From NCBI GenBank assembly GCA_016213245.1, contig JACRBC010000068.1:1-64000 (forward strand): a stretch of DNA of 64,000 nt. Direction: 5' to 3'. Each line of letters begins with the position of its first letter. The first letter of the stretch is position 1. Made by a program: the position numbers and the translations under genes. Under the pieces are notes generated by a model. It ran no database searches. It saw nothing but the letters and a program-made list of their open reading frames with translations, and was not told the origin of the DNA. The DNA is from Candidatus Solibacter usitatus. GTDB lineage: Bacteria; Acidobacteriota; Terriglobia; Bryobacterales; Bryobacteraceae. This document shows, in pieces, positions 1-64,000 of the stretch.

Positions 1-156
1 CTGGAGATCGGCAGAGTCCATAGTCCCTTAAGCGATGATCGTTTAGCGCTAATGAGTATGGAGCAAGTCACCCATCTTTGTCAAGAACAATATTGTCTTT
101 ATTTACAACAAGTTAACCAACCGAGAGAAGAACATGCGAAGTGGCTATCGCGCTAA
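1..156 (+). CDS. C-terminal end of an unrecognised protein (5' truncated)
   Basis: The frame starting at base 1 is open for 51 codons and stops with TAA at 154-156. The visible C-terminus is Gln/Leu-rich and hydrophilic and ends in KWLSR. Codon use is AT-rich (TTA leucines, CAA glutamines, TAT tyrosines) and the stretch is roughly 44% GC by count, unlike every other gene here. It converges on the GntR gene and overlaps its last 12 bases. I do not recognise the family. It may be a recently acquired gene, or an assembly join if base 1 is a contig end. Confidence 0.4.
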   Translation: MEIGRVHSPLSDDRLALMSMEQVTHLCQEQYCLYLQQVNQPREEHAKWLSR

Positions 157-906
157 GTCCCCTTCCTTCCGAGGATGCCCCGCCTTGTGCGGTGCCAGCT
201 TCTCTCCGTACCGTGCGAGTAGCCCCACAGTGTCCGGGCGAAACGCGTCAATCCTCTGCCGCATGAAATCGGCGGCCGCCACCGCATCCCCCTGCCGGAT
301 CATGCCAACGATCTGCTGATGCACGGCGGCGCTATGGACCAGGTCATGGCCGACCTCCGGGGAGTCGTGGATCCGCATGATGACGAACGCGAACAACGGA
401 ATCACCAGGCTCGCCAGCAGCTCGGGCATGATCGGATTCCCAGAGTACTCCCAGATCTGCTGGTGGAAGACCAGGTCGCCCCGGTAGAACCGCTGCACAT
501 CCGTCACCGCCGCCGCGGCCGCCATCTCGTCTGCCATGCGTTGCAGATTCTCGACTTGCTCCGGCTGCGCCCGCCGGGTGAGCAGCTCCACCGCCAGGGC
601 TTCCAGGGCGGCGCGGACCGTGTAGATGTGCTGGATCGTCTCCGGCGACAGGATGGTGACGAAGGACCCGCGGTTGGGGCGTCGCTCGACGAAACCCTCC
701 TTTTCCAACTGGTGGAGCGCTTCCCTGACCGAGGCCTGGGCCACCCCCAGCTCTTTGGCCCACTTGATCTCCACGATGCGATCTCCCGGATTGAGTTTCC
801 CTTGGAAGATCGCCTCGCGGAGGTAGTTCCCCACTCCCTCCTTGACCGTCAAGCGCCGGAATGGGGCTTGCTCTTCTGATTCCCGATTCATTCTACGAGC
901 GATCAT
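145..906 (-). CDS. GntR/FadR (FCD) family transcriptional regulator
   Basis: A 253-residue protein with an N-terminal winged helix-turn-helix (about residues 20-85, with the GntR-type run SVREALHQLEKEGFVERRPN) followed by an all-helical FCD ligand-binding domain. The FCD domain shows the metal-coordinating pattern FHQQIWEYSGN and a later AAVHQQIVGMI segment, as in FadR-type regulators that sense organic acids. It starts with ATG; a second ATG five codons in is an alternative. No metabolic partner lies beside it, so the regulon is unknown. The nearest neighbour upstream is an IS element. Family assignment is firm; effector is not. Confidence 0.88.
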   Translation of the reverse strand: MIARRMNRESEEQAPFRRLTVKEGVGNYLREAIFQGKLNPGDRIVEIKWAKELGVAQASVREALHQLEKEGFVERRPNRGSFVTILSPETIQHIYTVRAALEALAVELLTRRAQPEQVENLQRMADEMAAAAAVTDVQRFYRGDLVFHQQIWEYSGNPIMPELLASLVIPLFAFVIMRIHDSPEVGHDLVHSAAVHQQIVGMIRQGDAVAAADFMRQRIDAFRPDTVGLLARYGEKLAPHKAGHPRKEGDLAR

Positions 907-915
907 CGCTTACAT

Positions 916-933
916 TCTATCGTCCTCTATCGT
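916..933. promoter_or_regulatory. Tandem 8-bp direct repeat upstream of the GntR gene
   Basis: TCTATCGT occurs at 916-923 and again at 926-933, a 10-bp period that places both copies on one face of the helix. The repeat sits 9-27 bp upstream of the GntR-family start codon. It is a plausible autoregulatory operator, although GntR sites are more often palindromic. Confidence 0.3.
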
Positions 934-1091
934 CGCACAATCCCGCCGTCGTCCACAAGCCGCAGAATTGTCCGCTTCGAGAAACCGGGTGCCGGTGACA
1001 CTCTCGAGAGATTCCAGATTGGCTCATGCTATCGTAGTCTTCGAAATGCATAGTAATTATCCACCGGAAAAGCCGGGGGCTTTAGGTTGTG

Positions 1092-1315
1092 AGCCGCTCA
1101 AAGCGGCTGAATTGGACCGCTTGCGCGGCCGAGGCCGTCTCGGTACTCGCAATCCGCCGCTTTCCCGAAACTTGTGCGTTGCTGAGCGGGCGCAGTGATC
1201 CCGATACTACACCGCAACGAGATTCACGAGTCGCTGCTCCCTTCGACATCCGCTTGAAGCCGGAGCAGACTCCCAGAAATGTCAAACTGCTACTGCCACC
1301 CCGGCAAAGCCGGGG
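1092..1315. other. Non-coding stretch with two small hairpins, next to the IS element
   Basis: The region between the GntR gene and the IS (907-1334) shows no convincing gene. It contains a perfect 7-bp stem with a 3-nt loop at 1092-1108 (agccgct/agcggct) and another at 1299-1315 (ccccggc/gccgggg). Neither is followed by a T-run, so they are not typical terminators. They may belong to a dispersed intergenic repeat, which cannot be tested from one window. Confidence 0.35.
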
Positions 1316-2475
1316 GGTCTCCCTTGGTGGGCCAGTGTAGTGTCCACGAAATAAATGGACAGCAATTTCTTTCGTTTCCTGCTCCGCGGACTGGTGCAGC
1401 CGGGCTGGATCTTCTCCAACGTCCGCCGGCAGCGGGAGAGTTTCTCCGTGATGGATTCTACCGGCGCGGTCCAGACGAACGGTTTCGGATCCTTGTTCCA
1501 CGCCGTGAGGAATGCGTCGATGGATGCCTTGAGGTCCTGCACGCTGCCGAAGACGCCCTGCCGGATCGCCTTGTCGTCCAAATGCCCGAACCAGCGCTCG
1601 ACCAAGTTCAGCCAACTGGAACTCGTCAGGACGAAGTGAAGCACGAAGCGAGGATGACGCTTGAGCCAATTCCGCACATTCGCGTGCTTATGGGTTCCGT
1701 AGTTGTCCATGACGAGATGGAGCGGAACCTGCCCAGGGAACTCCTTGTCCAGAGTGCGTAGGAACTTGAGAAACTCCTGATGGCGATGGCGCTGATAGCA
1801 TTGGCCGATCACCTTCCCCTGTAACACCTCCAGGGCGGCGAACAGAGTCGTGGTGCCGTTGCGCTTGTAGTCGTGGGTCATGGTCCCACAGCGGCCCTTT
1901 TTGAGCGGCAAGCCGGGTTGGGTCCGATCCAACGCCTGAATTTGGCTCTTCTCATCCACACACAGCACCAGCGTCTGCTCGGGCGGATTCAAGTACAGTC
2001 CGATCACGTCGGTCATCTTTTCGAGGAATCGCGGGTCGCGCGACGGCTTGAAGGTCTCCGCCCGATGCGGCTGCAGATTGTGGGCCTGCCAGATGTTGTT
2101 GATCGTGGACTTACTCACTCCCTGACTCTTGGCCATCGTGCGGCAACTCCAATGCGTCATGCCTTCGGGTTTGGTTTGCAGGGTCGCATCCACGATGGCG
2201 GCGATCTTATCGATGTCGTAGCTTGGTTTGCGTCCGCGTCCCGGAGCAATCTCCCATAGTCCGTCCAAGCGCTGCTCGCAGAAGCGTTGGCGCCACAGAA
2301 TGACGGTCTTGCGGTTCACGGACAACTGCTCAGCGATGGCCACGTCGGACTTGCCGTCCGCGGCGGCCAGCACGATCCGGCAGCGCAGGGCGACTTGCTG
2401 AGGCGTGCCGTGGGCCGCCACCCACTGCTCAATCTGCTGCCGCTCGGAAGACGATAGCTCGCCGGACAAGGCCAT
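1282..2475 (-). CDS. IS630-family transposase
   Basis: A 397-residue DDE transposase from the ATG at 2475; a TTG at 2511, inside the right terminal repeat, would add 12 residues. The N-terminal region has two helix-turn-helix segments (SDVAIAEQLSVNRKTVILWR and a later QGVSKSTINNIW). The catalytic triad is visible as LCVDEKSQ, LVMDNYGTHKH and SSSWLNLVERWFG, typical of IS630/Tc1-mariner transposases. The protein carries no frameshift. It has no stop codon inside the element: the frame reads out through the left terminal repeat and ends about 53 bases into flanking DNA, so the last ~18 residues are host-encoded. Confidence 0.92.
   Translation of the reverse strand: MALSGELSSSERQQIEQWVAAHGTPQQVALRCRIVLAAADGKSDVAIAEQLSVNRKTVILWRQRFCEQRLDGLWEIAPGRGRKPSYDIDKIAAIVDATLQTKPEGMTHWSCRTMAKSQGVSKSTINNIWQAHNLQPHRAETFKPSRDPRFLEKMTDVIGLYLNPPEQTLVLCVDEKSQIQALDRTQPGLPLKKGRCGTMTHDYKRNGTTTLFAALEVLQGKVIGQCYQRHRHQEFLKFLRTLDKEFPGQVPLHLVMDNYGTHKHANVRNWLKRHPRFVLHFVLTSSSWLNLVERWFGHLDDKAIRQGVFGSVQDLKASIDAFLTAWNKDPKPFVWTAPVESITEKLSRCRRTLEKIQPGCTSPRSRKRKKLLSIYFVDTTLAHQGRPPGFAGVAVAV
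1335..1365 (+). repeat. Left terminal inverted repeat of the IS630 element
   Basis: The sequence begins GTGTAGTGTCCA and matches the reverse complement of 2501-2531 over about 31 bases with a handful of mismatches. The transposase frame reads through it without a stop. Confidence 0.8.
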
Positions 2476-2500
2476 GCCCCAGCATAAGGCAGATCGGAGT

Positions 2501-2531
2501 TGCTTGTCCAATTATTTGTTGGACACTGCAC
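2501..2531 (-). repeat. Right terminal inverted repeat of the IS630 element
   Basis: Read on the minus strand it begins GTGCAGTGTCCA and pairs with the left repeat at 1335-1365. It lies just upstream of the transposase ATG and also contains a possible TTG start. Confidence 0.8.
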
Positions 2532-2666
2532 TAATATATAGGACGAACCTCACGAATCGCAGGCAGTTCTTTGCCGCCACGGGCCGAGGGTTGGCCTGCT
2601 CGGCCATGCGGGCGGGTGGCGCTGCTGCCAAGATAATGGGTGGGTGAAGTTGGGACGTGGAGGCTA

Positions 2667-2690
2667 TGGCTCGCCGGCATGGATTCGAAC
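2667..2690 (-). other. tRNA 3'-end-like fragment (possible att remnant)
   Basis: Read on the minus strand it begins GTTCGAATCC and ends GAGCCA. A T-loop-like TTCGAAT is followed by 5, 7, 1 and 3 bases, the exact spacing of T-stem, acceptor strand, discriminator and CCA. The bases upstream do not complete a T-stem, so this is not a full tRNA. It could be the duplicated 3' end left by a tRNA-targeting integrase. Confidence 0.3.
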
Positions 2691-2988
2691 GATTCGCGGT
2701 CGGATCGAAGAAAGAGCCGGACCTTGACTGTCGCGTTGAACTGCATCGGACCTTGTGCCGATCTCTGCTTGAAATGCGCTCAGTCAGCGGTCAGTGGTAG
2801 TCTGAGCAACGATGTGCCCCCCACGCTGGTAGATTGGAGTCTTGGTGTCTGTTTGGTGTCTGTGGCAGTTGACACCGAGGGAGAATCGCGGCAGCCGATG
2901 AGAAATGAGAGAGAGCGTGCAAGTCCTGTGCAGTGCGGATGTTAGTGGCGAACGCCATGTTTTTCAATAAGTTAGCGGACATGCCTGT

Positions 2989-3011
2989 CTCGAATCCCTC
3001 CCTCTCCGCCA
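2989..3011 (+). other. tRNA-Ser-like 3' end fragment (possible att remnant)
   Basis: The segment contains TCGAATCCCTC followed by CCTCTCC, G and CCA. This fits the 3' end of a bacterial tRNA-Ser whose acceptor begins GGAGAGG. No GGAGAGG or D-arm is found upstream and the 5' T-stem strand does not pair, so only the last ~22 bases of a tRNA are present. Such fragments typically mark one end of an integrated element. Confidence 0.4.
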
Positions 3012-3208
3012 GTCCACCCTGCCCCACAGTACCCAGCGATAGTGGCTCTACGCCAGCCAGTCTTGTCTGATCCAGGCTTCCCATTGGGGGCGTTCTACAC
3101 CCGAGCGCGCCTGCGGCAAGCACAGATCGGAGGATCGGTTGGAACAGCAGGACGGTCCTGGAGCATAGGGAGGCCCTGCTCAGAACCCAACGCCGGACTG
3201 TTACCCCC

Positions 3209-4858
3209 TCAGCCCGCCGCCTCCACCCAGTTCCTGCGCTCGATGAACGTCTCCGGCTCGTAGGTCACCCCGCGCTCCAGCCGCCGCTCTTCTCTTCGCG
3301 TCAGCCACAGCATCAGCGGCCCGAATAGCGCCGCCGCCGCCGTCGAGAACGATCCGCACTCCTCGGCGATCTCCTTGCGCAGCTCCCGCGCCTTCTCCGA
3401 CACCGCCGCGTTGGTCTCCTTCATGTGCCGCTCCATCGCCCACAGCAGCGCCGAATAGGACGTCCGCAGCGCCCCCGCCTCGCGCTCAAACCGCTCCCGC
3501 ACCCGCAGGTCCGGGTGCAGCCGGTACTTCTTGATCCCCTCCAGCGTCGTCGACACAATCCGGTACAGCGACGGCCCGTTCAACTCGAAATCGCGCAGAA
3601 ACGCGAAGTCCAGGAACTTCTTCGAATCGTCCTGGCTGATGAACGGGTGCTTCCAATTGAACTTCCACTGCCCGTGCACGTCGGCCAGGTCCATGTCGAT
3701 CATCCTGCCCTCACCCTCCATCTGCGCGTGCAGCGGCGTGCCCGGCAGCGGCGTGTACAGCATGAACTGGTGGAAATCGGTCTGGTGCGAGCAGGCGTAA
3801 TCGATCTCCTCGGCCATGTTCTGCGGCGTGTGGTGTTCCATGCCGACGATCGAGGAGCCCAGCACCCGGATGCCGTTCTGCCGCAGCTCCCGCGTCAGCT
3901 CCAGCGTGTCCGAGCCGTGCAGCTTCGAGTAGCCCGACTGAGGCGACTCCAGCCCCATCCAGATCCACGACACCCCCAGCTCGATCAGCTCCGCCATGGT
4001 GTACTTCTTGATCGCGTTGGCCGACGAGAAGACATAAATCTCCCAGCTCTTGCGCGCCTCCTTCATGCACTCCAGCAGCTCCATCGCCCGCTTCTTGTGC
4101 AGCAGGAAGTTCTCGTCCATCATGAAAAACGACCGGAACTTCAGCCGCTTCTCGGCGCTCAGCATCGCATCGAAAATCTCGCGGCCGGTGTTGAAGAAGT
4201 TGATGAACTTGCCCTTGCCGCCGAAGAACGCCGACGTCGTGCAGAAGTTGCAACCCATCGGACAGCCCACCGACGGGATGATCGTCGCCGCCGTGGATCC
4301 GAGACTCCCCGGCAGCTTCAAGCCCATCACCCGGTGGCCGAACCCCGATGCGATCTCCGGATGCTTCACCGGCGCCGCCGGGTCCTGCCCCAGGTAGCTC
4401 CGCATCCAGCCCACGCCCTCGCCCTTCACGATGTGGTCCGCGTCGACCATCAGGTCGAGCCCCGGGATGGAGGTCACGTGCCCGCCGACGACAATCTGCG
4501 AATGCGGCGAGAGCTTCCGCGCCATCTGGCACATCTCGCGCACCTTGCCGATATTCACAATGATGGAGCTGATGCCGACCACGTCGTAATGGTGCGACGT
4601 CAACTCCTTCTCAAAGGCTTCCTTGGTAGGGAAATCCAGCACCGTCGAGGCGTTCTCGATGTTGGCCTGGATGAACATGATCCCCCACGAACGGTGGAAG
4701 ATCCGCAGTGAGTAGGGTCCCTGCGCCCGCGTCACCTGGTTGTGATACAGCTCCATGGGGTTGATGGAGCGGCTGCCATATTGGTCGTCTTGCGCGTAGG
4801 GCCCAAAGACGGACGTGAGCAACACACGGGCCTCGCGGCCCTTCGGGTGGGTCGGCAT
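3209..4858 (-). CDS. Radical SAM protein with N-terminal B12-binding-like domain
   Basis: A 549-residue protein. I place the start at the ATG at 4858 because AGAAAGG lies 8 bases upstream; an ATG 7 codons earlier lacks a ribosome-binding site. Residues ~90-145 form a Rossmann-like B12-binding-type segment (DVVGISS...VVGGHV) but lack the DxHxxG cobalamin motif. The radical SAM cluster motif CPMGCNFC gives cysteines near 199, 203 and 206, followed by MMDENF and GLESPQSG, which are typical of the B12-binding radical SAM superfamily. The ~120 C-terminal residues are charged and helical. Substrate unknown. It is transcribed away from the two small membrane-protein genes upstream. Confidence 0.85.
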   Translation of the reverse strand: MPTHPKGREARVLLTSVFGPYAQDDQYGSRSINPMELYHNQVTRAQGPYSLRIFHRSWGIMFIQANIENASTVLDFPTKEAFEKELTSHHYDVVGISSIIVNIGKVREMCQMARKLSPHSQIVVGGHVTSIPGLDLMVDADHIVKGEGVGWMRSYLGQDPAAPVKHPEIASGFGHRVMGLKLPGSLGSTAATIIPSVGCPMGCNFCTTSAFFGGKGKFINFFNTGREIFDAMLSAEKRLKFRSFFMMDENFLLHKKRAMELLECMKEARKSWEIYVFSSANAIKKYTMAELIELGVSWIWMGLESPQSGYSKLHGSDTLELTRELRQNGIRVLGSSIVGMEHHTPQNMAEEIDYACSHQTDFHQFMLYTPLPGTPLHAQMEGEGRMIDMDLADVHGQWKFNWKHPFISQDDSKKFLDFAFLRDFELNGPSLYRIVSTTLEGIKKYRLHPDLRVRERFEREAGALRTSYSALLWAMERHMKETNAAVSEKARELRKEIAEECGSFSTAAAALFGPLMLWLTRREERRLERGVTYEPETFIERRNWVEAAG

Positions 4859-4936
4859 CGATTGCCTTTCTCGAAACATACAGCTCGGACAAGGAGCCCC
4901 GTTACTCCCATTGTACCGCCGCGCCGCCCAGTCCGG

Positions 4937-5122
4937 TTAGCGGTGCCCCAGGTACATCAGCCAGCCCAGCCCGAGTACCGTCAGCACGAACCACCCCATC
5001 GATGTCAGCCCGTACATCAGCCGCTCCCGGTCCGTCTTCTTCGTCACCACGCCCAGCACCGCGCTGGTGAACAGCGCAAACAGCAGCGTCGCCTCAAAGT
5101 GCGAAAGGTTCATCTTCGGCAT
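4937..5122 (-). CDS. Small membrane protein of unknown function
   Basis: A 61-residue protein starting at the ATG at 5122, 10 bases after the preceding gene's stop. It has two predicted membrane helices: residues ~10-22 (LLFALFTSAVLGVV) and ~41-57 (WFVLTVLGLGWLMYLG), with a short basic loop KKTDRER between. No cysteine or catalytic motif is seen. It is probably co-transcribed with the 139-aa membrane protein. The family is not recognised. Confidence 0.6.
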   Translation of the reverse strand: MPKMNLSHFEATLLFALFTSAVLGVVTKKTDRERLMYGLTSMGWFVLTVLGLGWLMYLGHR

Positions 5123-5132
5123 GGCGCGTCCC

Positions 5133-5552
5133 CTACTCCTTCCGCCCCGCGGCGATCTCGAACGCGTCCACAATGGCCAGCAGGTTGAACAGCCCCGCCG
5201 CCGCCAGGAACTTCGTCCCGTAGTCCACCGTGTGCCCCGCCACGTCCGGCGCGTCGTAGCCGAACATCTTCGCCAGGATGTACAGCAGCCCCGTGGACAT
5301 GTTGGCGATATAGCCGCCCACGTAGATCAATGTCGTCAGCAGGTCCCCCGTCATCGGCTGGAACAGGTAGCCCCGCATCATGATCCCCAGCAGGAACATC
5401 ACCACCGTGCACCCGCCCAGGATCAGCCCGCGGTAGGTGCGCTTCAGGTAAAAGTGCCCGCCGCCCGGCACCAGCCAGGCGATGGCGATCACCGGCAGCC
5501 ACTTGGAAAGCGGCGGCAGCGGCGGATGAAGTGTCGTGACTTTCTCACTCAT
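5133..5552 (-). CDS. Multi-pass membrane protein (DUF6677-like)
   Basis: A 139-residue protein with about four hydrophobic segments and the start of a TM2-like motif, PGGGHFYLKRTYRGLI, near residues 29-45. In TM2-type proteins this precedes paired helices. GAGAGGG lies upstream of its ATG. It follows the nucleoside hydrolase gene after 29 bases and precedes a 61-aa membrane protein, so all three may form one transcript. I connect it to the DUF6677 family of Acidobacteria from memory only. Function unknown. Confidence 0.65.
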   Translation of the reverse strand: MSEKVTTLHPPLPPLSKWLPVIAIAWLVPGGGHFYLKRTYRGLILGGCTVVMFLLGIMMRGYLFQPMTGDLLTTLIYVGGYIANMSTGLLYILAKMFGYDAPDVAGHTVDYGTKFLAAAGLFNLLAIVDAFEIAAGRKE

Positions 5553-5581
5553 AGGATCCCTCTCAGGCTAACACGCCCGGC

Positions 5582-6517
5582 TCACCGCGCCGGTTCGGAC
5601 GCCAGCCAGATCATCGCCTCCAGCGCCCGCGCCCGTTCGACGTCGTTCACCTTCAGATACCGGTCCAGCCCGCCTGAAGTTTCGGTGAACTTCGTAAAGC
5701 CTTTGTCGTCCACCACCACCGTCCCCGCCGCCGACACGTCAAAGTAGCCCGCTCCCGGCCGCAGCGCATACAGCACCGCCGTCAGGTCCCACGTCTCCCG
5801 GTCGTAGGGAAACTTCATGTACGCCTTGTAGCCGTCCACCACCGGGTGCTTCGGCGCCCAGCCGAAGTCCCGCTCGATCGACGCCGCCGGGTACTTGATC
5901 GTCCTGCCCACCTCAAAGCCGCTCCAGATGCGCGCTGTAGGCCACGTTTGGGCCACTTTTTTGCACGATTTGACGTCCTGTTTGACGTTGTACTCCGGCC
6001 CCCGCCCCGCAAAGTCCCCCGCCATCAGTGAAAGGAACATCACTTTCCGCGCCACCAGTTCCCTCCCCCCGGGCGAGTCCAGCAGCCCCGCCAGGTTGGT
6101 CGAGAACCCCACCTGGATCACCACCACGCTGCCGTCGGCCTCCCCCTCCAGAACCCGCCGCAAGAGGCCAACTGCATCTTCTGTTTTCTCACTCCACACA
6201 TGCCGGCCATTGTCTATTGCCTTGCGGGAGTATCCACCCTCGTCCTTCGTGACGCCGTTCCTGACTACCCCGATAGGGATTCCACCCCGCCCGTAGAACG
6301 TGTTCACCGCGCTGACATATCGCGCCGCCCATGGATTGTCCTTGGTCACCGTGACCGCCGCCAGCCGGATCTCCCCGCGCCCCTGAAGCCCGTGCAGCAT
6401 CGCCAGCGCCAGCGCGTCGTCGATGTCGTTGCCCATGTCGGTGTCAAAGATCACCGGGACCGGCGGTCCGGCCATCGCCAGCATGCTGAACAGAACAATT
6501 AAGATGCTTGTTTTCAT
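5582..6517 (-). CDS. Secreted nucleoside hydrolase (inosine-uridine preferring family)
   Basis: A 311-residue protein with a hydrophobic signal peptide (residues 1-16, ending AMAGPP). The calcium-binding and catalytic motif DTDMGNDIDDALAL follows immediately, as in the nucleoside N-ribohydrolase family that splits ribonucleosides into base and ribose. Most family members are cytoplasmic; the signal peptide implies periplasmic or surface action, as seen in some soil bacteria. The ATG has GGAG upstream and lies 1 base from the truA stop, so it is the third gene of a pyrE-truA operon, which fits a pyrimidine/nucleoside theme. Substrate specificity cannot be read. Confidence 0.85.
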   Translation of the reverse strand: MKTSILIVLFSMLAMAGPPVPVIFDTDMGNDIDDALALAMLHGLQGRGEIRLAAVTVTKDNPWAARYVSAVNTFYGRGGIPIGVVRNGVTKDEGGYSRKAIDNGRHVWSEKTEDAVGLLRRVLEGEADGSVVVIQVGFSTNLAGLLDSPGGRELVARKVMFLSLMAGDFAGRGPEYNVKQDVKSCKKVAQTWPTARIWSGFEVGRTIKYPAASIERDFGWAPKHPVVDGYKAYMKFPYDRETWDLTAVLYALRPGAGYFDVSAAGTVVVDDKGFTKFTETSGGLDRYLKVNDVERARALEAMIWLASEPAR

Positions 6518-6518
6518 T

Positions 6519-7262
6519 TCAGTACTCCACTGAAAGTAATGTTAATCCTGAAGCTGGCATGGCCGGCCCCGCCTTGCCCTCAAAGCCCGGCGCCAGCCGC
6601 GCCAGCAACTCCTCCCGGCTCAGGTTGCCCTTGCCCGCCTCCACCAGTGCGCCCACCATCATCCGCACCATGTGCTTCAGAAAGCCCGACCCACACACAT
6701 GAAACACTACTTCATGTTTATCGTGCCAAAGCTTTGATAAATAGATCTTTCTAACCTTGGATGCCCCCAGCGCGTCCTTTTCGTCCGCTGCCGCGAAGGC
6801 GCTGAAGTCGTGCTCCCCTTCAAACAGCGGCGCCAGTTGCTCCATCAGCCCCACGTCGAGCGGATATGGATAATGGTAGACATACAGCCGCCGCATCGGC
6901 GGGCAGATCTCCGCGCGCCAGATTCTGTATTCGTAAGTCTTTTGTTTCGAGTTGAATCGAGGATGAAATTCAGATGTTACTTCAGTTGTATCCAGTACCC
7001 GGATTGCCTTCGGCAGTAGCCGGTTGATGGCCTTCCGGAGATTGTCAACCGGGATGGGGTTCTCCAGTGTGAACGCCGCCACCTGCCCCAGGGCGTGCAC
7101 CCCGGCGTCGGTCCTGCCGCTGCCATGCACATGGACCGGCGCGCCCTCGATCTCAGCAATCGCCTTCTCCAACCACCCCTGGATGGTAGACAATCCCGGC
7201 TGGACCTGCCAGCCGTGGAACTCGGTGCCGTCGTATGCGACAGTGATGCGGATACGCCGCAT
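6519..7262 (-). CDS. truA: tRNA pseudouridine(38-40) synthase TruA
   Basis: A 247-residue protein beginning MRRIRITVAYDG, the usual start of TruA; a longer frame upstream overlaps pyrE and is not needed. The catalytic aspartate lies in SGRTDAGVHALGQ (D52). Later motifs RYNSK-like HPRFNSKQKTYEYR and the C-terminal FLKHMVRMMVGALVEAG are diagnostic. It makes pseudouridine in the tRNA anticodon stem in the cytoplasm. It begins 5 bases after pyrE and ends 1 base before the nucleoside hydrolase. Confidence 0.97.
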   Translation of the reverse strand: MRRIRITVAYDGTEFHGWQVQPGLSTIQGWLEKAIAEIEGAPVHVHGSGRTDAGVHALGQVAAFTLENPIPVDNLRKAINRLLPKAIRVLDTTEVTSEFHPRFNSKQKTYEYRIWRAEICPPMRRLYVYHYPYPLDVGLMEQLAPLFEGEHDFSAFAAADEKDALGASKVRKIYLSKLWHDKHEVVFHVCGSGFLKHMVRMMVGALVEAGKGNLSREELLARLAPGFEGKAGPAMPASGLTLLSVEY

Positions 7263-7267
7263 AGGCT

Positions 7268-7888
7268 TTAAGCCGGTCTGGAGCCAGGCTTGACCACCGG
7301 AATGCCCTGCCCGCAGAGCGGGCACTCCGCCGGATCGTAGGCCACCGCGTCCAGCGTGGCCAGCGCCACGCGCGGCACGCCCAGATCCGCCCTGCCGCCG
7401 CTGCGGTCGATGATGCTCCCGGCGGCGAGCACCTCGACGCCGGCCGACCTGAGCAGCTTGATCACCTCGACCGAGCTGCCGCCGGTGGTGATGACATCCT
7501 CAATCACCACGGCCTTCTGGCCCGCCTCGACGCCGAAGCCGCGCCGGAAGGCCATCTTGCGCTCCGCGTCGCGCTCGGTGAAGATGTGGCGAACCCCGAG
7601 CGCCCGTGCCACCTCATGGCCGATGATCAGCCCTCCCATGGCAGGAGAGACCACCACGTCCGGTTGGACGCCCAGCGCCTCGGCCAGCGCGCGGCCCATG
7701 CTTTCAGCGTGTTGCGGGTGCGCCAGCACCAGCGCGCACTGCAGGTACTGGGGCGAGTGCAACCCGCTGGAGAGCCGGAAGTGCCCGTTCAAAAAAGCGC
7801 CAGTGTGTCGAAAAGTGTCGAATACGGAGTCGGAGGAGAGTGCCACTTCGCGTTCCAGTCTATCAGGAGGCAAGCTGTGCGATAACAT
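7268..7888 (-). CDS. pyrE: Orotate phosphoribosyltransferase PyrE
   Basis: The protein transfers the phosphoribosyl group of PRPP to orotate, the fifth step of UMP synthesis. The family start VFDTFRHTGAFLNGHFRLSSG and the PRPP-binding loop VVIEDVITTGGSS are clear. Two zinc-ribbon-like cysteines (CPLCGQG) sit near the C-terminus. The start is uncertain: ATG codons at 7888 and 7897 lie on top of the divergent TolC start, while a GTG at 7846 (VALSSDS) would leave ~40 bases for both promoters and still cover the domain. First gene of the pyrE-truA-nucleoside hydrolase operon. Confidence 0.93.
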   Translation of the reverse strand: MLSHSLPPDRLEREVALSSDSVFDTFRHTGAFLNGHFRLSSGLHSPQYLQCALVLAHPQHAESMGRALAEALGVQPDVVVSPAMGGLIIGHEVARALGVRHIFTERDAERKMAFRRGFGVEAGQKAVVIEDVITTGGSSVEVIKLLRSAGVEVLAAGSIIDRSGGRADLGVPRVALATLDAVAYDPAECPLCGQGIPVVKPGSRPA

Positions 7889-9800
7889 GAACGTCATGCG
7901 TCCGCTAGTTGCTCTATTCGTCTCCGCGCTGTTGATGTCCCCCGCCGGGCTGGCCCAGGGGGTCACCCAGGACCGCTATGCCGTACCGCAGCCTCCCGGC
8001 AATCTGCTGCTGCGCCACTACCGCCAGGCGGAGGTGGCGCCGGTCAATCTGCAAAACTCCAATCGTCTGGATTCGCTGCTGCGCGGCGGCAAGATCTACC
8101 TGTCGCTGGAGGATTGCATAGCCATCGCGCTGGAGAACAACCTGGACATCGAGTTGTCGCGCTACACGCCGCAACTGGCGCAGGTGGACCTGATGCGCGC
8201 CCAGTCCGGCGGCCTGCTGCGCGGCGTGCCGACGGCCGTGCGGGCGTCGGCCAACAGCGTGCAGTCGCAGGTGACCGGGGGCGCGACGGGCGGAGCCGGC
8301 GGCGGAGCGTCGGCGGTGCAGGGCGGCGCGGGCGGCGACAGCGGGGGCGTGGGCGGCGCGGTGATCACCCAGACCGGCGTGGCGATTCCAACCCTCGACG
8401 GGACCTTTTTCAGCAGCGCAACCATGGGCCACCGCTCCTCGCCGCAATCCAACACCATCACCACGGGCACGACCGCGCTGGCCTTCGACAGCCGGCAGTT
8501 GAACCTGGGCTACCAGCAGAACTTCCTCACCGGGACGAGCTTCACCTACGTGTGGAACAACTCGTACTTCTCGTCCAACAACCGCAATTCGCAGATCAAC
8601 CCCGGCTGGAATCCGAACATGCAGTTGCAGATCTCGCAGAAGCTGCTGCAGGGCTTCGGGCTGGCGGTGAACAACCGCAACATCCGGGTGGCGAAGAACA
8701 ACATCAGGGTGGGCGACCTGACCTTCAAACAGCAGGTGATGACGACCGTGGCCGGCGTGGTGAACCTCTACTGGGACCTGGTGAGCTTCAACGAGGACCT
8801 CAAAGTGAAGCGCAAGGCGCTGGAGGTGGCCGAGAAGTTTTACAGCGACAACAAGAAGCAGGTGGAGATCGGGACGCTGGCGCCGATTGAGATCGTGCGC
8901 GCCGAGGCGCGCGTGGCGCAGGCGCAGCAGGATCTGACCAACTCCGAGACCGCGCTGCTGCAACAGGAGACGATCATCAAGAACGCGCTCAGCCGGACCG
9001 GCGTCTCCAGCCCGTCACTGGCCGAAGCGCGGGTGGCGCCGACCGACACGCTGGCGCAACCGGGCAACGATCAACTGGACAAGCTGAAGGACGCCATCGA
9101 GCTGGCGCTCCAATCGCGGCCCGACCTGGAGCAGACGCGCATCAACCTGGAGAGCAACCGGATCGCGGTGAGCGGCTCCAAGAGCCAGTTGCTCCCGTCG
9201 CTGGACGTGCAGGCGTCGTTCCAGAACAACTCGCTTGCAGGGAGCGTGAACTCGCTGCTGCCGCCGGGAGCGGCATCGGCGGACGCCTTTTTCCTGGGCG
9301 GCTACGGCACCGCGCTGTCGCAGATCTTCCGGCGCAACTTCCCGGACTACTCCATCGGCTTCAACCTGAGCATTCCCGTCCGCAACCGGACGGCGCAGGC
9401 CGACTACGTGAGGGACCAGATCTCCATCCGGCAGGCGGAGTTGAACCAGCAGCGGCAGATCAACGACATCCGTGTGAACGTGCAGAACGCGCTGATCGCC
9501 GTGATTCAGGCCAAGGCGCGGTATGAGTCGGCGGTGAAGGAGCGGCGCTTGCAGGTGCAGACGCTCGACGCCGAGAACAAGAAGTACGCCCTCGGCGCCT
9601 CCACGGCGTTCCAGGTGGTCTCCACGCAGCGCGACCTGGCGCAGGCGCAGTCGGGCGAGGTCTCGGCTCTGGCCAACTACAGCCGCGCGCGGGTGCAACT
9701 GGACCTGCAGACCGCCCAGATCCTGACCAAGTACAAGGTGGAGATCGCCGAGGCCAAGGCGGGCAAGAGCTCGCGGCCCATCCAAGCTCAGCCGAACTGA
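7887..9800 (+). CDS. TolC-family outer-membrane efflux protein
   Basis: A 637-residue protein with a signal peptide (residues 1-25, ending GLAQG). Two outer-membrane efflux (OEP) repeats follow: LEDCIAIALENNLDIELSRY near residue 75 and long helical segments with QQDLTNSETALLQQE and the C-terminal copy ISIRQAELNQQRQIN. A Gly/Ala-rich insertion lies at roughly residues 130-155. AGGAGG lies 16 bases upstream of the first ATG, rather far; ATG at 7896 is an alternative. No membrane-fusion or pump gene is adjacent, so its partner is elsewhere. Export substrate unknown. Confidence 0.88.
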   Translation: MNVMRPLVALFVSALLMSPAGLAQGVTQDRYAVPQPPGNLLLRHYRQAEVAPVNLQNSNRLDSLLRGGKIYLSLEDCIAIALENNLDIELSRYTPQLAQVDLMRAQSGGLLRGVPTAVRASANSVQSQVTGGATGGAGGGASAVQGGAGGDSGGVGGAVITQTGVAIPTLDGTFFSSATMGHRSSPQSNTITTGTTALAFDSRQLNLGYQQNFLTGTSFTYVWNNSYFSSNNRNSQINPGWNPNMQLQISQKLLQGFGLAVNNRNIRVAKNNIRVGDLTFKQQVMTTVAGVVNLYWDLVSFNEDLKVKRKALEVAEKFYSDNKKQVEIGTLAPIEIVRAEARVAQAQQDLTNSETALLQQETIIKNALSRTGVSSPSLAEARVAPTDTLAQPGNDQLDKLKDAIELALQSRPDLEQTRINLESNRIAVSGSKSQLLPSLDVQASFQNNSLAGSVNSLLPPGAASADAFFLGGYGTALSQIFRRNFPDYSIGFNLSIPVRNRTAQADYVRDQISIRQAELNQQRQINDIRVNVQNALIAVIQAKARYESAVKERRLQVQTLDAENKKYALGASTAFQVVSTQRDLAQAQSGEVSALANYSRARVQLDLQTAQILTKYKVEIAEAKAGKSSRPIQAQPN

Positions 9801-9817
9801 AGCTTGTACCAGGTCGT

Positions 9818-9850
9818 GTTCCGAAACGGAACCGGGTACCGAAACGGGAC
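9818..9850. promoter_or_regulatory. Two tandem palindromes, likely enhancer-binding-protein sites
   Basis: GTTCCGAAACGGAAC at 9818-9832 is a perfect palindrome with a 3-nt spacer. A near copy, GTACCGAAACGGGAC, lies at 9836-9850, with centres 18 bp apart. They sit about 50-75 bp upstream of the sigma-54 promoter GG, the usual place for upstream activator sites of NtrC-type regulators. Confidence 0.65.
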
Positions 9851-9891
9851 GGGTCCGTGCGCATAAGTGCCGTCGAATCAACGAAGTTTGT

Positions 9892-9908
9892 TTGGCGCGG
9901 CTCTTGCA
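9892..9908 (+). promoter_or_regulatory. Sigma-54 (-24/-12) promoter
   Basis: TTGGCGCG, four bases, then TTGCA matches the RpoN consensus with one change, and the invariant GG (9894-9895) and GC (9906-9907) are separated by exactly 10 bases. Predicted transcription start is about 9919-9920. It reads toward the candidate RNA and the 55-aa ORF. Confidence 0.75.
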
Positions 9909-9919
9909 TTAGAGTTGGC

Positions 9920-10050
9920 ATGATTCGACAGGGCGGACTCAGGAAGCGTGGCTCGAAACCCTCTTCATTACTCCACTCCCTCTCTCCTTCAACGGACCCT
10001 GTCAACAACCTGCTGATTAGTCCCGCACGGGACGCTTCCTGAGTCCATTT
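9920..10050 (+). ncRNA. Candidate sigma-54-driven structured small RNA
   Basis: A perfect 15-bp inverted repeat joins 9935-9949 and 10032-10046, and the 3' arm is followed by ATTTT. The predicted transcript would therefore close end to end and terminate. A second hairpin (gtccc/gggac, 10020-10033) abuts the 3' arm. The 80-nt interior is pyrimidine-rich with several CTCC/CCCTC segments that could pair with Shine-Dalgarno sequences. A 40-codon frame starting at ATG 9920 also spans it and ends in the 3' arm, so a leaderless micro-ORF is an alternative. No known RNA family was recognised. Confidence 0.5.
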
Positions 10051-10054
10051 TCGA

Positions 10055-10078
10055 ATGCTAAAGGCAATGCTAAAGGCA
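10055..10078 (+). repeat. 12-bp tandem duplication
   Basis: ATGCTAAAGGCA occurs twice in direct succession between the candidate small RNA and the 55-aa ORF. It looks like simple slippage; no function is evident. Confidence 0.6.
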
Positions 10079-10109
10079 AAGAGAGATCCTGCCGATGGAG
10101 GGTTATCTG

Positions 10110-10277
10110 ATGCAAGACGAGCACAAAGAACTGGCTGAGATCATGCGCTTCCAGCAGAGCCTGCTGCGGCTGGTGACGCGTGGAGCTGCGGAACAGGCCA
10201 AGAGCACAGCTCCCGCCTCAGAACAGACCAAACAACTGGAAGTCTGGGTGCGGAAAGTGCATCCGAAAGCCAACTGA
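10110..10277 (+). CDS. Small hydrophilic protein of unknown function
   Basis: A 55-residue protein. I start it at the ATG at 10110 because GGAGGG lies 7 bases upstream; an ATG at 10095 lies on the far side of that site. The sequence is charged and probably helical (DEHKELAEIMRFQQSLLRLV), then a flexible Ala/Ser/Thr linker and a basic end (WVRKVHPKAN). It is the first clear ORF downstream of the sigma-54 promoter and candidate RNA, so it may share that regulation. Family not recognised; the good ribosome-binding site is the main support. Confidence 0.5.
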   Translation: MQDEHKELAEIMRFQQSLLRLVTRGAAEQAKSTAPASEQTKQLEVWVRKVHPKAN

Positions 10278-10443
10278 GCCCGCTTCGCCCGCCTGCCTGT
10301 ATCTTCCCGGATTAGTGAACCTTAAACTCCACCGAATCTTTGGCATAGGCTCCCCTTGCCGAATCAGGTACAATTTGACTGATTCATAGAAGTGGAAGCG
10401 CATTCAAGAAGCGCCGGCCACTGGCAAGGAGAGGGTCCTCACC

Positions 10444-11079
10444 GTGAGTCAAAGGAAAGATCCGGCAAGCAGGGACAAACAACAAGGCAGCGGCTTTTCG
10501 CGCCGCGGCTTCATGCAAGGCATAGGGGTAACCGGCGCCGTGGCGCCCGCTCTGGCCGGGGCCGAGGAACAGGCGCAGAGCGTTCCAGGCGTGGTCGGGC
10601 CGGGCGCGGTGGCGATCACGCTGACGATCAACGGCAAGGCGATGAAGGCCAGCGTGGAGCCGCGCGAGACGCTGCTCGACGTACTGCGCAATCACCTGGA
10701 CATCACCGGCGCCAAGCGGGTGTGCGACCGCGGCAACTGCGGATCGTGCTCGGTGCTGCTCAACGGCAAGGTGGTCTACGCCTGCTCGATTCTGGCGCTG
10801 GACGCGCAGGGCAAGCAGATCACCACCATCGAGGGCTTCGCGATGACGGGCGGCAAGCCGCACGCCGTGGTGCAGGCCTTTGTGGACAACGACGCCCAAC
10901 AGTGCGGGTATTGCACGCCGGGATTCGTGGTGGCGGCCAAGGCGTTCCTGGACCGGAATCCGAAGCCGACCTACGAGCAGGTGAAGGACGGACTGGGCGG
11001 CAATCTGTGCCGCTGCGGGACGTACGTGGGAATCAGAAAGGCCGTTTTGCAGGCCGCCCAGGGAGGCTCCAATGGCTGA
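10444..11079 (+). CDS. 2Fe-2S subunit of a xanthine-dehydrogenase-family molybdoenzyme
   Basis: A 211-residue protein with GTG start and GGAGAG upstream. Residues ~17-40 form a twin-arginine signal (SRRGFMQG). The plant-type 2Fe-2S site has cysteines at 94, 99, 102 and 114, and the helical second cluster has cysteines at 154, 157, 189 and 191 (QCGYC, LCRCG). It passes electrons from the molybdenum site toward FAD. It overlaps the large-subunit gene by 8 bases. The signal suggests the whole heterotrimer is folded in the cytoplasm and exported with this subunit. A TACAAT -10-like box at 10369-10374 lies upstream. Confidence 0.93.
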   Translation: MSQRKDPASRDKQQGSGFSRRGFMQGIGVTGAVAPALAGAEEQAQSVPGVVGPGAVAITLTINGKAMKASVEPRETLLDVLRNHLDITGAKRVCDRGNCGSCSVLLNGKVVYACSILALDAQGKQITTIEGFAMTGGKPHAVVQAFVDNDAQQCGYCTPGFVVAAKAFLDRNPKPTYEQVKDGLGGNLCRCGTYVGIRKAVLQAAQGGSNG

Positions 11080-13216
11080 GTACAAATGGCCTGAGATGTC
11101 CAAGCGGAAGGTGATGGGGACGTCGCCGAAGCGGCTGGACGGCGTGGAGAAGGCCAGCGGCAGGGCGAAGTACAGCTCGGACCTGAACAAGCCGGGGATG
11201 CTGCACGCGGTGCTGCTGGTGTCGCCGCACGCGCACGCCAAGGTGCGGTCGATCGACACGGGCGCGGCCGAGAAGCACCCGGGCGTGGCCGGAGTGCGCG
11301 TGATCGCGCCGGCGGGCACCGAGATCCAATGGGCGGGCTGGGAAGTGGCCGTAGTGGCAGCGGCGACCGAACTGGCGGCGCGCGACGCGGTGGGGAAGAT
11401 CAAGGTCGAATACGACCTGCTGGAGCACATCGTCCGGGAGAGCGACCTCAAGAAGGTGAAAACGCGGGTCAAGCCGGCGGGCGAGCAGATTGAGGGCGAT
11501 CCGGAGAAGGCGGCCAAGGAAGCCGACGTGGTGATGGAGGGCTTCTACGGGATACCGACGCTGACCCACTGCTGCCTGGAGTCGCACGGTCAAGTGGTGG
11601 CCTGGACGCCGGACAACAAGGTGGAGTTCAGTCCATCGACGCAATCGGTGACCAGCATCCGCGCCGACATCGCCCGGGCGCTGAGCGTGCCGGCGGCCAA
11701 CGTGCATGTGCACCAGGACCACATCGGCGGGGGCTTCGGATCGAAGTTCCAGCCGGACCGCTGGGGCGTGGAGAGCGCGCAGTTGTCCAAGCTGGCCGGC
11801 GGCAAGCCGGTGAAGCTGTTCCTGGAGCGTTCGTCCGAACTGGTCATTGCGGGCTGCCGGCCATCCGCCTTTGCAAAGGTGAAGGTGGCGGCGAAGAAGG
11901 ACGGATCGCTGACCTTGTGGGAGAGCGAGAGCTGGGCCTCGGGCGGCGTGGGCGGAGGCGGATCGCCGCCGATTCCCTACGTCTTCACCAAGGTCCCGAA
12001 CCGGCGGCAGCAGCACTCGGCGGTGAGCCTGAACACGGCGCCGATCCGGGCGTGGCGGGCGCCGAACCATCAGCAGGCCGCCTATCTGACCTGCGCGCCG
12101 CTGGAGGACCTGGCGGCGAAACTTAGAATGGATCCGCTGGAGTTCTTCATCAAGAACGCCAACCTGACGCCGCGGCAGGAGACCTACGAGCGGCAATTGC
12201 GCAAAGCGGGCGAGCTCGCCGAGTGGAAGAAGCTGTGGCATCCGCGCGGCGACGCGGGCCAGGGCGCGATCAAGCGCGGCCTGGGCATCGGCGTAAACAC
12301 GTGGGGCGGCGCGGGCCACGATTCCACCTGCCGCTGCACTATTCACCCGGACGGAGCGGTGGAGGTGGAGTTGGGCTCGCAGGACCTGGGCACGGGCACG
12401 CGGACCATCATCGCGCAGGTTCTGGCCGAAAGCCTGGGGCTGAAGCTGAACGATGTGCGGGTAAAGATCGGCGACACCAACTACCCGCCGTCGGGCACCT
12501 CGGGCGGCTCGACGACGGTCGGCGGCGTGAGCTCGTCGACGCGCAAAGCGGCGCTCAACGCGCTGGACAAGCTGTTTGCCGAGGTGGCCGGAGCGCTGGG
12601 CGCGCCGGCGGACCAACTGGAGGCCGTCGACGGCAAGATCCAGGTGAAGGGCAACGCGGCCAAGAGCCTGACGTGGAAGGCGGCCTGCCAGAAGCTGGGC
12701 GTGAAGACCATCTCGGAGACGGGCGCCAACGTGCCGGCGCAGGCGGCCAAGGAGGGCTTGAACACGGGCGGCGTCGGCGGCGTGCAGATCGCCGACGTCA
12801 GCGTCGACGTGGAGACGGGCGTCGTCAAGATGAACCGCCTGGTGGCCGTGCAGGACTGCGGCCACATCATCAACCCGAAGACGGCGGAGAGCCAGGTGAT
12901 GGGGGCCTGCATCATGTCGATCTGCGGGGCGCTGATGGAAGAGCGCATTGTGGACGAGGTGACGGGGCGCGTGCTGAACTCCGATTTCGACACCTACAAG
13001 CTGGCCGGCATCAAGGACATCGGGGAGATCCTGGTGCACCTGGAGATCGACGAGCTGAACTACAAGCGCGGGGTGATCGGGCTGGGCGAGCCGCCGGCCG
13101 TGGGCGGCGCGGCGGCGATCTCGAACGCCGTGGCCAACGCCATCGGCGTGCGGGTGCCGGTGGCGCCGATGACGCCGATGAACGTGCTGAACGCGCTGAA
13201 CGGGAGGAAAAGCTGA
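11072..13216 (+). CDS. Molybdopterin-binding large subunit, xanthine dehydrogenase family
   Basis: A 714-residue catalytic subunit. The N-terminal a/b-hammerhead domain (about residues 20-125) is followed by molybdopterin-binding domains. Signature segments are GGGFGSKF, RAWRAPNHQQ, GSQDLGTGTRT and, near the C-terminus, GLGEPPAVGGAAAI, whose glutamate is the expected active-site base. The family hydroxylates aldehydes, purines or other N-heterocycles; this sequence does not tell which. It has no signal of its own, fitting co-export with the Fe-S subunit. The stop TGA overlaps the next ATG by one base, indicating translational coupling. Confidence 0.93.
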   Translation: MAEYKWPEMSKRKVMGTSPKRLDGVEKASGRAKYSSDLNKPGMLHAVLLVSPHAHAKVRSIDTGAAEKHPGVAGVRVIAPAGTEIQWAGWEVAVVAAATELAARDAVGKIKVEYDLLEHIVRESDLKKVKTRVKPAGEQIEGDPEKAAKEADVVMEGFYGIPTLTHCCLESHGQVVAWTPDNKVEFSPSTQSVTSIRADIARALSVPAANVHVHQDHIGGGFGSKFQPDRWGVESAQLSKLAGGKPVKLFLERSSELVIAGCRPSAFAKVKVAAKKDGSLTLWESESWASGGVGGGGSPPIPYVFTKVPNRRQQHSAVSLNTAPIRAWRAPNHQQAAYLTCAPLEDLAAKLRMDPLEFFIKNANLTPRQETYERQLRKAGELAEWKKLWHPRGDAGQGAIKRGLGIGVNTWGGAGHDSTCRCTIHPDGAVEVELGSQDLGTGTRTIIAQVLAESLGLKLNDVRVKIGDTNYPPSGTSGGSTTVGGVSSSTRKAALNALDKLFAEVAGALGAPADQLEAVDGKIQVKGNAAKSLTWKAACQKLGVKTISETGANVPAQAAKEGLNTGGVGGVQIADVSVDVETGVVKMNRLVAVQDCGHIINPKTAESQVMGACIMSICGALMEERIVDEVTGRVLNSDFDTYKLAGIKDIGEILVHLEIDELNYKRGVIGLGEPPAVGGAAAISNAVANAIGVRVPVAPMTPMNVLNALNGRKS

Positions 13217-14193
13217 TGCAACCCTTCGAATACGCAAGCCCCAAGACGTTGAAGGAGGCGCTGGCGCTGCTGGGCGCAAGCTGGGCCGACGCCGCCGTAC
13301 TGGCTGGAGGCACCGACCTGCTGGGCCTGATGAAGGACGGCGTGGCGGCTCCGAAGCGGGTGGTCAACATCAAGGAGATCGCCGAGCTGAAGGGCATCGC
13401 CGCAACGCCCAAGGGCCTCAGGATCGGGGCTCTGGCGACAGTGGACGAGATGCTGACCAGCCCCGCGCTGCGAGCCTTCCCGGCGCTGACCGAGGCGGCG
13501 CGCGGCGTCTCGAGCGCGCAGATCCGCAACATGGGCACGCTCGGCGGCGACCTGTGCCAGCGGCCGAGGTGCTGGTACTTCCGCGCGGGCTTCGGGCTGA
13601 TCCCCACACACGCGGGCAAGAACCTGGTGACCGAGGGCGACAGCCGCTACCACGCGATTCTGGGCGGCGGTCCGGCGCAGTTTGTCTCGGCGTCCAGCTT
13701 CGGTCCGGCGCTGGTGGCGCTGAACGCCAAGGTGCTGGTGGCCTCCTCGGCCGGCACGCGGGAAGTGGAGGCGGCGAAGTTCTTCGTCGCGCCGCTGAAC
13801 AACGACGCGCGGGAGACGGCGCTGCTGCCGAACGAGATCGTCACCGGCGTGTTGATTCCCACCGCTAGCGGCGTGAAGAACGCGACCTATGAGGTACGGC
13901 AGAAGGACGCGCTGGACTGGCCGCTGGCCACCGCCAGCGTGGCGTTGACCATGAAGGGCTCGACGGTGGCCAGCGCGAAGATCGTGCTGGGCCACGTGGG
14001 TCCGACACCGTACACGGCCGAGGCGGCGGCGCAGTCGCTGGCCGGCAAGGCCATTACGGCCGAGACAGCCGCAGCGGCCGGGAAGGCGGCGGTGGGGCCG
14101 GCGAAGCCCCTGAAGGACAACGCCTACAAGGTGCAGATCGCTGCAGTAGCGGTGAAGCGCGCGCTGCTGGCGGCGGCGGGCGTGAAGAGCTAA
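13216..14193 (+). CDS. FAD-binding subunit, xanthine dehydrogenase family
   Basis: A 325-residue protein of the CO dehydrogenase/xanthine dehydrogenase medium-subunit type. The flavin-binding loop VLAGGTDLLGLMKDG is near residues 32-46 and IRNMGTLGGDLCQRPRC near 98-114, then the CO_deh_flav_C domain. The cysteine-bearing insertion CQRPRCWYFR after the second FAD loop is reminiscent of 4-hydroxybenzoyl-CoA reductase-type and YagS-type subunits. It takes electrons from the 2Fe-2S subunit. AGGAAAAG precedes the ATG. Gene order here is Fe-S, molybdenum, FAD. Confidence 0.92.
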   Translation: MQPFEYASPKTLKEALALLGASWADAAVLAGGTDLLGLMKDGVAAPKRVVNIKEIAELKGIAATPKGLRIGALATVDEMLTSPALRAFPALTEAARGVSSAQIRNMGTLGGDLCQRPRCWYFRAGFGLIPTHAGKNLVTEGDSRYHAILGGGPAQFVSASSFGPALVALNAKVLVASSAGTREVEAAKFFVAPLNNDARETALLPNEIVTGVLIPTASGVKNATYEVRQKDALDWPLATASVALTMKGSTVASAKIVLGHVGPTPYTAEAAAQSLAGKAITAETAAAAGKAAVGPAKPLKDNAYKVQIAAVAVKRALLAAAGVKS

Positions 14194-14211
14194 GGAGCGA
14201 AGGAGGCGCTG

Positions 14212-14442
14212 ATGGCGATCAACAACGGTGAACGCGCCGGGCTGACGCGGATCGGCGACGATCGCTGCGAGAACCTGCGCTGGAAGGGCCTGTATGTCGA
14301 AGCCGAGTGGGACCCCACGGTCCCGCACGGCAACGACCGGGCCTTCTGGTGCGACAAGACGCAGATCTGCATCGGGCCGGACAACGTGGTGGTGGACGAG
14401 TACGAGTGCAACGAGACGCGGAGCTGCTACCGGGAGCTGTAG
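14212..14442 (+). CDS. Small protein at the end of the molybdoenzyme operon
   Basis: A 76-residue protein with a strong AGGAGG 6 bases before the ATG, 18 bases after the FAD-subunit gene. Five cysteines and several tryptophans are present (CENLRWKG, FWCDKTQIC, YECNETRSCY). The sequence is acidic with no membrane segment or signal peptide. It is not a recognised maturation factor, but its position and ribosome-binding site argue it is real and co-expressed. A metal- or cofactor-binding accessory role is only a guess. Confidence 0.6.
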   Translation: MAINNGERAGLTRIGDDRCENLRWKGLYVEAEWDPTVPHGNDRAFWCDKTQICIGPDNVVVDEYECNETRSCYREL

Positions 14443-14471
14443 GCTCCTGAGGCGCACGAGGCTACACTGGA

Positions 14472-14702
14472 ATGATGCCGGATTCGAAGAGTGGGAAGCG
14501 GCAGGTCGCTCTGCTTTACAAAGGCCGTCTTCAGGACGCCAGTCGTGCGGTGGATATCGGATTCTGGCAATCCCAGGGGTCGAAGGCGATCTTGGATGCC
14601 GCCTGGGAACTCGTCGAGGACGCTTGGCGTTGGAAGAACCTGGACCTGAATGAACTCCGACTTCAGAGAACTGTTGTCCATATTCAACACGGCAGGAGTT
14701 AG
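14472..14702 (+). CDS. Small partner protein of the nucleotidyltransferase
   Basis: A 76-residue helical protein with the segment YKGRLQDASRAVDIGFWQSQG and a basic C-terminus. Its last 53 bases overlap the start of the nucleotidyltransferase gene in another frame. I remember similar small proteins encoded directly upstream of such nucleotidyltransferases, which fits a toxin-antitoxin-like pair, but the family name is not known to me. Confidence 0.5.
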   Translation: MMPDSKSGKRQVALLYKGRLQDASRAVDIGFWQSQGSKAILDAAWELVEDAWRWKNLDLNELRLQRTVVHIQHGRS

Positions 14703-15093
14703 ATACCTGATCGTGGGCGGCCACGCGGTGATGCTTTACACCCAGCCGAGGTACACGAAGGACTATGACCTTTGGGTGGACCCGTCGCCCGAAAACGCGA
14801 GAGCCGTGTTTCAAGCTCTTGCAGAGTTCGGCGCACCGCTGGGCGAGACGTCGCCGGAAGAGTTCGCGGTGCCTGACCTGGTCTTCATGATGGGCGTCGC
14901 TCCGGCGAAGATTGACGTGATGACTTCGATCAGCGGCGTGCAGTTCGCAGAAGCGTGGGAACGACGCCAACGGGTGGCGTGCAACGACATTGAGGCGTGG
15001 TTCATCCACCGGGAGGACCTCATCCGCAACAAACGTGCGGCCGGGCGGCCGCAGGATCTGGTGGACGCCGACCTGCTGGAGGGCAAGGGTTGA
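14650..15093 (+). CDS. Nucleotidyltransferase, MNT/AbiEii-like (DUF6036-type)
   Basis: A 147-residue protein with the minimal nucleotidyltransferase signature LIVGGHAVMLY, then RYTKDYDLWV, in which the GG and the D-x-D pair bind NTP and metal. Similar single-domain enzymes act as type IV toxins (AbiEii) or as the MNT antitoxin of HEPN/MNT pairs. The C-terminal half (WFIHREDLIRNKRAAGRPQDLVD) is the K-K/R-rich segment seen in that family. It overlaps the 76-aa partner gene. Activity could be toxic or protective; the sequence does not decide. Confidence 0.75.
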   Translation: MNSDFRELLSIFNTAGVRYLIVGGHAVMLYTQPRYTKDYDLWVDPSPENARAVFQALAEFGAPLGETSPEEFAVPDLVFMMGVAPAKIDVMTSISGVQFAEAWERRQRVACNDIEAWFIHREDLIRNKRAAGRPQDLVDADLLEGKG

Positions 15094-15178
15094 GCCTGGG
15101 CCTGCCGGGCAGTCATTCCGCTGACAACCCCGAATGATAAACTGGCGTTCGAATCAGGGCCGCCTGAGGAGGACGCAT

Positions 15179-18100
15179 ATGCTTTCCCAACTGAAACAGA
15201 TCGCCGTTTTGATGTTGCTGGCGGCGGTAACGGTGAGCGGGCAGTCGTTCACGGCGAGCGTGGTGGGCAACGTCACCGATTCGTCCGGCGCGGCGATTCC
15301 CAACGTGCGCATCGTGGCCATCAACACCGCCACCAACGCCAAGGCGGAAGGACGCAGCGACGGCACGGGGCGCTACGTGGTGGCGCAGGTGCAGCCGGGC
15401 GTGTACACGCTGGAAGCGGCGGCGGCGGGCTTTAAGAAGTTCGTGCAAAGCCGCGTCGAGCTGGCGGTGGGGCAGCAGGCCAAGATCGACATCGGGATGG
15501 CGGTGGGCGAGATCACCGAGAACGTGACGGTGGAGGCGACGGTGTCGACGATCGAGACGACGACGTCGACGATCGGCAAGGTGGTGTCGAACAAGGCGAT
15601 TCTGAACCTGCCGCTGAACTCGCGCAACATCTATTCGCTGATCTACCTGACGCCCGGCGTGGCAGGCTCCATCGGGAACAACTACAACAGCATGAGCTAC
15701 TCCATCAACGGGGCGCGGGCGTCGATGATGGACACGCTGATCGACGGGGCGACGGCGTCGCACCCGACGGTGCAGGGCTATTCGGGGATCTCGGCGTTTC
15801 CGAGCGTCGACGCGATCGGGGAGTTCAAGGTGCTGGGCGCGAACTTCCAGGCCGAGTACGGGCGGACGGCCGGCAGCGTGCTGAACGTGGTGTACAAGTC
15901 GGGCACCAACGACTTCCACGGCACGGCCTACGAGTTCCTGCGCAACTCGAAGCTGGACGCCAACACGTTCTACAACAACGTGCGGGGCCTGCCGCTCTCG
16001 AGTTTCAAGCGGAGCCAGTACGGGGGCACGTTCGGCGGGCCGGTGAAGCGCGACCGGACGTTCTTCATGAGCTCGTACGAAGGCCTTCGGCAGCGCAACT
16101 TCAGTTCAAGGACGTCGACTGTGCCCACGGCGCTGGAGCGTGCCGGCAATTTCACGCAGACGTTCGCGGGAGCGAACAACCCGGTGGTGATCTACGACCC
16201 ATGGACGACGCGGGCGAGCGGCAGCGCGTTTGTGCGGGATGCGTTTCCGGGCAACGTGGTGCCGGCGGGACGTCAGGACAAGGTCGGCCAGAACTACACG
16301 AAGTACTACCCGCAGCCGAACACGCAGGGGGCGGCTTACACCAACGCCAACAACTACTACAACCAGGGATCGTCCACTTTGGATATCGACCAGATCGACG
16401 GGCGGTTCGACCACAGCTTCACGTCGAACCAGCGGCTGTTCGTGCGCTACTCCTACCGCAACCAGGACAGCCTTCCGGCCGTGCTGTGGCCGGCGGAGCT
16501 GAAGGCGGCCGAGACCACCAACAACGAGCGCAACCGCATGCACAACGGGGTGATCGACTACACGGCAACGCCGAACGCGACGACGGTGCTGTCGGTGCGC
16601 GGAGGGCTGGCGCGCAGTCTGTATTTCTACGAGAACCTGGGGCTGGGCTTTCTGGCGTCGTCGCTGGGATTGCCGGCGGCGCTGGACACGGCGGGCGGCT
16701 TGTCGATGTTCCCACAGCTTTCCGCATCGGGCTACACGACGCTGGGCAACCAGGACAACCGCTACAACGCATTCATGACCTACACGCTGGCCGGCAGCAT
16801 GACGAAGCTCAAGGGCGCGCACACGTTAAAGGCAGGCTACGACGGGAGGCTGATCCGGGTGAACAATCGGGAGTCGCGGGCGACGTCGGGCACGTTCGCA
16901 TTCACGGCCGGATTCACGCAGGGGCCGAATCCGAACACGGCGGCGTCCAACCGCGGCAACTCCATCGCCAGCCTGCTGCTGGGAACGGGGAGCAGCGGAT
17001 CGCTGATCCAGAGCTTCAAGGACGCCGCGGCGCAGAGCGTGTACACGGCGCTGTACTTCCAGGACGACTGGCGGATTACCAAGAAGCTGACGCTCAACCT
17101 GGGCCTGCGCTACGACCTGGACACGCCGCGGACGGAGCGCTACAACCGGATGAACTACTTCGACCCGGCGGCGCGTTCTCCGCTGGCGGACAAGGCGCCT
17201 GGCTACTCGAACCTGCGGGGCGGACTGGTGTTTGTGGGAGTGAACGGGCAGCCGCGCACGCAGTACATCATGGACACCAACAATCTGGCGCCGCGCATCG
17301 GTTTTGCTTACCAGGTGGCGCCGAAGACGACCATCCGCGGCGGATTCGGCAACATCTACGCCATCTCGCTGCAGCAGGCGCACGGCACTGTGGGGCCGTT
17401 CGGCTTCCGCACGCAGACGCCGTGGGTGAGCACCATCGACGGCATCACGCCGAACTACCTGGTGTCCAATCCCTACCCGGCGGGCTTCCAGGCCACGCCC
17501 GGCTCCTCCCAGGGCCTGCTGACGCAGGCGGGGGCCAACATCCAGGCGCCGGTGCAGGAGACGCTGACCCCTTACTCCATGCAGTGGAACTTCAACGTGC
17601 AGCGCAGCCTGCCGGGCGACATCCTGCTGGAGGCGGCCTACGTGGGAACGCGCGGCTTGCAGCTTTCGCGCAACGACGAGGGCGGGCTGAGTCTGAACCA
17701 GTTGGACCCGAAGTACATGGCGCTGGGGTCGCAGTTGAACCAGACGGTGGACAATCCCTTCTACGGGATCGTCAACAGCGGCGTGCTGGCGGCGGCGAGG
17801 ATCAGCCGGGCGCAACTGCTGCGGCCGTATCCTCAGTTCACCGACGTGATCCCGTTGTATTCGACGGGCGCGTCGGCGAACTATCACTCGCTGCAGGTGT
17901 CGTTCAGCAAGCGCTTTTCGCGCGGCTTCCAGTTTGAGGGCAGCTACACCTGGGCCAAGGCGATTCAGGAGGCTTTAAGCCACGCCGACAGCTACAACAT
18001 GCGCGCCTCGCGCTCGCTGGCCGATTACGACGTGGCGCACCGTTTCGTGGTGAGCTACATCTACGAACTGCCGTTCGGCAAGGGGCGCAGATTCGGCGCG

Positions 18101-18583
18101 GACTGGAAGGGGCTGACCAACGCCGTGCTGGGCGGCTGGCAGTTCAACGGCTTCACGAGTGTGCAGACGGGAACGCCGCTGTCGATCTCGGCCAACAACG
18201 TGGCGGGGCTCTTCAATTCGCGCGGACTGGCCAACAACAACGGCACAAGCGCGAAGCGGACGGGCGACATCCACGACAGGCTGTTGAAGTACTTCGACAC
18301 CAGCGTCTTCTCGCAGCCGGCGGCGTTCACGTTCGGCAACACGCAACCGTCGTCGCCGGATCTGCGTTCGCCGGGCGTGAGAAACTGGGACCTGTCGCTG
18401 TTCAAGGACTTCCGCATCACCGAGAAGTTGCAGCTTCAGTTCCGCACCGAGGCGTTCAACGCGTTGAACACCGTGCGGTTCGGCAGCCCGAACACGTCGG
18501 TGACGTCGAACCAGTTCGGGCAGATCAGCACACAGGCGAACTCGCCGCGGCAGGTTCAGTTCGGGCTGAAACTGCTGTTCTAA
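15179..18583 (+). CDS. Oar-like TonB-dependent receptor with carboxypeptidase-regulatory domain
   Basis: An 1134-residue outer-membrane protein. The start at 15179 has GAGGAGG upstream; the frame extends 15 codons further without a ribosome site. A signal peptide (residues 1-22, ending VSGQS) is followed by a carboxypeptidase-D regulatory b-sandwich (residues ~25-105, [16 protein letters not shown]) and a TonB plug ([18 protein letters not shown]). The large b-barrel includes [21 protein letters not shown] and the terminal [10 protein letters not shown] ending in Phe, as outer-membrane barrels do. This architecture is expanded in Acidobacteria. It probably imports a large substrate, identity unknown. 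Two phosphoesterase-like genes follow after 19 bases. Confidence 0.92.
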
Positions 18584-18602
18584 GCGCAGCCGGAGGAGCA
18601 CG

Positions 18603-21080
18603 ATGCAAAGACACGCGTGGGTGATGGCGGCGGGGATCGCCGCGGCGGCGGCGGCCCTGGTGGGCGAGCAGGCGGGCGTGTTCGCCGTGCTGTCGAGCGC
18701 GGCGAAGCCCGGCCGCCAGCCGGGCGGGGCGTGGCTGATCCCGACCAATCAACTGGTGGCGCCGGCGGCGCGGATGCAGGCGATCGCGGGCCGTCCGGTG
18801 GACATGGCGCTGGACCCGCAGGGGCGCACGCTGGCGGTGCTGAACATGCGGGCGGTGGAGTTCTACGAGCCGCTATCGGGCGGGCGGCTGGCCTCGGCCG
18901 CATCGCGGTCGACGTCGTACGCGGGGGTGGCGTTCGCGCCGGACGGGGCGGAGCTGTGGGCCAGCGAGGCCGACAGGAGCGGGCGCGAAGGAGTGCTGAT
19001 CGTGCGGCTGGGCGCCAATGGCCTGCCGGCGGGCGAGGAGCGGATCGCGCTGGAGGGCCACCCGGCGCCGGTGGGGATCGCATTCACAAAGGACGGGGCG
19101 AAGGTGTTCGTGGCGCTGAGCCGGAAGAACGCGCTGGCGGTGTTCGACCGCGCGAGCAGAAAACTGGAGCGGGAGATTCCCGTGGGGATGGCGCCGCACG
19201 GCGTGGCCGTGGACGACGCGCGCGGGCAGGTGTTTGTGACCAACCGCGGCGGGCGGGCGGCGCGCGAGGGAGAGCCGACGTCGCCATCGGCGGGCGCAAG
19301 GATCGCAACGGACGCGCGGACGGGCAGCGCGGCGCGGGGGACCGTCTCGGTGGTGAACGTGAAGACGTGGTCGGTGCGGGAGGTGGAGACGGGGCTGGCG
19401 CCGTCGGGCCTGGCGTTGAGCCCGGACGGCGGCACGGTGGCGGTGGCCAACGGGCATTCCGACACGGTGACGCTGATCGACACGGGCGAGCTGAAGACGA
19501 GCGAATTGAAAGTGCCGGTCTGGCCCGAAGGGAGCTTCGGCAGCCAGCCGGATACGGTGGCGTGGTCGCCCGACGGGCGTACGCTGTACGTGGCCTGCGG
19601 CGGGACCAATTCGGTGGCGGTGTTCCGCGGGCGCAAGTTCACCGGGGCCATTCCGGCGGGGTGGTTCCCGTCGGCGCTGGCGGTGGAACGCGGCGGCGCG
19701 CTGCACGTGGCGAGCATCAAGGGGACGGGCAACACGGCGAAGGGCGACGGGACGTTCAACACGCACAACTGGGAGGGGATGCTGCAACGGATGCAGGCGC
19801 CGGCGGACGCGGCGCTGAAGGCGGGGTTGCGCGAGGTGAAGGCGGCCAACATGCCGAAGTTCGCCCCTTCGGGTGGCGTCGGGAACCTGCGCTCGCTGGG
19901 CATCCGGCACGTGTTCCTGATCGTCAATGAGAACCGCACCTACGACCAGGTGTTCGGCGACATCGAGAAGGGCAACGGCGACGCGAAGATGGCGATCTAC
20001 GGCCGGCAGGTGACGCCGAACAAGCACGCGCTGGCGGAGCGCTATGTGCTGCTGGACAACCTGCACTCGACCGGCGCAATCAGCTTCGACGGCCACCAGT
20101 GGCTCATGATGGCGTTTGTGAGCGACTACACGCAGCGGGCGTTCGCCGGTTCGCCGCGCGGCTATGCGTGGAGGATGGAGGACGCGCTGGGCGTATCGCC
20201 GAAGGGCTTCTTCTGGATGGGCGCGCCGGCCTGGGTCCGGACGCGGATCTACGGCGAGTTCTGCCTGCCGGTGGCGGGGCGCGGCGCGAAGACGTGGACG
20301 GAATACTGGGAGTCGTACAAGCAGGGCAACTGGGCGGAGAAGGTAGGGTGCAGCGCGGAGGGCGTACCGGCGTTGAGGGCGCTGATGAGCCCGAGCTTCC
20401 CCGGTTACGACAACAAGATCGCGGACCAGATCCGGGCCGATGAGTTCCTGCGCGAGTTGGGCGAGAGGGACGCCGCGGGCACGGTGGCCGAGATTAACGT
20501 GCTGGCGCTGAACGCGGACCATACATCGGGCACGTCGCCCGGGTATCCGACGCCGCGGGCGATGGTGGCGGATAACGACCTGGCGGTGGGGCGCATCGTG
20601 GAGGGGATCTCGAAGAGCAGGGTGTGGAAGCAGAGCCTGGTGCTGGTGATCGAAGACGACGCGCAGAACGGCGTGGACCACGTGGACGGGCACCGGACGG
20701 TCGGGTTGATGGTGGGGCCGCATGTGCGGCGCGGGGCGGTGGACTCGAACTACTACACGCAGCTCTCCATGATCCGGACGATCCAGGAGATCTTCCAGAT
20801 TCCGCCGCGGACGGCGTTCCTCAGGAATTCGCGGGCGATGACGAGCGTGTTCACGCCGGAGGCGGACGCGCGGGCCTATGAAGCGCAGCCGGCGCAGATC
20901 AGGTTGAATGAGATGAATTCGGAGCTGAAGGCGCTGCGGGGGCGGCAGTTGTGGGCGGCGCGGGAATCGGCGGCGATGAACTGGGCCGATGTGGACGATG
21001 TACCGACCGAGACACTGAACCGGATTTTGTGGTGGGACGCAAAGGGATACGACGCAGCGTATCCGGCGAGAAAGAGATAA
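18603..21080 (+). CDS. Secreted YncE-like propeller / phosphoesterase fusion, paralog 1
   Basis: An 825-residue exported protein with a signal segment at residues 1-28. Residues ~55-390 form a YncE-type b-propeller (repeats such as SPDGGTVAVANGHSDTVTLID and SPDGRTLYVACGGTNSVAV). Residues ~430-790 are a PF04185-type alkaline-phosphatase-superfamily domain with NENRTYDQVFGDI, FDGHQWLM and EDDAQNGVDHVDGHRT, the last carrying likely metal ligands. The family hydrolyses phosphate mono- or diesters, including phospholipids. It follows the Oar receptor by 19 bases and precedes its paralog by 4, so all three look like one transcript. Confidence 0.88.
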   Translation: MQRHAWVMAAGIAAAAAALVGEQAGVFAVLSSAAKPGRQPGGAWLIPTNQLVAPAARMQAIAGRPVDMALDPQGRTLAVLNMRAVEFYEPLSGGRLASAASRSTSYAGVAFAPDGAELWASEADRSGREGVLIVRLGANGLPAGEERIALEGHPAPVGIAFTKDGAKVFVALSRKNALAVFDRASRKLEREIPVGMAPHGVAVDDARGQVFVTNRGGRAAREGEPTSPSAGARIATDARTGSAARGTVSVVNVKTWSVREVETGLAPSGLALSPDGGTVAVANGHSDTVTLIDTGELKTSELKVPVWPEGSFGSQPDTVAWSPDGRTLYVACGGTNSVAVFRGRKFTGAIPAGWFPSALAVERGGALHVASIKGTGNTAKGDGTFNTHNWEGMLQRMQAPADAALKAGLREVKAANMPKFAPSGGVGNLRSLGIRHVFLIVNENRTYDQVFGDIEKGNGDAKMAIYGRQVTPNKHALAERYVLLDNLHSTGAISFDGHQWLMMAFVSDYTQRAFAGSPRGYAWRMEDALGVSPKGFFWMGAPAWVRTRIYGEFCLPVAGRGAKTWTEYWESYKQGNWAEKVGCSAEGVPALRALMSPSFPGYDNKIADQIRADEFLRELGERDAAGTVAEINVLALNADHTSGTSPGYPTPRAMVADNDLAVGRIVEGISKSRVWKQSLVLVIEDDAQNGVDHVDGHRTVGLMVGPHVRRGAVDSNYYTQLSMIRTIQEIFQIPPRTAFLRNSRAMTSVFTPEADARAYEAQPAQIRLNEMNSELKALRGRQLWAARESAAMNWADVDDVPTETLNRILWWDAKGYDAAYPARKR

Positions 21081-21084
21081 AGGC

Positions 21085-23616
21085 ATGAAGGCGAGATTGT
21101 TCCTGATGGGCGCGGCGGCCGCGTTGGCCGCAGGCTTGATTACGGCAGAGCAGAGCGGCGTGTTCGCCGTGTTGTCGAGCACGGCCAAGCCGGGCAAGCA
21201 GCCGGGCGGGGCGTGGCTGATTCCGACGACGCAATTGCTGGCCCCGTGGGGCGCGCCGGTGATGATCGAAGGGAGGCCGGTGGACGCGGCGTTCGACGCG
21301 GAGACGAAGGTGCTGGCCGTATTGAATTCGCGCGCGGTGCTGTTCTACGACGCGACGGCCTCCTCGCTGCTGGGCCAGGTGAAATCGGCGTCGACTTCGT
21401 ACGCAGGCGTGGCGTTCCGGCCGGGCACGCGGGAGGTGTGGGCGAGCGAGGCGAAGCGGAACGGTCCGGACGGCCTGCTGGTGATTACTGTGGACGAGCG
21501 CGGCGCGCCGGTGAAGGAGGAGCGGAAGGCGCTGGCGCCGCATCCGCTGCCGATCGGCATCGCGTTCAGCCGGGACGGAGGGACGGCCTACGTGGCGATG
21601 AGCCGCAGCAACACGCTGGCGGTGATGGACGCCGCGACGCGGGAGGTGAGGAAGGAGATCGCGGTGGGCATGGCGCCGTTCTTCGTGGCGGTGGCCGAGG
21701 AGGCCGGCAAGGTGTTCGTGTCGAACCGCGGAGGGCGGAGGCCGGCGGCGGGGGACACGCTGGCGCCGACCAGCGGGTCGAAGATCGCGAGCCACGCCGA
21801 GACGGGCTCGTCGGTGAGCGGCACGGTGAGCGTGGTGGACATGAAGACGGGCGCGGTGGAAGAGGTAGCGGTGGGGCTGGCGCCGTCTGGCGTGGCGGTG
21901 AGTCCGGACGGGAAGACGGTGGCGGTGGCCAACGGCCACAGCGACAGCGTGACGCTGATCGACGTGGCGACGTTGAAGACGAAGGACGTGAAGATCCCGG
22001 CGTGGCCGGAGGGAACGACGGGCAGCATTCCGGCGCACGTGGCGTATGCGCCCGACGGGCGGACGCTGTACGTGCTGTGCGGCGGCATGAACGCGGTGGC
22101 GGTGGTGCGGGACGGCAAGGTGGCGGGAGCGCTGCCGACGGGCTGGTTCCCGTCGGGGATCGCGGTGGACGGCAAGGGCGGGCTGCGGGTGGTCTCAATC
22201 AAAGGAACGGGCAACACGGCGCTGCGGGGCGGCAACTTCCGCTCGACGGCGTATGAAGGCATGTTGCAGGCGATACCGGCGCCGGGCGAAGCGCAGTGGA
22301 AGGCCGGCCTGCGCGAGGTGCGGGCGGCGAACGCGCCGAAGTTCACGCCGGCGGGCGGAGTGGAGAACCTGGCGGCACTAGGGATCAAGCACGTGTTCTT
22401 CATCATCAAGGAGAACCGCACGTACGATCAGGTGTTCGGAGCGATCGGCAAGGGCGACGGCGATCCGAAGCTGACGATGTTCGGGCGCGAGGTGACGCCG
22501 AACCACCACGCGCTGGCGGAGCGCTACGTGCTGCTGGACAACTTCCACGCGTCGAGCTCGATCAGCTTCGACGGGCACCAGTGGCTGATGATGGCGTTCG
22601 TGAGCGACTACACGCAGCGGGCCTTTGCGGCGTCGCCGCGGGGGTACGCGTGGGACATGAGCGACGCGCTGACGGTGTCGCCGGCGGGCTTCTTCTGGCA
22701 GGGCGCGCCGCCGGAGGTGGCGGTGAGGATCTACGGCGAGTTCTGCCTGCCGGGCAAGTTCGACCCGGCGACCGAGCAGGCCGAGGACATCACCGAGCGG
22801 CGCGGGCGGACGTGGGCCGACTACTGGAAGCTGTACAAGGAAGGAACGTGGCGGGACCAGGTGGGGTGCAGCGCGGCGGGGCTACCGGCGTTGAAGAAGC
22901 TGATGAGCCCGAGCTATCCGCAGGACGATACGGTGATCACGGACCAGATCCGGGCGGAGGAATTCCTGCGGGAGCTGGGCGAGCGGGAGAAGAGCGGGGT
23001 GATGGCGAACATCAACGTGATCACGTTGACGTCGGACCATACCAACGGGACCAATCCGAACTCGCCGACGCCACGGGCGATGGTGGCGGACAACGATCTG
23101 GCGCTGGGGCGGATGGTGGAGGGCATCTCGAAGAGCCGGTTCTGGAAGGACAGCCTGATCCTGGTGGTGGAGGACGACGCGCAGAACGGGATCGACCACG
23201 TGGACGGGCACAGGACGGTGGCGCTGGCGATCGGGCCGAAGGTGCGGCGGGGGGCGCTGGACTCGAACCACTACAACCAGGTCTCGATGGTGAGGACGAT
23301 CCAGGAGGTATTCCGGATCCCGGCGCGGACGCCGTGGCTGCGCTCGGCGCGGGCGATGAAGAGCGTGTTCACGCCGGAGGCGGACGCGCGGCCGTACGAG
23401 TGCCTGCCGGCGCGGATCAAGCTGGACGAGATGAATCCGCCGGCCAGGGCGCTGCGGGGCAGGGCGAGGCAGGCGGCGGAGGAGTCCGCGCGGATGAACT
23501 GGGCGGATGTGGACGACATCCCGAGCGATGCCTTGAACCGCATCCTGTGGGGGGCGGTGAAGGGGTGGGAGACGCCTTACCCGAGCACCGGGGCGAGGAT
23601 GCGCCAGGCGCCGTAG
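21085..23616 (+). CDS. Secreted YncE-like propeller / phosphoesterase fusion, paralog 2
   Basis: An 843-residue protein with the same layout as its upstream neighbour: signal (residues 1-24), propeller (PDGKTVAVANGHSDSVTLID), then the phosphoesterase domain (KENRTYDQVFGAI, FDGHQWLMMAF, EDDAQNGIDHVDGHRT). The two share long identical stretches from end to end, so they are a tandem duplication. This copy has a short insertion around residues 555-570 (PGKFDPATEQAEDITERRG) that the first lacks, near the active-site domain. The last 40 bases overlap the convergent DUF2752 gene. It may differ in substrate from paralog 1. Confidence 0.88.
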   Translation: MKARLFLMGAAAALAAGLITAEQSGVFAVLSSTAKPGKQPGGAWLIPTTQLLAPWGAPVMIEGRPVDAAFDAETKVLAVLNSRAVLFYDATASSLLGQVKSASTSYAGVAFRPGTREVWASEAKRNGPDGLLVITVDERGAPVKEERKALAPHPLPIGIAFSRDGGTAYVAMSRSNTLAVMDAATREVRKEIAVGMAPFFVAVAEEAGKVFVSNRGGRRPAAGDTLAPTSGSKIASHAETGSSVSGTVSVVDMKTGAVEEVAVGLAPSGVAVSPDGKTVAVANGHSDSVTLIDVATLKTKDVKIPAWPEGTTGSIPAHVAYAPDGRTLYVLCGGMNAVAVVRDGKVAGALPTGWFPSGIAVDGKGGLRVVSIKGTGNTALRGGNFRSTAYEGMLQAIPAPGEAQWKAGLREVRAANAPKFTPAGGVENLAALGIKHVFFIIKENRTYDQVFGAIGKGDGDPKLTMFGREVTPNHHALAERYVLLDNFHASSSISFDGHQWLMMAFVSDYTQRAFAASPRGYAWDMSDALTVSPAGFFWQGAPPEVAVRIYGEFCLPGKFDPATEQAEDITERRGRTWADYWKLYKEGTWRDQVGCSAAGLPALKKLMSPSYPQDDTVITDQIRAEEFLRELGEREKSGVMANINVITLTSDHTNGTNPNSPTPRAMVADNDLALGRMVEGISKSRFWKDSLILVVEDDAQNGIDHVDGHRTVALAIGPKVRRGALDSNHYNQVSMVRTIQEVFRIPARTPWLRSARAMKSVFTPEADARPYECLPARIKLDEMNPPARALRGRARQAAEESARMNWADVDDIPSDALNRILWGAVKGWETPYPSTGARMRQAP

Positions 23617-23954
23617 AGACCGAAGAGCAACAGCAGGCAGTGGAAGACGCGCGCCTGGGAGAACGCCGGGAATGCCGCTGCTCTGCCCGCGAGTCCGGAC
23701 ACGAGGCCCCAGACGAAGAGGGCGAAGACCAGGGGGCTGAGGGCGTGAAGGCGGAGGGCGGCAGAGAGGCCGCCGTGGCCGATGGCGCAGAGGGCGCGGG
23801 TCATGCCGCAGAGCGGGCACGGCAGGCCGCTGAGGCGGAGGAAGGGGCAGAAGAGCCAGGCGGGCGGCGCGGCGGTGATGAAGAAGGCGAGCGCCGAGCC
23901 GCAGAAGAGAGCCTTGAGAGCGTGCGGACTACTGAGGAGGCGCGGGAGAGGCAA
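23577..23954 (-). CDS. DUF2752 membrane protein
   Basis: A 125-residue membrane protein with the DUF2752 signature: CPFLRLSGLPCPLCGMTRALCAIGHG near residues 36-61, including the paired CPLCGMTR cysteines. Three hydrophobic segments are visible. Function of the family is unknown. The upstream zinc-ribbon membrane protein gene overlaps it by 26 bases, so the two are co-translated. In other genomes DUF2752 genes often sit beside zinc-ribbon membrane proteins. Its end overlaps the convergent phosphoesterase gene by 40 bases. Confidence 0.82.
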   Translation of the reverse strand: MPLPRLLSSPHALKALFCGSALAFFITAAPPAWLFCPFLRLSGLPCPLCGMTRALCAIGHGGLSAALRLHALSPLVFALFVWGLVSGLAGRAAAFPAFSQARVFHCLLLLFGLYGAWRILAPVLG

Positions 23955-24633
23955 ATCCGACGAGCTCCTTGTAAGCGACCGTGATCGCCGCGTAGTAGAT
24001 GGGCAAGGTGACGAGCAGGCCGACCAGACAGGCGAGCGCGCCGAGGATCTGAATTCCGATCAGGGCGAGGAGGAAGATGGTGAAGCCGAAGTAGTCCTGC
24101 TTGACGATGGCGTGCGAGGCCTGCATGGCGGGCCAGAAGTCGAGCTTGCGATCGATGATGAGGAGGTAGGTGAACTGGTACATCGCGACAACGACCAAGG
24201 CGCCGACGATGCAGGCGAAAAGGCCGAGGAAGCTGAATACGGCGATGACGATGCAGGCGGCGAGGGAAGGCACGAAGAAGTTGAAGCCTTTGAAGAGGTC
24301 GCCGAGGTCGGCGCGGCCGCCGAGCACCACGCGCCAGCAGACGATGTGGATGCCGGCGAGCATGGGGCCCTGCAAGATGAGGGGCACGACGGCGCTGACG
24401 ATGGACATGACGATGATGATGAGGGCGAACATGCCGAGCTGGGCGGTGACCAGCGTCCAGGCGGCGCCGATCCAGCGGCCGGTGTGAGCCTGGCAGCCGG
24501 CCGGGACGGTGAAGGAGGCGGCTGGGGCGAAGACGGGCGGCGGCGGAGGCGGAGCGCCTCCCAGGGTGGTCCCGCACTGGGGACAGAAGCGGGTCTCGGC
24601 GGTCACCTGGGCGCCGCAGTGGGTGCAGAACAT
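23929..24633 (-). CDS. Zinc-ribbon multi-pass membrane protein
   Basis: A 234-residue protein starting at ATG 24633, with AGGAGG 8 bases upstream. A zinc ribbon (FCTHCG...FCPQCG, residues 2-21) is joined by a proline-rich linker (GGAPPPPPPVF) to five or so membrane helices. The membrane part resembles DUF975-type integral proteins (DLFKGFNFFVPSL). It overlaps the DUF2752 gene downstream by 26 bases. Function unknown; a membrane-organising or sensing role is possible. The divergent glycosyltransferase starts 103 bases away. Confidence 0.75.
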   Translation of the reverse strand: MFCTHCGAQVTAETRFCPQCGTTLGGAPPPPPPVFAPAASFTVPAGCQAHTGRWIGAAWTLVTAQLGMFALIIIVMSIVSAVVPLILQGPMLAGIHIVCWRVVLGGRADLGDLFKGFNFFVPSLAACIVIAVFSFLGLFACIVGALVVVAMYQFTYLLIIDRKLDFWPAMQASHAIVKQDYFGFTIFLLALIGIQILGALACLVGLLVTLPIYYAAITVAYKELVGFASPAPPQ

Positions 24634-24736
24634 GAGAGGGCCTCCTGGCTGGCTGAGTCCCATCAATCTACCTGAAACTCCGGCCGAGCGCCACCGTACC
24701 GCGCCAAGAAACTATACTGTTGACCTGGTCCAAGAT

Positions 24737-26491
24737 ATGAAGTCCACGGTGGTTGAAAAGCGCTGGCTGGCGATGGGGATCCTGATTCTGGGGGTGGCGG
24801 CTGCGCTGAGGGTGAGCGCGATCGGCGAGCGGAGCCTGTCGCATCCGGAGATGTATGTTCCCGGATTGCCGCTGCCGGCGGGGCTGAGCGATCCGCCGCC
24901 GCGGCACGAGTTCTGGCCGCTGGTGCGGGACGTGGTGGCCACGGACACGCATCCGCCGGGCTATTACGCGATGATGTGGCCGGTGATCCGGCTGGCAGGC
25001 GCGAGCGAATGGAGCATGCGACTGCCCTCGGCGGTGTGTGGAGTGGCGACGGTGGGGTTCCTGATGTGGCTGGGGCTTGCTCTGGGACGGCCCGGGGCCG
25101 GGCTGTTGGCGGGAGCGTTGCTGGCGTTGAACGGGTATCACATATTCTGGAGCCAGGCGGCGCGGATGTACTCGCTGGCGGGGATGCTGGCGCTGCTATC
25201 GACACTGCTGCTGCTCAAGGCGGCGAAGGCCGAGCGGAGCGGATGGGCGGCGGCCTGGTACTGCGGCGTCACACTGCTGGGGTTGGCGACACACGTATTC
25301 ATGTGGAGTCTCCTGGCGGCGCAGATCGGATGGGTGGCGTGGGCGGGATGGGTGCGCCGAGGGGGGATGCCCGGGCTGCTTAAGTGGCAGTGGCTGACGG
25401 CAACGATGGGCACTCCGCTGCTGGCGGTGGCGGCTTACCAGAGCGGGAATCCGGTGGCGACGATGTCGCGCGACCTGCTCTTGTGCGGGGGGGAACTGAT
25501 GCAATTCGGGTTCCTCTGGCCGCGAGTGCAGGGACGGCTGGACACGTTCCCTCCTGAGTGGTTGGAGGCCCAGGCGAGCCAGTCGCCTTACAGCCTGTGG
25601 TGGGCGGCGTTGCTGGCCTTGGGGCTATGGTTGGTCTGGGAAGCGCGCCGGGAGGCGGGCGGCGGACCGGTTGCATGGGGAGGGCATCGGGCGAGTCCCG
25701 GGTGGCGTGCGGTGACGCTGGCGGCAGCGGCGGCGACAGGGATGGATGTGATGCTCCTGCAGGCGGCGCAGACGGTGGCGCTCAAGGCGCCGGCGGTGAT
25801 GCGGCTGACCACGGTGATGGCGGCGGCTCCGCTGGCGGGGCTGATCGGGTTTCTCATCCTGCCACGGGTTTGGGCGTGGGCCGGGGAGCGGCATGGTTCT
25901 GGCGGGAGCGTGGAGGAAGGGCCGGGTGGGATGAGATTGGTGTGGCTTTCGGCGTTTGGACCACCGGCGCTGTTGTGGATATTCTCGATGGCGGCGCGGC
26001 CGGTGATGACGCCGCGCGGGCTGCTGGCGGTGTATCCATTGGTGGCGTTGCTGCTGGCACTGGGGTTGATAGAAGCGAGCAGGGACAGGCGGTGGGTTGC
26101 GGCGGCGCTGGCGCTGGCGCTGATCCCGATTCACATCTGGAGCGTGCGGGAGTACTCGCGCCGCACGATGGATCCGCTCCATCACAAGCAGTTTGTAGAG
26201 CGGCTACGAAAGCAGATGCAGCCCAGCGACCTGGTGTTCTACCCGGTGGGATGGGCGAACACCCCGCTGCTTTGGTATCTTCCGCCGGAGCGATACCGGG
26301 TGATTGGCTGGGAGTTCGGCGCGGCTCGCCGGAAGAACCCGGATGCACGGGTGTGGGTGTTGAGCACGTACGGGGTAGCCCCGGCAGAGCGGATGACAGC
26401 GGCAGTGGGGGGCTACCGGCGCGCCGGGGCGGTGGAGGCGCCGCACGCCAGAGCAGAGCTGTTTGAGCCGGCAAGAGACCAGGAACGCTGA
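24737..26491 (+). CDS. Membrane glycosyltransferase, GT39/ArnT-like
   Basis: A 584-residue polytopic membrane protein with about ten hydrophobic helices. The first periplasmic loop holds the catalytic-type motif TDTHPPGYYAMMW (D70), characteristic of lipid-linked-sugar transferases of the GT-C (GT39/ArnT/PMT) class. The C-terminal ~110 residues form a soluble domain (DLVFYPVGWANTPLLWYLPPERY). It transfers a sugar from a polyprenyl-phosphate donor; acceptor unknown. The ATG at 24737 is the most internal plausible start and is preceded by no strong ribosome site. A frame further upstream overlaps the divergent gene and is ignored. Confidence 0.8.
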   Translation: MKSTVVEKRWLAMGILILGVAAALRVSAIGERSLSHPEMYVPGLPLPAGLSDPPPRHEFWPLVRDVVATDTHPPGYYAMMWPVIRLAGASEWSMRLPSAVCGVATVGFLMWLGLALGRPGAGLLAGALLALNGYHIFWSQAARMYSLAGMLALLSTLLLLKAAKAERSGWAAAWYCGVTLLGLATHVFMWSLLAAQIGWVAWAGWVRRGGMPGLLKWQWLTATMGTPLLAVAAYQSGNPVATMSRDLLLCGGELMQFGFLWPRVQGRLDTFPPEWLEAQASQSPYSLWWAALLALGLWLVWEARREAGGGPVAWGGHRASPGWRAVTLAAAAATGMDVMLLQAAQTVALKAPAVMRLTTVMAAAPLAGLIGFLILPRVWAWAGERHGSGGSVEEGPGGMRLVWLSAFGPPALLWIFSMAARPVMTPRGLLAVYPLVALLLALGLIEASRDRRWVAAALALALIPIHIWSVREYSRRTMDPLHHKQFVERLRKQMQPSDLVFYPVGWANTPLLWYLPPERYRVIGWEFGAARRKNPDARVWVLSTYGVAPAERMTAAVGGYRRAGAVEAPHARAELFEPARDQER

Positions 26492-26566
26492 ATCCGGCGA
26501 GGCGACGGGCGAGTCAAAAGGAGACGGGTCCCGCGCGAGCGGAACCTGAGAACTGGGAGATTCGAG

Positions 26567-27259
26567 ATGACGCTGATGAACCGGATGGTTGTGTGTGCGA
26601 TTGCCGCGGCGGCAACTGGCTTTGCCGCGGCGCCCACCGTGGAAGTGACAGGCAACTACGTGGAGGCGCGCACGGCGGACGTGTACACGGGCGCGTGCTT
26701 CGCCAATTCAGAGGTGCAACTGATCGGGAACCTGGCGGTATTCGGCTGGCAGATCAACCGGGGTTCCTGGAAGGGCGTCACGCTGGACGGGCTGAACGTG
26801 GCGGCGGCGGTGCGGGCCAACTCGACGCTGGGCGACCGGACGGGCGAGCCGTATCCGGTGCGGGCGTTCCTGATGGTGGACGAGCGGGCGAACCTGGAGC
26901 AGCGGCAGGCGCTGAAGGAGTTCGCGCAGCGGATGACGGGCGACCTGCTGGGCGACATCGTAAAGACGGCGGCGATGCCGATCCGGTTCACGGTGGAGGG
27001 CGCGAGCGTCCATGAATCGCGGGTGACGCTGAGCGCTGGGACGCTGGCGCAGATCCGGACGCGGGCGATTGAAGAGGGCGACCACACGTGCGGTCACGAA
27101 GTGCCGTGGTACGACCCGCTGGCAAAGACCGAGCACGCGATGGCGGCCTACACGCTGGAGAACCGGTTCCAGGGTTCGACGACCGAGGACCTACGGGCGA
27201 GCTGGTCGAGCCCGTACAGGCGCAGCGCGTTCGTGGGCACATTTCACGTGAGCGAGTAG
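26567..27259 (+). CDS. Secreted DUF1326 protein
   Basis: A 230-residue protein with a signal peptide (residues 1-23, ending GFAAAP). The mature part follows the DUF1326 pattern: VTGNYVEARTADVYTGACFAN, then GWQINRGSWKGVTLDGLNVA. DUF1326 proteins are of unknown function. A cysteine appears at the start of the domain (TGACFA) and a second in DHTCGHEVPWY. GGGAGA lies upstream of the ATG. It follows the glycosyltransferase by 75 bases and may be co-transcribed. Confidence 0.8.
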   Translation: MTLMNRMVVCAIAAAATGFAAAPTVEVTGNYVEARTADVYTGACFANSEVQLIGNLAVFGWQINRGSWKGVTLDGLNVAAAVRANSTLGDRTGEPYPVRAFLMVDERANLEQRQALKEFAQRMTGDLLGDIVKTAAMPIRFTVEGASVHESRVTLSAGTLAQIRTRAIEEGDHTCGHEVPWYDPLAKTEHAMAAYTLENRFQGSTTEDLRASWSSPYRRSAFVGTFHVSE

Positions 27260-27350
27260 GAGGCGGGGACACATCGGGCGTCCGAGCGGCGATTCGGATG
27301 TCAAAGATCGAGCCCGGGGGCTGCCTGACGAGCGGATTCGAGAGCCGGCG

Positions 27351-28049
27351 TCAGGCGGCGGCGGCTTTGGCGGCGCTGGAATCGGCTCCGTTTTGTACGG
27401 CAGCGGCTTTGGCAGCGAGGGAATCGGCCGCGTTTCGTTCGGCGCGCAGTTGTTCATTGTGACGGCGGATGGCCGATTTGCGATCCATAGAGAAGGTGGC
27501 CGACTCCATCACGTGCCGGCCGGAGTCGAGAAAGCGGTCCGTGTCGCGGGTGAGGCGCGAGATCTCGGCCAGAGGGGTGGTTTCGTAGACGGCGCGAATG
27601 ATGACGTCTTCCTTCTGGAGGAGCGCGGCGCGCTGGGTCTGGAGTTTGCGGAGCTCGGCGAGGGCGGAGGAGAAGGAGCGCTCGAGGTCGCGGCGGTAGC
27701 GGACGAGGCGGTCGAAGCCGGCGGCGGCGGGTGAATCGGGGGCGAACGGGTCCGTTTCGTCGAGGAGCCTGGATTCGTGGCGGGTGATGCGCTGGAGGTT
27801 CCAGGAGGCGAGGAGGAGGCGTTCGAAGAGGGCGTCCTCCAGAGCGCCTTCGGGGCGCACGTCCTTGACGAGCTGGGCGCGCATGGTCTCGAACGCGGCG
27901 CGGTCCTCATCGGGAACGATGAGGGTGCGGGCGGTGAAGCCGTGCTTGCGGCTGTTCTGGGCGGCGATGGACTTACCGGCGTCGGTGACGGGGCCGGTAG
28001 AGAGTTTGGCGTTGGCCTGATTGGCCAGGACTTGAGCGGCGGATGCCAT
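27351..28049 (-). CDS. Hypothetical protein with N-terminal NANAKLSTGPVT motif
   Basis: A 232-residue protein starting at ATG 28049 with AAAGGAG upstream. The N-terminus LANQANAKLSTGPVTDAGKS...NSRKHGFTA is a motif seen in many hypothetical proteins of Acidobacteria and Planctomycetes. The middle is a long charged helix with coiled-coil character (RRDLERSFSSALAELRKLQTQR). The end holds two imperfect copies of an Ala-rich repeat (SLAAKAAAVQNGAD, SSAAKAAAA). No signal peptide or membrane segment. Function unknown. Confidence 0.75.
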   Translation of the reverse strand: MASAAQVLANQANAKLSTGPVTDAGKSIAAQNSRKHGFTARTLIVPDEDRAAFETMRAQLVKDVRPEGALEDALFERLLLASWNLQRITRHESRLLDETDPFAPDSPAAAGFDRLVRYRRDLERSFSSALAELRKLQTQRAALLQKEDVIIRAVYETTPLAEISRLTRDTDRFLDSGRHVMESATFSMDRKSAIRRHNEQLRAERNAADSLAAKAAAVQNGADSSAAKAAAA

Positions 28050-28382
28050 GGTAGAAAGCTCCTTTGAGAAATGTGGGTGGGCGTGAAGCCGACCGCGGCG
28101 AACGGTAGCACGGGGTGTCAAGCGATTTTGGCGGGGGCTGGTGCGGGGCGTTGAAAACAGGGGAGATTGAGTTGCAAGAAAGTTGGGAACGGCTCAGGCG
28201 CGCTCCCACGGGGGCTTGGGGTTCAGCGAGTGATCGGGCTGGTATGCACCGACAAGGCGATCCTCCCTTTCGAACCCGGGCCCGCCGGTTCACAGCGGTG
28301 CAATAGCGTCTGGTAGCCGGCGAGCACCAGGAGGCGCTTCGGGGAGCGATTCGGGCGGTAAGATACAGGAAGGAGACCCGCA
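28050..28382. other. 333-base intergenic region without a recognisable feature
   Basis: No convincing gene, tRNA or terminator was found. It contains the divergent upstream regions of the 232-aa hypothetical gene and of the UPF0175/PIN toxin-antitoxin operon, so promoters must lie here, but none could be called with confidence. Confidence 0.4.
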
Positions 28383-28649
28383 GTGAACGTCGCCATCGAA
28401 ATACCGGACGATATCGGGCGCGTGCTCGCCGCACAAGCGGGCGGAGTTTCACGCGCGGTGCTGGAAGCGGTCGCAATCGAAGCTTATCGATCCGGCGCGA
28501 TTACTACTGCCCAGGTGCAGCAGATGCTGGGACTGCGCTCGCGGTGGGAGACGGAGTCCTTCCTCCGTCGCGCCGAGGCCCTCCATGACTACACGATGGA
28601 TGACCTGGAAAAGGATATTGCGGCGATCCGCAACGCCGCCCGGCAATGA
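28383..28649 (+). CDS. UPF0175-family antitoxin
   Basis: An 88-residue protein with GTG start and AAGGAG 8 bases upstream. It follows the UPF0175 layout: an N-terminal strand (VAIEIPDDIG) then a helix-turn-helix-like part ending EAYRSGAITTAQVQQMLGL, and a C-terminal charged tail that would wrap the toxin. UPF0175 proteins are antitoxins of DUF3368/PIN-like RNases. Its stop overlaps the toxin start by 4 bases (ATGA), the normal coupling of such operons. Confidence 0.85.
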   Translation: MNVAIEIPDDIGRVLAAQAGGVSRAVLEAVAIEAYRSGAITTAQVQQMLGLRSRWETESFLRRAEALHDYTMDDLEKDIAAIRNAARQ

Positions 28650-29125
28650 TCGCCGTCGCGGACACCTCGCCGGTCTGCTATCTCATTCTGATCGGTGAGA
28701 TCGACCTCCTGCCCAGACTCTTCAGTCAGGTGCTTGCGCCTCAGGCCGTGCTTGAGGAGTTGCTTCACGAGGACGCTCCGGCCGCGGTTCGAAGCTGGGC
28801 GTCCCATCTACCATCCTGGATCAGCGTCAGGGAAACTCCAATTGCGGCAACCGCGGGCCTGGATAAACTTCAAGCTGGCGAGCAGGCCGCAATCCTGTTG
28901 GCCGAGTCCATGAACGCTGACATCATACTGCTCGACGAACTGGCGGCTCGGCGCATTGCCGCCGCTCGCGGGCTGCGGATCGCCGGGATGCTGGGTGTAC
29001 TGGGCGAGGCCGCGACGCGCGGACTGGTTGAGTTGGCGCCCGCGATCGACCGCCTCCGGATGACCAACTTCAGAGCCTCCCCGGCACTGCTGAAGGCGAC
29101 TCTCGACCGCTTCGGCAATCGGTAA
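28646..29125 (+). CDS. DUF3368 PIN-domain toxin
   Basis: A 159-residue PIN-like protein. The first metal-binding aspartate is in IAVADTSPVCYL; the third acidic cluster is in ADIILLDELAARRIA and GEQAAILLAES supplies the second. DUF3368 enzymes are predicted RNases neutralised by UPF0175 antitoxins. The C-terminal helix LRMTNFRASPALLKATL is typical. The pair is translationally coupled and forms one of two PIN loci in a 2-kb stretch. Confidence 0.85.
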   Translation: MIAVADTSPVCYLILIGEIDLLPRLFSQVLAPQAVLEELLHEDAPAAVRSWASHLPSWISVRETPIAATAGLDKLQAGEQAAILLAESMNADIILLDELAARRIAAARGLRIAGMLGVLGEAATRGLVELAPAIDRLRMTNFRASPALLKATLDRFGNR

Positions 29126-29546
29126 CCGGATGAAGGCTCTGCCAGGACACCAAGACCACTGTGACGGTCGCAGTGGCGCCGCCCCGGACTGCGACATCAT
29201 CAACCATGGCTCTATCGAGAATGGCGGGGCCTGCCACGCCGATCATGTTCTGAGCAATGGCCGATTGGATGGACGGGCTCAATCTCAAGAAGGGTTGAGA
29301 AGAGGTACGCCCGGCGTCTAAACATCACTCGCCACTCCCGGTCACGATGAGCCTGAGTGCGGTCGCGGCACCAGGATAGGGTTGACGACTTGCCATTGGG
29401 TACCCGCTCCCTCACGGTCGCGGCTCTGCCGAGCGGGAGAGCCCCCTCAACAGCGCCATGCCCGATCCCTTACGGTCGCGGCTCGGAGACGTGCCCACGC
29501 GGGGTTCAACGACGACCTAGCCTGGACGGATCGTCTTCGCTATACC
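29126..29546. other. 421-base intergenic region, partly repeat
   Basis: No gene is convincing here. The second half contains two copies of the dispersed GC-rich repeat (29399-29500, own entry). A minus-strand frame at 29070-29288 is open but overlaps the PIN toxin and has no ribosome-binding site. Confidence 0.4.
29399..29500. repeat. Two copies of a dispersed GC-rich repeat
   Basis: Copies contain ctcacggtcgcggctc and cttacggtcgcggctc, each preceded by a CCC-rich block. The same core recurs near 34.6-34.8 kb, 42.45 kb and, in a diverged form, 53.1 kb, always outside conserved protein domains. It is a REP-like family of this genome. Confidence 0.6.
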
Positions 29547-29927
29547 TCAGATAGCGACGACAGCGACTTCGCGGCCAGAGGCCCTGACGAGCCGTTCCAG
29601 GTCGTCTGGGTCGCTTGTGAGAATGATGGCCCTTTTCCGAAGGGCTGTCGTCACCACAACGGCGTCAACGACATCCGACGTTTTGGTGATGCCTAACAGG
29701 CGCCCGGCTTCGTGCGCCTCGGTTTCGCCAAGAGGAACGACCACGCACCCAGTCAAGAAGCGCCGGAGCTGGGCTTGTTGCGTGGACCGGCTGACCTGGG
29801 CGACCACCGGCGCGGGAACGAATGGAACAACGCCAAATTCCAAACGGGCCTTGTGTTCAGCCCATGCCCGCCGCTCGTTTCTATCGGCGGCCACGAGAAC
29901 GGCGGCGTCGTAGACGATGGCGCTCAT
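29547..29927 (-). CDS. PIN-domain toxin (VapC-like)
   Basis: A 126-residue PIN domain. The first acidic ligand is in IVYDAAVLVAADRNERR; the last cluster is KTSDVVDAVVVTTALRK and ILTSDPDDLERL. The family cleaves RNA and is blocked by a partner antitoxin. Its ATG overlaps the antitoxin stop by 4 bases. The spacing of the acidic residues is complete, so the toxin is probably functional. Confidence 0.82.
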   Translation of the reverse strand: MSAIVYDAAVLVAADRNERRAWAEHKARLEFGVVPFVPAPVVAQVSRSTQQAQLRRFLTGCVVVPLGETEAHEAGRLLGITKTSDVVDAVVVTTALRKRAIILTSDPDDLERLVRASGREVAVVAI

Positions 29928-30196
29928 GCCGAACGCCGGACCGTTCGCGATGTTCGGAGTTGAGCCCGCACGCTGCGGCGAGCTTCATTCATCTCTTCCG
30001 TCGTGAAGCGTCCGTGCTGCTTTTCCCACAGCGCGACAGCCGCCAAACCAGCCCGCCGCCGCAGTGCTTCGCGCGCCGCAGCGGTCATCCAGGCAGAGAC
30101 ACTCACGCCGTCGCGGGCGGCCGCCGCGAGGATGCCTTTGTGAATGTCAGGGTCAATCGTGATCGCAAGCTTCGGCGATGGGTTGCCGCGCGGCAT
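29924..30196 (-). CDS. Ribbon-helix-helix-type antitoxin
   Basis: A 90-residue protein from the ATG at 30196. It starts with a basic strand (PKLAITIDPDIH) followed by two helices (GILAAAARDGVSVSAWMTAAAREALRRR), as in ribbon-helix-helix DNA-binding antitoxins. The C-terminal part (EKQHGRFTTEEMNEARR) should bind the PIN toxin. An imperfect palindrome sits 6 bases upstream of the start (30202-30223), a likely autoregulatory operator. Confidence 0.75.
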   Translation of the reverse strand: MPRGNPSPKLAITIDPDIHKGILAAAARDGVSVSAWMTAAAREALRRRAGLAAVALWEKQHGRFTTEEMNEARRSVRAQLRTSRTVRRSA

Positions 30197-30201
30197 ACGA
30201 A

Positions 30202-30223
30202 GTATCCTACCACAGTATGATAC
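30202..30223. promoter_or_regulatory. Palindromic operator of the RHH/PIN operon
   Basis: GTATCCTAC (30202-30210) and GTATGATAC (30215-30223) form a 9-bp inverted repeat with one mismatch and a 4-base spacer. It covers the region just upstream of the antitoxin ATG at 30196, where a repressor would block transcription or initiation. The antitoxin is of a DNA-binding type. Confidence 0.55.
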
Positions 30224-30226
30224 CAC

Positions 30227-30526
30227 ACCGAGGCCGCACCGAATGGCAAGATGCGCCCTGAACCGTGGATCGACCAGGCAAACCGGAGACGCCGCCGCGC
30301 CCGGGCCATTCTCAGTCTTCTGTCCAGGAGGGCCGCAACGGCGCCTGTCTCATGCGGCCGTCAAGCCGCCGGTGAATCAGAGACGCGAGTCGTTAGTGTT
30401 TACTGATCGCGCGCGGATCACGCGCCACTTGGAAGCTGACGCACGTCCCACGTCATCGTCACCGCAGCGAATGGCAGCGGTAAGAGCCGCTCCGTCAGCA
30501 AGGTCAGTCCGGAAAGCGCCCTTCAG
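30227..30526. other. 300-base intergenic region, nothing recognised
   Basis: It separates the PIN antitoxin start from the stop of a minus-strand isomerase-like gene. Frames through it lack ribosome sites and recognisable motifs. No repeat from the dispersed family occurs here. Confidence 0.4.
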
Positions 30527-31573
30527 CTAGCCGGCCCCCCGTGCCAGCTTTGCGCGAAGAAAAGCCACGCAGCCCGGCACCTGCGCCCGGCTCAACCCAT
30601 GGAGCAGCAGCGGCCCGTTGAAGCGACTGGCGCGCAACAGGCGCAGGTACAGGCCATAGTCGAGTACCCCCTCGCCCGCGGCGTTGTGCCCGGCGTCCCC
30701 GTCGTGGTCGAGATCCTTCGCATGCGCCAGCACAATGTCTTTGCCCACAAGCGCGAACGCCTCTTCGAGGATCTCCTTCATACGGGGCAGTTCCCCCGCG
30801 TGGAAGATATTCGCGGGATCGATCGTGACTTTCAGGTGAGGAGAGCCGATCTCATCCAGAAGCTGCCGTGCCTTCCGGGCTGAATCCACGACGTTGTTCA
30901 CCTCCGGCTCGAAGGCGAGGACAACCTGGGCCTGCCGGGCGATTTCGGCCGCCTCGCGAATGCAGGCGGCCATGTCCCGCCATGCCTGCGGGGAGTTGTT
31001 CTCCGGATGGCGCCTCCACATGCTGTTCCGGTCGCGCGTCCCCGTGCAAACGTGAATCGCGGACGTGTCCATCCGCGGGCACGCCTCGGCCAGGACCCGC
31101 AGCCGCCGCAGACCCATCCGCCGGTGCTCCGCATCCGGATGACACATGTTGAACGTGCCCTGCACGCTTGCGATCCTGATGCCGCGAGCCGCTGCTTCCC
31201 GGCGGAATCTCTCCGGCAGTCCCGCGGGCATGTCATCGGGCATCTCCGGCAGACCGGCGCACGCCATGCTCACTTGCACGCAAGCGAGCCCGTGGGCCTT
31301 CGCCTCGTCCAGCCGCTCCTCGAGCGTCCCCGTGGTGTATGTGGTGGCCAGCAGGATGCCGATCTGAGGCAACGCGGGATCCACCGCCTCCGATGGACCT
31401 TGCGCGCGGGCAGTCCCGATCGCCGTGACCCCGGCCAGCGCCAGAAAATCCCGCCGGCTGCGGCTCTTGCGAGCAGGTGTTGGGTAGCAAGGATGAACCG
31501 GACTTTCCAGCCCGGCCTCAATGCGGCGCTCAGGCATCCGCCCGTCGCCATCCTTTGATCCCGCGAGTCGCAT
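30527..31573 (-). CDS. Exported sugar phosphate isomerase/epimerase-like TIM barrel
   Basis: A 348-residue protein; the ATG at 31573 has GGAGG 5 bases upstream. A twin-arginine signal (SRSRRDFLALAG, near residues 37-48) is followed by an AP-endonuclease-2-type TIM barrel. Metal-site candidates are AFEPEVNN (Glu), TIDPANIFHAG (Asp), LAHAKDLDHDG (His) and AAGEGVLDYG (Glu). Such proteins isomerise or epimerise sugars, or cleave modified sugars. The 36 residues ahead of the twin-arginine motif are unusually long; a later start (M13) is possible. Confidence 0.82.
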   Translation of the reverse strand: MRLAGSKDGDGRMPERRIEAGLESPVHPCYPTPARKSRSRRDFLALAGVTAIGTARAQGPSEAVDPALPQIGILLATTYTTGTLEERLDEAKAHGLACVQVSMACAGLPEMPDDMPAGLPERFRREAAARGIRIASVQGTFNMCHPDAEHRRMGLRRLRVLAEACPRMDTSAIHVCTGTRDRNSMWRRHPENNSPQAWRDMAACIREAAEIARQAQVVLAFEPEVNNVVDSARKARQLLDEIGSPHLKVTIDPANIFHAGELPRMKEILEEAFALVGKDIVLAHAKDLDHDGDAGHNAAGEGVLDYGLYLRLLRASRFNGPLLLHGLSRAQVPGCVAFLRAKLARGAG

Positions 31574-31863
31574 GCTTTCCTCCGGGAGCGGTCTGCGCGT
31601 CCGAAATCCGCACGGCCTGCAACGCCTAGAACATTAGCACAGCCCCGACCCCCCGCCCGTTGCCGGTTGACGCGCCATCCGGAAGTTGAAAAGGGGGCGC
31701 GGCGCCTTGGCTTTCGCGCCCTTCCAAGAACCATATCGGATCGGTAGATCCCGATGCCTTGAAAATCCCCGCCCGAAGGGCGGAATACTCACTATCGGAG
31801 AGCACCCTCTCTCTATTCCACGCTGAACCAGCACACGGACCCCGGGCGAGTAAGAATAGAGGG

Positions 31864-34797
31864 ATGCGCACGGTACTGGTTGGTCTCATCGGGTTGTGGC
31901 TGGCGGCGGCGGCGGAGAAGTGGACGGTGGACGATGTGCTGATGCAGGAGTCGGCGTCGGCACTCAACTGGAGCAGGGACGGGAAGGCGGCGGTGTATGT
32001 CAAGTCGCGGATGGACAAGGAGAAGGGCGAGAGCATCTCGCACCTGTATCTGAAGCGGCTGGGGGAGAGCGAGGAGATCCAACTGACGCGGGGGCAGGAG
32101 AGCGAGAGCAGCCCGAAGTTTTCGCCGTCGGGAAAGAAGATCGCGTTTCTGACTTCGAGGAAGGCTCCGGGGGCGCCTGGGGCTCCGGGTTCACCGGCGG
32201 GCGCGGCTGAGGCGCAGGGAGGCGGGGCGCAGGTGTGGTTGCTGAACGCCGGCGGCGGGGAGCCGTGGGCGGCGACGAAGTTCGAACGGGGCGTACGGGC
32301 GTTCGAGTGGCTGGACGACGACACCTTGCTGGTGGCGGCGCCGGAGGATTCGACGCTGCACGACCAGAAGGTGAAGGAGCGGAAGGACACGTCGCAGGTG
32401 GTGGATGATGAGAAGCACGCGCCGCCGGTGCGGCTGTTCCAGTTCGAATTGAAGGGCTCGAAGGCGACGCGGCTGACGGCGAATGCGGATCGCATTACGA
32501 GCGTGGACGCGTCGCCGGACGGCAAGTGGGCGATCACGGTACACAACCGGAGCCTGGCCGAGATCTACAACCAGAAGATCAAGCCGGTGACGATGCTCAC
32601 GGATTTGGGGACGGGCAAGAGCGTGGAGTTGTTCGCCGGGCAGAAGCTCTATCCGCGGCAGTTCCACTGGACGAACGACTCGAAGGGGTTTTACTTCGTC
32701 GCGCCGTACACGACGCATGCCTACCTTTACAACGCCTCGGTGAGCCTGGCGTATTGGTACGATGTGGCGCAAGGCAGGCACACCAAGGTGGACCTGCAAT
32801 GGGAGAACGGGCTGGGCGGGGGGATGAGCGTGACGCCGGACGGGTTTGTGGCGCTGCTGGCCAACGGGGCAAGGAACAAGGTGGCGCGGTACACGCGCTC
32901 CGGCGACACATGGACGCGGGAGTGGATGGAGGCGGAGGGCGTGCAAGGGGTGACGGTGAGCGAGGACGGGGCGCAGGCGATCTACACGCATTCGACGGCG
33001 TCGTCGCCGGCCAGGTGGATGCTGGCGAAGCTGGAGGGAGCGAAGTTCACCGGCGCGAAGGCGTTCGTGGAGACCAACGCGGGCTGGAAGAAGAAGCCGA
33101 TCGCGAAGACGGAGCTGGTGCGGTGGAAGGGCGCGCTGGACGAGGAGGTGGAGGGGATCCTCTACTACCCGCACGACTACACGGCGGGCAAGAAGCATCC
33201 GCTGGTGGTGATGATCCACGGCGGGCCGCACGGCCACGACGCGGACGCCTTCAGCGAGCGGATGGGGTATCCGCACCAGTTGTTCGCGCAGCGCGGGGCG
33301 TTCATTCTGAAGCCGAACTATCACGGCTCGTCGAACTACGGGCTGAAGTGGGGCGAGTCCATCTCGGGAGGCAAGTACAACGACCTGGAGTGGATCGACG
33401 TGGAGAAGGGGGTGGACGCGTTGATTGCCAGGGGCCTGGTGGACGCGGAGAAACTGGGGGTGATGGGGTGGAGCAACGGATCGATTATCACGATTGAGCT
33501 GACGACGAGGACGTCGAGGTACAAGGCGGCCAGCGCGGGGGCGGGCGACGTGAACTGGTCGAGCGACTGGGGCAACGCGGTGTTCGGGGACAGCTTCGAG
33601 CAGTACTACCTGGGCAAGACGCCGATGGAGGACCCGGAGCTGTACATCAGGAAGTCGCCGTTGTACCGCATGGACAAGGTGAAGACGCCGACGATTATCT
33701 ATTTCGGCACGGAAGACAAGCAGGTGCCGACCGAGCAGGGGTGGCAGCATTACCGGGCGTTGCAGCACTACGGGAAGACGGACGTGAAGTTCATCCTGTT
33801 TCCGGGCGAGGCGCACGGCCCGCGGAAGTACGTCCACCAGAAGAGGAAGGTGGACGAGGAATTGGCGTGGTTCGACAAATATCTATTTGGGACGGCGGCG
33901 GACGTGAACGAGGCGCTGAAGCCGGAGTCCGCGCTGGCGGCGATGGCGAGGGTGAAGAAGGCGGGAGAGATCCCGGAGACGGTGGAGCGGGGAGCGATCT
34001 CGATCGGGCGCTTCGAGGTGACGCGGGCGCAGTACCGGGCGTTCGACGCGGCCTATGCGGTGGCGGCGGGCACGGAGAGTTTCCCGGCGAGCGGCATCAG
34101 CTTCGAGCGGGCGGAGGCATACTGCGCCTGGCTGTCGAAGAAGACCGGCCGGACGTACCGGTTGGGCACGGAGGAGGAGATGGGCACGCTGCTGACGAAG
34201 TCGAAGACGGAGAACACGCTGGACGCGTGGGCGGGGTATGCGGTGAGCGTGGACGACGCGGGGCGGCTGAGCTCGCTGGTGGAGGGGATGGGGCCGGGGG
34301 CGCTGCTGAAGGCGGTGGGGTCGTATGCGGGGTCGGGCGACGATCCGCTGTTTGACCTGGGCGGGAACGCGGCGGAGTGGGTGCGGATGAAGGACGGCAA
34401 GGGGAAGGCGATGGGCGGGAGCGCGGACCGGCCGGTGGACGGCAAGAGCCTGGAGGCGGCGCGGGGGGACTACACGGGGTTCAGGGTGGTGGTGGAGGGG
34501 AGGGGAGGGGGCATATGCTCCCGCGCCGGACCTGCTGACTTGCTGGCGCGGGCTGGCATTCGGTGGCCGCTCCCCGTTGAAGACGCGCCTGGCATAGCTG
34601 ACCCCCTCCCTACCGGTCGGGGCTCTACCGGTCGGGGCTCTGACGGGCGCGGCTTCAGGGCATTTGACGGCCCGCAGGGCCATGGGGAACTTCCTCACGG
34701 TCGCGGCTCGGAAACGTGGGGAGTGCAATCTCGACTCGCTGGCAGGCGGGTGCGGGCTCGAGCCAGGGGACAAAGATGCGCCGGACCCGCTCGCTGA
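31864..34797 (+). CDS. S9-family prolyl oligopeptidase-like peptidase fused to an SUMF1/FGE-like domain
   Basis: A 977-residue exported protein from the ATG at 31864 (a 35-codon upstream extension lacks a ribosome site). Signal peptide at residues 1-18, then an N-terminal b-propeller (repeats such as SPKFSPSGKKIAFLTS), then an a/b-hydrolase with Ser537 in GWSNGS, Asp618 in GTEDKQVP and His651 in EAHGPRK. From about residue 700 a formylglycine-generating-enzyme (SUMF1)-like domain follows: ISIGRFEVTRAQYRAF, RAEAYCAWLSKKTGRTYRLGTEEE, LGGNAAEWVRM, GFRVVVEG. After residue ~880 the frame runs ~100 codons through GC-rich dispersed repeats and is probably not conserved. The fusion is unusual. Confidence 0.85.
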   Translation: MRTVLVGLIGLWLAAAAEKWTVDDVLMQESASALNWSRDGKAAVYVKSRMDKEKGESISHLYLKRLGESEEIQLTRGQESESSPKFSPSGKKIAFLTSRKAPGAPGAPGSPAGAAEAQGGGAQVWLLNAGGGEPWAATKFERGVRAFEWLDDDTLLVAAPEDSTLHDQKVKERKDTSQVVDDEKHAPPVRLFQFELKGSKATRLTANADRITSVDASPDGKWAITVHNRSLAEIYNQKIKPVTMLTDLGTGKSVELFAGQKLYPRQFHWTNDSKGFYFVAPYTTHAYLYNASVSLAYWYDVAQGRHTKVDLQWENGLGGGMSVTPDGFVALLANGARNKVARYTRSGDTWTREWMEAEGVQGVTVSEDGAQAIYTHSTASSPARWMLAKLEGAKFTGAKAFVETNAGWKKKPIAKTELVRWKGALDEEVEGILYYPHDYTAGKKHPLVVMIHGGPHGHDADAFSERMGYPHQLFAQRGAFILKPNYHGSSNYGLKWGESISGGKYNDLEWIDVEKGVDALIARGLVDAEKLGVMGWSNGSIITIELTTRTSRYKAASAGAGDVNWSSDWGNAVFGDSFEQYYLGKTPMEDPELYIRKSPLYRMDKVKTPTIIYFGTEDKQVPTEQGWQHYRALQHYGKTDVKFILFPGEAHGPRKYVHQKRKVDEELAWFDKYLFGTAADVNEALKPESALAAMARVKKAGEIPETVERGAISIGRFEVTRAQYRAFDAAYAVAAGTESFPASGISFERAEAYCAWLSKKTGRTYRLGTEEEMGTLLTKSKTENTLDAWAGYAVSVDDAGRLSSLVEGMGPGALLKAVGSYAGSGDDPLFDLGGNAAEWVRMKDGKGKAMGGSADRPVDGKSLEAARGDYTGFRVVVEGRGGGICSRAGPADLLARAGIRWPLPVEDAPGIADPLPTGRGSTGRGSDGRGFRAFDGPQGHGELPHGRGSETWGVQSRLAGRRVRARARGQRCAGPAR

Positions 34798-34830
34798 CGC
34801 TCGCGGCTCTACGCGCCGGGCGGGGGCGCC
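34600..34830. repeat. Cluster of dispersed GC-rich repeats at the end of the S9 gene
   Basis: Several copies of the CTCCCT-ACGGTCG(C/G)GGCTC family occur here: near 34605-34656 (two fused, taccggtcggggctc twice), 34691-34710 and 34785-34830. They encode the C-terminal tail of the S9 peptidase frame and reach to within 10 bases of the Oar-like gene stop. Their position implies insertion into the 3' end of the coding region. Confidence 0.6.
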
Positions 34831-34836
34831 GTGGCG

Positions 34837-37800
34837 TTAGAAGATGACCTGGAGGGAGAACTGGAACGAGCGGGGCGGCTCCTGGGCGGTGATGGCGCCG
34901 AAGGAGCTGGCGGTAGGGCCGGTAGCGGGTCCGCGAAGGACGGGCTCGTTGCGGACATTGAAGGTGTCGGCGCGGAAGCGGATCCTGGCGGTTTCGCTGA
35001 GGCGGAAGCTCTTGTTGAGCGAGAAGTCCAAGCGGCGCTGCGAGTCGAAGCGGACGTTGGAGAAGCGGAAAGGGAAGGTGCGCACGTTGGAGGCGAGCTG
35101 CTGGGCGCTGTTGCGGTTGAAGATGCCGGTATTGAACCAGCGGTCGGTGTTGCGCTGGCTGCTGGGGAGGGCGAGGGTGCTGGAGTCGCCGGTGATTAGC
35201 ATCTGGCCCCATTCGATGGGCTGGCCGGACTGGCGCTGGTAGACGCCGGCGAGCTGCCAGCCTCCGGCGAAGAACTCGGCGAAGCGATTCATGTTGGCGC
35301 CCCAATGGCGGCCCTTGCCGAAGGGGAGTTCCCAGATGCCGCTGCCGACGATGCGGTGGGCCCGATCAATGGAGGCCAGGGACTCATAGGGCATGGGGTC
35401 GGCGGCATTGAGGAACTGGGTCGCCTCCATGGCCTTGGACCAGGTGTAGGAGATCTGGAGGGTGAAGCCCCTGGTCATGCGTTTTTCCAGGCGCGCCTGG
35501 AGAGAGTGGAACCAGGAGTAGCCGACTGGATCAGCGTAGGAGACGGCGCCGAAATGGGGGTACGGCCGGAGCATCTGTTCGCGCGAGATGGTGGAAGAGG
35601 TGAAGAGCGGATCGAGTCCGAAGAAGGGACTGGTGAAGGCCTGGGCGAGGTAGCTGATGGCGGTCTGGTCGCGTGTGGGGCTGGTGCTGAGGGCGCTGAG
35701 CGGGGTGCCGTTGATGTTGCGCGTGGCGCCGAGGCGGGTGTTGCGGTTGCCGACGTAGCTGGCCTCGCCCATGAAGCCGAGGGGGAACTCCTCCTGGAGG
35801 CCGACGGACCAGCGCTGAGAGTAGGGCTGGACGCGCTGGTTGGCGTAGTAGGTGATGTTGGAGTTCAGGCTGGTGGTCATGCCGCTGCCGGGGGCCGACG
35901 GGGCGAGCAGGCCGTTGGGCAGAGGGTTGGCGAGGGTGGTCTTAAAGGTGAGGCCGTTGTCGTTGGACGCCTCAATGGGGGTGGACTGGGAGAAGCCGTT
36001 CAACAGGGCGCCGCTCTTGAAGGAGCCGATGGAGCCGTAGAAGACGCCGTAGCCGGCGCGGAGGACGATCCTGGGGGTGGCCTGGTAGGCGAGGCCGATG
36101 CGGGGGAGCCATGTCCAGCCCATGCCATCCCAGAATTCACGAGGGTTGCCGCCGGCGTTGGCGAAGGAGAGTCCGCCGTTCACCTTGAAAGCGGAGAGGG
36201 GAACCTCGGGGACGCGGGTGGAGGCGGAGTATCTCGCGATGGCGGCCGCGGAGATGGGATTGGCGGTACTGGCGAGGAAGGCGGTCACGGAGCGGTTGAA
36301 GCGTTCGGTGACGGGGGATTCATGTTCGGCGCGGAGGCCGAGGTTCAGGGTGAGTTTGCGGCTGACCTTCCAGTCGTCCTGGAAGTAGAGGGCGTAGTAG
36401 GTGTCCTGGATGGCGAAGGAGCCGGAGCGGGACATGGAGCCGCCGGGGATACCGAGGAGGGCGGCGACCATCGGAGCGCCGACGGGGGGAGCGGGGGAGG
36501 TGTTGAGGGGGCCGCGCGCCCAGACGTCGGAGAAGTTGAGGTTGGGGGCGTTGTCATTGGAGTGGCGGTCGGAAAAGACGCGGTAGAGGCGGACTTCGGG
36601 ACCGAAGCGGAGGTTGTGGTTGCCCTTGACCCAGGTGAAGTTGCCGACCCACGTATTGACGACGGAGGAAGCGAGGCCATCGCCGGACTCCGATGAGGAC
36701 AGTGAAGTGAGGTGGCCGATTTGGGTATATGGAACAGCGGATTGCCCGGCCGGGATCAGGGCGGCGAGGGTGGAGGAGAAGCCGAGGCTGGTGAGGTCAA
36801 AGCCCTGGGAGACGCGGCGTTCGGGGAATTCCTGCTGGGTGAGGCCGTAGCGGAAGTTCAGCAGGAAGGTGGGGCTGAACATGTGAACGTCGTCGAAGGC
36901 GATGGCGCGATTGATGCGATTGAGGATGATGCCGTTGACGGAGTTGCCGAAGGAGCGGTTCTTATCCTCTTCCCAGAAATCGCGGTGGGCGCGGACGAAC
37001 ATGCGGTTCTTCTCGTTGAAGACGTGGTCGATCCGGCCGATGGTGGTCCAGTAATCTTCGATGGCCTTGCCGGCCAGAAAGTAGTTATTGCCGCCATCGG
37101 CGTTGCCGGGCTGGTTGGGCAGGGGGTAGAGGTTGAAGATGGCTTTGCCGACGGGGTTGAGCCGGGAGGCGGGGAGGATGTTGCCGGGGATGGGGTCGCG
37201 GGAGAAGGCGCCGGTACCGGTGGCTTTGATGGTAGCGGGGTCGTAGTACTGATAGTTGGCGCCGAGTCTGAGGAGATCGGAGAAGTCGCCGTTGCGCCAG
37301 TTGGCGCGGGGGACGGTGGAGGTGGAGGCGCCGACGTTGGGGTCGCCGAACTTGTTGGCTTCGTAGGTGAAGTGCCAGAAGGTGCGGTTCCTGCCGTTGT
37401 AGAGCCTGGGGAGGATGACGGGGCCGCCAACGGATCCGCCGTAGCGGTTGTCCTGGTAGACGGCGATGACGCGCTGGCCGGGCTTGGCGGCGCGGTTCTG
37501 GTGGATGGTGGGGGTATCGAGGTCGGAGTGGCGGACCCACCAGTGCAACTGGCCGTGGAAGTCGTTGCCGCCGCCCTTGGTGTTGATGTTGACGACCGAC
37601 CCCATGGTGTGGCCGCTCTGGGCATCGAAGGAGGAGGTCTGGACTTTGAACTCGCCGATGGAGGACTGGGGCGGAGAGAAGGCGACGCGGACGTTGACGG
37701 AGTCAGAGAAGGTGTTGGTGATGCCGTCGATGTTGAACTCGTTGTTGAAGACGCCCGAGCCGTCGGTGGAAAACTGTGAGGGCGCGTTGTTGAAGGGGGC

Positions 37801-38313
37801 CTTGCGGAGGCGCATGTCGGTGCCGTTGACGGTACCGGGGGCGAGCAGGGTGAACTCCATGGCGTTGCCGGAGAAGATTGGGAGTTCGAGAACGCGGCGC
37901 TCGTCGACGACCTGGCCGAGGGAGGCCTCGGCGGTGGACAGCAGGGGCGTTTCGGCGGTGACGGCGATGGACTCGGTGACGTCGCCGACGGCGAGGGCGA
38001 AATTGAGTTCGACTGAGTCGTTGACGCGGACCTGGACGTTTTCACGGATGGATTTCTTGAATCCGGTAGTCTCCGCCGAGACTGTGTAGATGCCGGGCAG
38101 CAGGTAGGGGACGGTGAAGTTGCCTGACTCGTTGGTCTTGACGGTGAGGGCGACACCCGTTGCGATGTTGGTGGTTTTGACCTGAGCGCCGGGGATGGCT
38201 CCACCGGACGGATCGGTGACTCGCCCGAGGACGGTACCGCGGGTGTCCTGGGCGGAAGCGGGAAGGGCAGCCAGCGTGAGGGCCAGCAGGCAAAGAGAAA
38301 GCATTCGCGTCAT
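34837..38313 (-). CDS. Oar-like TonB-dependent receptor with carboxypeptidase-regulatory domain
   Basis: An 1158-residue outer-membrane protein; AGGAGG lies upstream of the ATG. Signal peptide at residues 1-21 (ending PASAQ), carboxypeptidase-regulatory domain at ~25-105 (VLGRVTDPSGGAIPGA), TonB plug at ~125-240 (VVDERRVLELPI; MGSVVNINTKGG), then a b-barrel with [21 protein letters not shown] and the C-terminal phenylalanine (FSLQVIF). It is only distantly similar to the Oar-like protein at 15-18 kb. No SusD-like or hydrolase partner lies next to it. It converges with the S9 peptidase across the repeat cluster. Confidence 0.92.
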   Translation of the reverse strand: MTRMLSLCLLALTLAALPASAQDTRGTVLGRVTDPSGGAIPGAQVKTTNIATGVALTVKTNESGNFTVPYLLPGIYTVSAETTGFKKSIRENVQVRVNDSVELNFALAVGDVTESIAVTAETPLLSTAEASLGQVVDERRVLELPIFSGNAMEFTLLAPGTVNGTDMRLRKAPFNNAPSQFSTDGSGVFNNEFNIDGITNTFSDSVNVRVAFSPPQSSIGEFKVQTSSFDAQSGHTMGSVVNINTKGGGNDFHGQLHWWVRHSDLDTPTIHQNRAAKPGQRVIAVYQDNRYGGSVGGPVILPRLYNGRNRTFWHFTYEANKFGDPNVGASTSTVPRANWRNGDFSDLLRLGANYQYYDPATIKATGTGAFSRDPIPGNILPASRLNPVGKAIFNLYPLPNQPGNADGGNNYFLAGKAIEDYWTTIGRIDHVFNEKNRMFVRAHRDFWEEDKNRSFGNSVNGIILNRINRAIAFDDVHMFSPTFLLNFRYGLTQQEFPERRVSQGFDLTSLGFSSTLAALIPAGQSAVPYTQIGHLTSLSSSESGDGLASSVVNTWVGNFTWVKGNHNLRFGPEVRLYRVFSDRHSNDNAPNLNFSDVWARGPLNTSPAPPVGAPMVAALLGIPGGSMSRSGSFAIQDTYYALYFQDDWKVSRKLTLNLGLRAEHESPVTERFNRSVTAFLASTANPISAAAIARYSASTRVPEVPLSAFKVNGGLSFANAGGNPREFWDGMGWTWLPRIGLAYQATPRIVLRAGYGVFYGSIGSFKSGALLNGFSQSTPIEASNDNGLTFKTTLANPLPNGLLAPSAPGSGMTTSLNSNITYYANQRVQPYSQRWSVGLQEEFPLGFMGEASYVGNRNTRLGATRNINGTPLSALSTSPTRDQTAISYLAQAFTSPFFGLDPLFTSSTISREQMLRPYPHFGAVSYADPVGYSWFHSLQARLEKRMTRGFTLQISYTWSKAMEATQFLNAADPMPYESLASIDRAHRIVGSGIWELPFGKGRHWGANMNRFAEFFAGGWQLAGVYQRQSGQPIEWGQMLITGDSSTLALPSSQRNTDRWFNTGIFNRNSAQQLASNVRTFPFRFSNVRFDSQRRLDFSLNKSFRLSETARIRFRADTFNVRNEPVLRGPATGPTASSFGAITAQEPPRSFQFSLQVIF

Positions 38314-38433
38314 TAGATCGCAACCTCCTGAATTCGAGGTCAGTATATCCTACTGACTTCCGGCTTTGGCGTCCTGGCGCTGGGAAGCGGCCGGACAGCA
38401 GAGGGTCTAGAGTGGTGCTGGAGGTGAAGTGAG

Positions 38434-38997
38434 ATGCGGTTTTCGTGGTTGGCGCTGGGGCTGATGGGAATGCTGTGGCTGGCGGGGTGCGGCGACCTGC
38501 TGTCGGTGCACCCGCTGGCGACGGCGGAGACGACGGTATTCGACGCGAGCCTGACGGGGGAATGGGCGTGCGCCGATAAAGACTGCAAGGGAACGGCGCT
38601 GATCCGCGCGGCATCGGTCGAGAAAAAGGAGTACGACATCGTGTGGATCCCCGGTGACGCCGACGAAGAGGCGCTGCGGCTGAAGGGAAAGCTGGTGAAG
38701 GTGGGCGAGCGGGTGGTGTTCGACCTGGTTTCCACGAAGAAGCAGGAGCTGGCGGTGGCGGGGCATTTCTTCATGCTGGTGGAGAAGACCAGCGACGGGG
38801 TGAAGTTCCACTGGCTGGACTCGGAGTGGCTGCGGAACAGAGTGGCGTGGCAGAACGCGCTGGCGCACACGATGGTGGGGGACAAGCCGGTGATCACGGC
38901 GGGGAGCGCGGAGATGAATGCGTTTCTGGCGAAGGCGGGGCTGGACGGGAAGGCGGTGTCGGACAGCCTGGCGTTCCGGAGGGTGAAGGGGCAGTAG
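38434..38997 (+). CDS. Predicted lipoprotein of unknown function
   Basis: A 187-residue protein with a strong ribosome site (GGAGGTGA). The lipobox WLAGC at residues 15-19 gives an acylated cysteine. The rest is a b-rich domain with SLTGEWACADKDCKGTALIRAA and HFFMLVEKT. It is likely anchored to the inner or outer membrane facing the periplasm. It is divergent from the Oar-like receptor (120 bases between starts) and could share regulation with it. Family not recognised. Confidence 0.7.
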   Translation: MRFSWLALGLMGMLWLAGCGDLLSVHPLATAETTVFDASLTGEWACADKDCKGTALIRAASVEKKEYDIVWIPGDADEEALRLKGKLVKVGERVVFDLVSTKKQELAVAGHFFMLVEKTSDGVKFHWLDSEWLRNRVAWQNALAHTMVGDKPVITAGSAEMNAFLAKAGLDGKAVSDSLAFRRVKGQ

Positions 38998-39012
38998 GGG
39001 GGCGGGGCGGCA

Positions 39013-39063
39013 GGGGACACGTCGAAATACGGCGCCGTTGGCGCCATATTTCGAGGTGTCCCC
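39013..39063. repeat. 24-bp near-perfect hairpin downstream of the lipoprotein gene
   Basis: Arms at 39013-39036 and 39040-39063 begin GGGGACAC and end GTGTCCCC, pair with two mismatches, and leave a 3-base loop. There is no T-run. It lies between two convergent genes and could be a bidirectional transcription barrier or a REP-type element. Confidence 0.7.
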
Positions 39064-39121
39064 GGCTGGGACGGATTGAGGTTCTGTCCGGTGAAGGGGC
39101 AGTAGGAGGGGCTGCGGTGAG

Positions 39122-40756
39122 TTAGTTACACGTACTCAGCTTGAAGGACGTGATGAAAGTGCTCCAGTTGAAGGAGCCGTCGGACGGAATGTACTCGGTG
39201 GTGAACACCAGTTGGCAGCCATCGACCGGGTCGACGCTGATGGTGCTGTAATCACCCCAGCGAGAGAGCGTCCCCGTCTGGGATCCGGTTCCGGTCTTGA
39301 TCAACGCCTCCGGTCCGAGGATGCCGAGAGGATCAGCCGGGCCGCGGTACGCATAGCGGATGCTCGGCTTGATGGCGGCGCTGGAGACGTTGTAGCCGAT
39401 GGCGATGCCGCCGGTTTTATCCATGGCGGCGCTCCCCATCCAGCGGTATTCGGAGTTAGGCGAGTAGGTACCCTGCTGGTAGACGACGGGCGTTGCGCTG
39501 GAGATGGTGCTGCCGGTGGCATTGCGGAGTTCGTACCAGCGGATGCCGCTGGCGCTGTTTGCGGACACGGCGTGGTTGATGAGGAGTGATTCGTGATCGG
39601 CGAACCGCCGGTAGCTGAGGCGGTAGTTCAGGCGGTCGGCCAAAGAGTCGAGGGTCCTGGTCGTTCCCAACTGAGGGATGCAGGTCCCGCCTCCGCAGGC
39701 GCGGCTGAAGGCGCTGACTCCGGCCAGGGCGGTGGGTCCGGTGAGCGTGCCGGCGCCGGCGGTCCAATTGACGGCGAACTTCCAGAAGTAGACGGCGCTG
39801 GAGGAGATGCTCAGCAGGGGGTTCGCCGTTCCAGCGGCTGGGAGGGTGGCGCTTTCCAGGTCGGCGGGGACGAGGCTGTGGTAGCTGTTGCTGGTCTGGG
39901 CGCAGATCTGGCGCGCCGAAGCGCCAATCAGCATCTTGTCCCGTTCGAACGCGCAAACCTTGTTGCCGGAGAAGGTCCGGCCCCGCTTGAACATGTTGTA
40001 GGTGATGTAGTAGGCGTCGGGCCAGACGCCCATCTTGGGAAAGTCGTTAAAGTCCGTCCCATAGGAATAGGCGTAACGGTTGTAGGTACCGGTGGGGTCG
40101 GGCCCGGTTGAGACGGCGACGCACTGGGTGTAAGGCGAGGCGGAAACCGCGAACTGGGTGAGGACCCAGCGGTCCGCGAGCTGGTCGTACTGGACGATGG
40201 GGTCACCGTCGTTGTATTTCTCACACGCCCCCCCGAAGCCCTGCCACACCACGTTGCCGTTTTTCGGGAAGCCGCCGACCAGGTTGAAACCGGTGATCTG
40301 TTGGTTCGCGTCGCGGGTGAGCGTGTAGATCGAATAACGCAGATTCACCCACTGCACGTAGTGGTTCGGTCCGAGGTCGCCGGTGGTGTCGGGCGGGGCC
40401 ACGCGGTAGCTGGGGTCCACAGGAGTTCCGTCCGTTGACGCCGCAAGGGGCACGGAGAAGGCCTTGACCGGACCCGCGCCGGTGGCCGCGAGGGGATCGT
40501 TGAACGCCGGATTCACGTTGCCGACGGGTTCGGGCCGGCCGGGCTCGAAGTCCCGCCCGCCACGCGCGGGGGTTACCGGTTTCCGATCGGGCAGGTCGCG
40601 CAACGGGACCGTGGTGGTGTCGAAACGAACGGGGAGGCTCACCTCGGCCCGGTGCTCCTCGGAGACCACCTCGCCGCGACCCTGGGCGAGAGTGACGGTG
40701 GGAACAGCCAAGGCGAGAACAACCGCGACAGCAAGGATCTCGAGCTTTGATTTCAT
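39122..40756 (-). CDS. Secreted protein of unknown function
   Basis: A 544-residue protein with a signal peptide (residues 1-24, ending TLAQG). The mature part starts with a Pro/Arg-rich segment then APPDTTGDLGPNHYVQWVN and LADRWVLTQFAVSASPY, motifs I recall from large secreted proteins of Acidobacteria and Myxobacteria. Several paired cysteines (AFERD...RQICAQTS; RACGGGTC) suggest disulfides. No catalytic motif stands out; a b-propeller-like fold is plausible. It has a strong sigma-70 promoter that ends only 8 bases before the ATG, suggesting leaderless translation. Confidence 0.75.
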   Translation of the reverse strand: MKSKLEILAVAVVLALAVPTVTLAQGRGEVVSEEHRAEVSLPVRFDTTTVPLRDLPDRKPVTPARGGRDFEPGRPEPVGNVNPAFNDPLAATGAGPVKAFSVPLAASTDGTPVDPSYRVAPPDTTGDLGPNHYVQWVNLRYSIYTLTRDANQQITGFNLVGGFPKNGNVVWQGFGGACEKYNDGDPIVQYDQLADRWVLTQFAVSASPYTQCVAVSTGPDPTGTYNRYAYSYGTDFNDFPKMGVWPDAYYITYNMFKRGRTFSGNKVCAFERDKMLIGASARQICAQTSNSYHSLVPADLESATLPAAGTANPLLSISSSAVYFWKFAVNWTAGAGTLTGPTALAGVSAFSRACGGGTCIPQLGTTRTLDSLADRLNYRLSYRRFADHESLLINHAVSANSASGIRWYELRNATGSTISSATPVVYQQGTYSPNSEYRWMGSAAMDKTGGIAIGYNVSSAAIKPSIRYAYRGPADPLGILGPEALIKTGTGSQTGTLSRWGDYSTISVDPVDGCQLVFTTEYIPSDGSFNWSTFITSFKLSTCN

Positions 40757-40764
40757 AGGTTTTC

Positions 40765-40793
40765 AGTATGCTGAACAAAATGAGCCTTGTCAA
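40765..40793 (-). promoter_or_regulatory. Strong sigma-70 promoter of the 544-aa secreted protein
   Basis: On the minus strand a perfect TTGACA (40793-40788), a 17-base spacer and CATACT (40770-40765) lie directly before GAAAACCT and the ATG at 40756. The expected start is within one or two bases of the ATG. No ribosome-binding site precedes the ATG. Confidence 0.7.
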
Positions 40794-40993
40794 TCCACGT
40801 GGAGTACTACAGCGCTTTGCGGAGTATCGGACCGTAGACACAGCACGACAGTGGAGTGACCTGGCCGTGGCCGGATCGATGTGGGCCCGGGGGGCCAGTC
40901 ATGAGGCGGCGCGGTGGGTATCGTTCTTCCGAGGCTGGACGAGTGCGTGGTGGCGGCGGCCGAGCGGCACGCGGGCGGTGATATGATCCCGGC

Positions 40994-41872
40994 ATGGCGC
41001 AGACGAGACGGGCATTCCTGGGGACCGCCGGGGCGCTGGCGGCGCTGCCCGGGGCGCAACAGGTGGATTTCGGCGGGCACCGGGTTTCGCGGCTGATTGT
41101 GGGCGGCAACCCGGTGAGCGGGAACTCGCACGTGTCGCCGGCGCTGGACCGGGAGATGGCGGACTACTTCACGGCCGAGAACATCAAGAGGCTGCTGCGG
41201 GCGTGCGAGCAGGCGGGCATCAACGTGTGGCAGTCGCGGGCGGACCGGTTCATCATCCGGATGCTGCGGGAGTACCGCAACGAGGGCGGGCGGATCCAAT
41301 GGGTGGCGCAGACGGCCTCGGAGATGGCGGACATCAAGCGCAACATCCGGGAGATTGCGGGCGCGGGAGCGATCGGCGCCTACCACCATGGCTCGGCGAC
41401 CGACGCGATGTGGCGGACGGGCAAGATGGACGAGGTGCGGGAGCGGGTGAAGGTGATGAAAGACCTGGGGCTGCGGGCGGGGCTGGGCACGCACATTCCG
41501 GAGGTGATCGATTACGTCGAGGACAAGGGGTGGGAGGTGGACTTCTACATGACCTGCCTCTACAACCTGAGCCGGAGCAAGGAGGAGGCGTCCAAGTTGG
41601 CAGGCAGGGTGGTGGAGGGCGAGTACTTCCACGAGCCGGACCGGGCCCAGATGCTGGAGCGGGTGAAACGAACGGCGAGGCAGTGTTTCGTGTTCAAGGT
41701 GTATGGGGCGAGCCGGAGGTGCCGCGACGAGGAGGACCGGCGGGCGGCGCTGCGGCAGGTGTTCGCGTCGGCGAAGAAGAGCGACTGCGTGGTAGTGGGG
41801 ATGTATCCGAAGAACAGCGAGCAGGTGATGGAGAACAGCCGGCTGGTGGCGGGGTGCGTGGGGGAGAGCTGA
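40994..41872 (+). CDS. Exported aldo/keto reductase-like TIM-barrel protein
   Basis: A 292-residue protein with a twin-arginine-like signal (TRRAFLGTAGALAALPGA). The body resembles an aldo/keto reductase-fold TIM barrel (VSRLIVGGNPVSG, RLLRACEQAGINVWQSRADRF, GAIGAYHHGSATD), but the catalytic Tyr/Lys/His set is not clearly preserved. The C-terminal VFASAKKSDCVVVGMYPKNSEQV is family-like. Function unknown; proteins of this kind are common in Planctomycetes and Acidobacteria. It converges on the next gene with no gap. Confidence 0.7.
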   Translation: MAQTRRAFLGTAGALAALPGAQQVDFGGHRVSRLIVGGNPVSGNSHVSPALDREMADYFTAENIKRLLRACEQAGINVWQSRADRFIIRMLREYRNEGGRIQWVAQTASEMADIKRNIREIAGAGAIGAYHHGSATDAMWRTGKMDEVRERVKVMKDLGLRAGLGTHIPEVIDYVEDKGWEVDFYMTCLYNLSRSKEEASKLAGRVVEGEYFHEPDRAQMLERVKRTARQCFVFKVYGASRRCRDEEDRRAALRQVFASAKKSDCVVVGMYPKNSEQVMENSRLVAGCVGES

Positions 41873-42355
41873 CTACTTCGCGGCGGGGGGCTCGGGCGTG
41901 GGCGCGGCCTTGGGCCGGTCGATCTGGGCGATTTTGCCGTCGACGACGCGGACGCGGACCTCGCCGCCGTCGCTGGTGGTGTAGCGGAGGATTTCCTCAT
42001 CCGACGTGGTGATGGAGAAGGCGGGCTTACCGGCCTTGGCGATCAAATCGGCGCGGAGGGCGCCAGCGTCGATGCCGTCGAAGGCGGAGAGTGGGGGCTT
42101 GGGCAGGGGTTTGGCGGGTAGGTAGGAGCGGGAGGCCGCAGCGGAGGATTTTGCCGCTGGGGCTTCCGGCCTGGCGGGGGAGAGGGTCCCGTCGATGCGG
42201 CCCAGGGCCTTGGAGAGGGCGGAGGCGGTGGACTTCCCTGCCCCGGCGCCGGAGGTGGAGGTAGCCGCGGCGATGGCGCCGTATTCGACCATGGCCTGGG
42301 CAGAGGCGCAGGCGGCCAGCAGCACCAGGGCGCAGGGGACGATCCAGAGCCGCAT
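41873..42355 (-). CDS. Small secreted protein of unknown function
   Basis: A 160-residue protein starting at ATG 42355 with GGAGGG upstream. Signal peptide at residues 1-19 (ending ASAQA). After a Ser/Ala/Pro-rich linker a small C-terminal domain carries LIAKAGKPAFSITTSDEEILRYTTSDGGEVRVRVVDGKIAQI, split here by family unknown strands; it resembles SmpA/OmlA-type small b-domains. A longer frame upstream on this strand is antisense to the M23 and mtgA genes and is rejected. Confidence 0.65.
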   Translation of the reverse strand: MRLWIVPCALVLLAACASAQAMVEYGAIAAATSTSGAGAGKSTASALSKALGRIDGTLSPARPEAPAAKSSAAASRSYLPAKPLPKPPLSAFDGIDAGALRADLIAKAGKPAFSITTSDEEILRYTTSDGGEVRVRVVDGKIAQIDRPKAAPTPEPPAAK

Positions 42356-42442
42356 GAGTTCCCTCCAGTGAGCAGTGTAGGCCGATTGCGGGCGGATGTC
42401 AGCGGGGAAAACACCTAGGGCGGGGGACAAATCAACCGCGCA

Positions 42443-42478
42443 ACCCCCTCCCTCACGGTCGGGGCTCTGACGGGCGGG
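42443..42478. repeat. Dispersed GC-rich repeat copy
   Basis: One copy, cctcacggtcggggctc followed by tgacgggcggg, between the small secreted gene and the M23 peptidase. It matches the 34.6-kb copies almost base for base. Confidence 0.6.
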
Positions 42479-42490
42479 TATTCTGGATGA

Positions 42491-43297
42491 ATGCGGTTGA
42501 TTCTGCTGCTGGCGGTGATGATGGGTCTGCGGGCCGAGGTCCGGCAGGGCGATGTGATCCGTGTGGCCGGGCCGGGCGAGTCGGCGCGGATGAACGGGCG
42601 AACGGTGCGGCTGTACGGGCAGGCTGACGGAAGCCGGCTGGGGCTGATGCCGGTACCGGCGGCGGAGAAGCCGGGCGACTACGCGCTGGAGGTGCTGGAT
42701 GCGAGCGGCAAGGTGGTGCGCAGCGGAGACGTGGAAGTGAAGGACGCGCGGTTTCGCAGGCAGAACGTCCTCATCGCCAAGCAGACGGCGGCGCTGGCGG
42801 CGTCGGAGGAGGAGACCAGGCTGGTGCGGGCGTTCCTGCAGGCGGAGACGGAGGGGCGTTATTGGGCCGACCCGTTGGGGTTGCCGCTGGCGGGGTGCAT
42901 GATCTCGCCGTACGGCGTGCAGCGATTCCATAACGGGATACCGACGGGGAACGTGCACGGCGGGTGGGACCAGAGAGGGGGCAAGGGGACGGCGGTGCGG
43001 GCGGCGGCGGCGGGGGTGGTGCGGATCGCGAAGATGTTCGAACTGCGGGGCGGGACGGTAGGGATCGACCACGGGCAGGGGCTGGAGACGATGTACCTGC
43101 ACATGTCGGGATTCGCGGTGCAGGAGGGGGCGGAGGTGAAGGAAGGGGAGGTGGTGGGCTATGTGGGGTCTACCGGGCGTTCGACGGGGCCGCACCTGCA
43201 CTGGTCGATATTGGCCAACGGGGTGGCGGTGAATCCGGCGCAATGGGTGAAAGTGAAGGCGTGCGCGGCGCAGGCGGCGGCGGGGAAGAAGAAGTAG
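42491..43297 (+). CDS. M23-family metallopeptidase (LytM domain)
   Basis: A 268-residue exported protein with a short signal (residues 1-15). The C-terminal LytM domain keeps the zinc ligands His156 and Asp160 in HGGWD and His237 in GPHLHW, plus catalytic His204 in MYLHMS. It cuts peptide cross-links in peptidoglycan. The N-terminal ~100 residues are a b-rich domain. It converges on mtgA with 2 bases between, so a hydrolase and a transglycosylase for the cell wall sit side by side. Confidence 0.9.
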   Translation: MRLILLLAVMMGLRAEVRQGDVIRVAGPGESARMNGRTVRLYGQADGSRLGLMPVPAAEKPGDYALEVLDASGKVVRSGDVEVKDARFRRQNVLIAKQTAALAASEEETRLVRAFLQAETEGRYWADPLGLPLAGCMISPYGVQRFHNGIPTGNVHGGWDQRGGKGTAVRAAAAGVVRIAKMFELRGGTVGIDHGQGLETMYLHMSGFAVQEGAEVKEGEVVGYVGSTGRSTGPHLHWSILANGVAVNPAQWVKVKACAAQAAAGKKK

Positions 43298-43299
43298 GT

Positions 43300-43989
43300 T
43301 CAGTGGCCCATGAGGGTCATGCGCTGGAGGATGATGGCGGAGTAGCGGTCCATGCGGGCGGGGGAGCGGCGGCGGGGGCTGGGCAGGACGGCGGCGAGGT
43401 GGGCGGCCTGGTCGCGCGAGAGGCGGGCGGCGGAGGTGCGGTAGTGGAAGCGGGCGGCGGCCTCGGCGCCGAAGACGCCGGGCGCCCACTCGATGTTGTT
43501 GAGGTAGAGTTCGAGGATGCGGCGCTTGTCGAGGATCAGTTCGGCCAGGGGCACGATGGCGGCCTCCATGCCTTTCCGGAAGAAACCGCCGCGGGTAGTA
43601 AGAAAGATGTTTTTGACCAGTTGCTGGGAGATGGTGGAGGCGCCGCGGAGGCGGCCGCGGTCCTGGTCGTCGTCGAGGGCTTCGTCGATGGCGTGCTGGA
43701 TCTCGGTCCAGTCGAAGCCGTGGTGCAGGTAGAAGCGGCCGTCCTCCGCGGCGACGACGGCCCACTGGAGGTGGGGCGAGATCTGGGCGAGGGGCACCTG
43801 GACGTGCTTTTTCATGTACTTGCCGGGCTTGAACCAGGATTCCACGCGGCGCTCGAGCTGGAGTGCGGTGGTGGGTGGATTGAACAGCTTCAGGGCGAGG
43901 AGGGACAGTACGATCCAGCCGAAGACCAGGGCCAGAGTGATCAGCGACCAGCGGAGGAAGCGGCGAGCGAGGTTTGACTTGGGAGCCAA
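43300..43989 (-). CDS. mtgA: Monofunctional peptidoglycan transglycosylase MtgA
   Basis: A 229-residue GT51 enzyme with a TTG start; no ATG is nearby. One N-terminal membrane helix (residues ~12-36) anchors it. The catalytic glutamate is in AAEDGRFYLHHGFDW, followed by RGASTISQQLVKNIFL, RRILELYLNNIEWAPG and the final FHYRTSA, all GT51 signatures. It polymerises lipid II glycan chains in the periplasm without a transpeptidase domain. It lies opposite the M23 peptidase gene. Confidence 0.95.
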   Translation of the reverse strand: MAPKSNLARRFLRWSLITLALVFGWIVLSLLALKLFNPPTTALQLERRVESWFKPGKYMKKHVQVPLAQISPHLQWAVVAAEDGRFYLHHGFDWTEIQHAIDEALDDDQDRGRLRGASTISQQLVKNIFLTTRGGFFRKGMEAAIVPLAELILDKRRILELYLNNIEWAPGVFGAEAAARFHYRTSAARLSRDQAAHLAAVLPSPRRRSPARMDRYSAIILQRMTLMGH

Positions 43990-44076
43990 GGACCAGGGTA
44001 CGTCAGTTTGGGGCCGGAGAGGGGTGGGTGAAATGAATCAGTATTCTGGCATTGTGATTGCGGGGTAAAGCAGGTT

Positions 44077-45510
44077 ATGGCAGTTCAGCCGTTGCAGTAC
44101 AAACCGAACCCGAAGGCGCCCAGGCAGATCTTACCTGTTTTGAATGCTGAGGTTAGAGCCGTTACATCGCAGGAGGTGGCGCTTGGATTCACTCCGGAGC
44201 AGGTGCGCGTAGAGGCGCAGCGATGCTTGCAGTGCGCCAAACCAACCTGCATTGACGCCTGCCCGATCCATATCGACATTAAGAGGTTCATCGCGCGGCT
44301 GGCCGAAGGCGAGTACCAGGCGGCGCACGACGTGATCAGCGAGCAGAGCCCATTTCCGGGGGTGTGCGGGCGGGTCTGCCAGCATGAGCTGTTCTGTGAA
44401 GACGTCTGCATCGTGGCCAAGAAGTGGGAGCCGGTGGCGATCGGGAGCCTGGAGCGGTTCGCGGCGGACCACGCCCGGCTGCGAATGCAGGAGCTAGCGC
44501 ACAGCTACCCCAAGCCTACGGGCAAGAAAGTGGCGCTGGTGGGCAGCGGACCGGCGTCGTTGATCGCGGCCTACGACCTGGTGCGGAACAACTACCGGGT
44601 GACGGTGTTTGAGGCGCTGCACAAGCTGGGCGGAGTGCTGGCCTACGGGATCCCGAACTTCCGGCTGCCGCGGGAGATCCTGCACGAGGAGATCGCGCGG
44701 CTGCAAAACATGGGAGTGGAGTTCGAGGTGGATTTCATCGTCGGCAAGACGGCGACGCTGGAGGAGCTGTTTGAGGAGGGGTTCGAGGCGGTGTTCATCG
44801 GCACGGGCGCGGGATTGCCGTACATGATGGGCATTCCCGGCGAGAACCTGGTGGGCGTCTACACGGCGAACGAGTTTCTGACGCGCATCAACCTGATGGA
44901 GGCGTTCCGGTTTCCAGACGCGCCGACGCCGGTGCGGGTGGGCGCGCACACAATCATCGTCGGCGGCGGCAACTCGGCGATGGATGCGGCGCGGTGGGCC
45001 AAGCGCATGGGGAGCGATGTGACCGTTCTGTACCGGCGCGGGCGGGCGGAGCTGAAGGCGCGGCTGGAAGAGATCGAGCACGCCGAGGAAGAGGGCGTAC
45101 GGTTCGAGTTCCTGGCGGCGCCGGTGGCGCTGTTTGGGGACGAAAACGGGTATGTGAAGGAAGTGGAGTGCATCCGGATGGAGCTGGGCGAACCGGACGA
45201 GAGCGGGCGGCGATCGCCCGTACCCATTGCCGGCAGCGAGCACCGCATCCCTGTGGACACCGTTGTGGCGGCCATCGGCCAGGCGCCGAATCCGACGCTG
45301 CAAAAGGCCACGCCGCAGTTGATCACCAAGCGAGGCAAGATCGTGGTGGACACCAAGGGCGAGACGTCGATGCCGCACGTTTTCGCGGGCGGGGACGTGG
45401 TACGGGGAGGCTCGACGGTGATCCTGGCGATGAAGGACGGCCGTCTGGCGGCGCAGGCGATCCATGAGGTGCTGAGCGGCGTGGCGGCCGAGGTGGAGGT
45501 GGCGCAGTGA
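44077..45510 (+). CDS. NfnB-like / glutamate-synthase-small-subunit-type oxidoreductase
   Basis: A 477-residue flavoprotein of the GltD/NfnB family. N-terminal 4Fe-4S motifs are CLQCAKPTCIDACP (about residues 50-63) and a second set CGRVCQHELFCEDVC. Then an FAD-binding loop (VGSGPASLIAAYDL), an NAD(P)H-binding loop (IVGGGNSAMDAARWAK) and FAGGDVVRGGSTVI. With the next gene it forms the two-subunit Nfn complex, which couples NADH, NADPH and ferredoxin by electron bifurcation. The adjacent NfnA-like gene overlaps by 4 bases (GTGA), which favours Nfn over glutamate synthase, since no large gltB gene is present. Confidence 0.85.
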   Translation: MAVQPLQYKPNPKAPRQILPVLNAEVRAVTSQEVALGFTPEQVRVEAQRCLQCAKPTCIDACPIHIDIKRFIARLAEGEYQAAHDVISEQSPFPGVCGRVCQHELFCEDVCIVAKKWEPVAIGSLERFAADHARLRMQELAHSYPKPTGKKVALVGSGPASLIAAYDLVRNNYRVTVFEALHKLGGVLAYGIPNFRLPREILHEEIARLQNMGVEFEVDFIVGKTATLEELFEEGFEAVFIGTGAGLPYMMGIPGENLVGVYTANEFLTRINLMEAFRFPDAPTPVRVGAHTIIVGGGNSAMDAARWAKRMGSDVTVLYRRGRAELKARLEEIEHAEEEGVRFEFLAAPVALFGDENGYVKEVECIRMELGEPDESGRRSPVPIAGSEHRIPVDTVVAAIGQAPNPTLQKATPQLITKRGKIVVDTKGETSMPHVFAGGDVVRGGSTVILAMKDGRLAAQAIHEVLSGVAAEVEVAQ

Positions 45511-46343
45511 ACAGGATACTGGCAAAGAGGCAACTGGCGCCGGAGGTGACGTTGCTGGAGGTGGAGGCGCCGAGGATCCAGCGGCGGTGGAAGCCGGGGA
45601 TGTTCATCATCATCCGGCCGCTGGCCAATAGCGAGAGAATCCCGCTGACGATTGTGGATTCGAGCGCCGAACGGCAGTCGATCACGATGGTGATCCAGGC
45701 GATCGGCAAGACGACGAAGGAGGCCGTGGCGCTGGAGCCGGGCGACGCCCTGTGCGACCTGGTGGGGCCGCTGGGAGAGGCGGCGACGATGACCACAGAC
45801 CAGAAGGTGGTGTGCATGGCCGGCGGGGTGGGCGTGGCCGAGCTGCTGCCGGTGGCCAAGGCGTTTCACGAGGCGGGCAACCACGTGACGGCGCTGTGCG
45901 GAGCGCGGTCGGACAGCTACAGGATTCTGGATGAAGAGCTGAAGGCGTCGGTGGACGAGCTCCAGTGGGCCACCGACGATGGGACTTTCGGGTTTCACGG
46001 CAACGTGGTCCAACTGCTGAAGAGCCTGGCTGGTCCGGGGACATTCAGCGAGGGGCACGTCATCGGGCCGATTCCGATGATGAAGGCGGCGGCGGAAGCC
46101 ACGCGGGATTGGGGCTTGAAGCTGCACGCGAGCTTGAACCCGGTGATGATCGACGGGACGGGGATGTGCGGCGGTTGCCGGGTGACGGTGGGGAGCGAAG
46201 TGAAGTTCGCCTGCGTGGACGGACCGGAGTTCGACGCGCACCTGGTGGATTTCGACGAGCTGACGCGGCGGAACCGGGCCTACCGGGAGATGGAGCAGGA
46301 GTCGCTGCGGCACGTGTGCCGGGTGGGGCTGGACGTGCGGTAG
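45507..46343 (+). CDS. NfnA-like FAD/2Fe-2S subunit (sulfide/dihydroorotate dehydrogenase-like)
   Basis: A 278-residue protein with GTG start overlapping the previous stop. It begins with a ferredoxin-reductase b-barrel (RIPLTIVDSSAER for FAD), then the NAD-binding fold (MAGGVGVAELLPVA) and a C-terminal 2Fe-2S cluster: DGTGMCGGCRVTVG plus FACVDGPEFDAHLVDF. This is the layout of NfnA and of the dihydroorotate dehydrogenase electron-transfer subunit. Partnered with an NfnB-type gene it should form NADH-dependent ferredoxin:NADP+ oxidoreductase. A terminator-like hairpin follows. Confidence 0.87.
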   Translation: MNRILAKRQLAPEVTLLEVEAPRIQRRWKPGMFIIIRPLANSERIPLTIVDSSAERQSITMVIQAIGKTTKEAVALEPGDALCDLVGPLGEAATMTTDQKVVCMAGGVGVAELLPVAKAFHEAGNHVTALCGARSDSYRILDEELKASVDELQWATDDGTFGFHGNVVQLLKSLAGPGTFSEGHVIGPIPMMKAAAEATRDWGLKLHASLNPVMIDGTGMCGGCRVTVGSEVKFACVDGPEFDAHLVDFDELTRRNRAYREMEQESLRHVCRVGLDVR

Positions 46344-46437
46344 TGAGGTAGCAGCCACGCCGGCCCTGAGCCGGGTAGGATTGAGGGGTGGGCAGAGAAG
46401 CGGTCGGTCCCGTGAATTGTTGGAGTTGGGGGGATTC

Positions 46438-46495
46438 ACCCAACCGTGGTGGATTTCACCCCATCGGCTGGGGAGCCGGCACCGTTGGGTTTTTC
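46438..46495 (+). terminator. Intrinsic terminator after the Nfn pair
   Basis: A 7-bp outer stem (acccaac 46438-46444 with gttgggt 46484-46490) encloses a second hairpin (cggct/agccg with a GGGG loop) and is followed by TTTT. It ends the Nfn transcript about 100 bases after the stop. Confidence 0.6.
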
Positions 46496-46528
46496 GTCAG
46501 CCTGTACAAATCATTGAAAAATATCAAG

Positions 46529-46558
46529 TTGACGAAGTAGAGGATAATAAGGTATGTT
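46529..46558 (+). promoter_or_regulatory. Sigma-70-like promoter of the multiheme cytochrome operon
   Basis: TTGACG at 46529-46534, an 18-base spacer and TATGTT at 46553-46558 lie in an unusually AT-rich pocket just after the Nfn terminator. It leaves an ~80-base leader before the cytochrome ATG at 46645. Confidence 0.5.
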
Positions 46559-46644
46559 TGGCCTGGATCATGCAGTGCAGATCCTGAGTCGTGTCAGACG
46601 CGGCCTCGGCCGCGGAAATCATAAGTAAGAAAGAGGAGAGCCAC

Positions 46645-48780
46645 ATGCGATCGCATTCACGCTCTAGCGGCTGGATGAAGTGGGCACTCGTGGTGATGGT
46701 GCTGGTGGCATCGACGGCACTGGTCAGCTCGACAAAGTCCCCGTTCACCCCGCAAGACAAGGCCTATTACGCGGACGAAGCACTGGTGAACTTCGTGCGC
46801 CCGGGACTGGTGTTCAAGATTATCAGCCACGAGATCGCGGCCGACGGAACCGTGAAGGTCCGCTTCAAGATGACGGACCCGAAGGGAGTGGCGCTGGAGC
46901 GGGAAGGGATCAACACGCCGGGCGTGGTGACCACGAGTTTCGTGCTGTCGACGATTCCGAACGAGTCGAAGTGGCAGCAGCCGTACACGACGCGTCTGAA
47001 GACGAGCACGTATGCGCCGACGGCGGGCAAACAAGCGAGGCAGGCGTCAACCGATACGGGCGGCACTTACGCGAAAGCCGCCGACGGCGAGTACGTCTAC
47101 ACGTTCGGGCTGAAGCTGCCGGCGGCATACCAGAAGAACGCCACGCACACGATCGTGGTGTTCGGCAACCGGAACCTGTCGGAGTTCGGCATGAGTACGA
47201 ACTACGCGACCGACATTTACAACTTCGTGCCCGACGGTACGCCGGTGAAGAAGATCCGCGAGGTATTCAAGAGCGCGTCGTGCAATAAGTGCCACGACAA
47301 CCTGCGCTTCCACGGCGGATCGCGCGTGGGCGTGGAAGCTTGCGTGATCTGCCACGTGCCGCAATACGCGACCGGCGGCCAGACGGTGTCGAACCTGAAT
47401 CCGGAGACGGACAACACCATCGACATGACGGTGATGATCCACAAGATCCACATGGGTTCGGAGCTGCCGAGCGTGGTGGGGGGAAAGCCGTACCAGATTA
47501 TCGGCTACGGCAACGCTGTGAGCGACTTCTCCTACGTCAACATGCCGTCGAGGACGAACAACTGCCAGTGGTGTCATGAGAAGGGCAACGAGCAGGCGGC
47601 CCAGAAGGACGCCTGGCTCATGCAGCCGACGCGCGCGGCTTGCGGCGCCTGCCACGATACGGTGAATTTCCAGACCGGACAGGGGCACGTGAACCTGCCG
47701 CAGCCGAGCGACAGCCAGTGCGCGAACTGCCATATTCCGCAGGGCGAGATCGACTTTGACGCATCGATCAAGGGCGCGCACGTCGTGGAACAGGATTCCG
47801 CGCTTGTGCGCGGCGTGATCGCCAAGTTCGTCAACATCGAGAACACCAAGCCGGGCCAGAAGCCGACCATCACGTTTTCGCTGACGGACCGTTCGGGCAC
47901 GGCGATGGACATCAACGAACTGATTCCCGGCGCCGGCCGCGGCCGCATCGGTTTTACGCTGGCGGCGCTGACGGGCGGCGACTACGGCCAGGGCATTTCC
48001 ACGGCGACGACGAGGGGCTACGTTCAGGACGCCCCGACGGCGACCACCGGGTTCACCGGCACGCCGGGCCTGTACAAATACACGATTGCGACGGCCATCC
48101 CGGCTGACGCCAAGGGCACATGGGCGATGCAGATTGAGGGCCGCTCGGATGAGAAGGTCCTCGCCGGGACACTCAAGGAACGCATCGTCGAGGTGAACCT
48201 GCCGAACCAGGTGCGATACTTCTCGGTGGATAGCAGCGCAGTCGCGCCGCGCAGGACGGTGGCGAATACGGCGACCTGTAACAACTGCCACTCGAACCTG
48301 GCGCTGCACGGCCTCAACCGGAACGCCGTGGAGAGCTGCATTATCTGCCACAACCCGGCGATGACCGACGCGGCCCGCCGGCCGGCCGACAAGATGCCGG
48401 CCGAGTCGATCAGCCTGGCGTCGATGGTGCACCGGATCCACACCGGAGACGACCAGCCCAACGGCTATGTCCTCTACGGTCGTGGCGGAGCGGCGGATTT
48501 CAGCAAGGCCACTTTCCCGCCGCCGGCCATCACCGCGAAGTGCACCATGTGCCACGTCAGCGGCACAGAAAATGCCCCGGCCAGAGGCACGGCGAACGTG
48601 ACCGATCCTCGCGGCTGGATCACGCCGGTGGGGCCGACCAGCGCGGCCTGCCTGGCGTGCCACTCCAGCAAGGACGTCGCGTCGCACGCGCTGGCCAACA
48701 CGACGACGCTGGGCGAGAGCTGCGCGGCCTGCCACGGGCCGAACAGCGAGTTCGCGGTGTCGAAGGTACACGCGCAGTAG
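46645..48780 (+). CDS. OmcA/MtrC-family decaheme c-type cytochrome
   Basis: A 711-residue protein; the ATG at 46645 follows GAGGAG. Signal peptide at residues 1-32, with no lipobox cysteine, unlike Shewanella MtrC/OmcA. Ten CXXCH haem motifs fall into two pentads: near residues 213, 233, 307, 333, 359 and 545, 565, 633, 669, 693. Between them sits a ~180-residue b-rich domain. This two-times-(b + five-haem) plan is that of MtrC/OmcA, the surface terminal reductases of extracellular electron transfer. A DmsE-type decaheme and a porin-like barrel follow, as expected for a conduit. Substrate could be metal, humics or another partner. Confidence 0.9.
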   Translation: MRSHSRSSGWMKWALVVMVLVASTALVSSTKSPFTPQDKAYYADEALVNFVRPGLVFKIISHEIAADGTVKVRFKMTDPKGVALEREGINTPGVVTTSFVLSTIPNESKWQQPYTTRLKTSTYAPTAGKQARQASTDTGGTYAKAADGEYVYTFGLKLPAAYQKNATHTIVVFGNRNLSEFGMSTNYATDIYNFVPDGTPVKKIREVFKSASCNKCHDNLRFHGGSRVGVEACVICHVPQYATGGQTVSNLNPETDNTIDMTVMIHKIHMGSELPSVVGGKPYQIIGYGNAVSDFSYVNMPSRTNNCQWCHEKGNEQAAQKDAWLMQPTRAACGACHDTVNFQTGQGHVNLPQPSDSQCANCHIPQGEIDFDASIKGAHVVEQDSALVRGVIAKFVNIENTKPGQKPTITFSLTDRSGTAMDINELIPGAGRGRIGFTLAALTGGDYGQGISTATTRGYVQDAPTATTGFTGTPGLYKYTIATAIPADAKGTWAMQIEGRSDEKVLAGTLKERIVEVNLPNQVRYFSVDSSAVAPRRTVANTATCNNCHSNLALHGLNRNAVESCIICHNPAMTDAARRPADKMPAESISLASMVHRIHTGDDQPNGYVLYGRGGAADFSKATFPPPAITAKCTMCHVSGTENAPARGTANVTDPRGWITPVGPTSAACLACHSSKDVASHALANTTTLGESCAACHGPNSEFAVSKVHAQ

Positions 48781-48796
48781 TCTGAAGCTAAACTAC

Positions 48797-48830
48797 GGGC
48801 AGGCCCTCCAATGGGGGTCTGCCCTTTCTT
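48797..48830 (+). terminator. Intrinsic terminator-like hairpin between the two decaheme genes
   Basis: The outer stem gggcag/ctgccc (48797-48802 with 48819-48824) encloses further GC pairs and is followed directly by TTTCTT. It lies 17 bases after the OmcA-like stop and 17 bases before the DmsE-like start. It could separate or attenuate expression of downstream genes. Confidence 0.7.
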
Positions 48831-48846
48831 ATAGTCGGGAGTACTC

Positions 48847-49821
48847 ATGCGATTCCGGTTACTGCCGTTGACGGCCGCCCTGCTGGTGGCGGCGTTGACT
48901 GCGGCTCCGCGCCAGGATCAAAAGGCGGCGCCGCAGAAACCAGGAGAGAAGGCCGCGGCGCAGCAGGACGCCAAGGCGGCCAAGAGGGAGTTCGCCGGGT
49001 CTGAGACCTGCGCGACCTGTCACGAGGACATTAGTACCGGTTTCAAGAAGAATCCACATTCGACGCTGGAGACGAACAAGAAGCGAGGTTTCGACGGCAA
49101 GGCCTGCGAGGGCTGCCACGGTCCTGGATCAGTGCACGCGGAGACGAACTCCGGCGACGACATCCGCAGCCCGAAGAGGATGAAGGCGGCAGCGATCGAC
49201 GCGATGTGCCTGGGCTGCCACAAGAACCAGCCGACACACGTGGGCCGGTTGCAGGGCAGCCACGCCCGGAACGCGGTGCCGTGCACGTCGTGCCACGACA
49301 TGCACAAGACCGGAGAAGAGTCGAGCGAGCGCCGGTTGAAGAGCACGGCCGGGATCAACAAGGCGTGCGCGAGCTGCCACCCGGACGTCTGGGCCTCGTT
49401 CCAGAAACCGAACCGGCACAAGCTGCCGGAGGGCGGGATGAGCTGCACGAGCTGCCATAACCCGCACGCCAGCTTCATGAACAGGAATCTGCGCCTATCG
49501 GGCGGCAACGAACCGGGGTGCTTCGCCTGCCACGGCGACAAACGGGGACCCTTTGTCTTCGAGCACGCTCCGTCAAGGAACGAGTCCTGCTCGACGTGCC
49601 ATGAGCCGCATGGCTCCACCAACCCGCGGATGCTGAAGCGGGCCGAGATTGCTCCGCTGTGCCTGGAGTGCCACTCGAACATTCAGGCTTCGCCGCCGGC
49701 CACGACGGTGGGCGGCATTCCGCCGGCGATCCACGATCTACGCAGCCCGCGATACCGGAACTGCACGATCTGTCACCAGAAGATTCACGGTTCGAATGCG
49801 AATGGGGCGTTGCTGAGATGA
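48847..49821 (+). CDS. DmsE/MtrA-type periplasmic decaheme c-type cytochrome
   Basis: A 324-residue exported protein with GGGAG upstream of the ATG. Signal peptide at residues 1-20 then a Lys/Ala/Gln-rich linker. Ten CXXCH motifs are spread evenly from residue ~56 to the end (CATCH, CEGCH, CLGCH, CTSCH, CASCH, CTSCH, CFACH, CSTCH, CLECH, CTICH), as in DmsE/MtrA, which pass electrons from the periplasm into an outer-membrane barrel. Its stop overlaps the ATG of the barrel gene (ATGA), a strong hint of coupled expression and complex formation. Confidence 0.93.
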   Translation: MRFRLLPLTAALLVAALTAAPRQDQKAAPQKPGEKAAAQQDAKAAKREFAGSETCATCHEDISTGFKKNPHSTLETNKKRGFDGKACEGCHGPGSVHAETNSGDDIRSPKRMKAAAIDAMCLGCHKNQPTHVGRLQGSHARNAVPCTSCHDMHKTGEESSERRLKSTAGINKACASCHPDVWASFQKPNRHKLPEGGMSCTSCHNPHASFMNRNLRLSGGNEPGCFACHGDKRGPFVFEHAPSRNESCSTCHEPHGSTNPRMLKRAEIAPLCLECHSNIQASPPATTVGGIPPAIHDLRSPRYRNCTICHQKIHGSNANGALLR

Positions 49822-51920
49822 GATCCTGTCTGGCCCTGCTGCTCCCGTTAGCGCTTCTGTCGGGAGAGCCAGCCATCAAGAAGGAAGCGAATACTTCGAA
49901 CTCTGCCGGGCGGCCCACGGCTCGCGCAGCCACCGCTCGCAAGGCGCGCGTGAAGAAGGTGAGCCTGACCGCGCCCGCCCCGGGCCTGGCCGTGCCCGAG
50001 CAGGCGCCGGAGAAGAAGGAGCAGAAGGAAGCCGCTCCCGCTCCGAAGGCGGAGAAGGCTTTGACGGGCTACATCGACGCCGGAGCGCGCTGGGTGGGCC
50101 GGGCGGGCGACTTCAACACCTACCGCAGCATGGTCAACCTGTCGCAGGGACTGCGGCTGGTGGGCCTGGACCTGGGCTGGGAACCGGCCGGCAACAAGCT
50201 GGTCGACAGCCTCCGTGTGCAGGCCGGCAATTGGGGCGGCGATCCGTACAACACGGCGCGCCTGGACATATTGAAGCGCGGCAAGTACCGTTACAACGGC
50301 AACTACTCCAACATCGCCTATTACAACCACCTGCCCTCTTTCGCCGATCCGGCGGTGAGCAGCGGGAAATTCATGAACCAGCGGGCCTATGACACGGCGA
50401 TCAGCAACTTCGACAACGAACTGCAGATCATGCCGGGGGCGAGGATCGTCCCGTACTTCGGTTTCTCGCGGAACTCGAGTCTCGGCAACGGCATCACGCC
50501 GCTGGTGGAGAACGGCAACGAGTATCCGCTGCGGAACGTGGTGGATTGGGGCCAGAAGGAGATCCGCGGCGGGGTGCGGGTGGAGATGCAGCGCTGGCAC
50601 GCCACGCTGGAGGAGGGCGGCACATGGTTTGACGACAACCAGTCGGTGTACTCCACGCAAGCGCTGAGCGGCAACCGGACTTCCCCCTATTTCGGGCAGG
50701 CGCTGGTGCTGACCAGCGGCGGGCAATCGTATCGCATCCGCGGGACGGGCGCCTACACCAAGGGCCTGGTGACGGCCAACCCGACAAACTGGCTGGACCT
50801 TTCGGGCGCGTTCGTGCGCAGCCAGCCGCAGACCTTCGGCCAGCTCAATCAGAGCCAGACGGGGACTTTCGCCGAGCCGGGGAGCGTGCTGTTCTACGCC
50901 AGGGCGGTGGACTACGCCTATGGCAACGGACGAGCTCCGCACACCTCAGCCACGGCCGCGGCCGAGGTTCGGGCGGGGTCGAGACTCCGTTTCAGGCAGG
51001 TGTGGGAGACGGACCGTTTCGTGATCAACGGCACGGGCACGGAGCGCTCGACCGTGTATCCGACGCTGGCTTCACAGCCGTATCAAACGGTCACGCCGGA
51101 CGGCGAGCGGCTGGAATCCACCCGCAGCCGGGAGCAAGTGGAAGCGCTGTTCGATCTTTCGAAGAACTTCATGCTGCGCGGCGGCTACCGCTGGGAGTGG
51201 GGCAGGTCCCTGATGAAATCGGACCCGTTCGTTCCCGGGCCTGAGTACGAACGGGGCGAACTCAAGCGCGGCGTGCTTCTGGCCGGATTCATGGCCAGGC
51301 CGCTGAGCCGCCTGTCGGTGAACGGCGACTTCGAGGCCGGCGACGGCGAGAAGACGTACTACCGGATCGGGCTGATGGACACCTCGCGCTACCGGCTGCA
51401 GGGGAGAGTCACGTTGCCGGCGGACATGTTCTTCAACGTGATCTTCACGCGCTTTGAGAACCAGAACCCCAACAAGGGGATCAACTACGACTACCAATCG
51501 CAGGCGACTTCGGCCCAACTGCAATGGATGCCCAAGGGAGGCAAGCGCGTGAGCATCCTGGCGGACTACTCGCGGTCCGGGGTCCGAAGCGACATCAACT
51601 ATCTGTACCCGCTGGGACTGTTCAACGTGCGATCCCTGTACATCGACAAGGCGAATACGGGGATGGTGCTGGCCGACCTGCGTCTGCCGGTGGCCAAGAA
51701 CTATGAAGCGAAGCTGACATTCGGCGGCTCGTTTGTGACCACGGCCGGTTCGAGGCCGTCGCGCTACTACCAGCCGCAGGGCCGGATCCAGCTCCCGGTG
51801 ACGCCGAAGCTGGAATTCTTCTCCGAGTGGAGGTACTATGGCCTGTCGCAGCCGTATTACTACACCTACGAGGGGTTCCGGTCGCACATGTATATGGGCG
51901 GGCTCCGCTTCCTGCTTTAA
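49818..51920 (+). CDS. MtrB/PioB-like outer-membrane b-barrel
   Basis: A 700-residue protein with a signal peptide (residues 1-17) and a charged Ala/Pro/Lys-rich linker to about residue 80. The rest has alternating b-strands with aromatic girdles, such as DSLRVQAGNWGGDPYNTARL, RVSILADYSRSGVRSD and a C-terminal segment ending RFLL. The length and strand pattern fit MtrB/PioB, which sheath the MtrA-type cytochrome. The N-terminal CxxC of Shewanella MtrB is absent. Its ATG overlaps the decaheme stop. Identification rests mainly on context, since such barrels are poorly conserved. Confidence 0.75.
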   Translation: MRSCLALLLPLALLSGEPAIKKEANTSNSAGRPTARAATARKARVKKVSLTAPAPGLAVPEQAPEKKEQKEAAPAPKAEKALTGYIDAGARWVGRAGDFNTYRSMVNLSQGLRLVGLDLGWEPAGNKLVDSLRVQAGNWGGDPYNTARLDILKRGKYRYNGNYSNIAYYNHLPSFADPAVSSGKFMNQRAYDTAISNFDNELQIMPGARIVPYFGFSRNSSLGNGITPLVENGNEYPLRNVVDWGQKEIRGGVRVEMQRWHATLEEGGTWFDDNQSVYSTQALSGNRTSPYFGQALVLTSGGQSYRIRGTGAYTKGLVTANPTNWLDLSGAFVRSQPQTFGQLNQSQTGTFAEPGSVLFYARAVDYAYGNGRAPHTSATAAAEVRAGSRLRFRQVWETDRFVINGTGTERSTVYPTLASQPYQTVTPDGERLESTRSREQVEALFDLSKNFMLRGGYRWEWGRSLMKSDPFVPGPEYERGELKRGVLLAGFMARPLSRLSVNGDFEAGDGEKTYYRIGLMDTSRYRLQGRVTLPADMFFNVIFTRFENQNPNKGINYDYQSQATSAQLQWMPKGGKRVSILADYSRSGVRSDINYLYPLGLFNVRSLYIDKANTGMVLADLRLPVAKNYEAKLTFGGSFVTTAGSRPSRYYQPQGRIQLPVTPKLEFFSEWRYYGLSQPYYYTYEGFRSHMYMGGLRFLL

Positions 51921-51980
51921 TGGAACAAAGGGGAGGGGCCGCCGCCCTCCCCCTCTTGACCGTTGAGGGAGGTCCCGAAG

Positions 51981-53066
51981 ATGAAAAAGTTCTATGCGCT
52001 ACTGGCCGTTCTGTCGACGGCCGCCCAGGGTGCGGTTCTGGTGGGCGACTCGGCGCGCGGCACCGAGGTATTCAAGAGCCAGAATTGCGTGACGTGCCAC
52101 AGCGTGAACGGGGAGGGCGGCAAGGCCGGTCCTGACCTTGGCAAGCGGGCCAGCCGCGGCTACACGCCCTCGGAGCTCACCTCGCTGATGTGGAATCACG
52201 CGCCGGCGATGTGGAGCGCGATGGAAAAGGCGAACGTGGCCAAGCCGAAGCTGAACAGCCAGCAGGCGGCGGACCTGTTCGCCTACTTCTACGCGGCGCG
52301 CTACTTTGAGCGCAAGGGCGACGCCGGCCGGGGCCGCGAAGCCTTTGCAAAAGGTGGCTGCTCGGAGTGCCATGCCATCGGCGGCGGCGGCGGGGCCGCC
52401 GGCCCGGCGGTGGTGAAGTGGGAGTCGGTGGCCGACCCGATCGAGCTCTGCCGGCAGATGTGGAACCACTCGGGCAAGATGCGGGAGGCGATGAAGGCCA
52501 AGGGGATGAGGCAGCCGCAACTGACGGCCGCCGAGATGAACGACATCACGGTGTACCTGCAGAACCTGCCGGCCACGCGCGGCCTGAAGCCGCAGTTCCA
52601 GCCGGCCGCGCCGGGCACGGGCGAGATGCTGTTCGAGTTGAAGGGCTGCAAGGGATGCCACCACGATGCGAACGCGCTGGTCAAGGGCCCGCAGTTCCGG
52701 GCGGCAAGCGATTTCGCGGCGGGGATGTGGAACCACTCGGCCAAGATGCAGCAAAGGGCGGAGATCCGGCCGGAAGAGATGAAGCGCCTGGTCGGCTACC
52801 TGTGGGCGCTGCAATTCGCCAATGAGGGCGCGAACGCGGCGCGGGGCGCCAAGGTGTTCGAGGCCAGGGGCTGCGGCAACTGCCACGGCAAGGGCATCGC
52901 GCCGGTGCTAGCGCTGGGCGAGCGTGCGACATCGTACGAGATGATCGCCGTGTTGTGGGACCATGGTCCGGCCATGCACAAAGAGATGAAGGCGAAGGGC
53001 ATTGCCTGGCCGCGCTTCGAGAGCACGGAGATGGCGGACCTGCTGGCGCATCTGCGGGGGCGGTAG
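51981..53066 (+). CDS. Tetraheme c-type cytochrome made of four repeats
   Basis: A 361-residue exported protein with GGGAGG 8 bases before the ATG. Signal peptide at residues 1-18. Four cytochrome-c-like domains follow, each with one haem motif (CVTCH, CSECH, CKGCH, CGNCH). Each domain also has a conserved MWNH or LWDH followed about 4 residues later by Met, the likely sixth haem ligand: MWNHAPAM, MWNHSGKM, MWNHSAKM, LWDHGPAM. It probably shuttles electrons in the periplasm to the decaheme conduit. It lies 60 bases after the barrel gene, in the same direction. Confidence 0.9.
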   Translation: MKKFYALLAVLSTAAQGAVLVGDSARGTEVFKSQNCVTCHSVNGEGGKAGPDLGKRASRGYTPSELTSLMWNHAPAMWSAMEKANVAKPKLNSQQAADLFAYFYAARYFERKGDAGRGREAFAKGGCSECHAIGGGGGAAGPAVVKWESVADPIELCRQMWNHSGKMREAMKAKGMRQPQLTAAEMNDITVYLQNLPATRGLKPQFQPAAPGTGEMLFELKGCKGCHHDANALVKGPQFRAASDFAAGMWNHSAKMQQRAEIRPEEMKRLVGYLWALQFANEGANAARGAKVFEARGCGNCHGKGIAPVLALGERATSYEMIAVLWDHGPAMHKEMKAKGIAWPRFESTEMADLLAHLRGR

Positions 53067-53081
53067 AGGTTCCTTTCCGGA

Positions 53082-53236
53082 CCCGCTCGCTGACGCGCGG
53101 GGCTGTACGTGCGGGCTGTACCCGCGGGCTGGACCCGCTCGCTAACGCGCGCGGCTCTACGCGCGGGCTGTACGCGCGGGCTGTACCCGCTTGCTAACGC
53201 GCGCGGCTCTACGCGCGCGGCTGTACGCGCGCGGCT
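53082..53236. repeat. Tandem array of short GC-rich units ending at the argS stop
   Basis: About nine units of the type ggct(c/g)tac(gcgcg/cccg) follow one another, interleaved with three copies of cgct(c/t)gct(a/g)acgcg. They are a diverged form of the dispersed repeat family found near 34.8 kb. The array ends at the very base before the argS stop codon. Confidence 0.7.
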
Positions 53237-55189
53237 CTACATGTACTCGGGTACGGGAATCCCGAGCACCGCTTCCAGCGAGCGCTCGAGTTGCTCCTTG
53301 CAGTAGACGGCCAGCCAGAGCAGGAATGTCCGCTTCTCGGCGTCCTGTTCAGCCAGAATCGGGTAGTCGTGATAGAAGGCGTTGAACGCCTGCGCAAGCT
53401 GGAATGCGTAGCGGGCCACGTGGGAGGGCTCGCCGGCGGCCAGCGCCGCGTCCAAAGCTTTGCTGGAGCGGCTGGCGGCGAGCAGGAGCTGCCAGAAATC
53501 CTCGGACTGCAACTGCCGGTCGAGCTTCGGCGCGTCGAGTTGGGCCCGGAAATCGGGGAGGGTCCCGCCGCGCTCGGCCATCTTGCGCAGGATGTTGCGC
53601 GCCCGCACGGCGGCGTACTGGACGTAAGGGCCGGTCTCGCCTTCGAACGAGAGCGCCTCCTGCAAGTCGAAGGCGATGACGGTGTTGCGCGTGAACTTCA
53701 AGAGGAAGTAGCGCAGGGCGCCGATCGCAAGTTGAGTGGCCACCAGCAAGCGCTCGCCTTCCGGCTTTTCCGCGTGGCGCGAGTCGACCTCGCCCTTGGC
53801 CTTCTCGATGAGCTTGTCGATCAGGTCGTCGGCCTTGACGCCGAGCCCCTTGCGGCCGCTCACCTCGACGTAGGCTTTCCGGCTGTCCTCCTCCGAAAGC
53901 GGGATGCCCAGCTCGACACAGGTGCGCGGCGACAGCGCCACCATCTCGTAGGAGAAATGGATGGACCGGTCTGCCTGCCCGTTGTAGCCGAGGGCGCGCA
54001 GACCGGCGACAACCACGTCCTGCAGGTACGATTGCCGCGAGTCGATGACGTTGTAGACCTCCGTGCCCCCGCCGAAGGCCGGCGCGGGCTGGTCGCAGGC
54101 CTCGCCGGTGGCCACCCACAACGGGTGGCCGTCGGGGTAGGTGCGCAGAGGCTTGTAGTGGAAGTCCAGACCCAGCAGGCCGAACTTCCACATCTGGTAG
54201 GCGATGTCCTTGCCGACGTATGTCACCGTGCCGTTGGAGCGGACAATCACTTTGGCGTCGTCGTCACCGGCTTCCTCGCCGGCCGGCGTGTCGCGGAAGT
54301 GGGCGGCGCCCATCACCCAGCAGCCCTTGTTCTTGCCTTCCTCGACGAAGTAAATGGCCCCGCGTTCTTTCAGTTGTTCGAACGCCTTCTTCCAGAACTC
54401 CAGGTGCAGGATCTCGCTCTCGCGGGGCAGCACGTCGTAGGCGATGCCCAGGCGCCACATCGTGTCCAGGTGGCATTCGACAATGGCGTCGGCCACCAGG
54501 TGGGCGAGTTCGGCGATTTCTCCCTCGCCGTGCTCGATGGTGTGCAGCGTGTCGCGGCGCCACTGAACGGCTTCCGGATGGTCGTGGTAGTAGCTGGAAG
54601 TCCGGGCATAGAGATCCCAACAGTAGTAGTCGAAGCGCGGCGCGGCGATCAGCGCTTTGACGCCGCTCAATGTTTTGTTTTCCAGATGGCGGAAACCGAC
54701 CACCACATCGGCCACCTGCACACCGGTGTTATCGATGTAGTTCTGAACCTCCACTTTCCGGCCCGAGGCCCGCAGCATGCGCACGAAGGTATCGCCGAGT
54801 ACGGCGTTGCGGAGATGGCCGATGTGGGCCGCCTTGTTCGGGTTGATGTTGGTGTGCTCGACGATGATCTTGCCCGCAACCTCTTCCGCTGCCGAGGCGG
54901 CGCCGGAGAGCAGCGCCGCGGCATACTCGCCGCGTTTGAGCCGGACGTTCAGGTAGCCGTTGCCGGCCACTTCCACGGCGGCAACCCCGGGGATGGATGG
55001 AAGTTGGGAGGCCAGCTCTTCGGCGATCGCCTTGGGGGCCTTCTTCAACTGACGAGCCAGCGTGAATGCAACCGGCAGCGCCAGTTCGCCGAAACTCGAC
55101 TGCTTCGGCTGCTCGATCACGACCGGAACGCCGGCGCCGAAGCGATCGGCTAGAAACCGCGCGAAGCTGTCGCGCACCTGCTTTTCCAT
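53237..55189 (-). CDS. argS: Arginyl-tRNA synthetase
   Basis: A 650-residue class I synthetase that charges tRNA-Arg. The ATG at 55189 is preferred over a TTG 10 codons earlier. The N-terminal Add1 domain is followed by AHIGHLRNA (HIGH motif) and the region corresponding to KMSKS reads SGRKGLGVKADD, a variant common in this family. The C-terminal anticodon-binding (DALR) domain contains GPYVQYAAVRARNILRK. It ends in PVPEYM. The gene diverges from the ferredoxin gene with 95 bases between. Confidence 0.96.
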   Translation of the reverse strand: MEKQVRDSFARFLADRFGAGVPVVIEQPKQSSFGELALPVAFTLARQLKKAPKAIAEELASQLPSIPGVAAVEVAGNGYLNVRLKRGEYAAALLSGAASAAEEVAGKIIVEHTNINPNKAAHIGHLRNAVLGDTFVRMLRASGRKVEVQNYIDNTGVQVADVVVGFRHLENKTLSGVKALIAAPRFDYYCWDLYARTSSYYHDHPEAVQWRRDTLHTIEHGEGEIAELAHLVADAIVECHLDTMWRLGIAYDVLPRESEILHLEFWKKAFEQLKERGAIYFVEEGKNKGCWVMGAAHFRDTPAGEEAGDDDAKVIVRSNGTVTYVGKDIAYQMWKFGLLGLDFHYKPLRTYPDGHPLWVATGEACDQPAPAFGGGTEVYNVIDSRQSYLQDVVVAGLRALGYNGQADRSIHFSYEMVALSPRTCVELGIPLSEEDSRKAYVEVSGRKGLGVKADDLIDKLIEKAKGEVDSRHAEKPEGERLLVATQLAIGALRYFLLKFTRNTVIAFDLQEALSFEGETGPYVQYAAVRARNILRKMAERGGTLPDFRAQLDAPKLDRQLQSEDFWQLLLAASRSSKALDAALAAGEPSHVARYAFQLAQAFNAFYHDYPILAEQDAEKRTFLLWLAVYCKEQLERSLEAVLGIPVPEYM

Positions 55190-55284
55190 TCGGTGGAACA
55201 CTGCGGAGACCTCTGGCAATGCACCAGTTTAGCAATGGAGCGATGTGAGACCACTTTGGTCCTATATTGAGGTATACTGACTGT

Positions 55285-55680
55285 GTGGCTAAAGTAACCT
55301 TCCTACCGGCCAACGTGACGTACGAGTTTGACCTGGAAAGCCTGCCTTATCAAGAGCATGGCAAACCGAAGTCGTTTCTGGACATTGCCCAGAACAACGG
55401 TTTTCACCTGGAGCACGCCTGTGGCGGCAATTGCGCCTGCACCACCTGCCACGTGGTGGTGAAGCGGGGGGAGGAGTTCCTCAGCGCCCTGGAAGACGAT
55501 GAGGCGGACAAACTCGACATGGCAGCGGACCTCCAGGTGGGTTCCCGGCTGGGATGCCAGGTGTTCTTCGAGCGGGACGGGGAAGTAGTGGTGGAGATTC
55601 CGTCCTGGAACCGCAACTATGTCAGCGAGGGCGGCGGGTCGATGAACCTGGGTGACGCGATTCCCGCGGGGAAGAAGTAG
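55285..55680 (+). CDS. 2Fe-2S ferredoxin (ISC/adrenodoxin type)
   Basis: A 131-residue protein with GTG start. The binding pattern CGGNCACTTCHV holds three of the four cluster cysteines and GCQVF the fourth (LGCQVFF), as in adrenodoxin/ISC Fdx. It carries an acidic loop (EDDEADKLDMAADLQ) typical of this class. The longer C-terminal tail (EIPSWNRNYVSEGGGSMNLGDA) is non-canonical. It probably supplies electrons for Fe-S assembly or a redox partner. The next gene converges, 3 bases away. Confidence 0.88.
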   Translation: MAKVTFLPANVTYEFDLESLPYQEHGKPKSFLDIAQNNGFHLEHACGGNCACTTCHVVVKRGEEFLSALEDDEADKLDMAADLQVGSRLGCQVFFERDGEVVVEIPSWNRNYVSEGGGSMNLGDAIPAGKK

Positions 55681-55683
55681 GAA

Positions 55684-56550
55684 TCAGCGCACGAGGAGGT
55701 CGAACGACGACAGCGGCGCGCTGAGGCTGAGGGTGAGCGTGGACTGGCTGCATTCGGCCTGAAGGCCATCGAGCGTGCGCAACAGCCCGGTGTCGGTCTG
55801 AAGCGCGCGCGCGCGGAACAGGGCGATGGCGCCCCGGATGGTATCGCGGGCCTGGCGCGCCTGGCCCGCGTTCGAGTATTGGGCCGTCAAGCTGGCGTCC
55901 ACGCCTGTCGCCAGGTTGGCATGCGCCGCGACGCCGGTGACGTTCCTGGAGAAGGACCCCGCTAAAGCCGGCACGAGTGTCCCCGGATTCCTGGCGACGA
56001 GCCAGGCATGGTCTGGCGGAAGAGTCTCGACCTTGGCGATGAGATCCTGCGGGGGACTCTCTCCAGCCTTGTCGCGGTTGTCGATGACGGACTGCAAGCC
56101 GGCGACCTTGCCGGCGATGGCGACACCGGAGTTGAGGAAGAGCACGGCCGCCGAGTCTTTCACCAGGATGTAGTAGCCCTTGTAGTTGCTCCGCTGCATG
56201 CCGGGCACATCGAACCTTGGCTCGAGCCCGAACTGCCCGCCGAACTTGCCCCGGAAGAAGAGCAGCGATCCTGACGGCGACGAAGCGAGAACGACTTCCC
56301 AGATGTCGTTGGCGGGGTCGAGGCCGGTGGTCTGGCGGAATCTCTCCAGCGCCTTGATCCTGCGGCCGGCCACGTAGGCCTCAAAGAAGGGTGTCTGCTG
56401 GAGGCGGTCGATGCGCAGGCCGGCGAGCACATTGGCGCTGGAGGGGATGAGGGGAGCGATGGCGGCGTCGATGCGGGCGTGCGTGGGCTGGCGCCGGCAA
56501 CCCGCCGCCGCGGCGAGGCAGATGAGGGCGATGATCGTGGCGGATCGCAT
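55684..56550 (-). CDS. Predicted lipoprotein of unknown function
   Basis: A 288-residue protein with a lipobox LAAAAGC near residue 18, so probably a membrane-anchored exported protein. The mature part is a/b with ANVLAGLRIDRLQQTPFFEAY and LVKDSAAVLFLNSGVAIAGKVAGL. I recall similar hypothetical lipoproteins in Acidobacteria. It starts 6 bases after the TetR gene stop, so it likely shares its transcript. Confidence 0.7.
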   Translation of the reverse strand: MRSATIIALICLAAAAGCRRQPTHARIDAAIAPLIPSSANVLAGLRIDRLQQTPFFEAYVAGRRIKALERFRQTTGLDPANDIWEVVLASSPSGSLLFFRGKFGGQFGLEPRFDVPGMQRSNYKGYYILVKDSAAVLFLNSGVAIAGKVAGLQSVIDNRDKAGESPPQDLIAKVETLPPDHAWLVARNPGTLVPALAGSFSRNVTGVAAHANLATGVDASLTAQYSNAGQARQARDTIRGAIALFRARALQTDTGLLRTLDGLQAECSQSTLTLSLSAPLSSFDLLVR

Positions 56551-56556
56551 GGCGGA

Positions 56557-57153
56557 TCAGGCGAGGGCGGCGCTGATGAGGGAATCGAGCGCGAGCTCGA
56601 GGCGGTCCCACTCCTGCTCGGAATCGAGGTGGATTCCGTTGTACACGTCCGAGGTCCTGGCGCGCAGCAACAGGTAGGTGCCTCCGGCGGCGAGAACGGC
56701 GCCCAGGGCGGCGAGGTCGATGTCCGGCTGCGGGCGAAAAGTGCGCATGAGACGCGTGGCGAACTCCTCGCGGTGGCGGGCCAGCGCGCGGGTGAGCTCG
56801 TTGCGCTCCAGCAGTTCCCAGCGCATGATCTCGAGCGTGAGCGGGTGCTGGCGGAGCCAGCGCAGCAGGCCGAGCAGGGCGCGGCGCGCCAGGTCCAGAT
56901 TGGTTTCGGTATCCGATCCGCTCCCGAGAAGTTCGGCTTGGGTGGGCCAGAAGCCGCCTTCTTCCGCATAGGCTTTGAGCAATTGCGGAATGCCGCCGAA
57001 GTAGCGGTAGATGAGGACCTTGTCCACGCCGGCCTCGCGGGCGACGGCATTGACGCCCACACCTTTGAAGCCCTGCCGGGCAAGCAGCCGGCCGACCGCC
57101 TCAATGATCGAGTGGCGCGTGCGGGCGCGGTCGCGGGGTCTGGCCTGGGTCAA
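56557..57153 (-). CDS. TetR/AcrR-family transcriptional regulator
   Basis: A 198-residue repressor. The N-terminal helix-turn-helix (residues ~15-58) reads GRLLARQGFKGVGVNAVAREAGVDKVLIYRYFG, the standard TetR pattern. The C-terminal ligand-binding part is helical. It lies between a Gfo/Idh oxidoreductase (16 bases upstream) and a lipoprotein (6 bases downstream) on the same strand, so it may control that group. Confidence 0.92.
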   Translation of the reverse strand: MTQARPRDRARTRHSIIEAVGRLLARQGFKGVGVNAVAREAGVDKVLIYRYFGGIPQLLKAYAEEGGFWPTQAELLGSGSDTETNLDLARRALLGLLRWLRQHPLTLEIMRWELLERNELTRALARHREEFATRLMRTFRPQPDIDLAALGAVLAAGGTYLLLRARTSDVYNGIHLDSEQEWDRLELALDSLISAALA

Positions 57154-57169
57154 ATCGGCAACCCTCCGC

Positions 57170-58483
<1,314 letters not shown>

Positions 58484-58503
58484 GAGGGCCTAGATGGATT
58501 GTA

Positions 58504-58685
58504 TGGCAAAGAGGGGCGGAGAAGCAGAGCGGGCCGGTTTTCTGAGTTTTTTCCACCGGGGACGGGTCAGGCTGTCCCCCTGTCTGCATCTTCATGGAGC
58601 ACAGGGGGTTGTGGGCGCGATTTTCAGACTTGGCGCCTGGGACGGGTCAGGCTGTCCCTATGGCCCCTATGGCCAAGAGGGGCGG
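58504..58685. repeat. Duplicated intergenic repeat
   Basis: gggacgggtcaggctgtccc occurs at 58559-58578 and 58639-58658, and tggcaaagaggggcgg/tggccaagaggggcgg at both ends of the region (58504-58519, 58670-58685). The first motif is an imperfect palindrome. It fills the space between the Gfo/Idh and DUF1080 genes. Confidence 0.6.
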
Positions 58686-58714
58686 CCAGGCGGACGCCTC
58701 GCGCGGGTGTGCGG

Positions 58715-59329
58715 CTATCGCTGGACCGAGACTTCCTTGAAGTACACGGTGGAGGCGGCGTCGTGATTCTGCAACCCAATGTATCCCGCGGGAGCGCGCG
58801 GGCCGCGAATGGGCTCGTACCACTGCTTGCGCTCGGGGACTGGCTGGCCTTCGGTGAATTCGTTGATCAGGACGCCGTTGAGGGAGATGCGGGTGACTTT
58901 GTCGCGGATCTCGATCTCCATGGTGTTCCACTCGCCGGTGGGCTTCTGCTGGCGAGAGGTGACTTTGGACAGCGAGTAGATGGCGCCTGTGGAGTGCCAG
59001 TCGTCACCGGCGGCGTCGATCTGCACCTCATAGCCGTTGTGGACGCCGTACCAGGGGTCCGATGGCGGCTCCGGCAGGCGGATGACGACACCGGAGTTGG
59101 CGCGCTGGCCGGTAGTCTTGAACACCACCCGCAGGGTGCAGTTGGAGAGCTTCTCCTTCGAGTAATACAGCAGGCCCATGCCGCCGGTGGTCTTCATCAG
59201 GCCATCTTCGACGACGAAGCGGCCCGGGCCGGTCATCACCCAGCCATCCAGGTTGCGTCCATTGAACAGCGGCCGGAAGTCCGCCGCGGCGATGGGGAAG
59301 GCGGACAGCACGAGCGCGAGGGTCCTCAT
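58715..59329 (-). CDS. DUF1080 (3-keto-disaccharide hydrolase-like) secreted protein
   Basis: A 204-residue secreted protein with a short signal peptide (residues 1-16, ending IAAAD). It begins FRPLFNGRNLDGWVMTG and continues with the concanavalin-like b-sandwich (TGQRANSGVVIRLPEP, NGYEVQIDAAGDDWHSTGAIY, GYIGLQNHDAASTVYFKEVSV), the DUF1080/3-keto-disaccharide hydrolase pattern. These proteins act in sugar catabolism together with Gfo/Idh oxidases. The gene overlaps htrA by 4 bases and lies 231 bases from the Gfo/Idh gene. Confidence 0.88.
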   Translation of the reverse strand: MRTLALVLSAFPIAAADFRPLFNGRNLDGWVMTGPGRFVVEDGLMKTTGGMGLLYYSKEKLSNCTLRVVFKTTGQRANSGVVIRLPEPPSDPWYGVHNGYEVQIDAAGDDWHSTGAIYSLSKVTSRQQKPTGEWNTMEIEIRDKVTRISLNGVLINEFTEGQPVPERKQWYEPIRGPRAPAGYIGLQNHDAASTVYFKEVSVQR

Positions 59330-60471
59330 AGTTTTTCCTGGGCCTCTCCCAGAGTCACGGTCAGTTTCACCTGGCGGCGGTTGCGGAAGAGGGTGAGTTC
59401 CACTTTATCACCAGGGCGCTTGCGGGCGAGGGCGCGCGATAGCGCGTCGAGACGATCCACGTTCTGCCCGTCGATGGCCATGATCAGGTCGCCCCCGATG
59501 CCGATCTCGGCATTGCCGACCACCAGGATCTGGCGCGGCCGGCGCACACCGGCAGCTTCGGCGGCGGAGCCCTCGGCGACGCCCTGGACCAGCAGGCCGC
59601 CCTCGGCCGGCAGTCCGAGCTCGACGGCCAGGTCCCCGTAGACGTGCATCACGTCGACGCCGAGCCGGGGCCGGCCGTAGGTCTTGTTGGACTGGTAGTC
59701 CTCGATCATGGTCTTGGCCCGGTTGATGGGCATGGCGAAGCCGATGCCGATGTTGCCGCCGGGCCCGTAGATGGCCGTGTTGATGGCGATGACGCTTCCG
59801 GAGCTGTCCAGCAGCGGTCCTCCGGAGTTGCCGGGATTGATGGCGGCATCGGTCTGGATCATCCCCTCGAGCTTGCGACCCGTCTCGTCGGCGATGTCAC
59901 GGCCCAGCGACGAGACGATACCGGTGGTCAGCGTGCCATCCAATCCAAACGGGTTACCGATGGCGAGAACTTTCTGCCCCACCTGGAGCTTCTCGGAATC
60001 GCCCATCGGCAGGTAGCTGATTTCGCCCTTTGGTTGGATCTTGAGCATGGCCAGATCGTTGTTGGGGTCGCGATAGACGACCGAGGCCTTGTATTTCTGG
60101 CCGTTGGCGAGCGTCACGTTGACTTCGGGAGAGCGCCCGCTGACGACGTGGTTGTTCGTCAGGATGCGGCCTGCCTTGTCGATGAAGAAGCCCGAGCCGG
60201 ACTCTCGCGAGGGGTAGATCTGGAGGAACCAGTTCTGGCGGTAGACGGTCGAGGTGACGTTCACCGTCGCCGCGTGGGCGCGGCGGTAGATCTCGATGTT
60301 GTTCTGCTCGTCGGTGCTCAGCCCGGCGCCCTGAGCGACCGATGGTCCGGACCACAGCGGGCCCTCGGTGTTGCGGGCGAACCGGGAGACGAGATCCCAT
60401 TGCTTCCAGTTGGTGGCCAGGACAAAACCGCCCACCAGGAGGGCGGCCAGAATGGCGATTCGTGCTTTCAT
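59326..60471 (-). CDS. HtrA/DegQ-family S1C serine protease with PDZ domain
   Basis: A 381-residue protein with one N-terminal membrane helix. The trypsin-like domain has His108 in LTNNHVV, Asp139 in DPNNDLAM and Ser216 in NPGNSGGPL. A single PDZ domain follows (RPRLGVDVMHVYGDLAVELGL; ILVVGNAEIGIGGDLIMAID). It is a periplasmic protease/chaperone of misfolded proteins. Start overlaps the coaE stop and end overlaps the DUF1080 start by 4 bases each, so it is expressed in a tightly coupled operon. Confidence 0.94.
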   Translation of the reverse strand: MKARIAILAALLVGGFVLATNWKQWDLVSRFARNTEGPLWSGPSVAQGAGLSTDEQNNIEIYRRAHAATVNVTSTVYRQNWFLQIYPSRESGSGFFIDKAGRILTNNHVVSGRSPEVNVTLANGQKYKASVVYRDPNNDLAMLKIQPKGEISYLPMGDSEKLQVGQKVLAIGNPFGLDGTLTTGIVSSLGRDIADETGRKLEGMIQTDAAINPGNSGGPLLDSSGSVIAINTAIYGPGGNIGIGFAMPINRAKTMIEDYQSNKTYGRPRLGVDVMHVYGDLAVELGLPAEGGLLVQGVAEGSAAEAAGVRRPRQILVVGNAEIGIGGDLIMAIDGQNVDRLDALSRALARKRPGDKVELTLFRNRRQVKLTVTLGEAQEKL

Positions 60472-61073
60472 GGCTTTCGCATCCGGAGGGCGCCGTAAAG
60501 GTCGCGAACCTGCCGGACGGTCATCTCCTTATCCCCTGAAGTATCGATAACGTATTGGGCGAACTTTCGTTTCTCGTCCAGGGACATCTGCCGGTCGAGC
60601 CGGTCCAGGACCTCATCGCGGGATAGCCCGTCGCGCTTCATGGCGCGCTCGATCTGCTGCTCCCTGGAGCAGACCGTGAGGATGATGGTATCGAACCGCT
60701 TGTAGCTCCCCGTCTCTATCAGAATAGCGGCTTCCACCACGGCGATGGCATGCGGGTCGGCGCGCCGCGTCTCGTCTATCCACTGCTCCTCGCGCGCGAC
60801 GACGGCGGGGTGGACCAGGGAGTTGAGCAGCCCCAGTTTCGTGGGGTCCTGAAAGACGATGCCGCCGAGAACGCGGCGGTCGATGCAGCCCTCCGGATCG
60901 AGAATCTGCTGCCCGAATGCCCCGACCACCGCCGGGTAGGCGGCGCCTCCGGGCTGCAACAGGTCGTGGCCGATCTCGTCGGCCTTCAGCAGCCTACAGC
61001 CGAGATCGGCCAGACATTTGCCAACGAAGCTCTTCCCGGTGGCCAGGCCACCGGTCAATCCGGCGCGCAGCAT
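60468..61073 (-). CDS. coaE: Dephospho-CoA kinase
   Basis: A 201-residue P-loop kinase that performs the last step of CoA synthesis. It starts LRAGLTGGLATGKSFVG, with the ATP-binding P-loop GGLATGKS. ADEIGHDLLQPGGAAYPAVV and the LID-like segment RDGLSRDEVLDRLDRQMSLDEKRKFAQYVIDTSG are diagnostic. One base separates it from folD upstream; it overlaps htrA by 4 bases. Confidence 0.95.
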   Translation of the reverse strand: MLRAGLTGGLATGKSFVGKCLADLGCRLLKADEIGHDLLQPGGAAYPAVVGAFGQQILDPEGCIDRRVLGGIVFQDPTKLGLLNSLVHPAVVAREEQWIDETRRADPHAIAVVEAAILIETGSYKRFDTIILTVCSREQQIERAMKRDGLSRDEVLDRLDRQMSLDEKRKFAQYVIDTSGDKEMTVRQVRDLYGALRMRKP

Positions 61074-61074
61074 G

Positions 61075-61989
61075 TTACTTGAGTCTCTGTTCGGCGCTTT
61101 GCAGCGTGTTTGCCATCAGCATGGCGATGGTCAACGGTCCGACGCCCCCGGGAACGGGGGTGTAGGCTTCAGCCCTCTCGGCCATGGCGGAGGGCAGCAC
61201 ATCGCCCACCAGCACGCTGCCATTCCTGTCGAAGGCGGCCTGCTTGGCCGGGCTGCCCGCGCATACGCGGGCCGCCTCCGCCGGATCGGTGACGCGGTTC
61301 ACGCCGACGTCGATGACCACCGCTCCCGGCCGGATGAACTCGCCGGTGATGAAGGCCGGGCGGCCCATCGCGGCGACCAGGATGTCCGCCGAGCGGCAGA
61401 CGGCGGGAAGGTCCCGGGTCTTGGAATGGCAGACGGTCACGGTGGCGTGCGCATGCAGGAGCAGAAGGGCCATCGGTTTGCCGACGATGTCGGAACGGCC
61501 CACCACCACGGCCTGCGCTCCGGCCACCTGGATCTGGCTCCGTCTCAGGATCTCCATGACCCCGGCGGGCGTGCAGGGGCGCGGCGCGGGCGAATTGGCC
61601 ACCAACTGGCCCACGTTGTAGGGGTGGAATCCATCCACGTCCTTGTCGGGCCGGATGGCCAGCAGCACGGCGCGGGAGTCCACCTGTTTGGGCAGCGGCA
61701 TCTGGACAAGGATGCCGTCCACGTCATCGCGATGGTTCAAGACGTCGATCTGAGAAAGCAGTTCGGCGGTGGCGGTGGTCCCCGGCAGCCGGATCTCCTC
61801 GCTCATCATGCCCAGTTCCAGGCAGGTCTTCACCTTGCTCCGCACATAGATCTCGCTCGCCGGATCGTTGCCCACCAGGATCACAACCAGGCCCGGCGGC
61901 CGGCGGGCGGCGGTGAGAGAGGCGATGCGGGGCTGGAGTTCGTCGAGGATCTGCTGATTGATCGCTTTGCCGTCAAGAATGCGGGCCAT
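61075..61989 (-). CDS. folD: Bifunctional methylenetetrahydrofolate dehydrogenase/cyclohydrolase
   Basis: A 304-residue FolD from the ATG at 61989. Substrate-site motif EIYVRSKVKTCLELGM, the FolD signature VDGILVQMPLP, NADP fold VVVGRSDIVGKPMALLLL and the C-terminal TPVPGGVGPLTIAMLM are all present. It interconverts methylene- and formyl-tetrahydrofolate in the cytoplasm. A frame extending further upstream runs antisense through the sialidase gene region and is not used. It heads the folD-coaE-htrA-DUF1080 operon. Confidence 0.96.
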   Translation of the reverse strand: MARILDGKAINQQILDELQPRIASLTAARRPPGLVVILVGNDPASEIYVRSKVKTCLELGMMSEEIRLPGTTATAELLSQIDVLNHRDDVDGILVQMPLPKQVDSRAVLLAIRPDKDVDGFHPYNVGQLVANSPAPRPCTPAGVMEILRRSQIQVAGAQAVVVGRSDIVGKPMALLLLHAHATVTVCHSKTRDLPAVCRSADILVAAMGRPAFITGEFIRPGAVVIDVGVNRVTDPAEAARVCAGSPAKQAAFDRNGSVLVGDVLPSAMAERAEAYTPVPGGVGPLTIAMLMANTLQSAEQRLK

Positions 61990-62023
61990 GGCGTCTTTCA
62001 AAGGTATCAGAGGCGCGTGTCCG

Positions 62024-63235
62024 CTAGCGAATATCCACCCTCCGCACCAGGATCGCCTTCCGCGGCGTGCCGTCGGCGGCTGGACGCTGGAACCAGGAGT
62101 AGGCGACCAGCAAGGAGCTGTCGCTGAGCGGCAGCAGGCTGGTGTAGCCGCAGGAGTCCGCCTGGGCATTGCCGGAAGAGATGGGAACCAGCTTGTGCGG
62201 CTCGGACCATTTTTCGCCCCGGCCATCGAAACTGAAGCGGAGGTCAACGCCAGGGCGGCCGGAGCTGAGAACGAGAGTCCCGTTGCCGAGGCGGAGAAGA
62301 CGCGGCAGCACGCCGGTGGGAGTGAACGCCTGGGGGCGGGACCACGTCTTCCCCATGTCGCCCGAGCGCGTGTAGAACATGGGGCCGACGCCGAGACCAT
62401 CGGTGGTGCGCAGGACGCAGAGGAGCGAGCCGTCGCGGAGGATTTCGAAGGCAGGTTCGCTGAAGCCGTCGCGGCTCGCCGCCTTGGGATCGGCGACGGG
62501 ATCGGGTTCATAGAGGATGCGGCCCTGCACTTTCCAGGTGCGGCCGTGGTCGGTCGAGCGGTAGCAGAAGGCGTGGCAATGCTTGAAATGCGGACCGGCC
62601 ATCCGCCCGGGATAGACGACGGCCAGGAGACTGCGGTCCGGCGCGACGCGAACATCGCCCCACCAGACGACGGGGAAGACGCCTTCGACGGTGTAGCGGA
62701 GAGCGGCTGGGTCATCGAGTGCGGCCCGCTCGTCCGACCATGATTCAGCACCCTTGGCGAGGCGCGCCAGGGGCACGCCGCGGAGCATCTCGGGCAGCTC
62801 GTCCAGCCGGTAGTAGACGTAGGGCAGGTTTCCGTACGTGCCCGCGCGGGTCCCAACCGGCGCCGGCAAACGCAACTCCCCGGCAGGCACAGCCTTCGGA
62901 GTCACGATTCGCAGCCGATCGCCGTTGGGGAGCTTAATGCCGGGCGCCGGTTCGGTGCTGGAGGTGAGTGTCCAGGTGCGGCCGTTGTCGGAGGAGATCC
63001 CGCGGTTGGGTACGTCAGCCGCCAACCCGTAGCTCCGGGCGCTGTCCGGGTGGACGTGGAACGTGAGGAGGATGCGGCCGCCCGCGGCTCGGTCCAGCGT
63101 AGGGAACTGGTAGTAGCCCCAGCGGCGGACCTCGGCCGGCGCCTCGGCAACCAGGGTCGGATCGGAAACGACCACGCGCGGCTGGGCCGTGGCCAGGGCG
63201 GCGGAAAGGAGGAGAGCGGCAAGGCTGAAGTTCAT
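62024..63235 (-). CDS. Sialidase-like secreted b-propeller (BNR repeats)
   Basis: A 403-residue secreted protein; the ATG at 63235 is preferred to a TTG 4 codons earlier. Signal at residues 1-17 (ending ATAQP). Asp-box (BNR) repeats are SSDNGRTWTL, STDHGRTWKV and SGDMGKTWSR. The catalytic Arg/Tyr set of true sialidases is not evident, so it may be a glycan-binding or other exo-glycosidase propeller. It ends 34 bases before folD. The divergent aldo/keto reductase starts 54 bases away. Confidence 0.8.
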   Translation of the reverse strand: MNFSLAALLLSAALATAQPRVVVSDPTLVAEAPAEVRRWGYYQFPTLDRAAGGRILLTFHVHPDSARSYGLAADVPNRGISSDNGRTWTLTSSTEPAPGIKLPNGDRLRIVTPKAVPAGELRLPAPVGTRAGTYGNLPYVYYRLDELPEMLRGVPLARLAKGAESWSDERAALDDPAALRYTVEGVFPVVWWGDVRVAPDRSLLAVVYPGRMAGPHFKHCHAFCYRSTDHGRTWKVQGRILYEPDPVADPKAASRDGFSEPAFEILRDGSLLCVLRTTDGLGVGPMFYTRSGDMGKTWSRPQAFTPTGVLPRLLRLGNGTLVLSSGRPGVDLRFSFDGRGEKWSEPHKLVPISSGNAQADSCGYTSLLPLSDSSLLVAYSWFQRPAADGTPRKAILVRRVDIR

Positions 63236-63289
63236 GAGTACTCTCAAGTATGGTAGTGTGTGCGGTAATCGAGATCCAGGGAGGGCAAG

Positions 63290-64000
63290 ATGTCAAAGAT
63301 GAACAGACGCAGTTTCCTCAAAGCCGGAACGGCCGCCGGCATTGTGGCCGCGGGTGGGGCATCGGCCCTGGCGGCGCCTGTGAAGAAGTCGGCAACCGAC
63401 TGGGTGACGCTGGGCAATTCGGGCGTCAAGGTCACCAGGCTGGCATTCGGCACGGGCACCTTCGGCGGACGCGTGCAGAGGGAACTGGGGCAGGAAGAGT
63501 TCAGCAAACTGGTGCGCTACGCCTACGAGCGCGGCATCCGCTTCTTTGAAACCGCCGACAACTACAAAGAGATGCCGCAGATGCTGGCCACGGCGCTGAA
63601 GGGCATCCCGCGCGACACCTACAAGCTGATGACCAAGTACCGGCTGCGCGACACGGAGAACCAGCAGGAGACCGTAGACCGGCTGCGCAAGGATCTCAAC
63701 AGCGAATACGTCGACATCATGCTGCTGCACTGCGTCCGGACGACGGACTGGTCCGAGCAGCACAAGAAACTGCGCGACGGACTCTCCGAGGCCAAGGCGA
63801 AGAAGATCATCCTGGCGCACGGCGCCTCGTGCCACGGCCTGTTGCCGCTGCGGGCGTTTCCCGATAACAAGTGGCTGGACGTGGCGTTGATGCGCGTCAA
63901 TCACGACGGCACGAAGATGGACACTTTGAAGATGATCGACACCAACGACGTGGGCGACGTCAACGAGGTGGCCGGGCATATCAAGAAGATCCACGCGCAG
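63290..64000 (+). CDS. Exported aldo/keto reductase, cut by the window end
   Basis: The first 237 codons are visible without a stop. GGGAGGG lies upstream of the ATG. A twin-arginine signal (NRRSFLKAG) is followed by WVTLGNSGVKVTRLAFGTGTFGG, the aldo/keto reductase start. GIRFFETADNYKE contains the catalytic Asp and Tyr; MTKYRLR supplies the Lys and MLLHCVRTTDW the His. It reduces or oxidises an aldehyde or sugar, probably in the periplasm. The C-terminus lies outside the window. Confidence 0.85.
   Translation, partial: MSKMNRRSFLKAGTAAGIVAAGGASALAAPVKKSATDWVTLGNSGVKVTRLAFGTGTFGGRVQRELGQEEFSKLVRYAYERGIRFFETADNYKEMPQMLATALKGIPRDTYKLMTKYRLRDTENQQETVDRLRKDLNSEYVDIMLLHCVRTTDWSEQHKKLRDGLSEAKAKKIILAHGASCHGLLPLRAFPDNKWLDVALMRVNHDGTKMDTLKMIDTNDVGDVNEVAGHIKKIHAQ

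Follow-up and report, generated by a model that had tools for sequence, protein, structure and literature searches.

The four genes at 46645-53066 on the forward strand of the window (the whole 64-kb stretch of DNA analysed) probably encode an MtrCAB-type transmembrane electron conduit that delivers electrons outside the cell, with Fe(III) minerals or humics as the most likely acceptor. The operon runs from an OmcA/MtrC decahaem cytochrome through a DmsE/MtrA decahaem cytochrome and a 700-amino acid outer-membrane barrel to a four-haem cytochrome (Table 1). In the proposed mechanism the ten haems of MtrA would be threaded inside the MtrB-fold barrel, spanning the outer membrane, and the ten-haem MtrC would dock on the outer face without a lipid anchor and hand electrons to that acceptor. 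The four-domain cytochrome, termed the carrier, would shuttle periplasmic electrons from inner-membrane quinol oxidases to MtrA.

Table 1. Coordinates in the window of the operon genes, the intergenic hairpin and the adjacent upstream genes
Feature	Coordinates	Strand	Basis
NfnB-like gene	44077-45510	+	TIGR01316, 560.2 bits, above cut-off
NfnA-like gene	45507-46343	+	NF004862 (PRK06222), 352.8 bits, above cut-off
MtrC-type surface decahaem cytochrome, 711 aa, 10 CXXCH	46645-48780	+	TIGR03507, PF22113, PDB MtrF
Terminator-like hairpin, mtrC/mtrA spacer	48797-48824	+	Scan of the region for terminator-like sites
MtrA/DmsE-type periplasmic decahaem cytochrome, 324 aa, 10 CXXCH	48847-49821	+	TIGR03508, PDB 6r2q_A
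MtrB-fold outer-membrane barrel, 700 aa, no CXXC	49818-51920	+	AlphaFold2 model, fold search, gene position
Cytochrome c of four class-I-like domains, 4 CXXCH, probably an electron carrier of the periplasm	51981-53066	+	PF00034/PF13442

An earlier reading made from the letters alone, here called the sequence-only reading, had proposed these four genes with the same order, place and strand and had counted 24 CXXCH motifs, all of which is borne out. The motifs are distributed 10, 10, 0 and 4 in gene order, with 0.01, 0.08, 0 and 0.01 expected by chance from shuffles of the same composition, and a six-frame reading of the whole 64 kb adds just two further stop-free CXXCH motifs beyond the operon. 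The left edge proposed earlier, 46529, corresponds only to a promoter-like match (1 found, 1.0 expected by chance). The Nfn genes adjacent to the operon probably lie outside the conduit, being found upstream on the same strand in only 3 of 80 named related loci (both genes in L071 and L076, NfnA alone in L075). A scan of 10 flanking proteins (40994-58483) found no inner-membrane quinol oxidoreductase and no molybdopterin reductase among them; one of the 10 (55684-56550) is without any match. Absences are not claimed for whole genomes because the assembly of the window's genome is 78.6% complete and the genome searches scored the best few candidates per genome (four in most cases).

The MtrC protein scores 487.3 bits against TIGR03507 (curated cut-off 209.3) in the NCBIfam profile search, matches Pfam PF22113 and aligns with MtrF in the PDB (3pmq, E = 1.9e-28), in agreement with the OmcA/MtrC-type identity first assigned to it. 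Translation most likely starts at the ATG at 46645, since conservation of the N terminus in the relatives begins there. The N-terminal segment is hydrophobic with no cysteine ahead of the first haem, and hence no lipobox. The same absence, noticed in the sequence-only reading for this one protein, proves to be the rule among the relatives, with a lipobox-like pattern anywhere ahead of the first haem in 7 of 62 ten-haem MtrC sequences (the window included) and a cysteine within the 45 residues preceding FVRPG in 10 of 59. The MtrA protein exceeds the curated cut-off of TIGR03508 (239.3 bits compared with 192.2) and has chain A of the Mtr complex (6r2q, E = 7.6e-40) as its best PDB match, which upholds the earlier DmsE/MtrA-type assignment; the profile is named for the DmsE family and covers MtrA-type proteins as well. 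The mtrA stop codon overlaps an ATG in the barrel frame (ATGA) in 71 of 81 loci, or in 74 of 81 by letters alone.

The barrel was modelled with AlphaFold2 at pLDDT 84.2 and pTM 0.74, with residues 1-69 of low confidence. The top fold match of the model is MtrB from the solved Mtr complex (6r2q_B) with E = 1.5e-14 and TM scores of 0.65/0.69, compared with TM ≤0.46 for the other 49 matches listed, and a second structural comparison with MtrB gives a Z score of 26.4 and an rmsd of 3.4 Å over 549 aligned residues, the next-best match having a Z score of 20.2 at 6.5 Å. A TonB-dependent or similar receptor was rejected, the corresponding fold matches being weaker than that to MtrB. Identity to Shewanella MtrB in the structural alignment is 12-13%, and the window protein reaches no family in Pfam and NCBIfam at E values up to 0.1, the MtrB_PioB profiles TIGR03509 and PF11854 included. 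PF11854 is reached at E ≤ 0.001 by 8 of 62 aligned members of the barrel family (best 3.4e-9) and is missed at that threshold by the other 54; it is the sole Pfam family that the 62 members reach at this threshold. A profile of 22 aligned members finds nothing among PDB sequences at E values up to 10. We take the missing profile match as a limit of the MtrB profiles and not as a feature of the conduit, the MtrB assignment being made by fold and position. The MtrB/PioB-like barrel of the sequence-only reading is thus retained, with MtrB nearest by fold, and the matches to unrelated barrel families envisaged there did not arise for the protein itself or for its aligned relatives. The single cysteine of the barrel is residue 4, so that no CXXC can be formed, and none of 80 related barrels has a CXXC in the matched part, making the absence that was remarked upon earlier a family-wide one. 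Shewanella MtrB has an N-terminal CXXC, and Shewanella MtrC is a lipoprotein. With neither lipobox nor CXXC present, the details of how MtrC is anchored and the barrel assembled must differ from those in Shewanella.

The AlphaFold2 model of the carrier (pLDDT 84.5, pTM 0.85) shows a helix pattern repeated four times, and the protein consists of four tandem mono-haem class-I-like domains. The tetraheme cytochrome of the sequence-only reading is borne out in its four haem motifs and corrected in its composition, on the basis of the PF00034/PF13442 matches and the model. In the usual class-I cytochrome the distal methionine sits just before a conserved proline. At this place the window carrier has lysine in domain 1, glutamine in domain 2 and tryptophan in domain 4, which does not support reading the domains as ordinary His/Met class-I cytochromes. 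A WxHxxxM motif is present in domains 1-4 of 39, 39, 34 and 37 of 39 carrier sequences, and the stricter WxHxPxM in 39, 24, 21 and 37. Fold matches of the whole four-domain model are weak, with none at E ≤ 0.001. The best structural Z score is 4.3, for one domain, and one domain aligns with MtoD (4xxl) at Z 3.1 over 79 residues. The position and haem number of the carrier match those given for c-cyt(group 5) by Baker et al.

The linkage of the four genes is conserved in related loci. In all 80 named loci MtrA immediately precedes the barrel. MtrC in turn precedes MtrA in 67 of the 73 loci with room for it, and the carrier is absent from 31 of 72 with room. These counts, by match position, supersede those of a stricter rule based on ORF ends (MtrA 73, MtrC 64 and carrier 35 of 80). 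A simple gene caller applied to 20 chosen regions recovered the full gene order in 13; in the remaining seven the contig ends cut L052 and L056, the carrier is absent from L059, L067, L069 (which is without MtrC as well) and L070, and the barrel of L062 is unlabelled. Most of the genomes concerned also figure among the 80 loci, and counts were taken from the 80 alone. In the genus of the window MtrC exceeds its cut-off in 9 of 9 genomes and the carrier is present in 9 of 9. One of these genomes (G202), likely that of Paludibaculum fermentans P105T, has the complete cassette (locus L053).

The operon fits MtrCAB Group 5, tetrahaem cytochrome included. Baker et al. (2022, PMC8805035) catalogue this group in Bryobacterales and unclassified Acidobacteriia, so that any suggestion of novelty for a conduit in the lineage is unsupported. 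The group has an mtrC, mtrA, mtrB cluster with no nearby inner-membrane quinone oxidoreductase and no adjacent mtrC duplicate, and downstream of it a tetrahaem cytochrome, predicted to be periplasmic, that occurs in all five examples described there (PMC8805035). The window likewise has the mtrC, mtrA, mtrB cluster with the four-CXXCH cytochrome immediately 3' of mtrB, no adjacent mtrC duplicate and no quinone oxidoreductase among the 10 flanking proteins, and its host belongs to Bryobacterales, as does the genus Paludibaculum; no window feature tested differs from the group. Added to that description are the composition of the carrier from four class-I-like domains, its absence from many related loci and the adjacent MtrC duplicate in one relative (L109). 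Further additions are the fold evidence for the barrel, the mostly missing lipobox and wholly missing CXXC, and the connection with a cultured strain that reduces Fe(III).

The likeness to the Shewanella MtrCAB complex (6R2Q) comprises the decahaem MtrC and MtrA, the MtrB-fold barrel and the order C-A-B. The marks of the Shewanella-type Group 1, a lipobox in MtrC and a CXXC in MtrB, are both missing from the window, the barrel is highly divergent in sequence as described above, and, unlike in Shewanella, a four-domain class-I-like cytochrome sits in the operon and the candidate quinol oxidases of the genome are CbcL-like and ImcH-like and not CymA. These candidates are placed away from the operon on another contig (C53) of the same genome, where a CbcL-like protein with nine CXXCH motifs and an FdnI-type cytochrome b is followed by an NapC-like, ImcH-like protein with one CX3CH and five CXXCH motifs; NCBIfam matches for both are below cut-off, and the names rest on architecture. 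All nine genomes of the genus have the ImcH-like gene, and the study in PMC6295460 found ImcH homologs solely in Fe(III) reducers. A second cluster on contig C133 combines an MtrB that passes the cut-off of TIGR03509 with a cytochrome b/Rieske set and a carrier paralog. It is unlikely to be a general quinol-side partner, its MtrB being found at E ≤ 1e-20 in 11 of 257 genomes of the order and 0 of 8 other genomes of the genus among the best few candidates scored per genome.

P. fermentans P105T is a dissimilatory Fe(III) reducer (PMC8407742). Metal respiration is the role that best fits the operon because the likely genome of this strain, in the same genus, bears the same cassette; the outward direction and the acceptor would follow from this relationship. 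The MtoABD and PioABC systems share MtrA and MtrB homologs with the window, and the class-I cytochrome MtoD also partners MtrAB homologs in Fe(II) oxidisers; the window differs in its full MtrC and in the fusion of its class-I-like domains into a tetramer. An inward conduit of this style, in which Fe(II), Mn(II) or some other donor outside the cell would feed electrons by way of MtrC and MtrA into the carrier and from there into the respiratory chain, is unlikely. It would be in keeping with the class-I-like domains of the carrier, with the alignment of one of these to MtoD, with the RuBisCO-family gene that three of the nine genomes in the genus carry and with the inward direction of PioAB (PMC8805035). 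However, the operon includes a full MtrC, the cultured relative is an Fe(III) reducer, the ImcH-like gene occurs in all nine genomes of the genus, a common arrangement could account for the MtoD score and no RuBisCO-family match is found in the window's incomplete genome or in G202. The carrier was also rejected as proof of inward flow, since its domains depart from the usual class-I pattern at the methionine place, on which haem ligation and potential depend.

Service of the conduit to an extracellular terminal reductase for DMSO or another soluble compound, in place of minerals, is very unlikely: the DmsE family name of the MtrA profile points that way, whereas the best PDB match of MtrA is to the Mtr complex, the operon has a decahaem MtrC, the 10 flanking proteins scanned are without a molybdopterin reductase and the molybdenum hydroxylase 33 kb away belongs to another type. 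Soluble periplasmic nitrogen- or sulfur-cycle cytochromes beside an unrelated porin, raised as a counter-reading from the outset, are largely refuted, since the weak matches below cut-off that link MtrA to NrfB/NrfH models and the carrier to SoxX are set against MtrC and MtrA scores above the OmcA/MtrC and DmsE cut-offs, an MtrB-like barrel adjoining MtrA in every named locus and an NrfH and NrfA-like pair elsewhere in the genome (contig C43).

A broader proposal, offered tentatively, is that the Bryobacterales conduits are a distinct Mtr build, in which MtrC may stay on the cell surface with no lipid attachment, the barrel assembled without CXXC and electrons delivered by a dedicated carrier of four fused class-I-like domains taking the distal haem ligand from WxHxxxM and not from the usual loop methionine. 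Such a build might be old and passed on in the order mostly by descent, not by transfer, and it might underlie the Fe(III) reduction of P. fermentans. A cassette of only four genes, whose MtrC and carrier each occur in all nine genomes of the genus, makes a conduit role in P. fermentans open to a simple genetic test. Surveys that require an MtrB profile match would be expected to under-count acidobacterial conduits because the window barrel and the majority of its aligned relatives escape those profiles.

The region has seven terminator-like sites compared with 5.0 expected, which is not significant as such, and the mtrC-mtrA hairpin as a family-wide feature is unsupported outside close relatives (34 of 66 spacers and 82 of 330 shuffled spacers have one). 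Within the close relatives it is alike in six of six spacers (the window, L071, L072, L073, L075 and L076), where it may possibly act as an attenuator setting the ratio of MtrC to MtrAB.

The MtrC, MtrA (DmsE-type), barrel and four-haem carrier proteins of the cassette contain 10, 10, 0 and 4 CXXCH motifs, respectively, so that the operon of four cytochrome and barrel genes with 24 haem motifs described in the sequence-only reading is present. The chance level is at most 0.08 per protein in shuffled sequences of the four proteins, and a six-frame scan of the whole window shows only two CXXCH outside the four genes. The OmcA/MtrC-type and DmsE/MtrA-type identities are borne out by profiles with both proteins exceeding the cut-offs: MtrC reaches 487.3 bits against the TIGR03507 cut-off of 209.3, and MtrA 239.3 bits against the TIGR03508 cut-off of 192.2. 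Among solved structures MtrC matches MtrF, OmcA, MtrC and UndA, and MtrA matches 6r2q chain A (E 7.6e-40), where the molecule name of the matched row is 'Cystathionine beta-synthase', yet the entry title is 'Structure of the Mtr complex'. The mtrA stop and barrel start overlap as ATGA, and an ATG in the frame of the barrel is present in 71 of 81 loci, a sequence arrangement that suggests translational coupling of the two genes. A terminator-like hairpin between mtrC and mtrA is present in all six of the close loci named, its conservation not being clear past those six.

Coordinates of the cassette genes and of other features in the window, its own genome (G000) and one distant relative (G244)
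Feature	Location	Coordinates	Strand	Remark
MtrC	window	46645-48780	+	ATG start chosen inside longer listed ORF
MtrA	window	48847-49821	+	listed ORF
Barrel	window	49818-51920	+	listed ORF
Four-haem cytochrome	window	51981-53066	+	ATG start chosen inside longer listed ORF
Terminator-like hairpin	window	48797-48824		
2Fe-2S and molybdenum hydroxylase subunits	window	10444-13216		
Transposase gene	window	1282-2511		
Large CbcL-like protein	L018 (G000:C53:1-9000)	3286-6126	+	
Nitric oxide reductase	L155 (G000:C19:42000-52000)	5175-7382	-	
Second Mtr-like cluster	L015 (G000:C133:3000-22900)	1700-16981	-	
DmsE-type gene and barrel paralog	L014 (G000:C115:5000-22000)	6663-9580	+	
Lone OmcA/MtrC gene	L016 (G000:C23:16000-35900)	10616-12643	+	
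MtrA-like gene, 27 CXXCH	L070 (G244:C12:18000-35500)			

The barrel itself has no Pfam or NCBIfam match at E up to 0.1. PF11854 (MtrB_PioB) is matched by 5 of 22 aligned barrel members at E up to 1 and, in a larger alignment, by 8 of 62 at E <= 0.001 (best 3.4e-9), with no other family matched among the 62 at this threshold; matches to unrelated barrel families, named beforehand as evidence against an MtrB/PioB-like barrel, are thus absent. The AlphaFold2 model calculated with the 62 sequences (pLDDT 84.2, pTM 0.74) has 28 strand elements, residues 1-69 being of low confidence. MtrB (6r2q_B) is the top Foldseek match to this model (E 1.5e-14, TM 0.65/0.69), and none of the remaining 49 of the best 50 rows, all further receptors of the outer membrane, exceeds TM 0.46. 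VIA-align likewise places MtrB first with Z 26.4 and rmsd 3.4 over 549 residues, compared with Z 20.2 and rmsd 6.5 for the runner-up FhuA.

Pfam detects class-I cytochrome c domains in the four-haem protein, and in its model (pLDDT 84.5, pTM 0.85) the helix pattern occurs four times over. Exactly four CXXCH are present in all 39 carrier sequences aligned at a coverage of at least 80%, the window included. WxHxxxM follows the haem motif in 39, 39, 34 and 37 of these for domains 1-4, and its His or Met could be the distal haem ligand.

A search with the barrel gives matches at E <= 1e-5 in 209 of the 257 genomes of Bryobacterales, covering 77 of 84 genera. By hand count 168 of the 209 reach E <= 1e-40, and the other 41 weak matches may be paralogs like that on contig C115 of the window's own genome. 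From a scan of named genomes 80 loci were kept out of 85 confirmed ones. Their record titles are acidobacterial nearly throughout; the few exceptions (Arcobacter, Sumerlaeaceae, Acidimicrobiia) look mis-binned. Because the 80 loci were picked via the barrel, the following counts describe its neighbours and not overall frequency: MtrA is immediately upstream in all 80, and 67 loci have MtrC ahead of MtrA (absent with room in 6, undecidable at contig ends in 7). The four-haem protein is immediately downstream in 41 loci, while 31 lack it despite sufficient room and 8 are undecidable; 34 loci carry the complete cassette. Within the window's genus, all 9 genomes have an MtrC over the cut-off, and all 9 have the carrier. 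Several loci show other arrangements. MtrC lies downstream of the barrel rather than upstream of MtrA in L125 and L137, and the carrier is replaced in L114 and L115 by another stretch with 6 and 5 CXXCH, respectively, at most 2.5 kb after the barrel. The MtrA-like gene called in the distant relative L070 is possibly a giant or fused MtrA.

The missing lipobox of MtrC and missing CXXC of the barrel, noted as differences in the sequence-only reading, both hold and recur in most relatives. CXXC is absent from the matched part of all 80 related barrels, 63 of which have no Cys whatever in that part. Of 62 MtrC, 7 show a lipobox-like pattern at any position ahead of the first haem. In the 45 residues preceding the FVRPG motif a Cys is present in 10 of 59 assessable MtrC loci (10 further loci not assessable), and by eye the pattern lies within the hydrophobic segment in only L090, L129 and L138 of those 10. 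With no related barrel carrying CXXC in its matched part and few MtrC a lipobox-like pattern, the two differences are mostly family traits.

A full-text literature search for MtrCAB and Bryobacter returned Baker et al. 2022 (PMC8805035) alone. The parts of that paper compared describe a Group 5 of MtrCAB with five hits, confined to Acidobacteriia (Bryobacterales or unclassified), all five having a predicted periplasmic tetrahaem cytochrome immediately after mtrB and the inner-membrane quinone oxidoreductase being absent nearby. The window agrees with this account in every feature compared (host, cluster with tetrahaem cytochrome, and neighbourhood). The finding of the sequence-only reading is therefore real and well read, and the conduit is of a type already known from those parts. 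Acidobacterial decahaem proteins were also proposed earlier for Fe reduction in the portions of Lipson et al. 2013 (PMC3669403) compared. To this known kind are added the carrier as a four-domain and optional component, support for the barrel from its predicted fold, the absence of CXXC from the matched part of every related barrel and of a lipobox from most MtrC, and the connection with a cultured Fe(III)-reducing strain, additions not found in the compared parts of either paper. G202, of the window's genus, is likely the genome of Paludibaculum fermentans P105T, a cultured dissimilatory Fe(III) reducer (PMC8407742), and has two OmcA/MtrC genes, one within the cassette; G208 of the same genus is probably a Paludibaculum sp. 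In L109 two decahaem MtrC genes lie side by side ahead of MtrA, a duplication not seen by Baker et al. (PMC8805035) in Group 5.

A scan of 10 flanking proteins showed no quinol-side partner. In the assembly of 3.83 Mb in 153 contigs (78.6% complete), of which the window is contig C29, contig C53 encodes a CbcL-like protein that combines 9 CXXCH with a cytochrome b domain of the FdnI type (TIGR01583 50.2 bits, below cut-off), followed by an ImcH-like protein with one CX3CH, 5 CXXCH and a NapC/NirT match above the Pfam cut-off. The pair agrees with CbcL and ImcH as described in the compared parts of PMC6295460, which list 19 ImcH, 2 CbcL-type and 0 CymA homologs for Acidobacteria. All 9 genomes of the genus have the ImcH-like gene, which is split or cut short in two. 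Contig C53 also encodes a large CbcL-like protein (L018) that has 19 CXXCH and, at its C-terminus, a match to FdnI-type cytochrome b.

The second Mtr-like cluster, L015, has an MtrB over the TIGR03509 cut-off (269.5 over 240.05), a decahaem DmsE, MtrC (9 CXXCH), a multihaem cytochrome (7 CXXCH, PF13447), cupredoxin-like and GltD-like proteins, a Rieske protein, cytochrome b in two parts, a paralog of the carrier and further cytochromes with 8 and 1 CXXCH. It is possibly a bc-complex-linked conduit, and it is rare, occurring in 11 of the order's 257 genomes. L014 lacks MtrC and has a decahaem DmsE-type gene with a distant paralog of the barrel behind it, and in L016 a lone decahaem OmcA/MtrC gene (413 bits) lies directly 3' of an apparent groES-groEL (named by eye). 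The sole COX1-family match in this incomplete genome is of the nitric oxide reductase type and is fused to a cytochrome c-like domain (L155). Elsewhere in the window are a 2Fe-2S subunit with a molybdenum hydroxylase large subunit of the aldehyde/xanthine dehydrogenase type and a DDE_3-type transposase gene.
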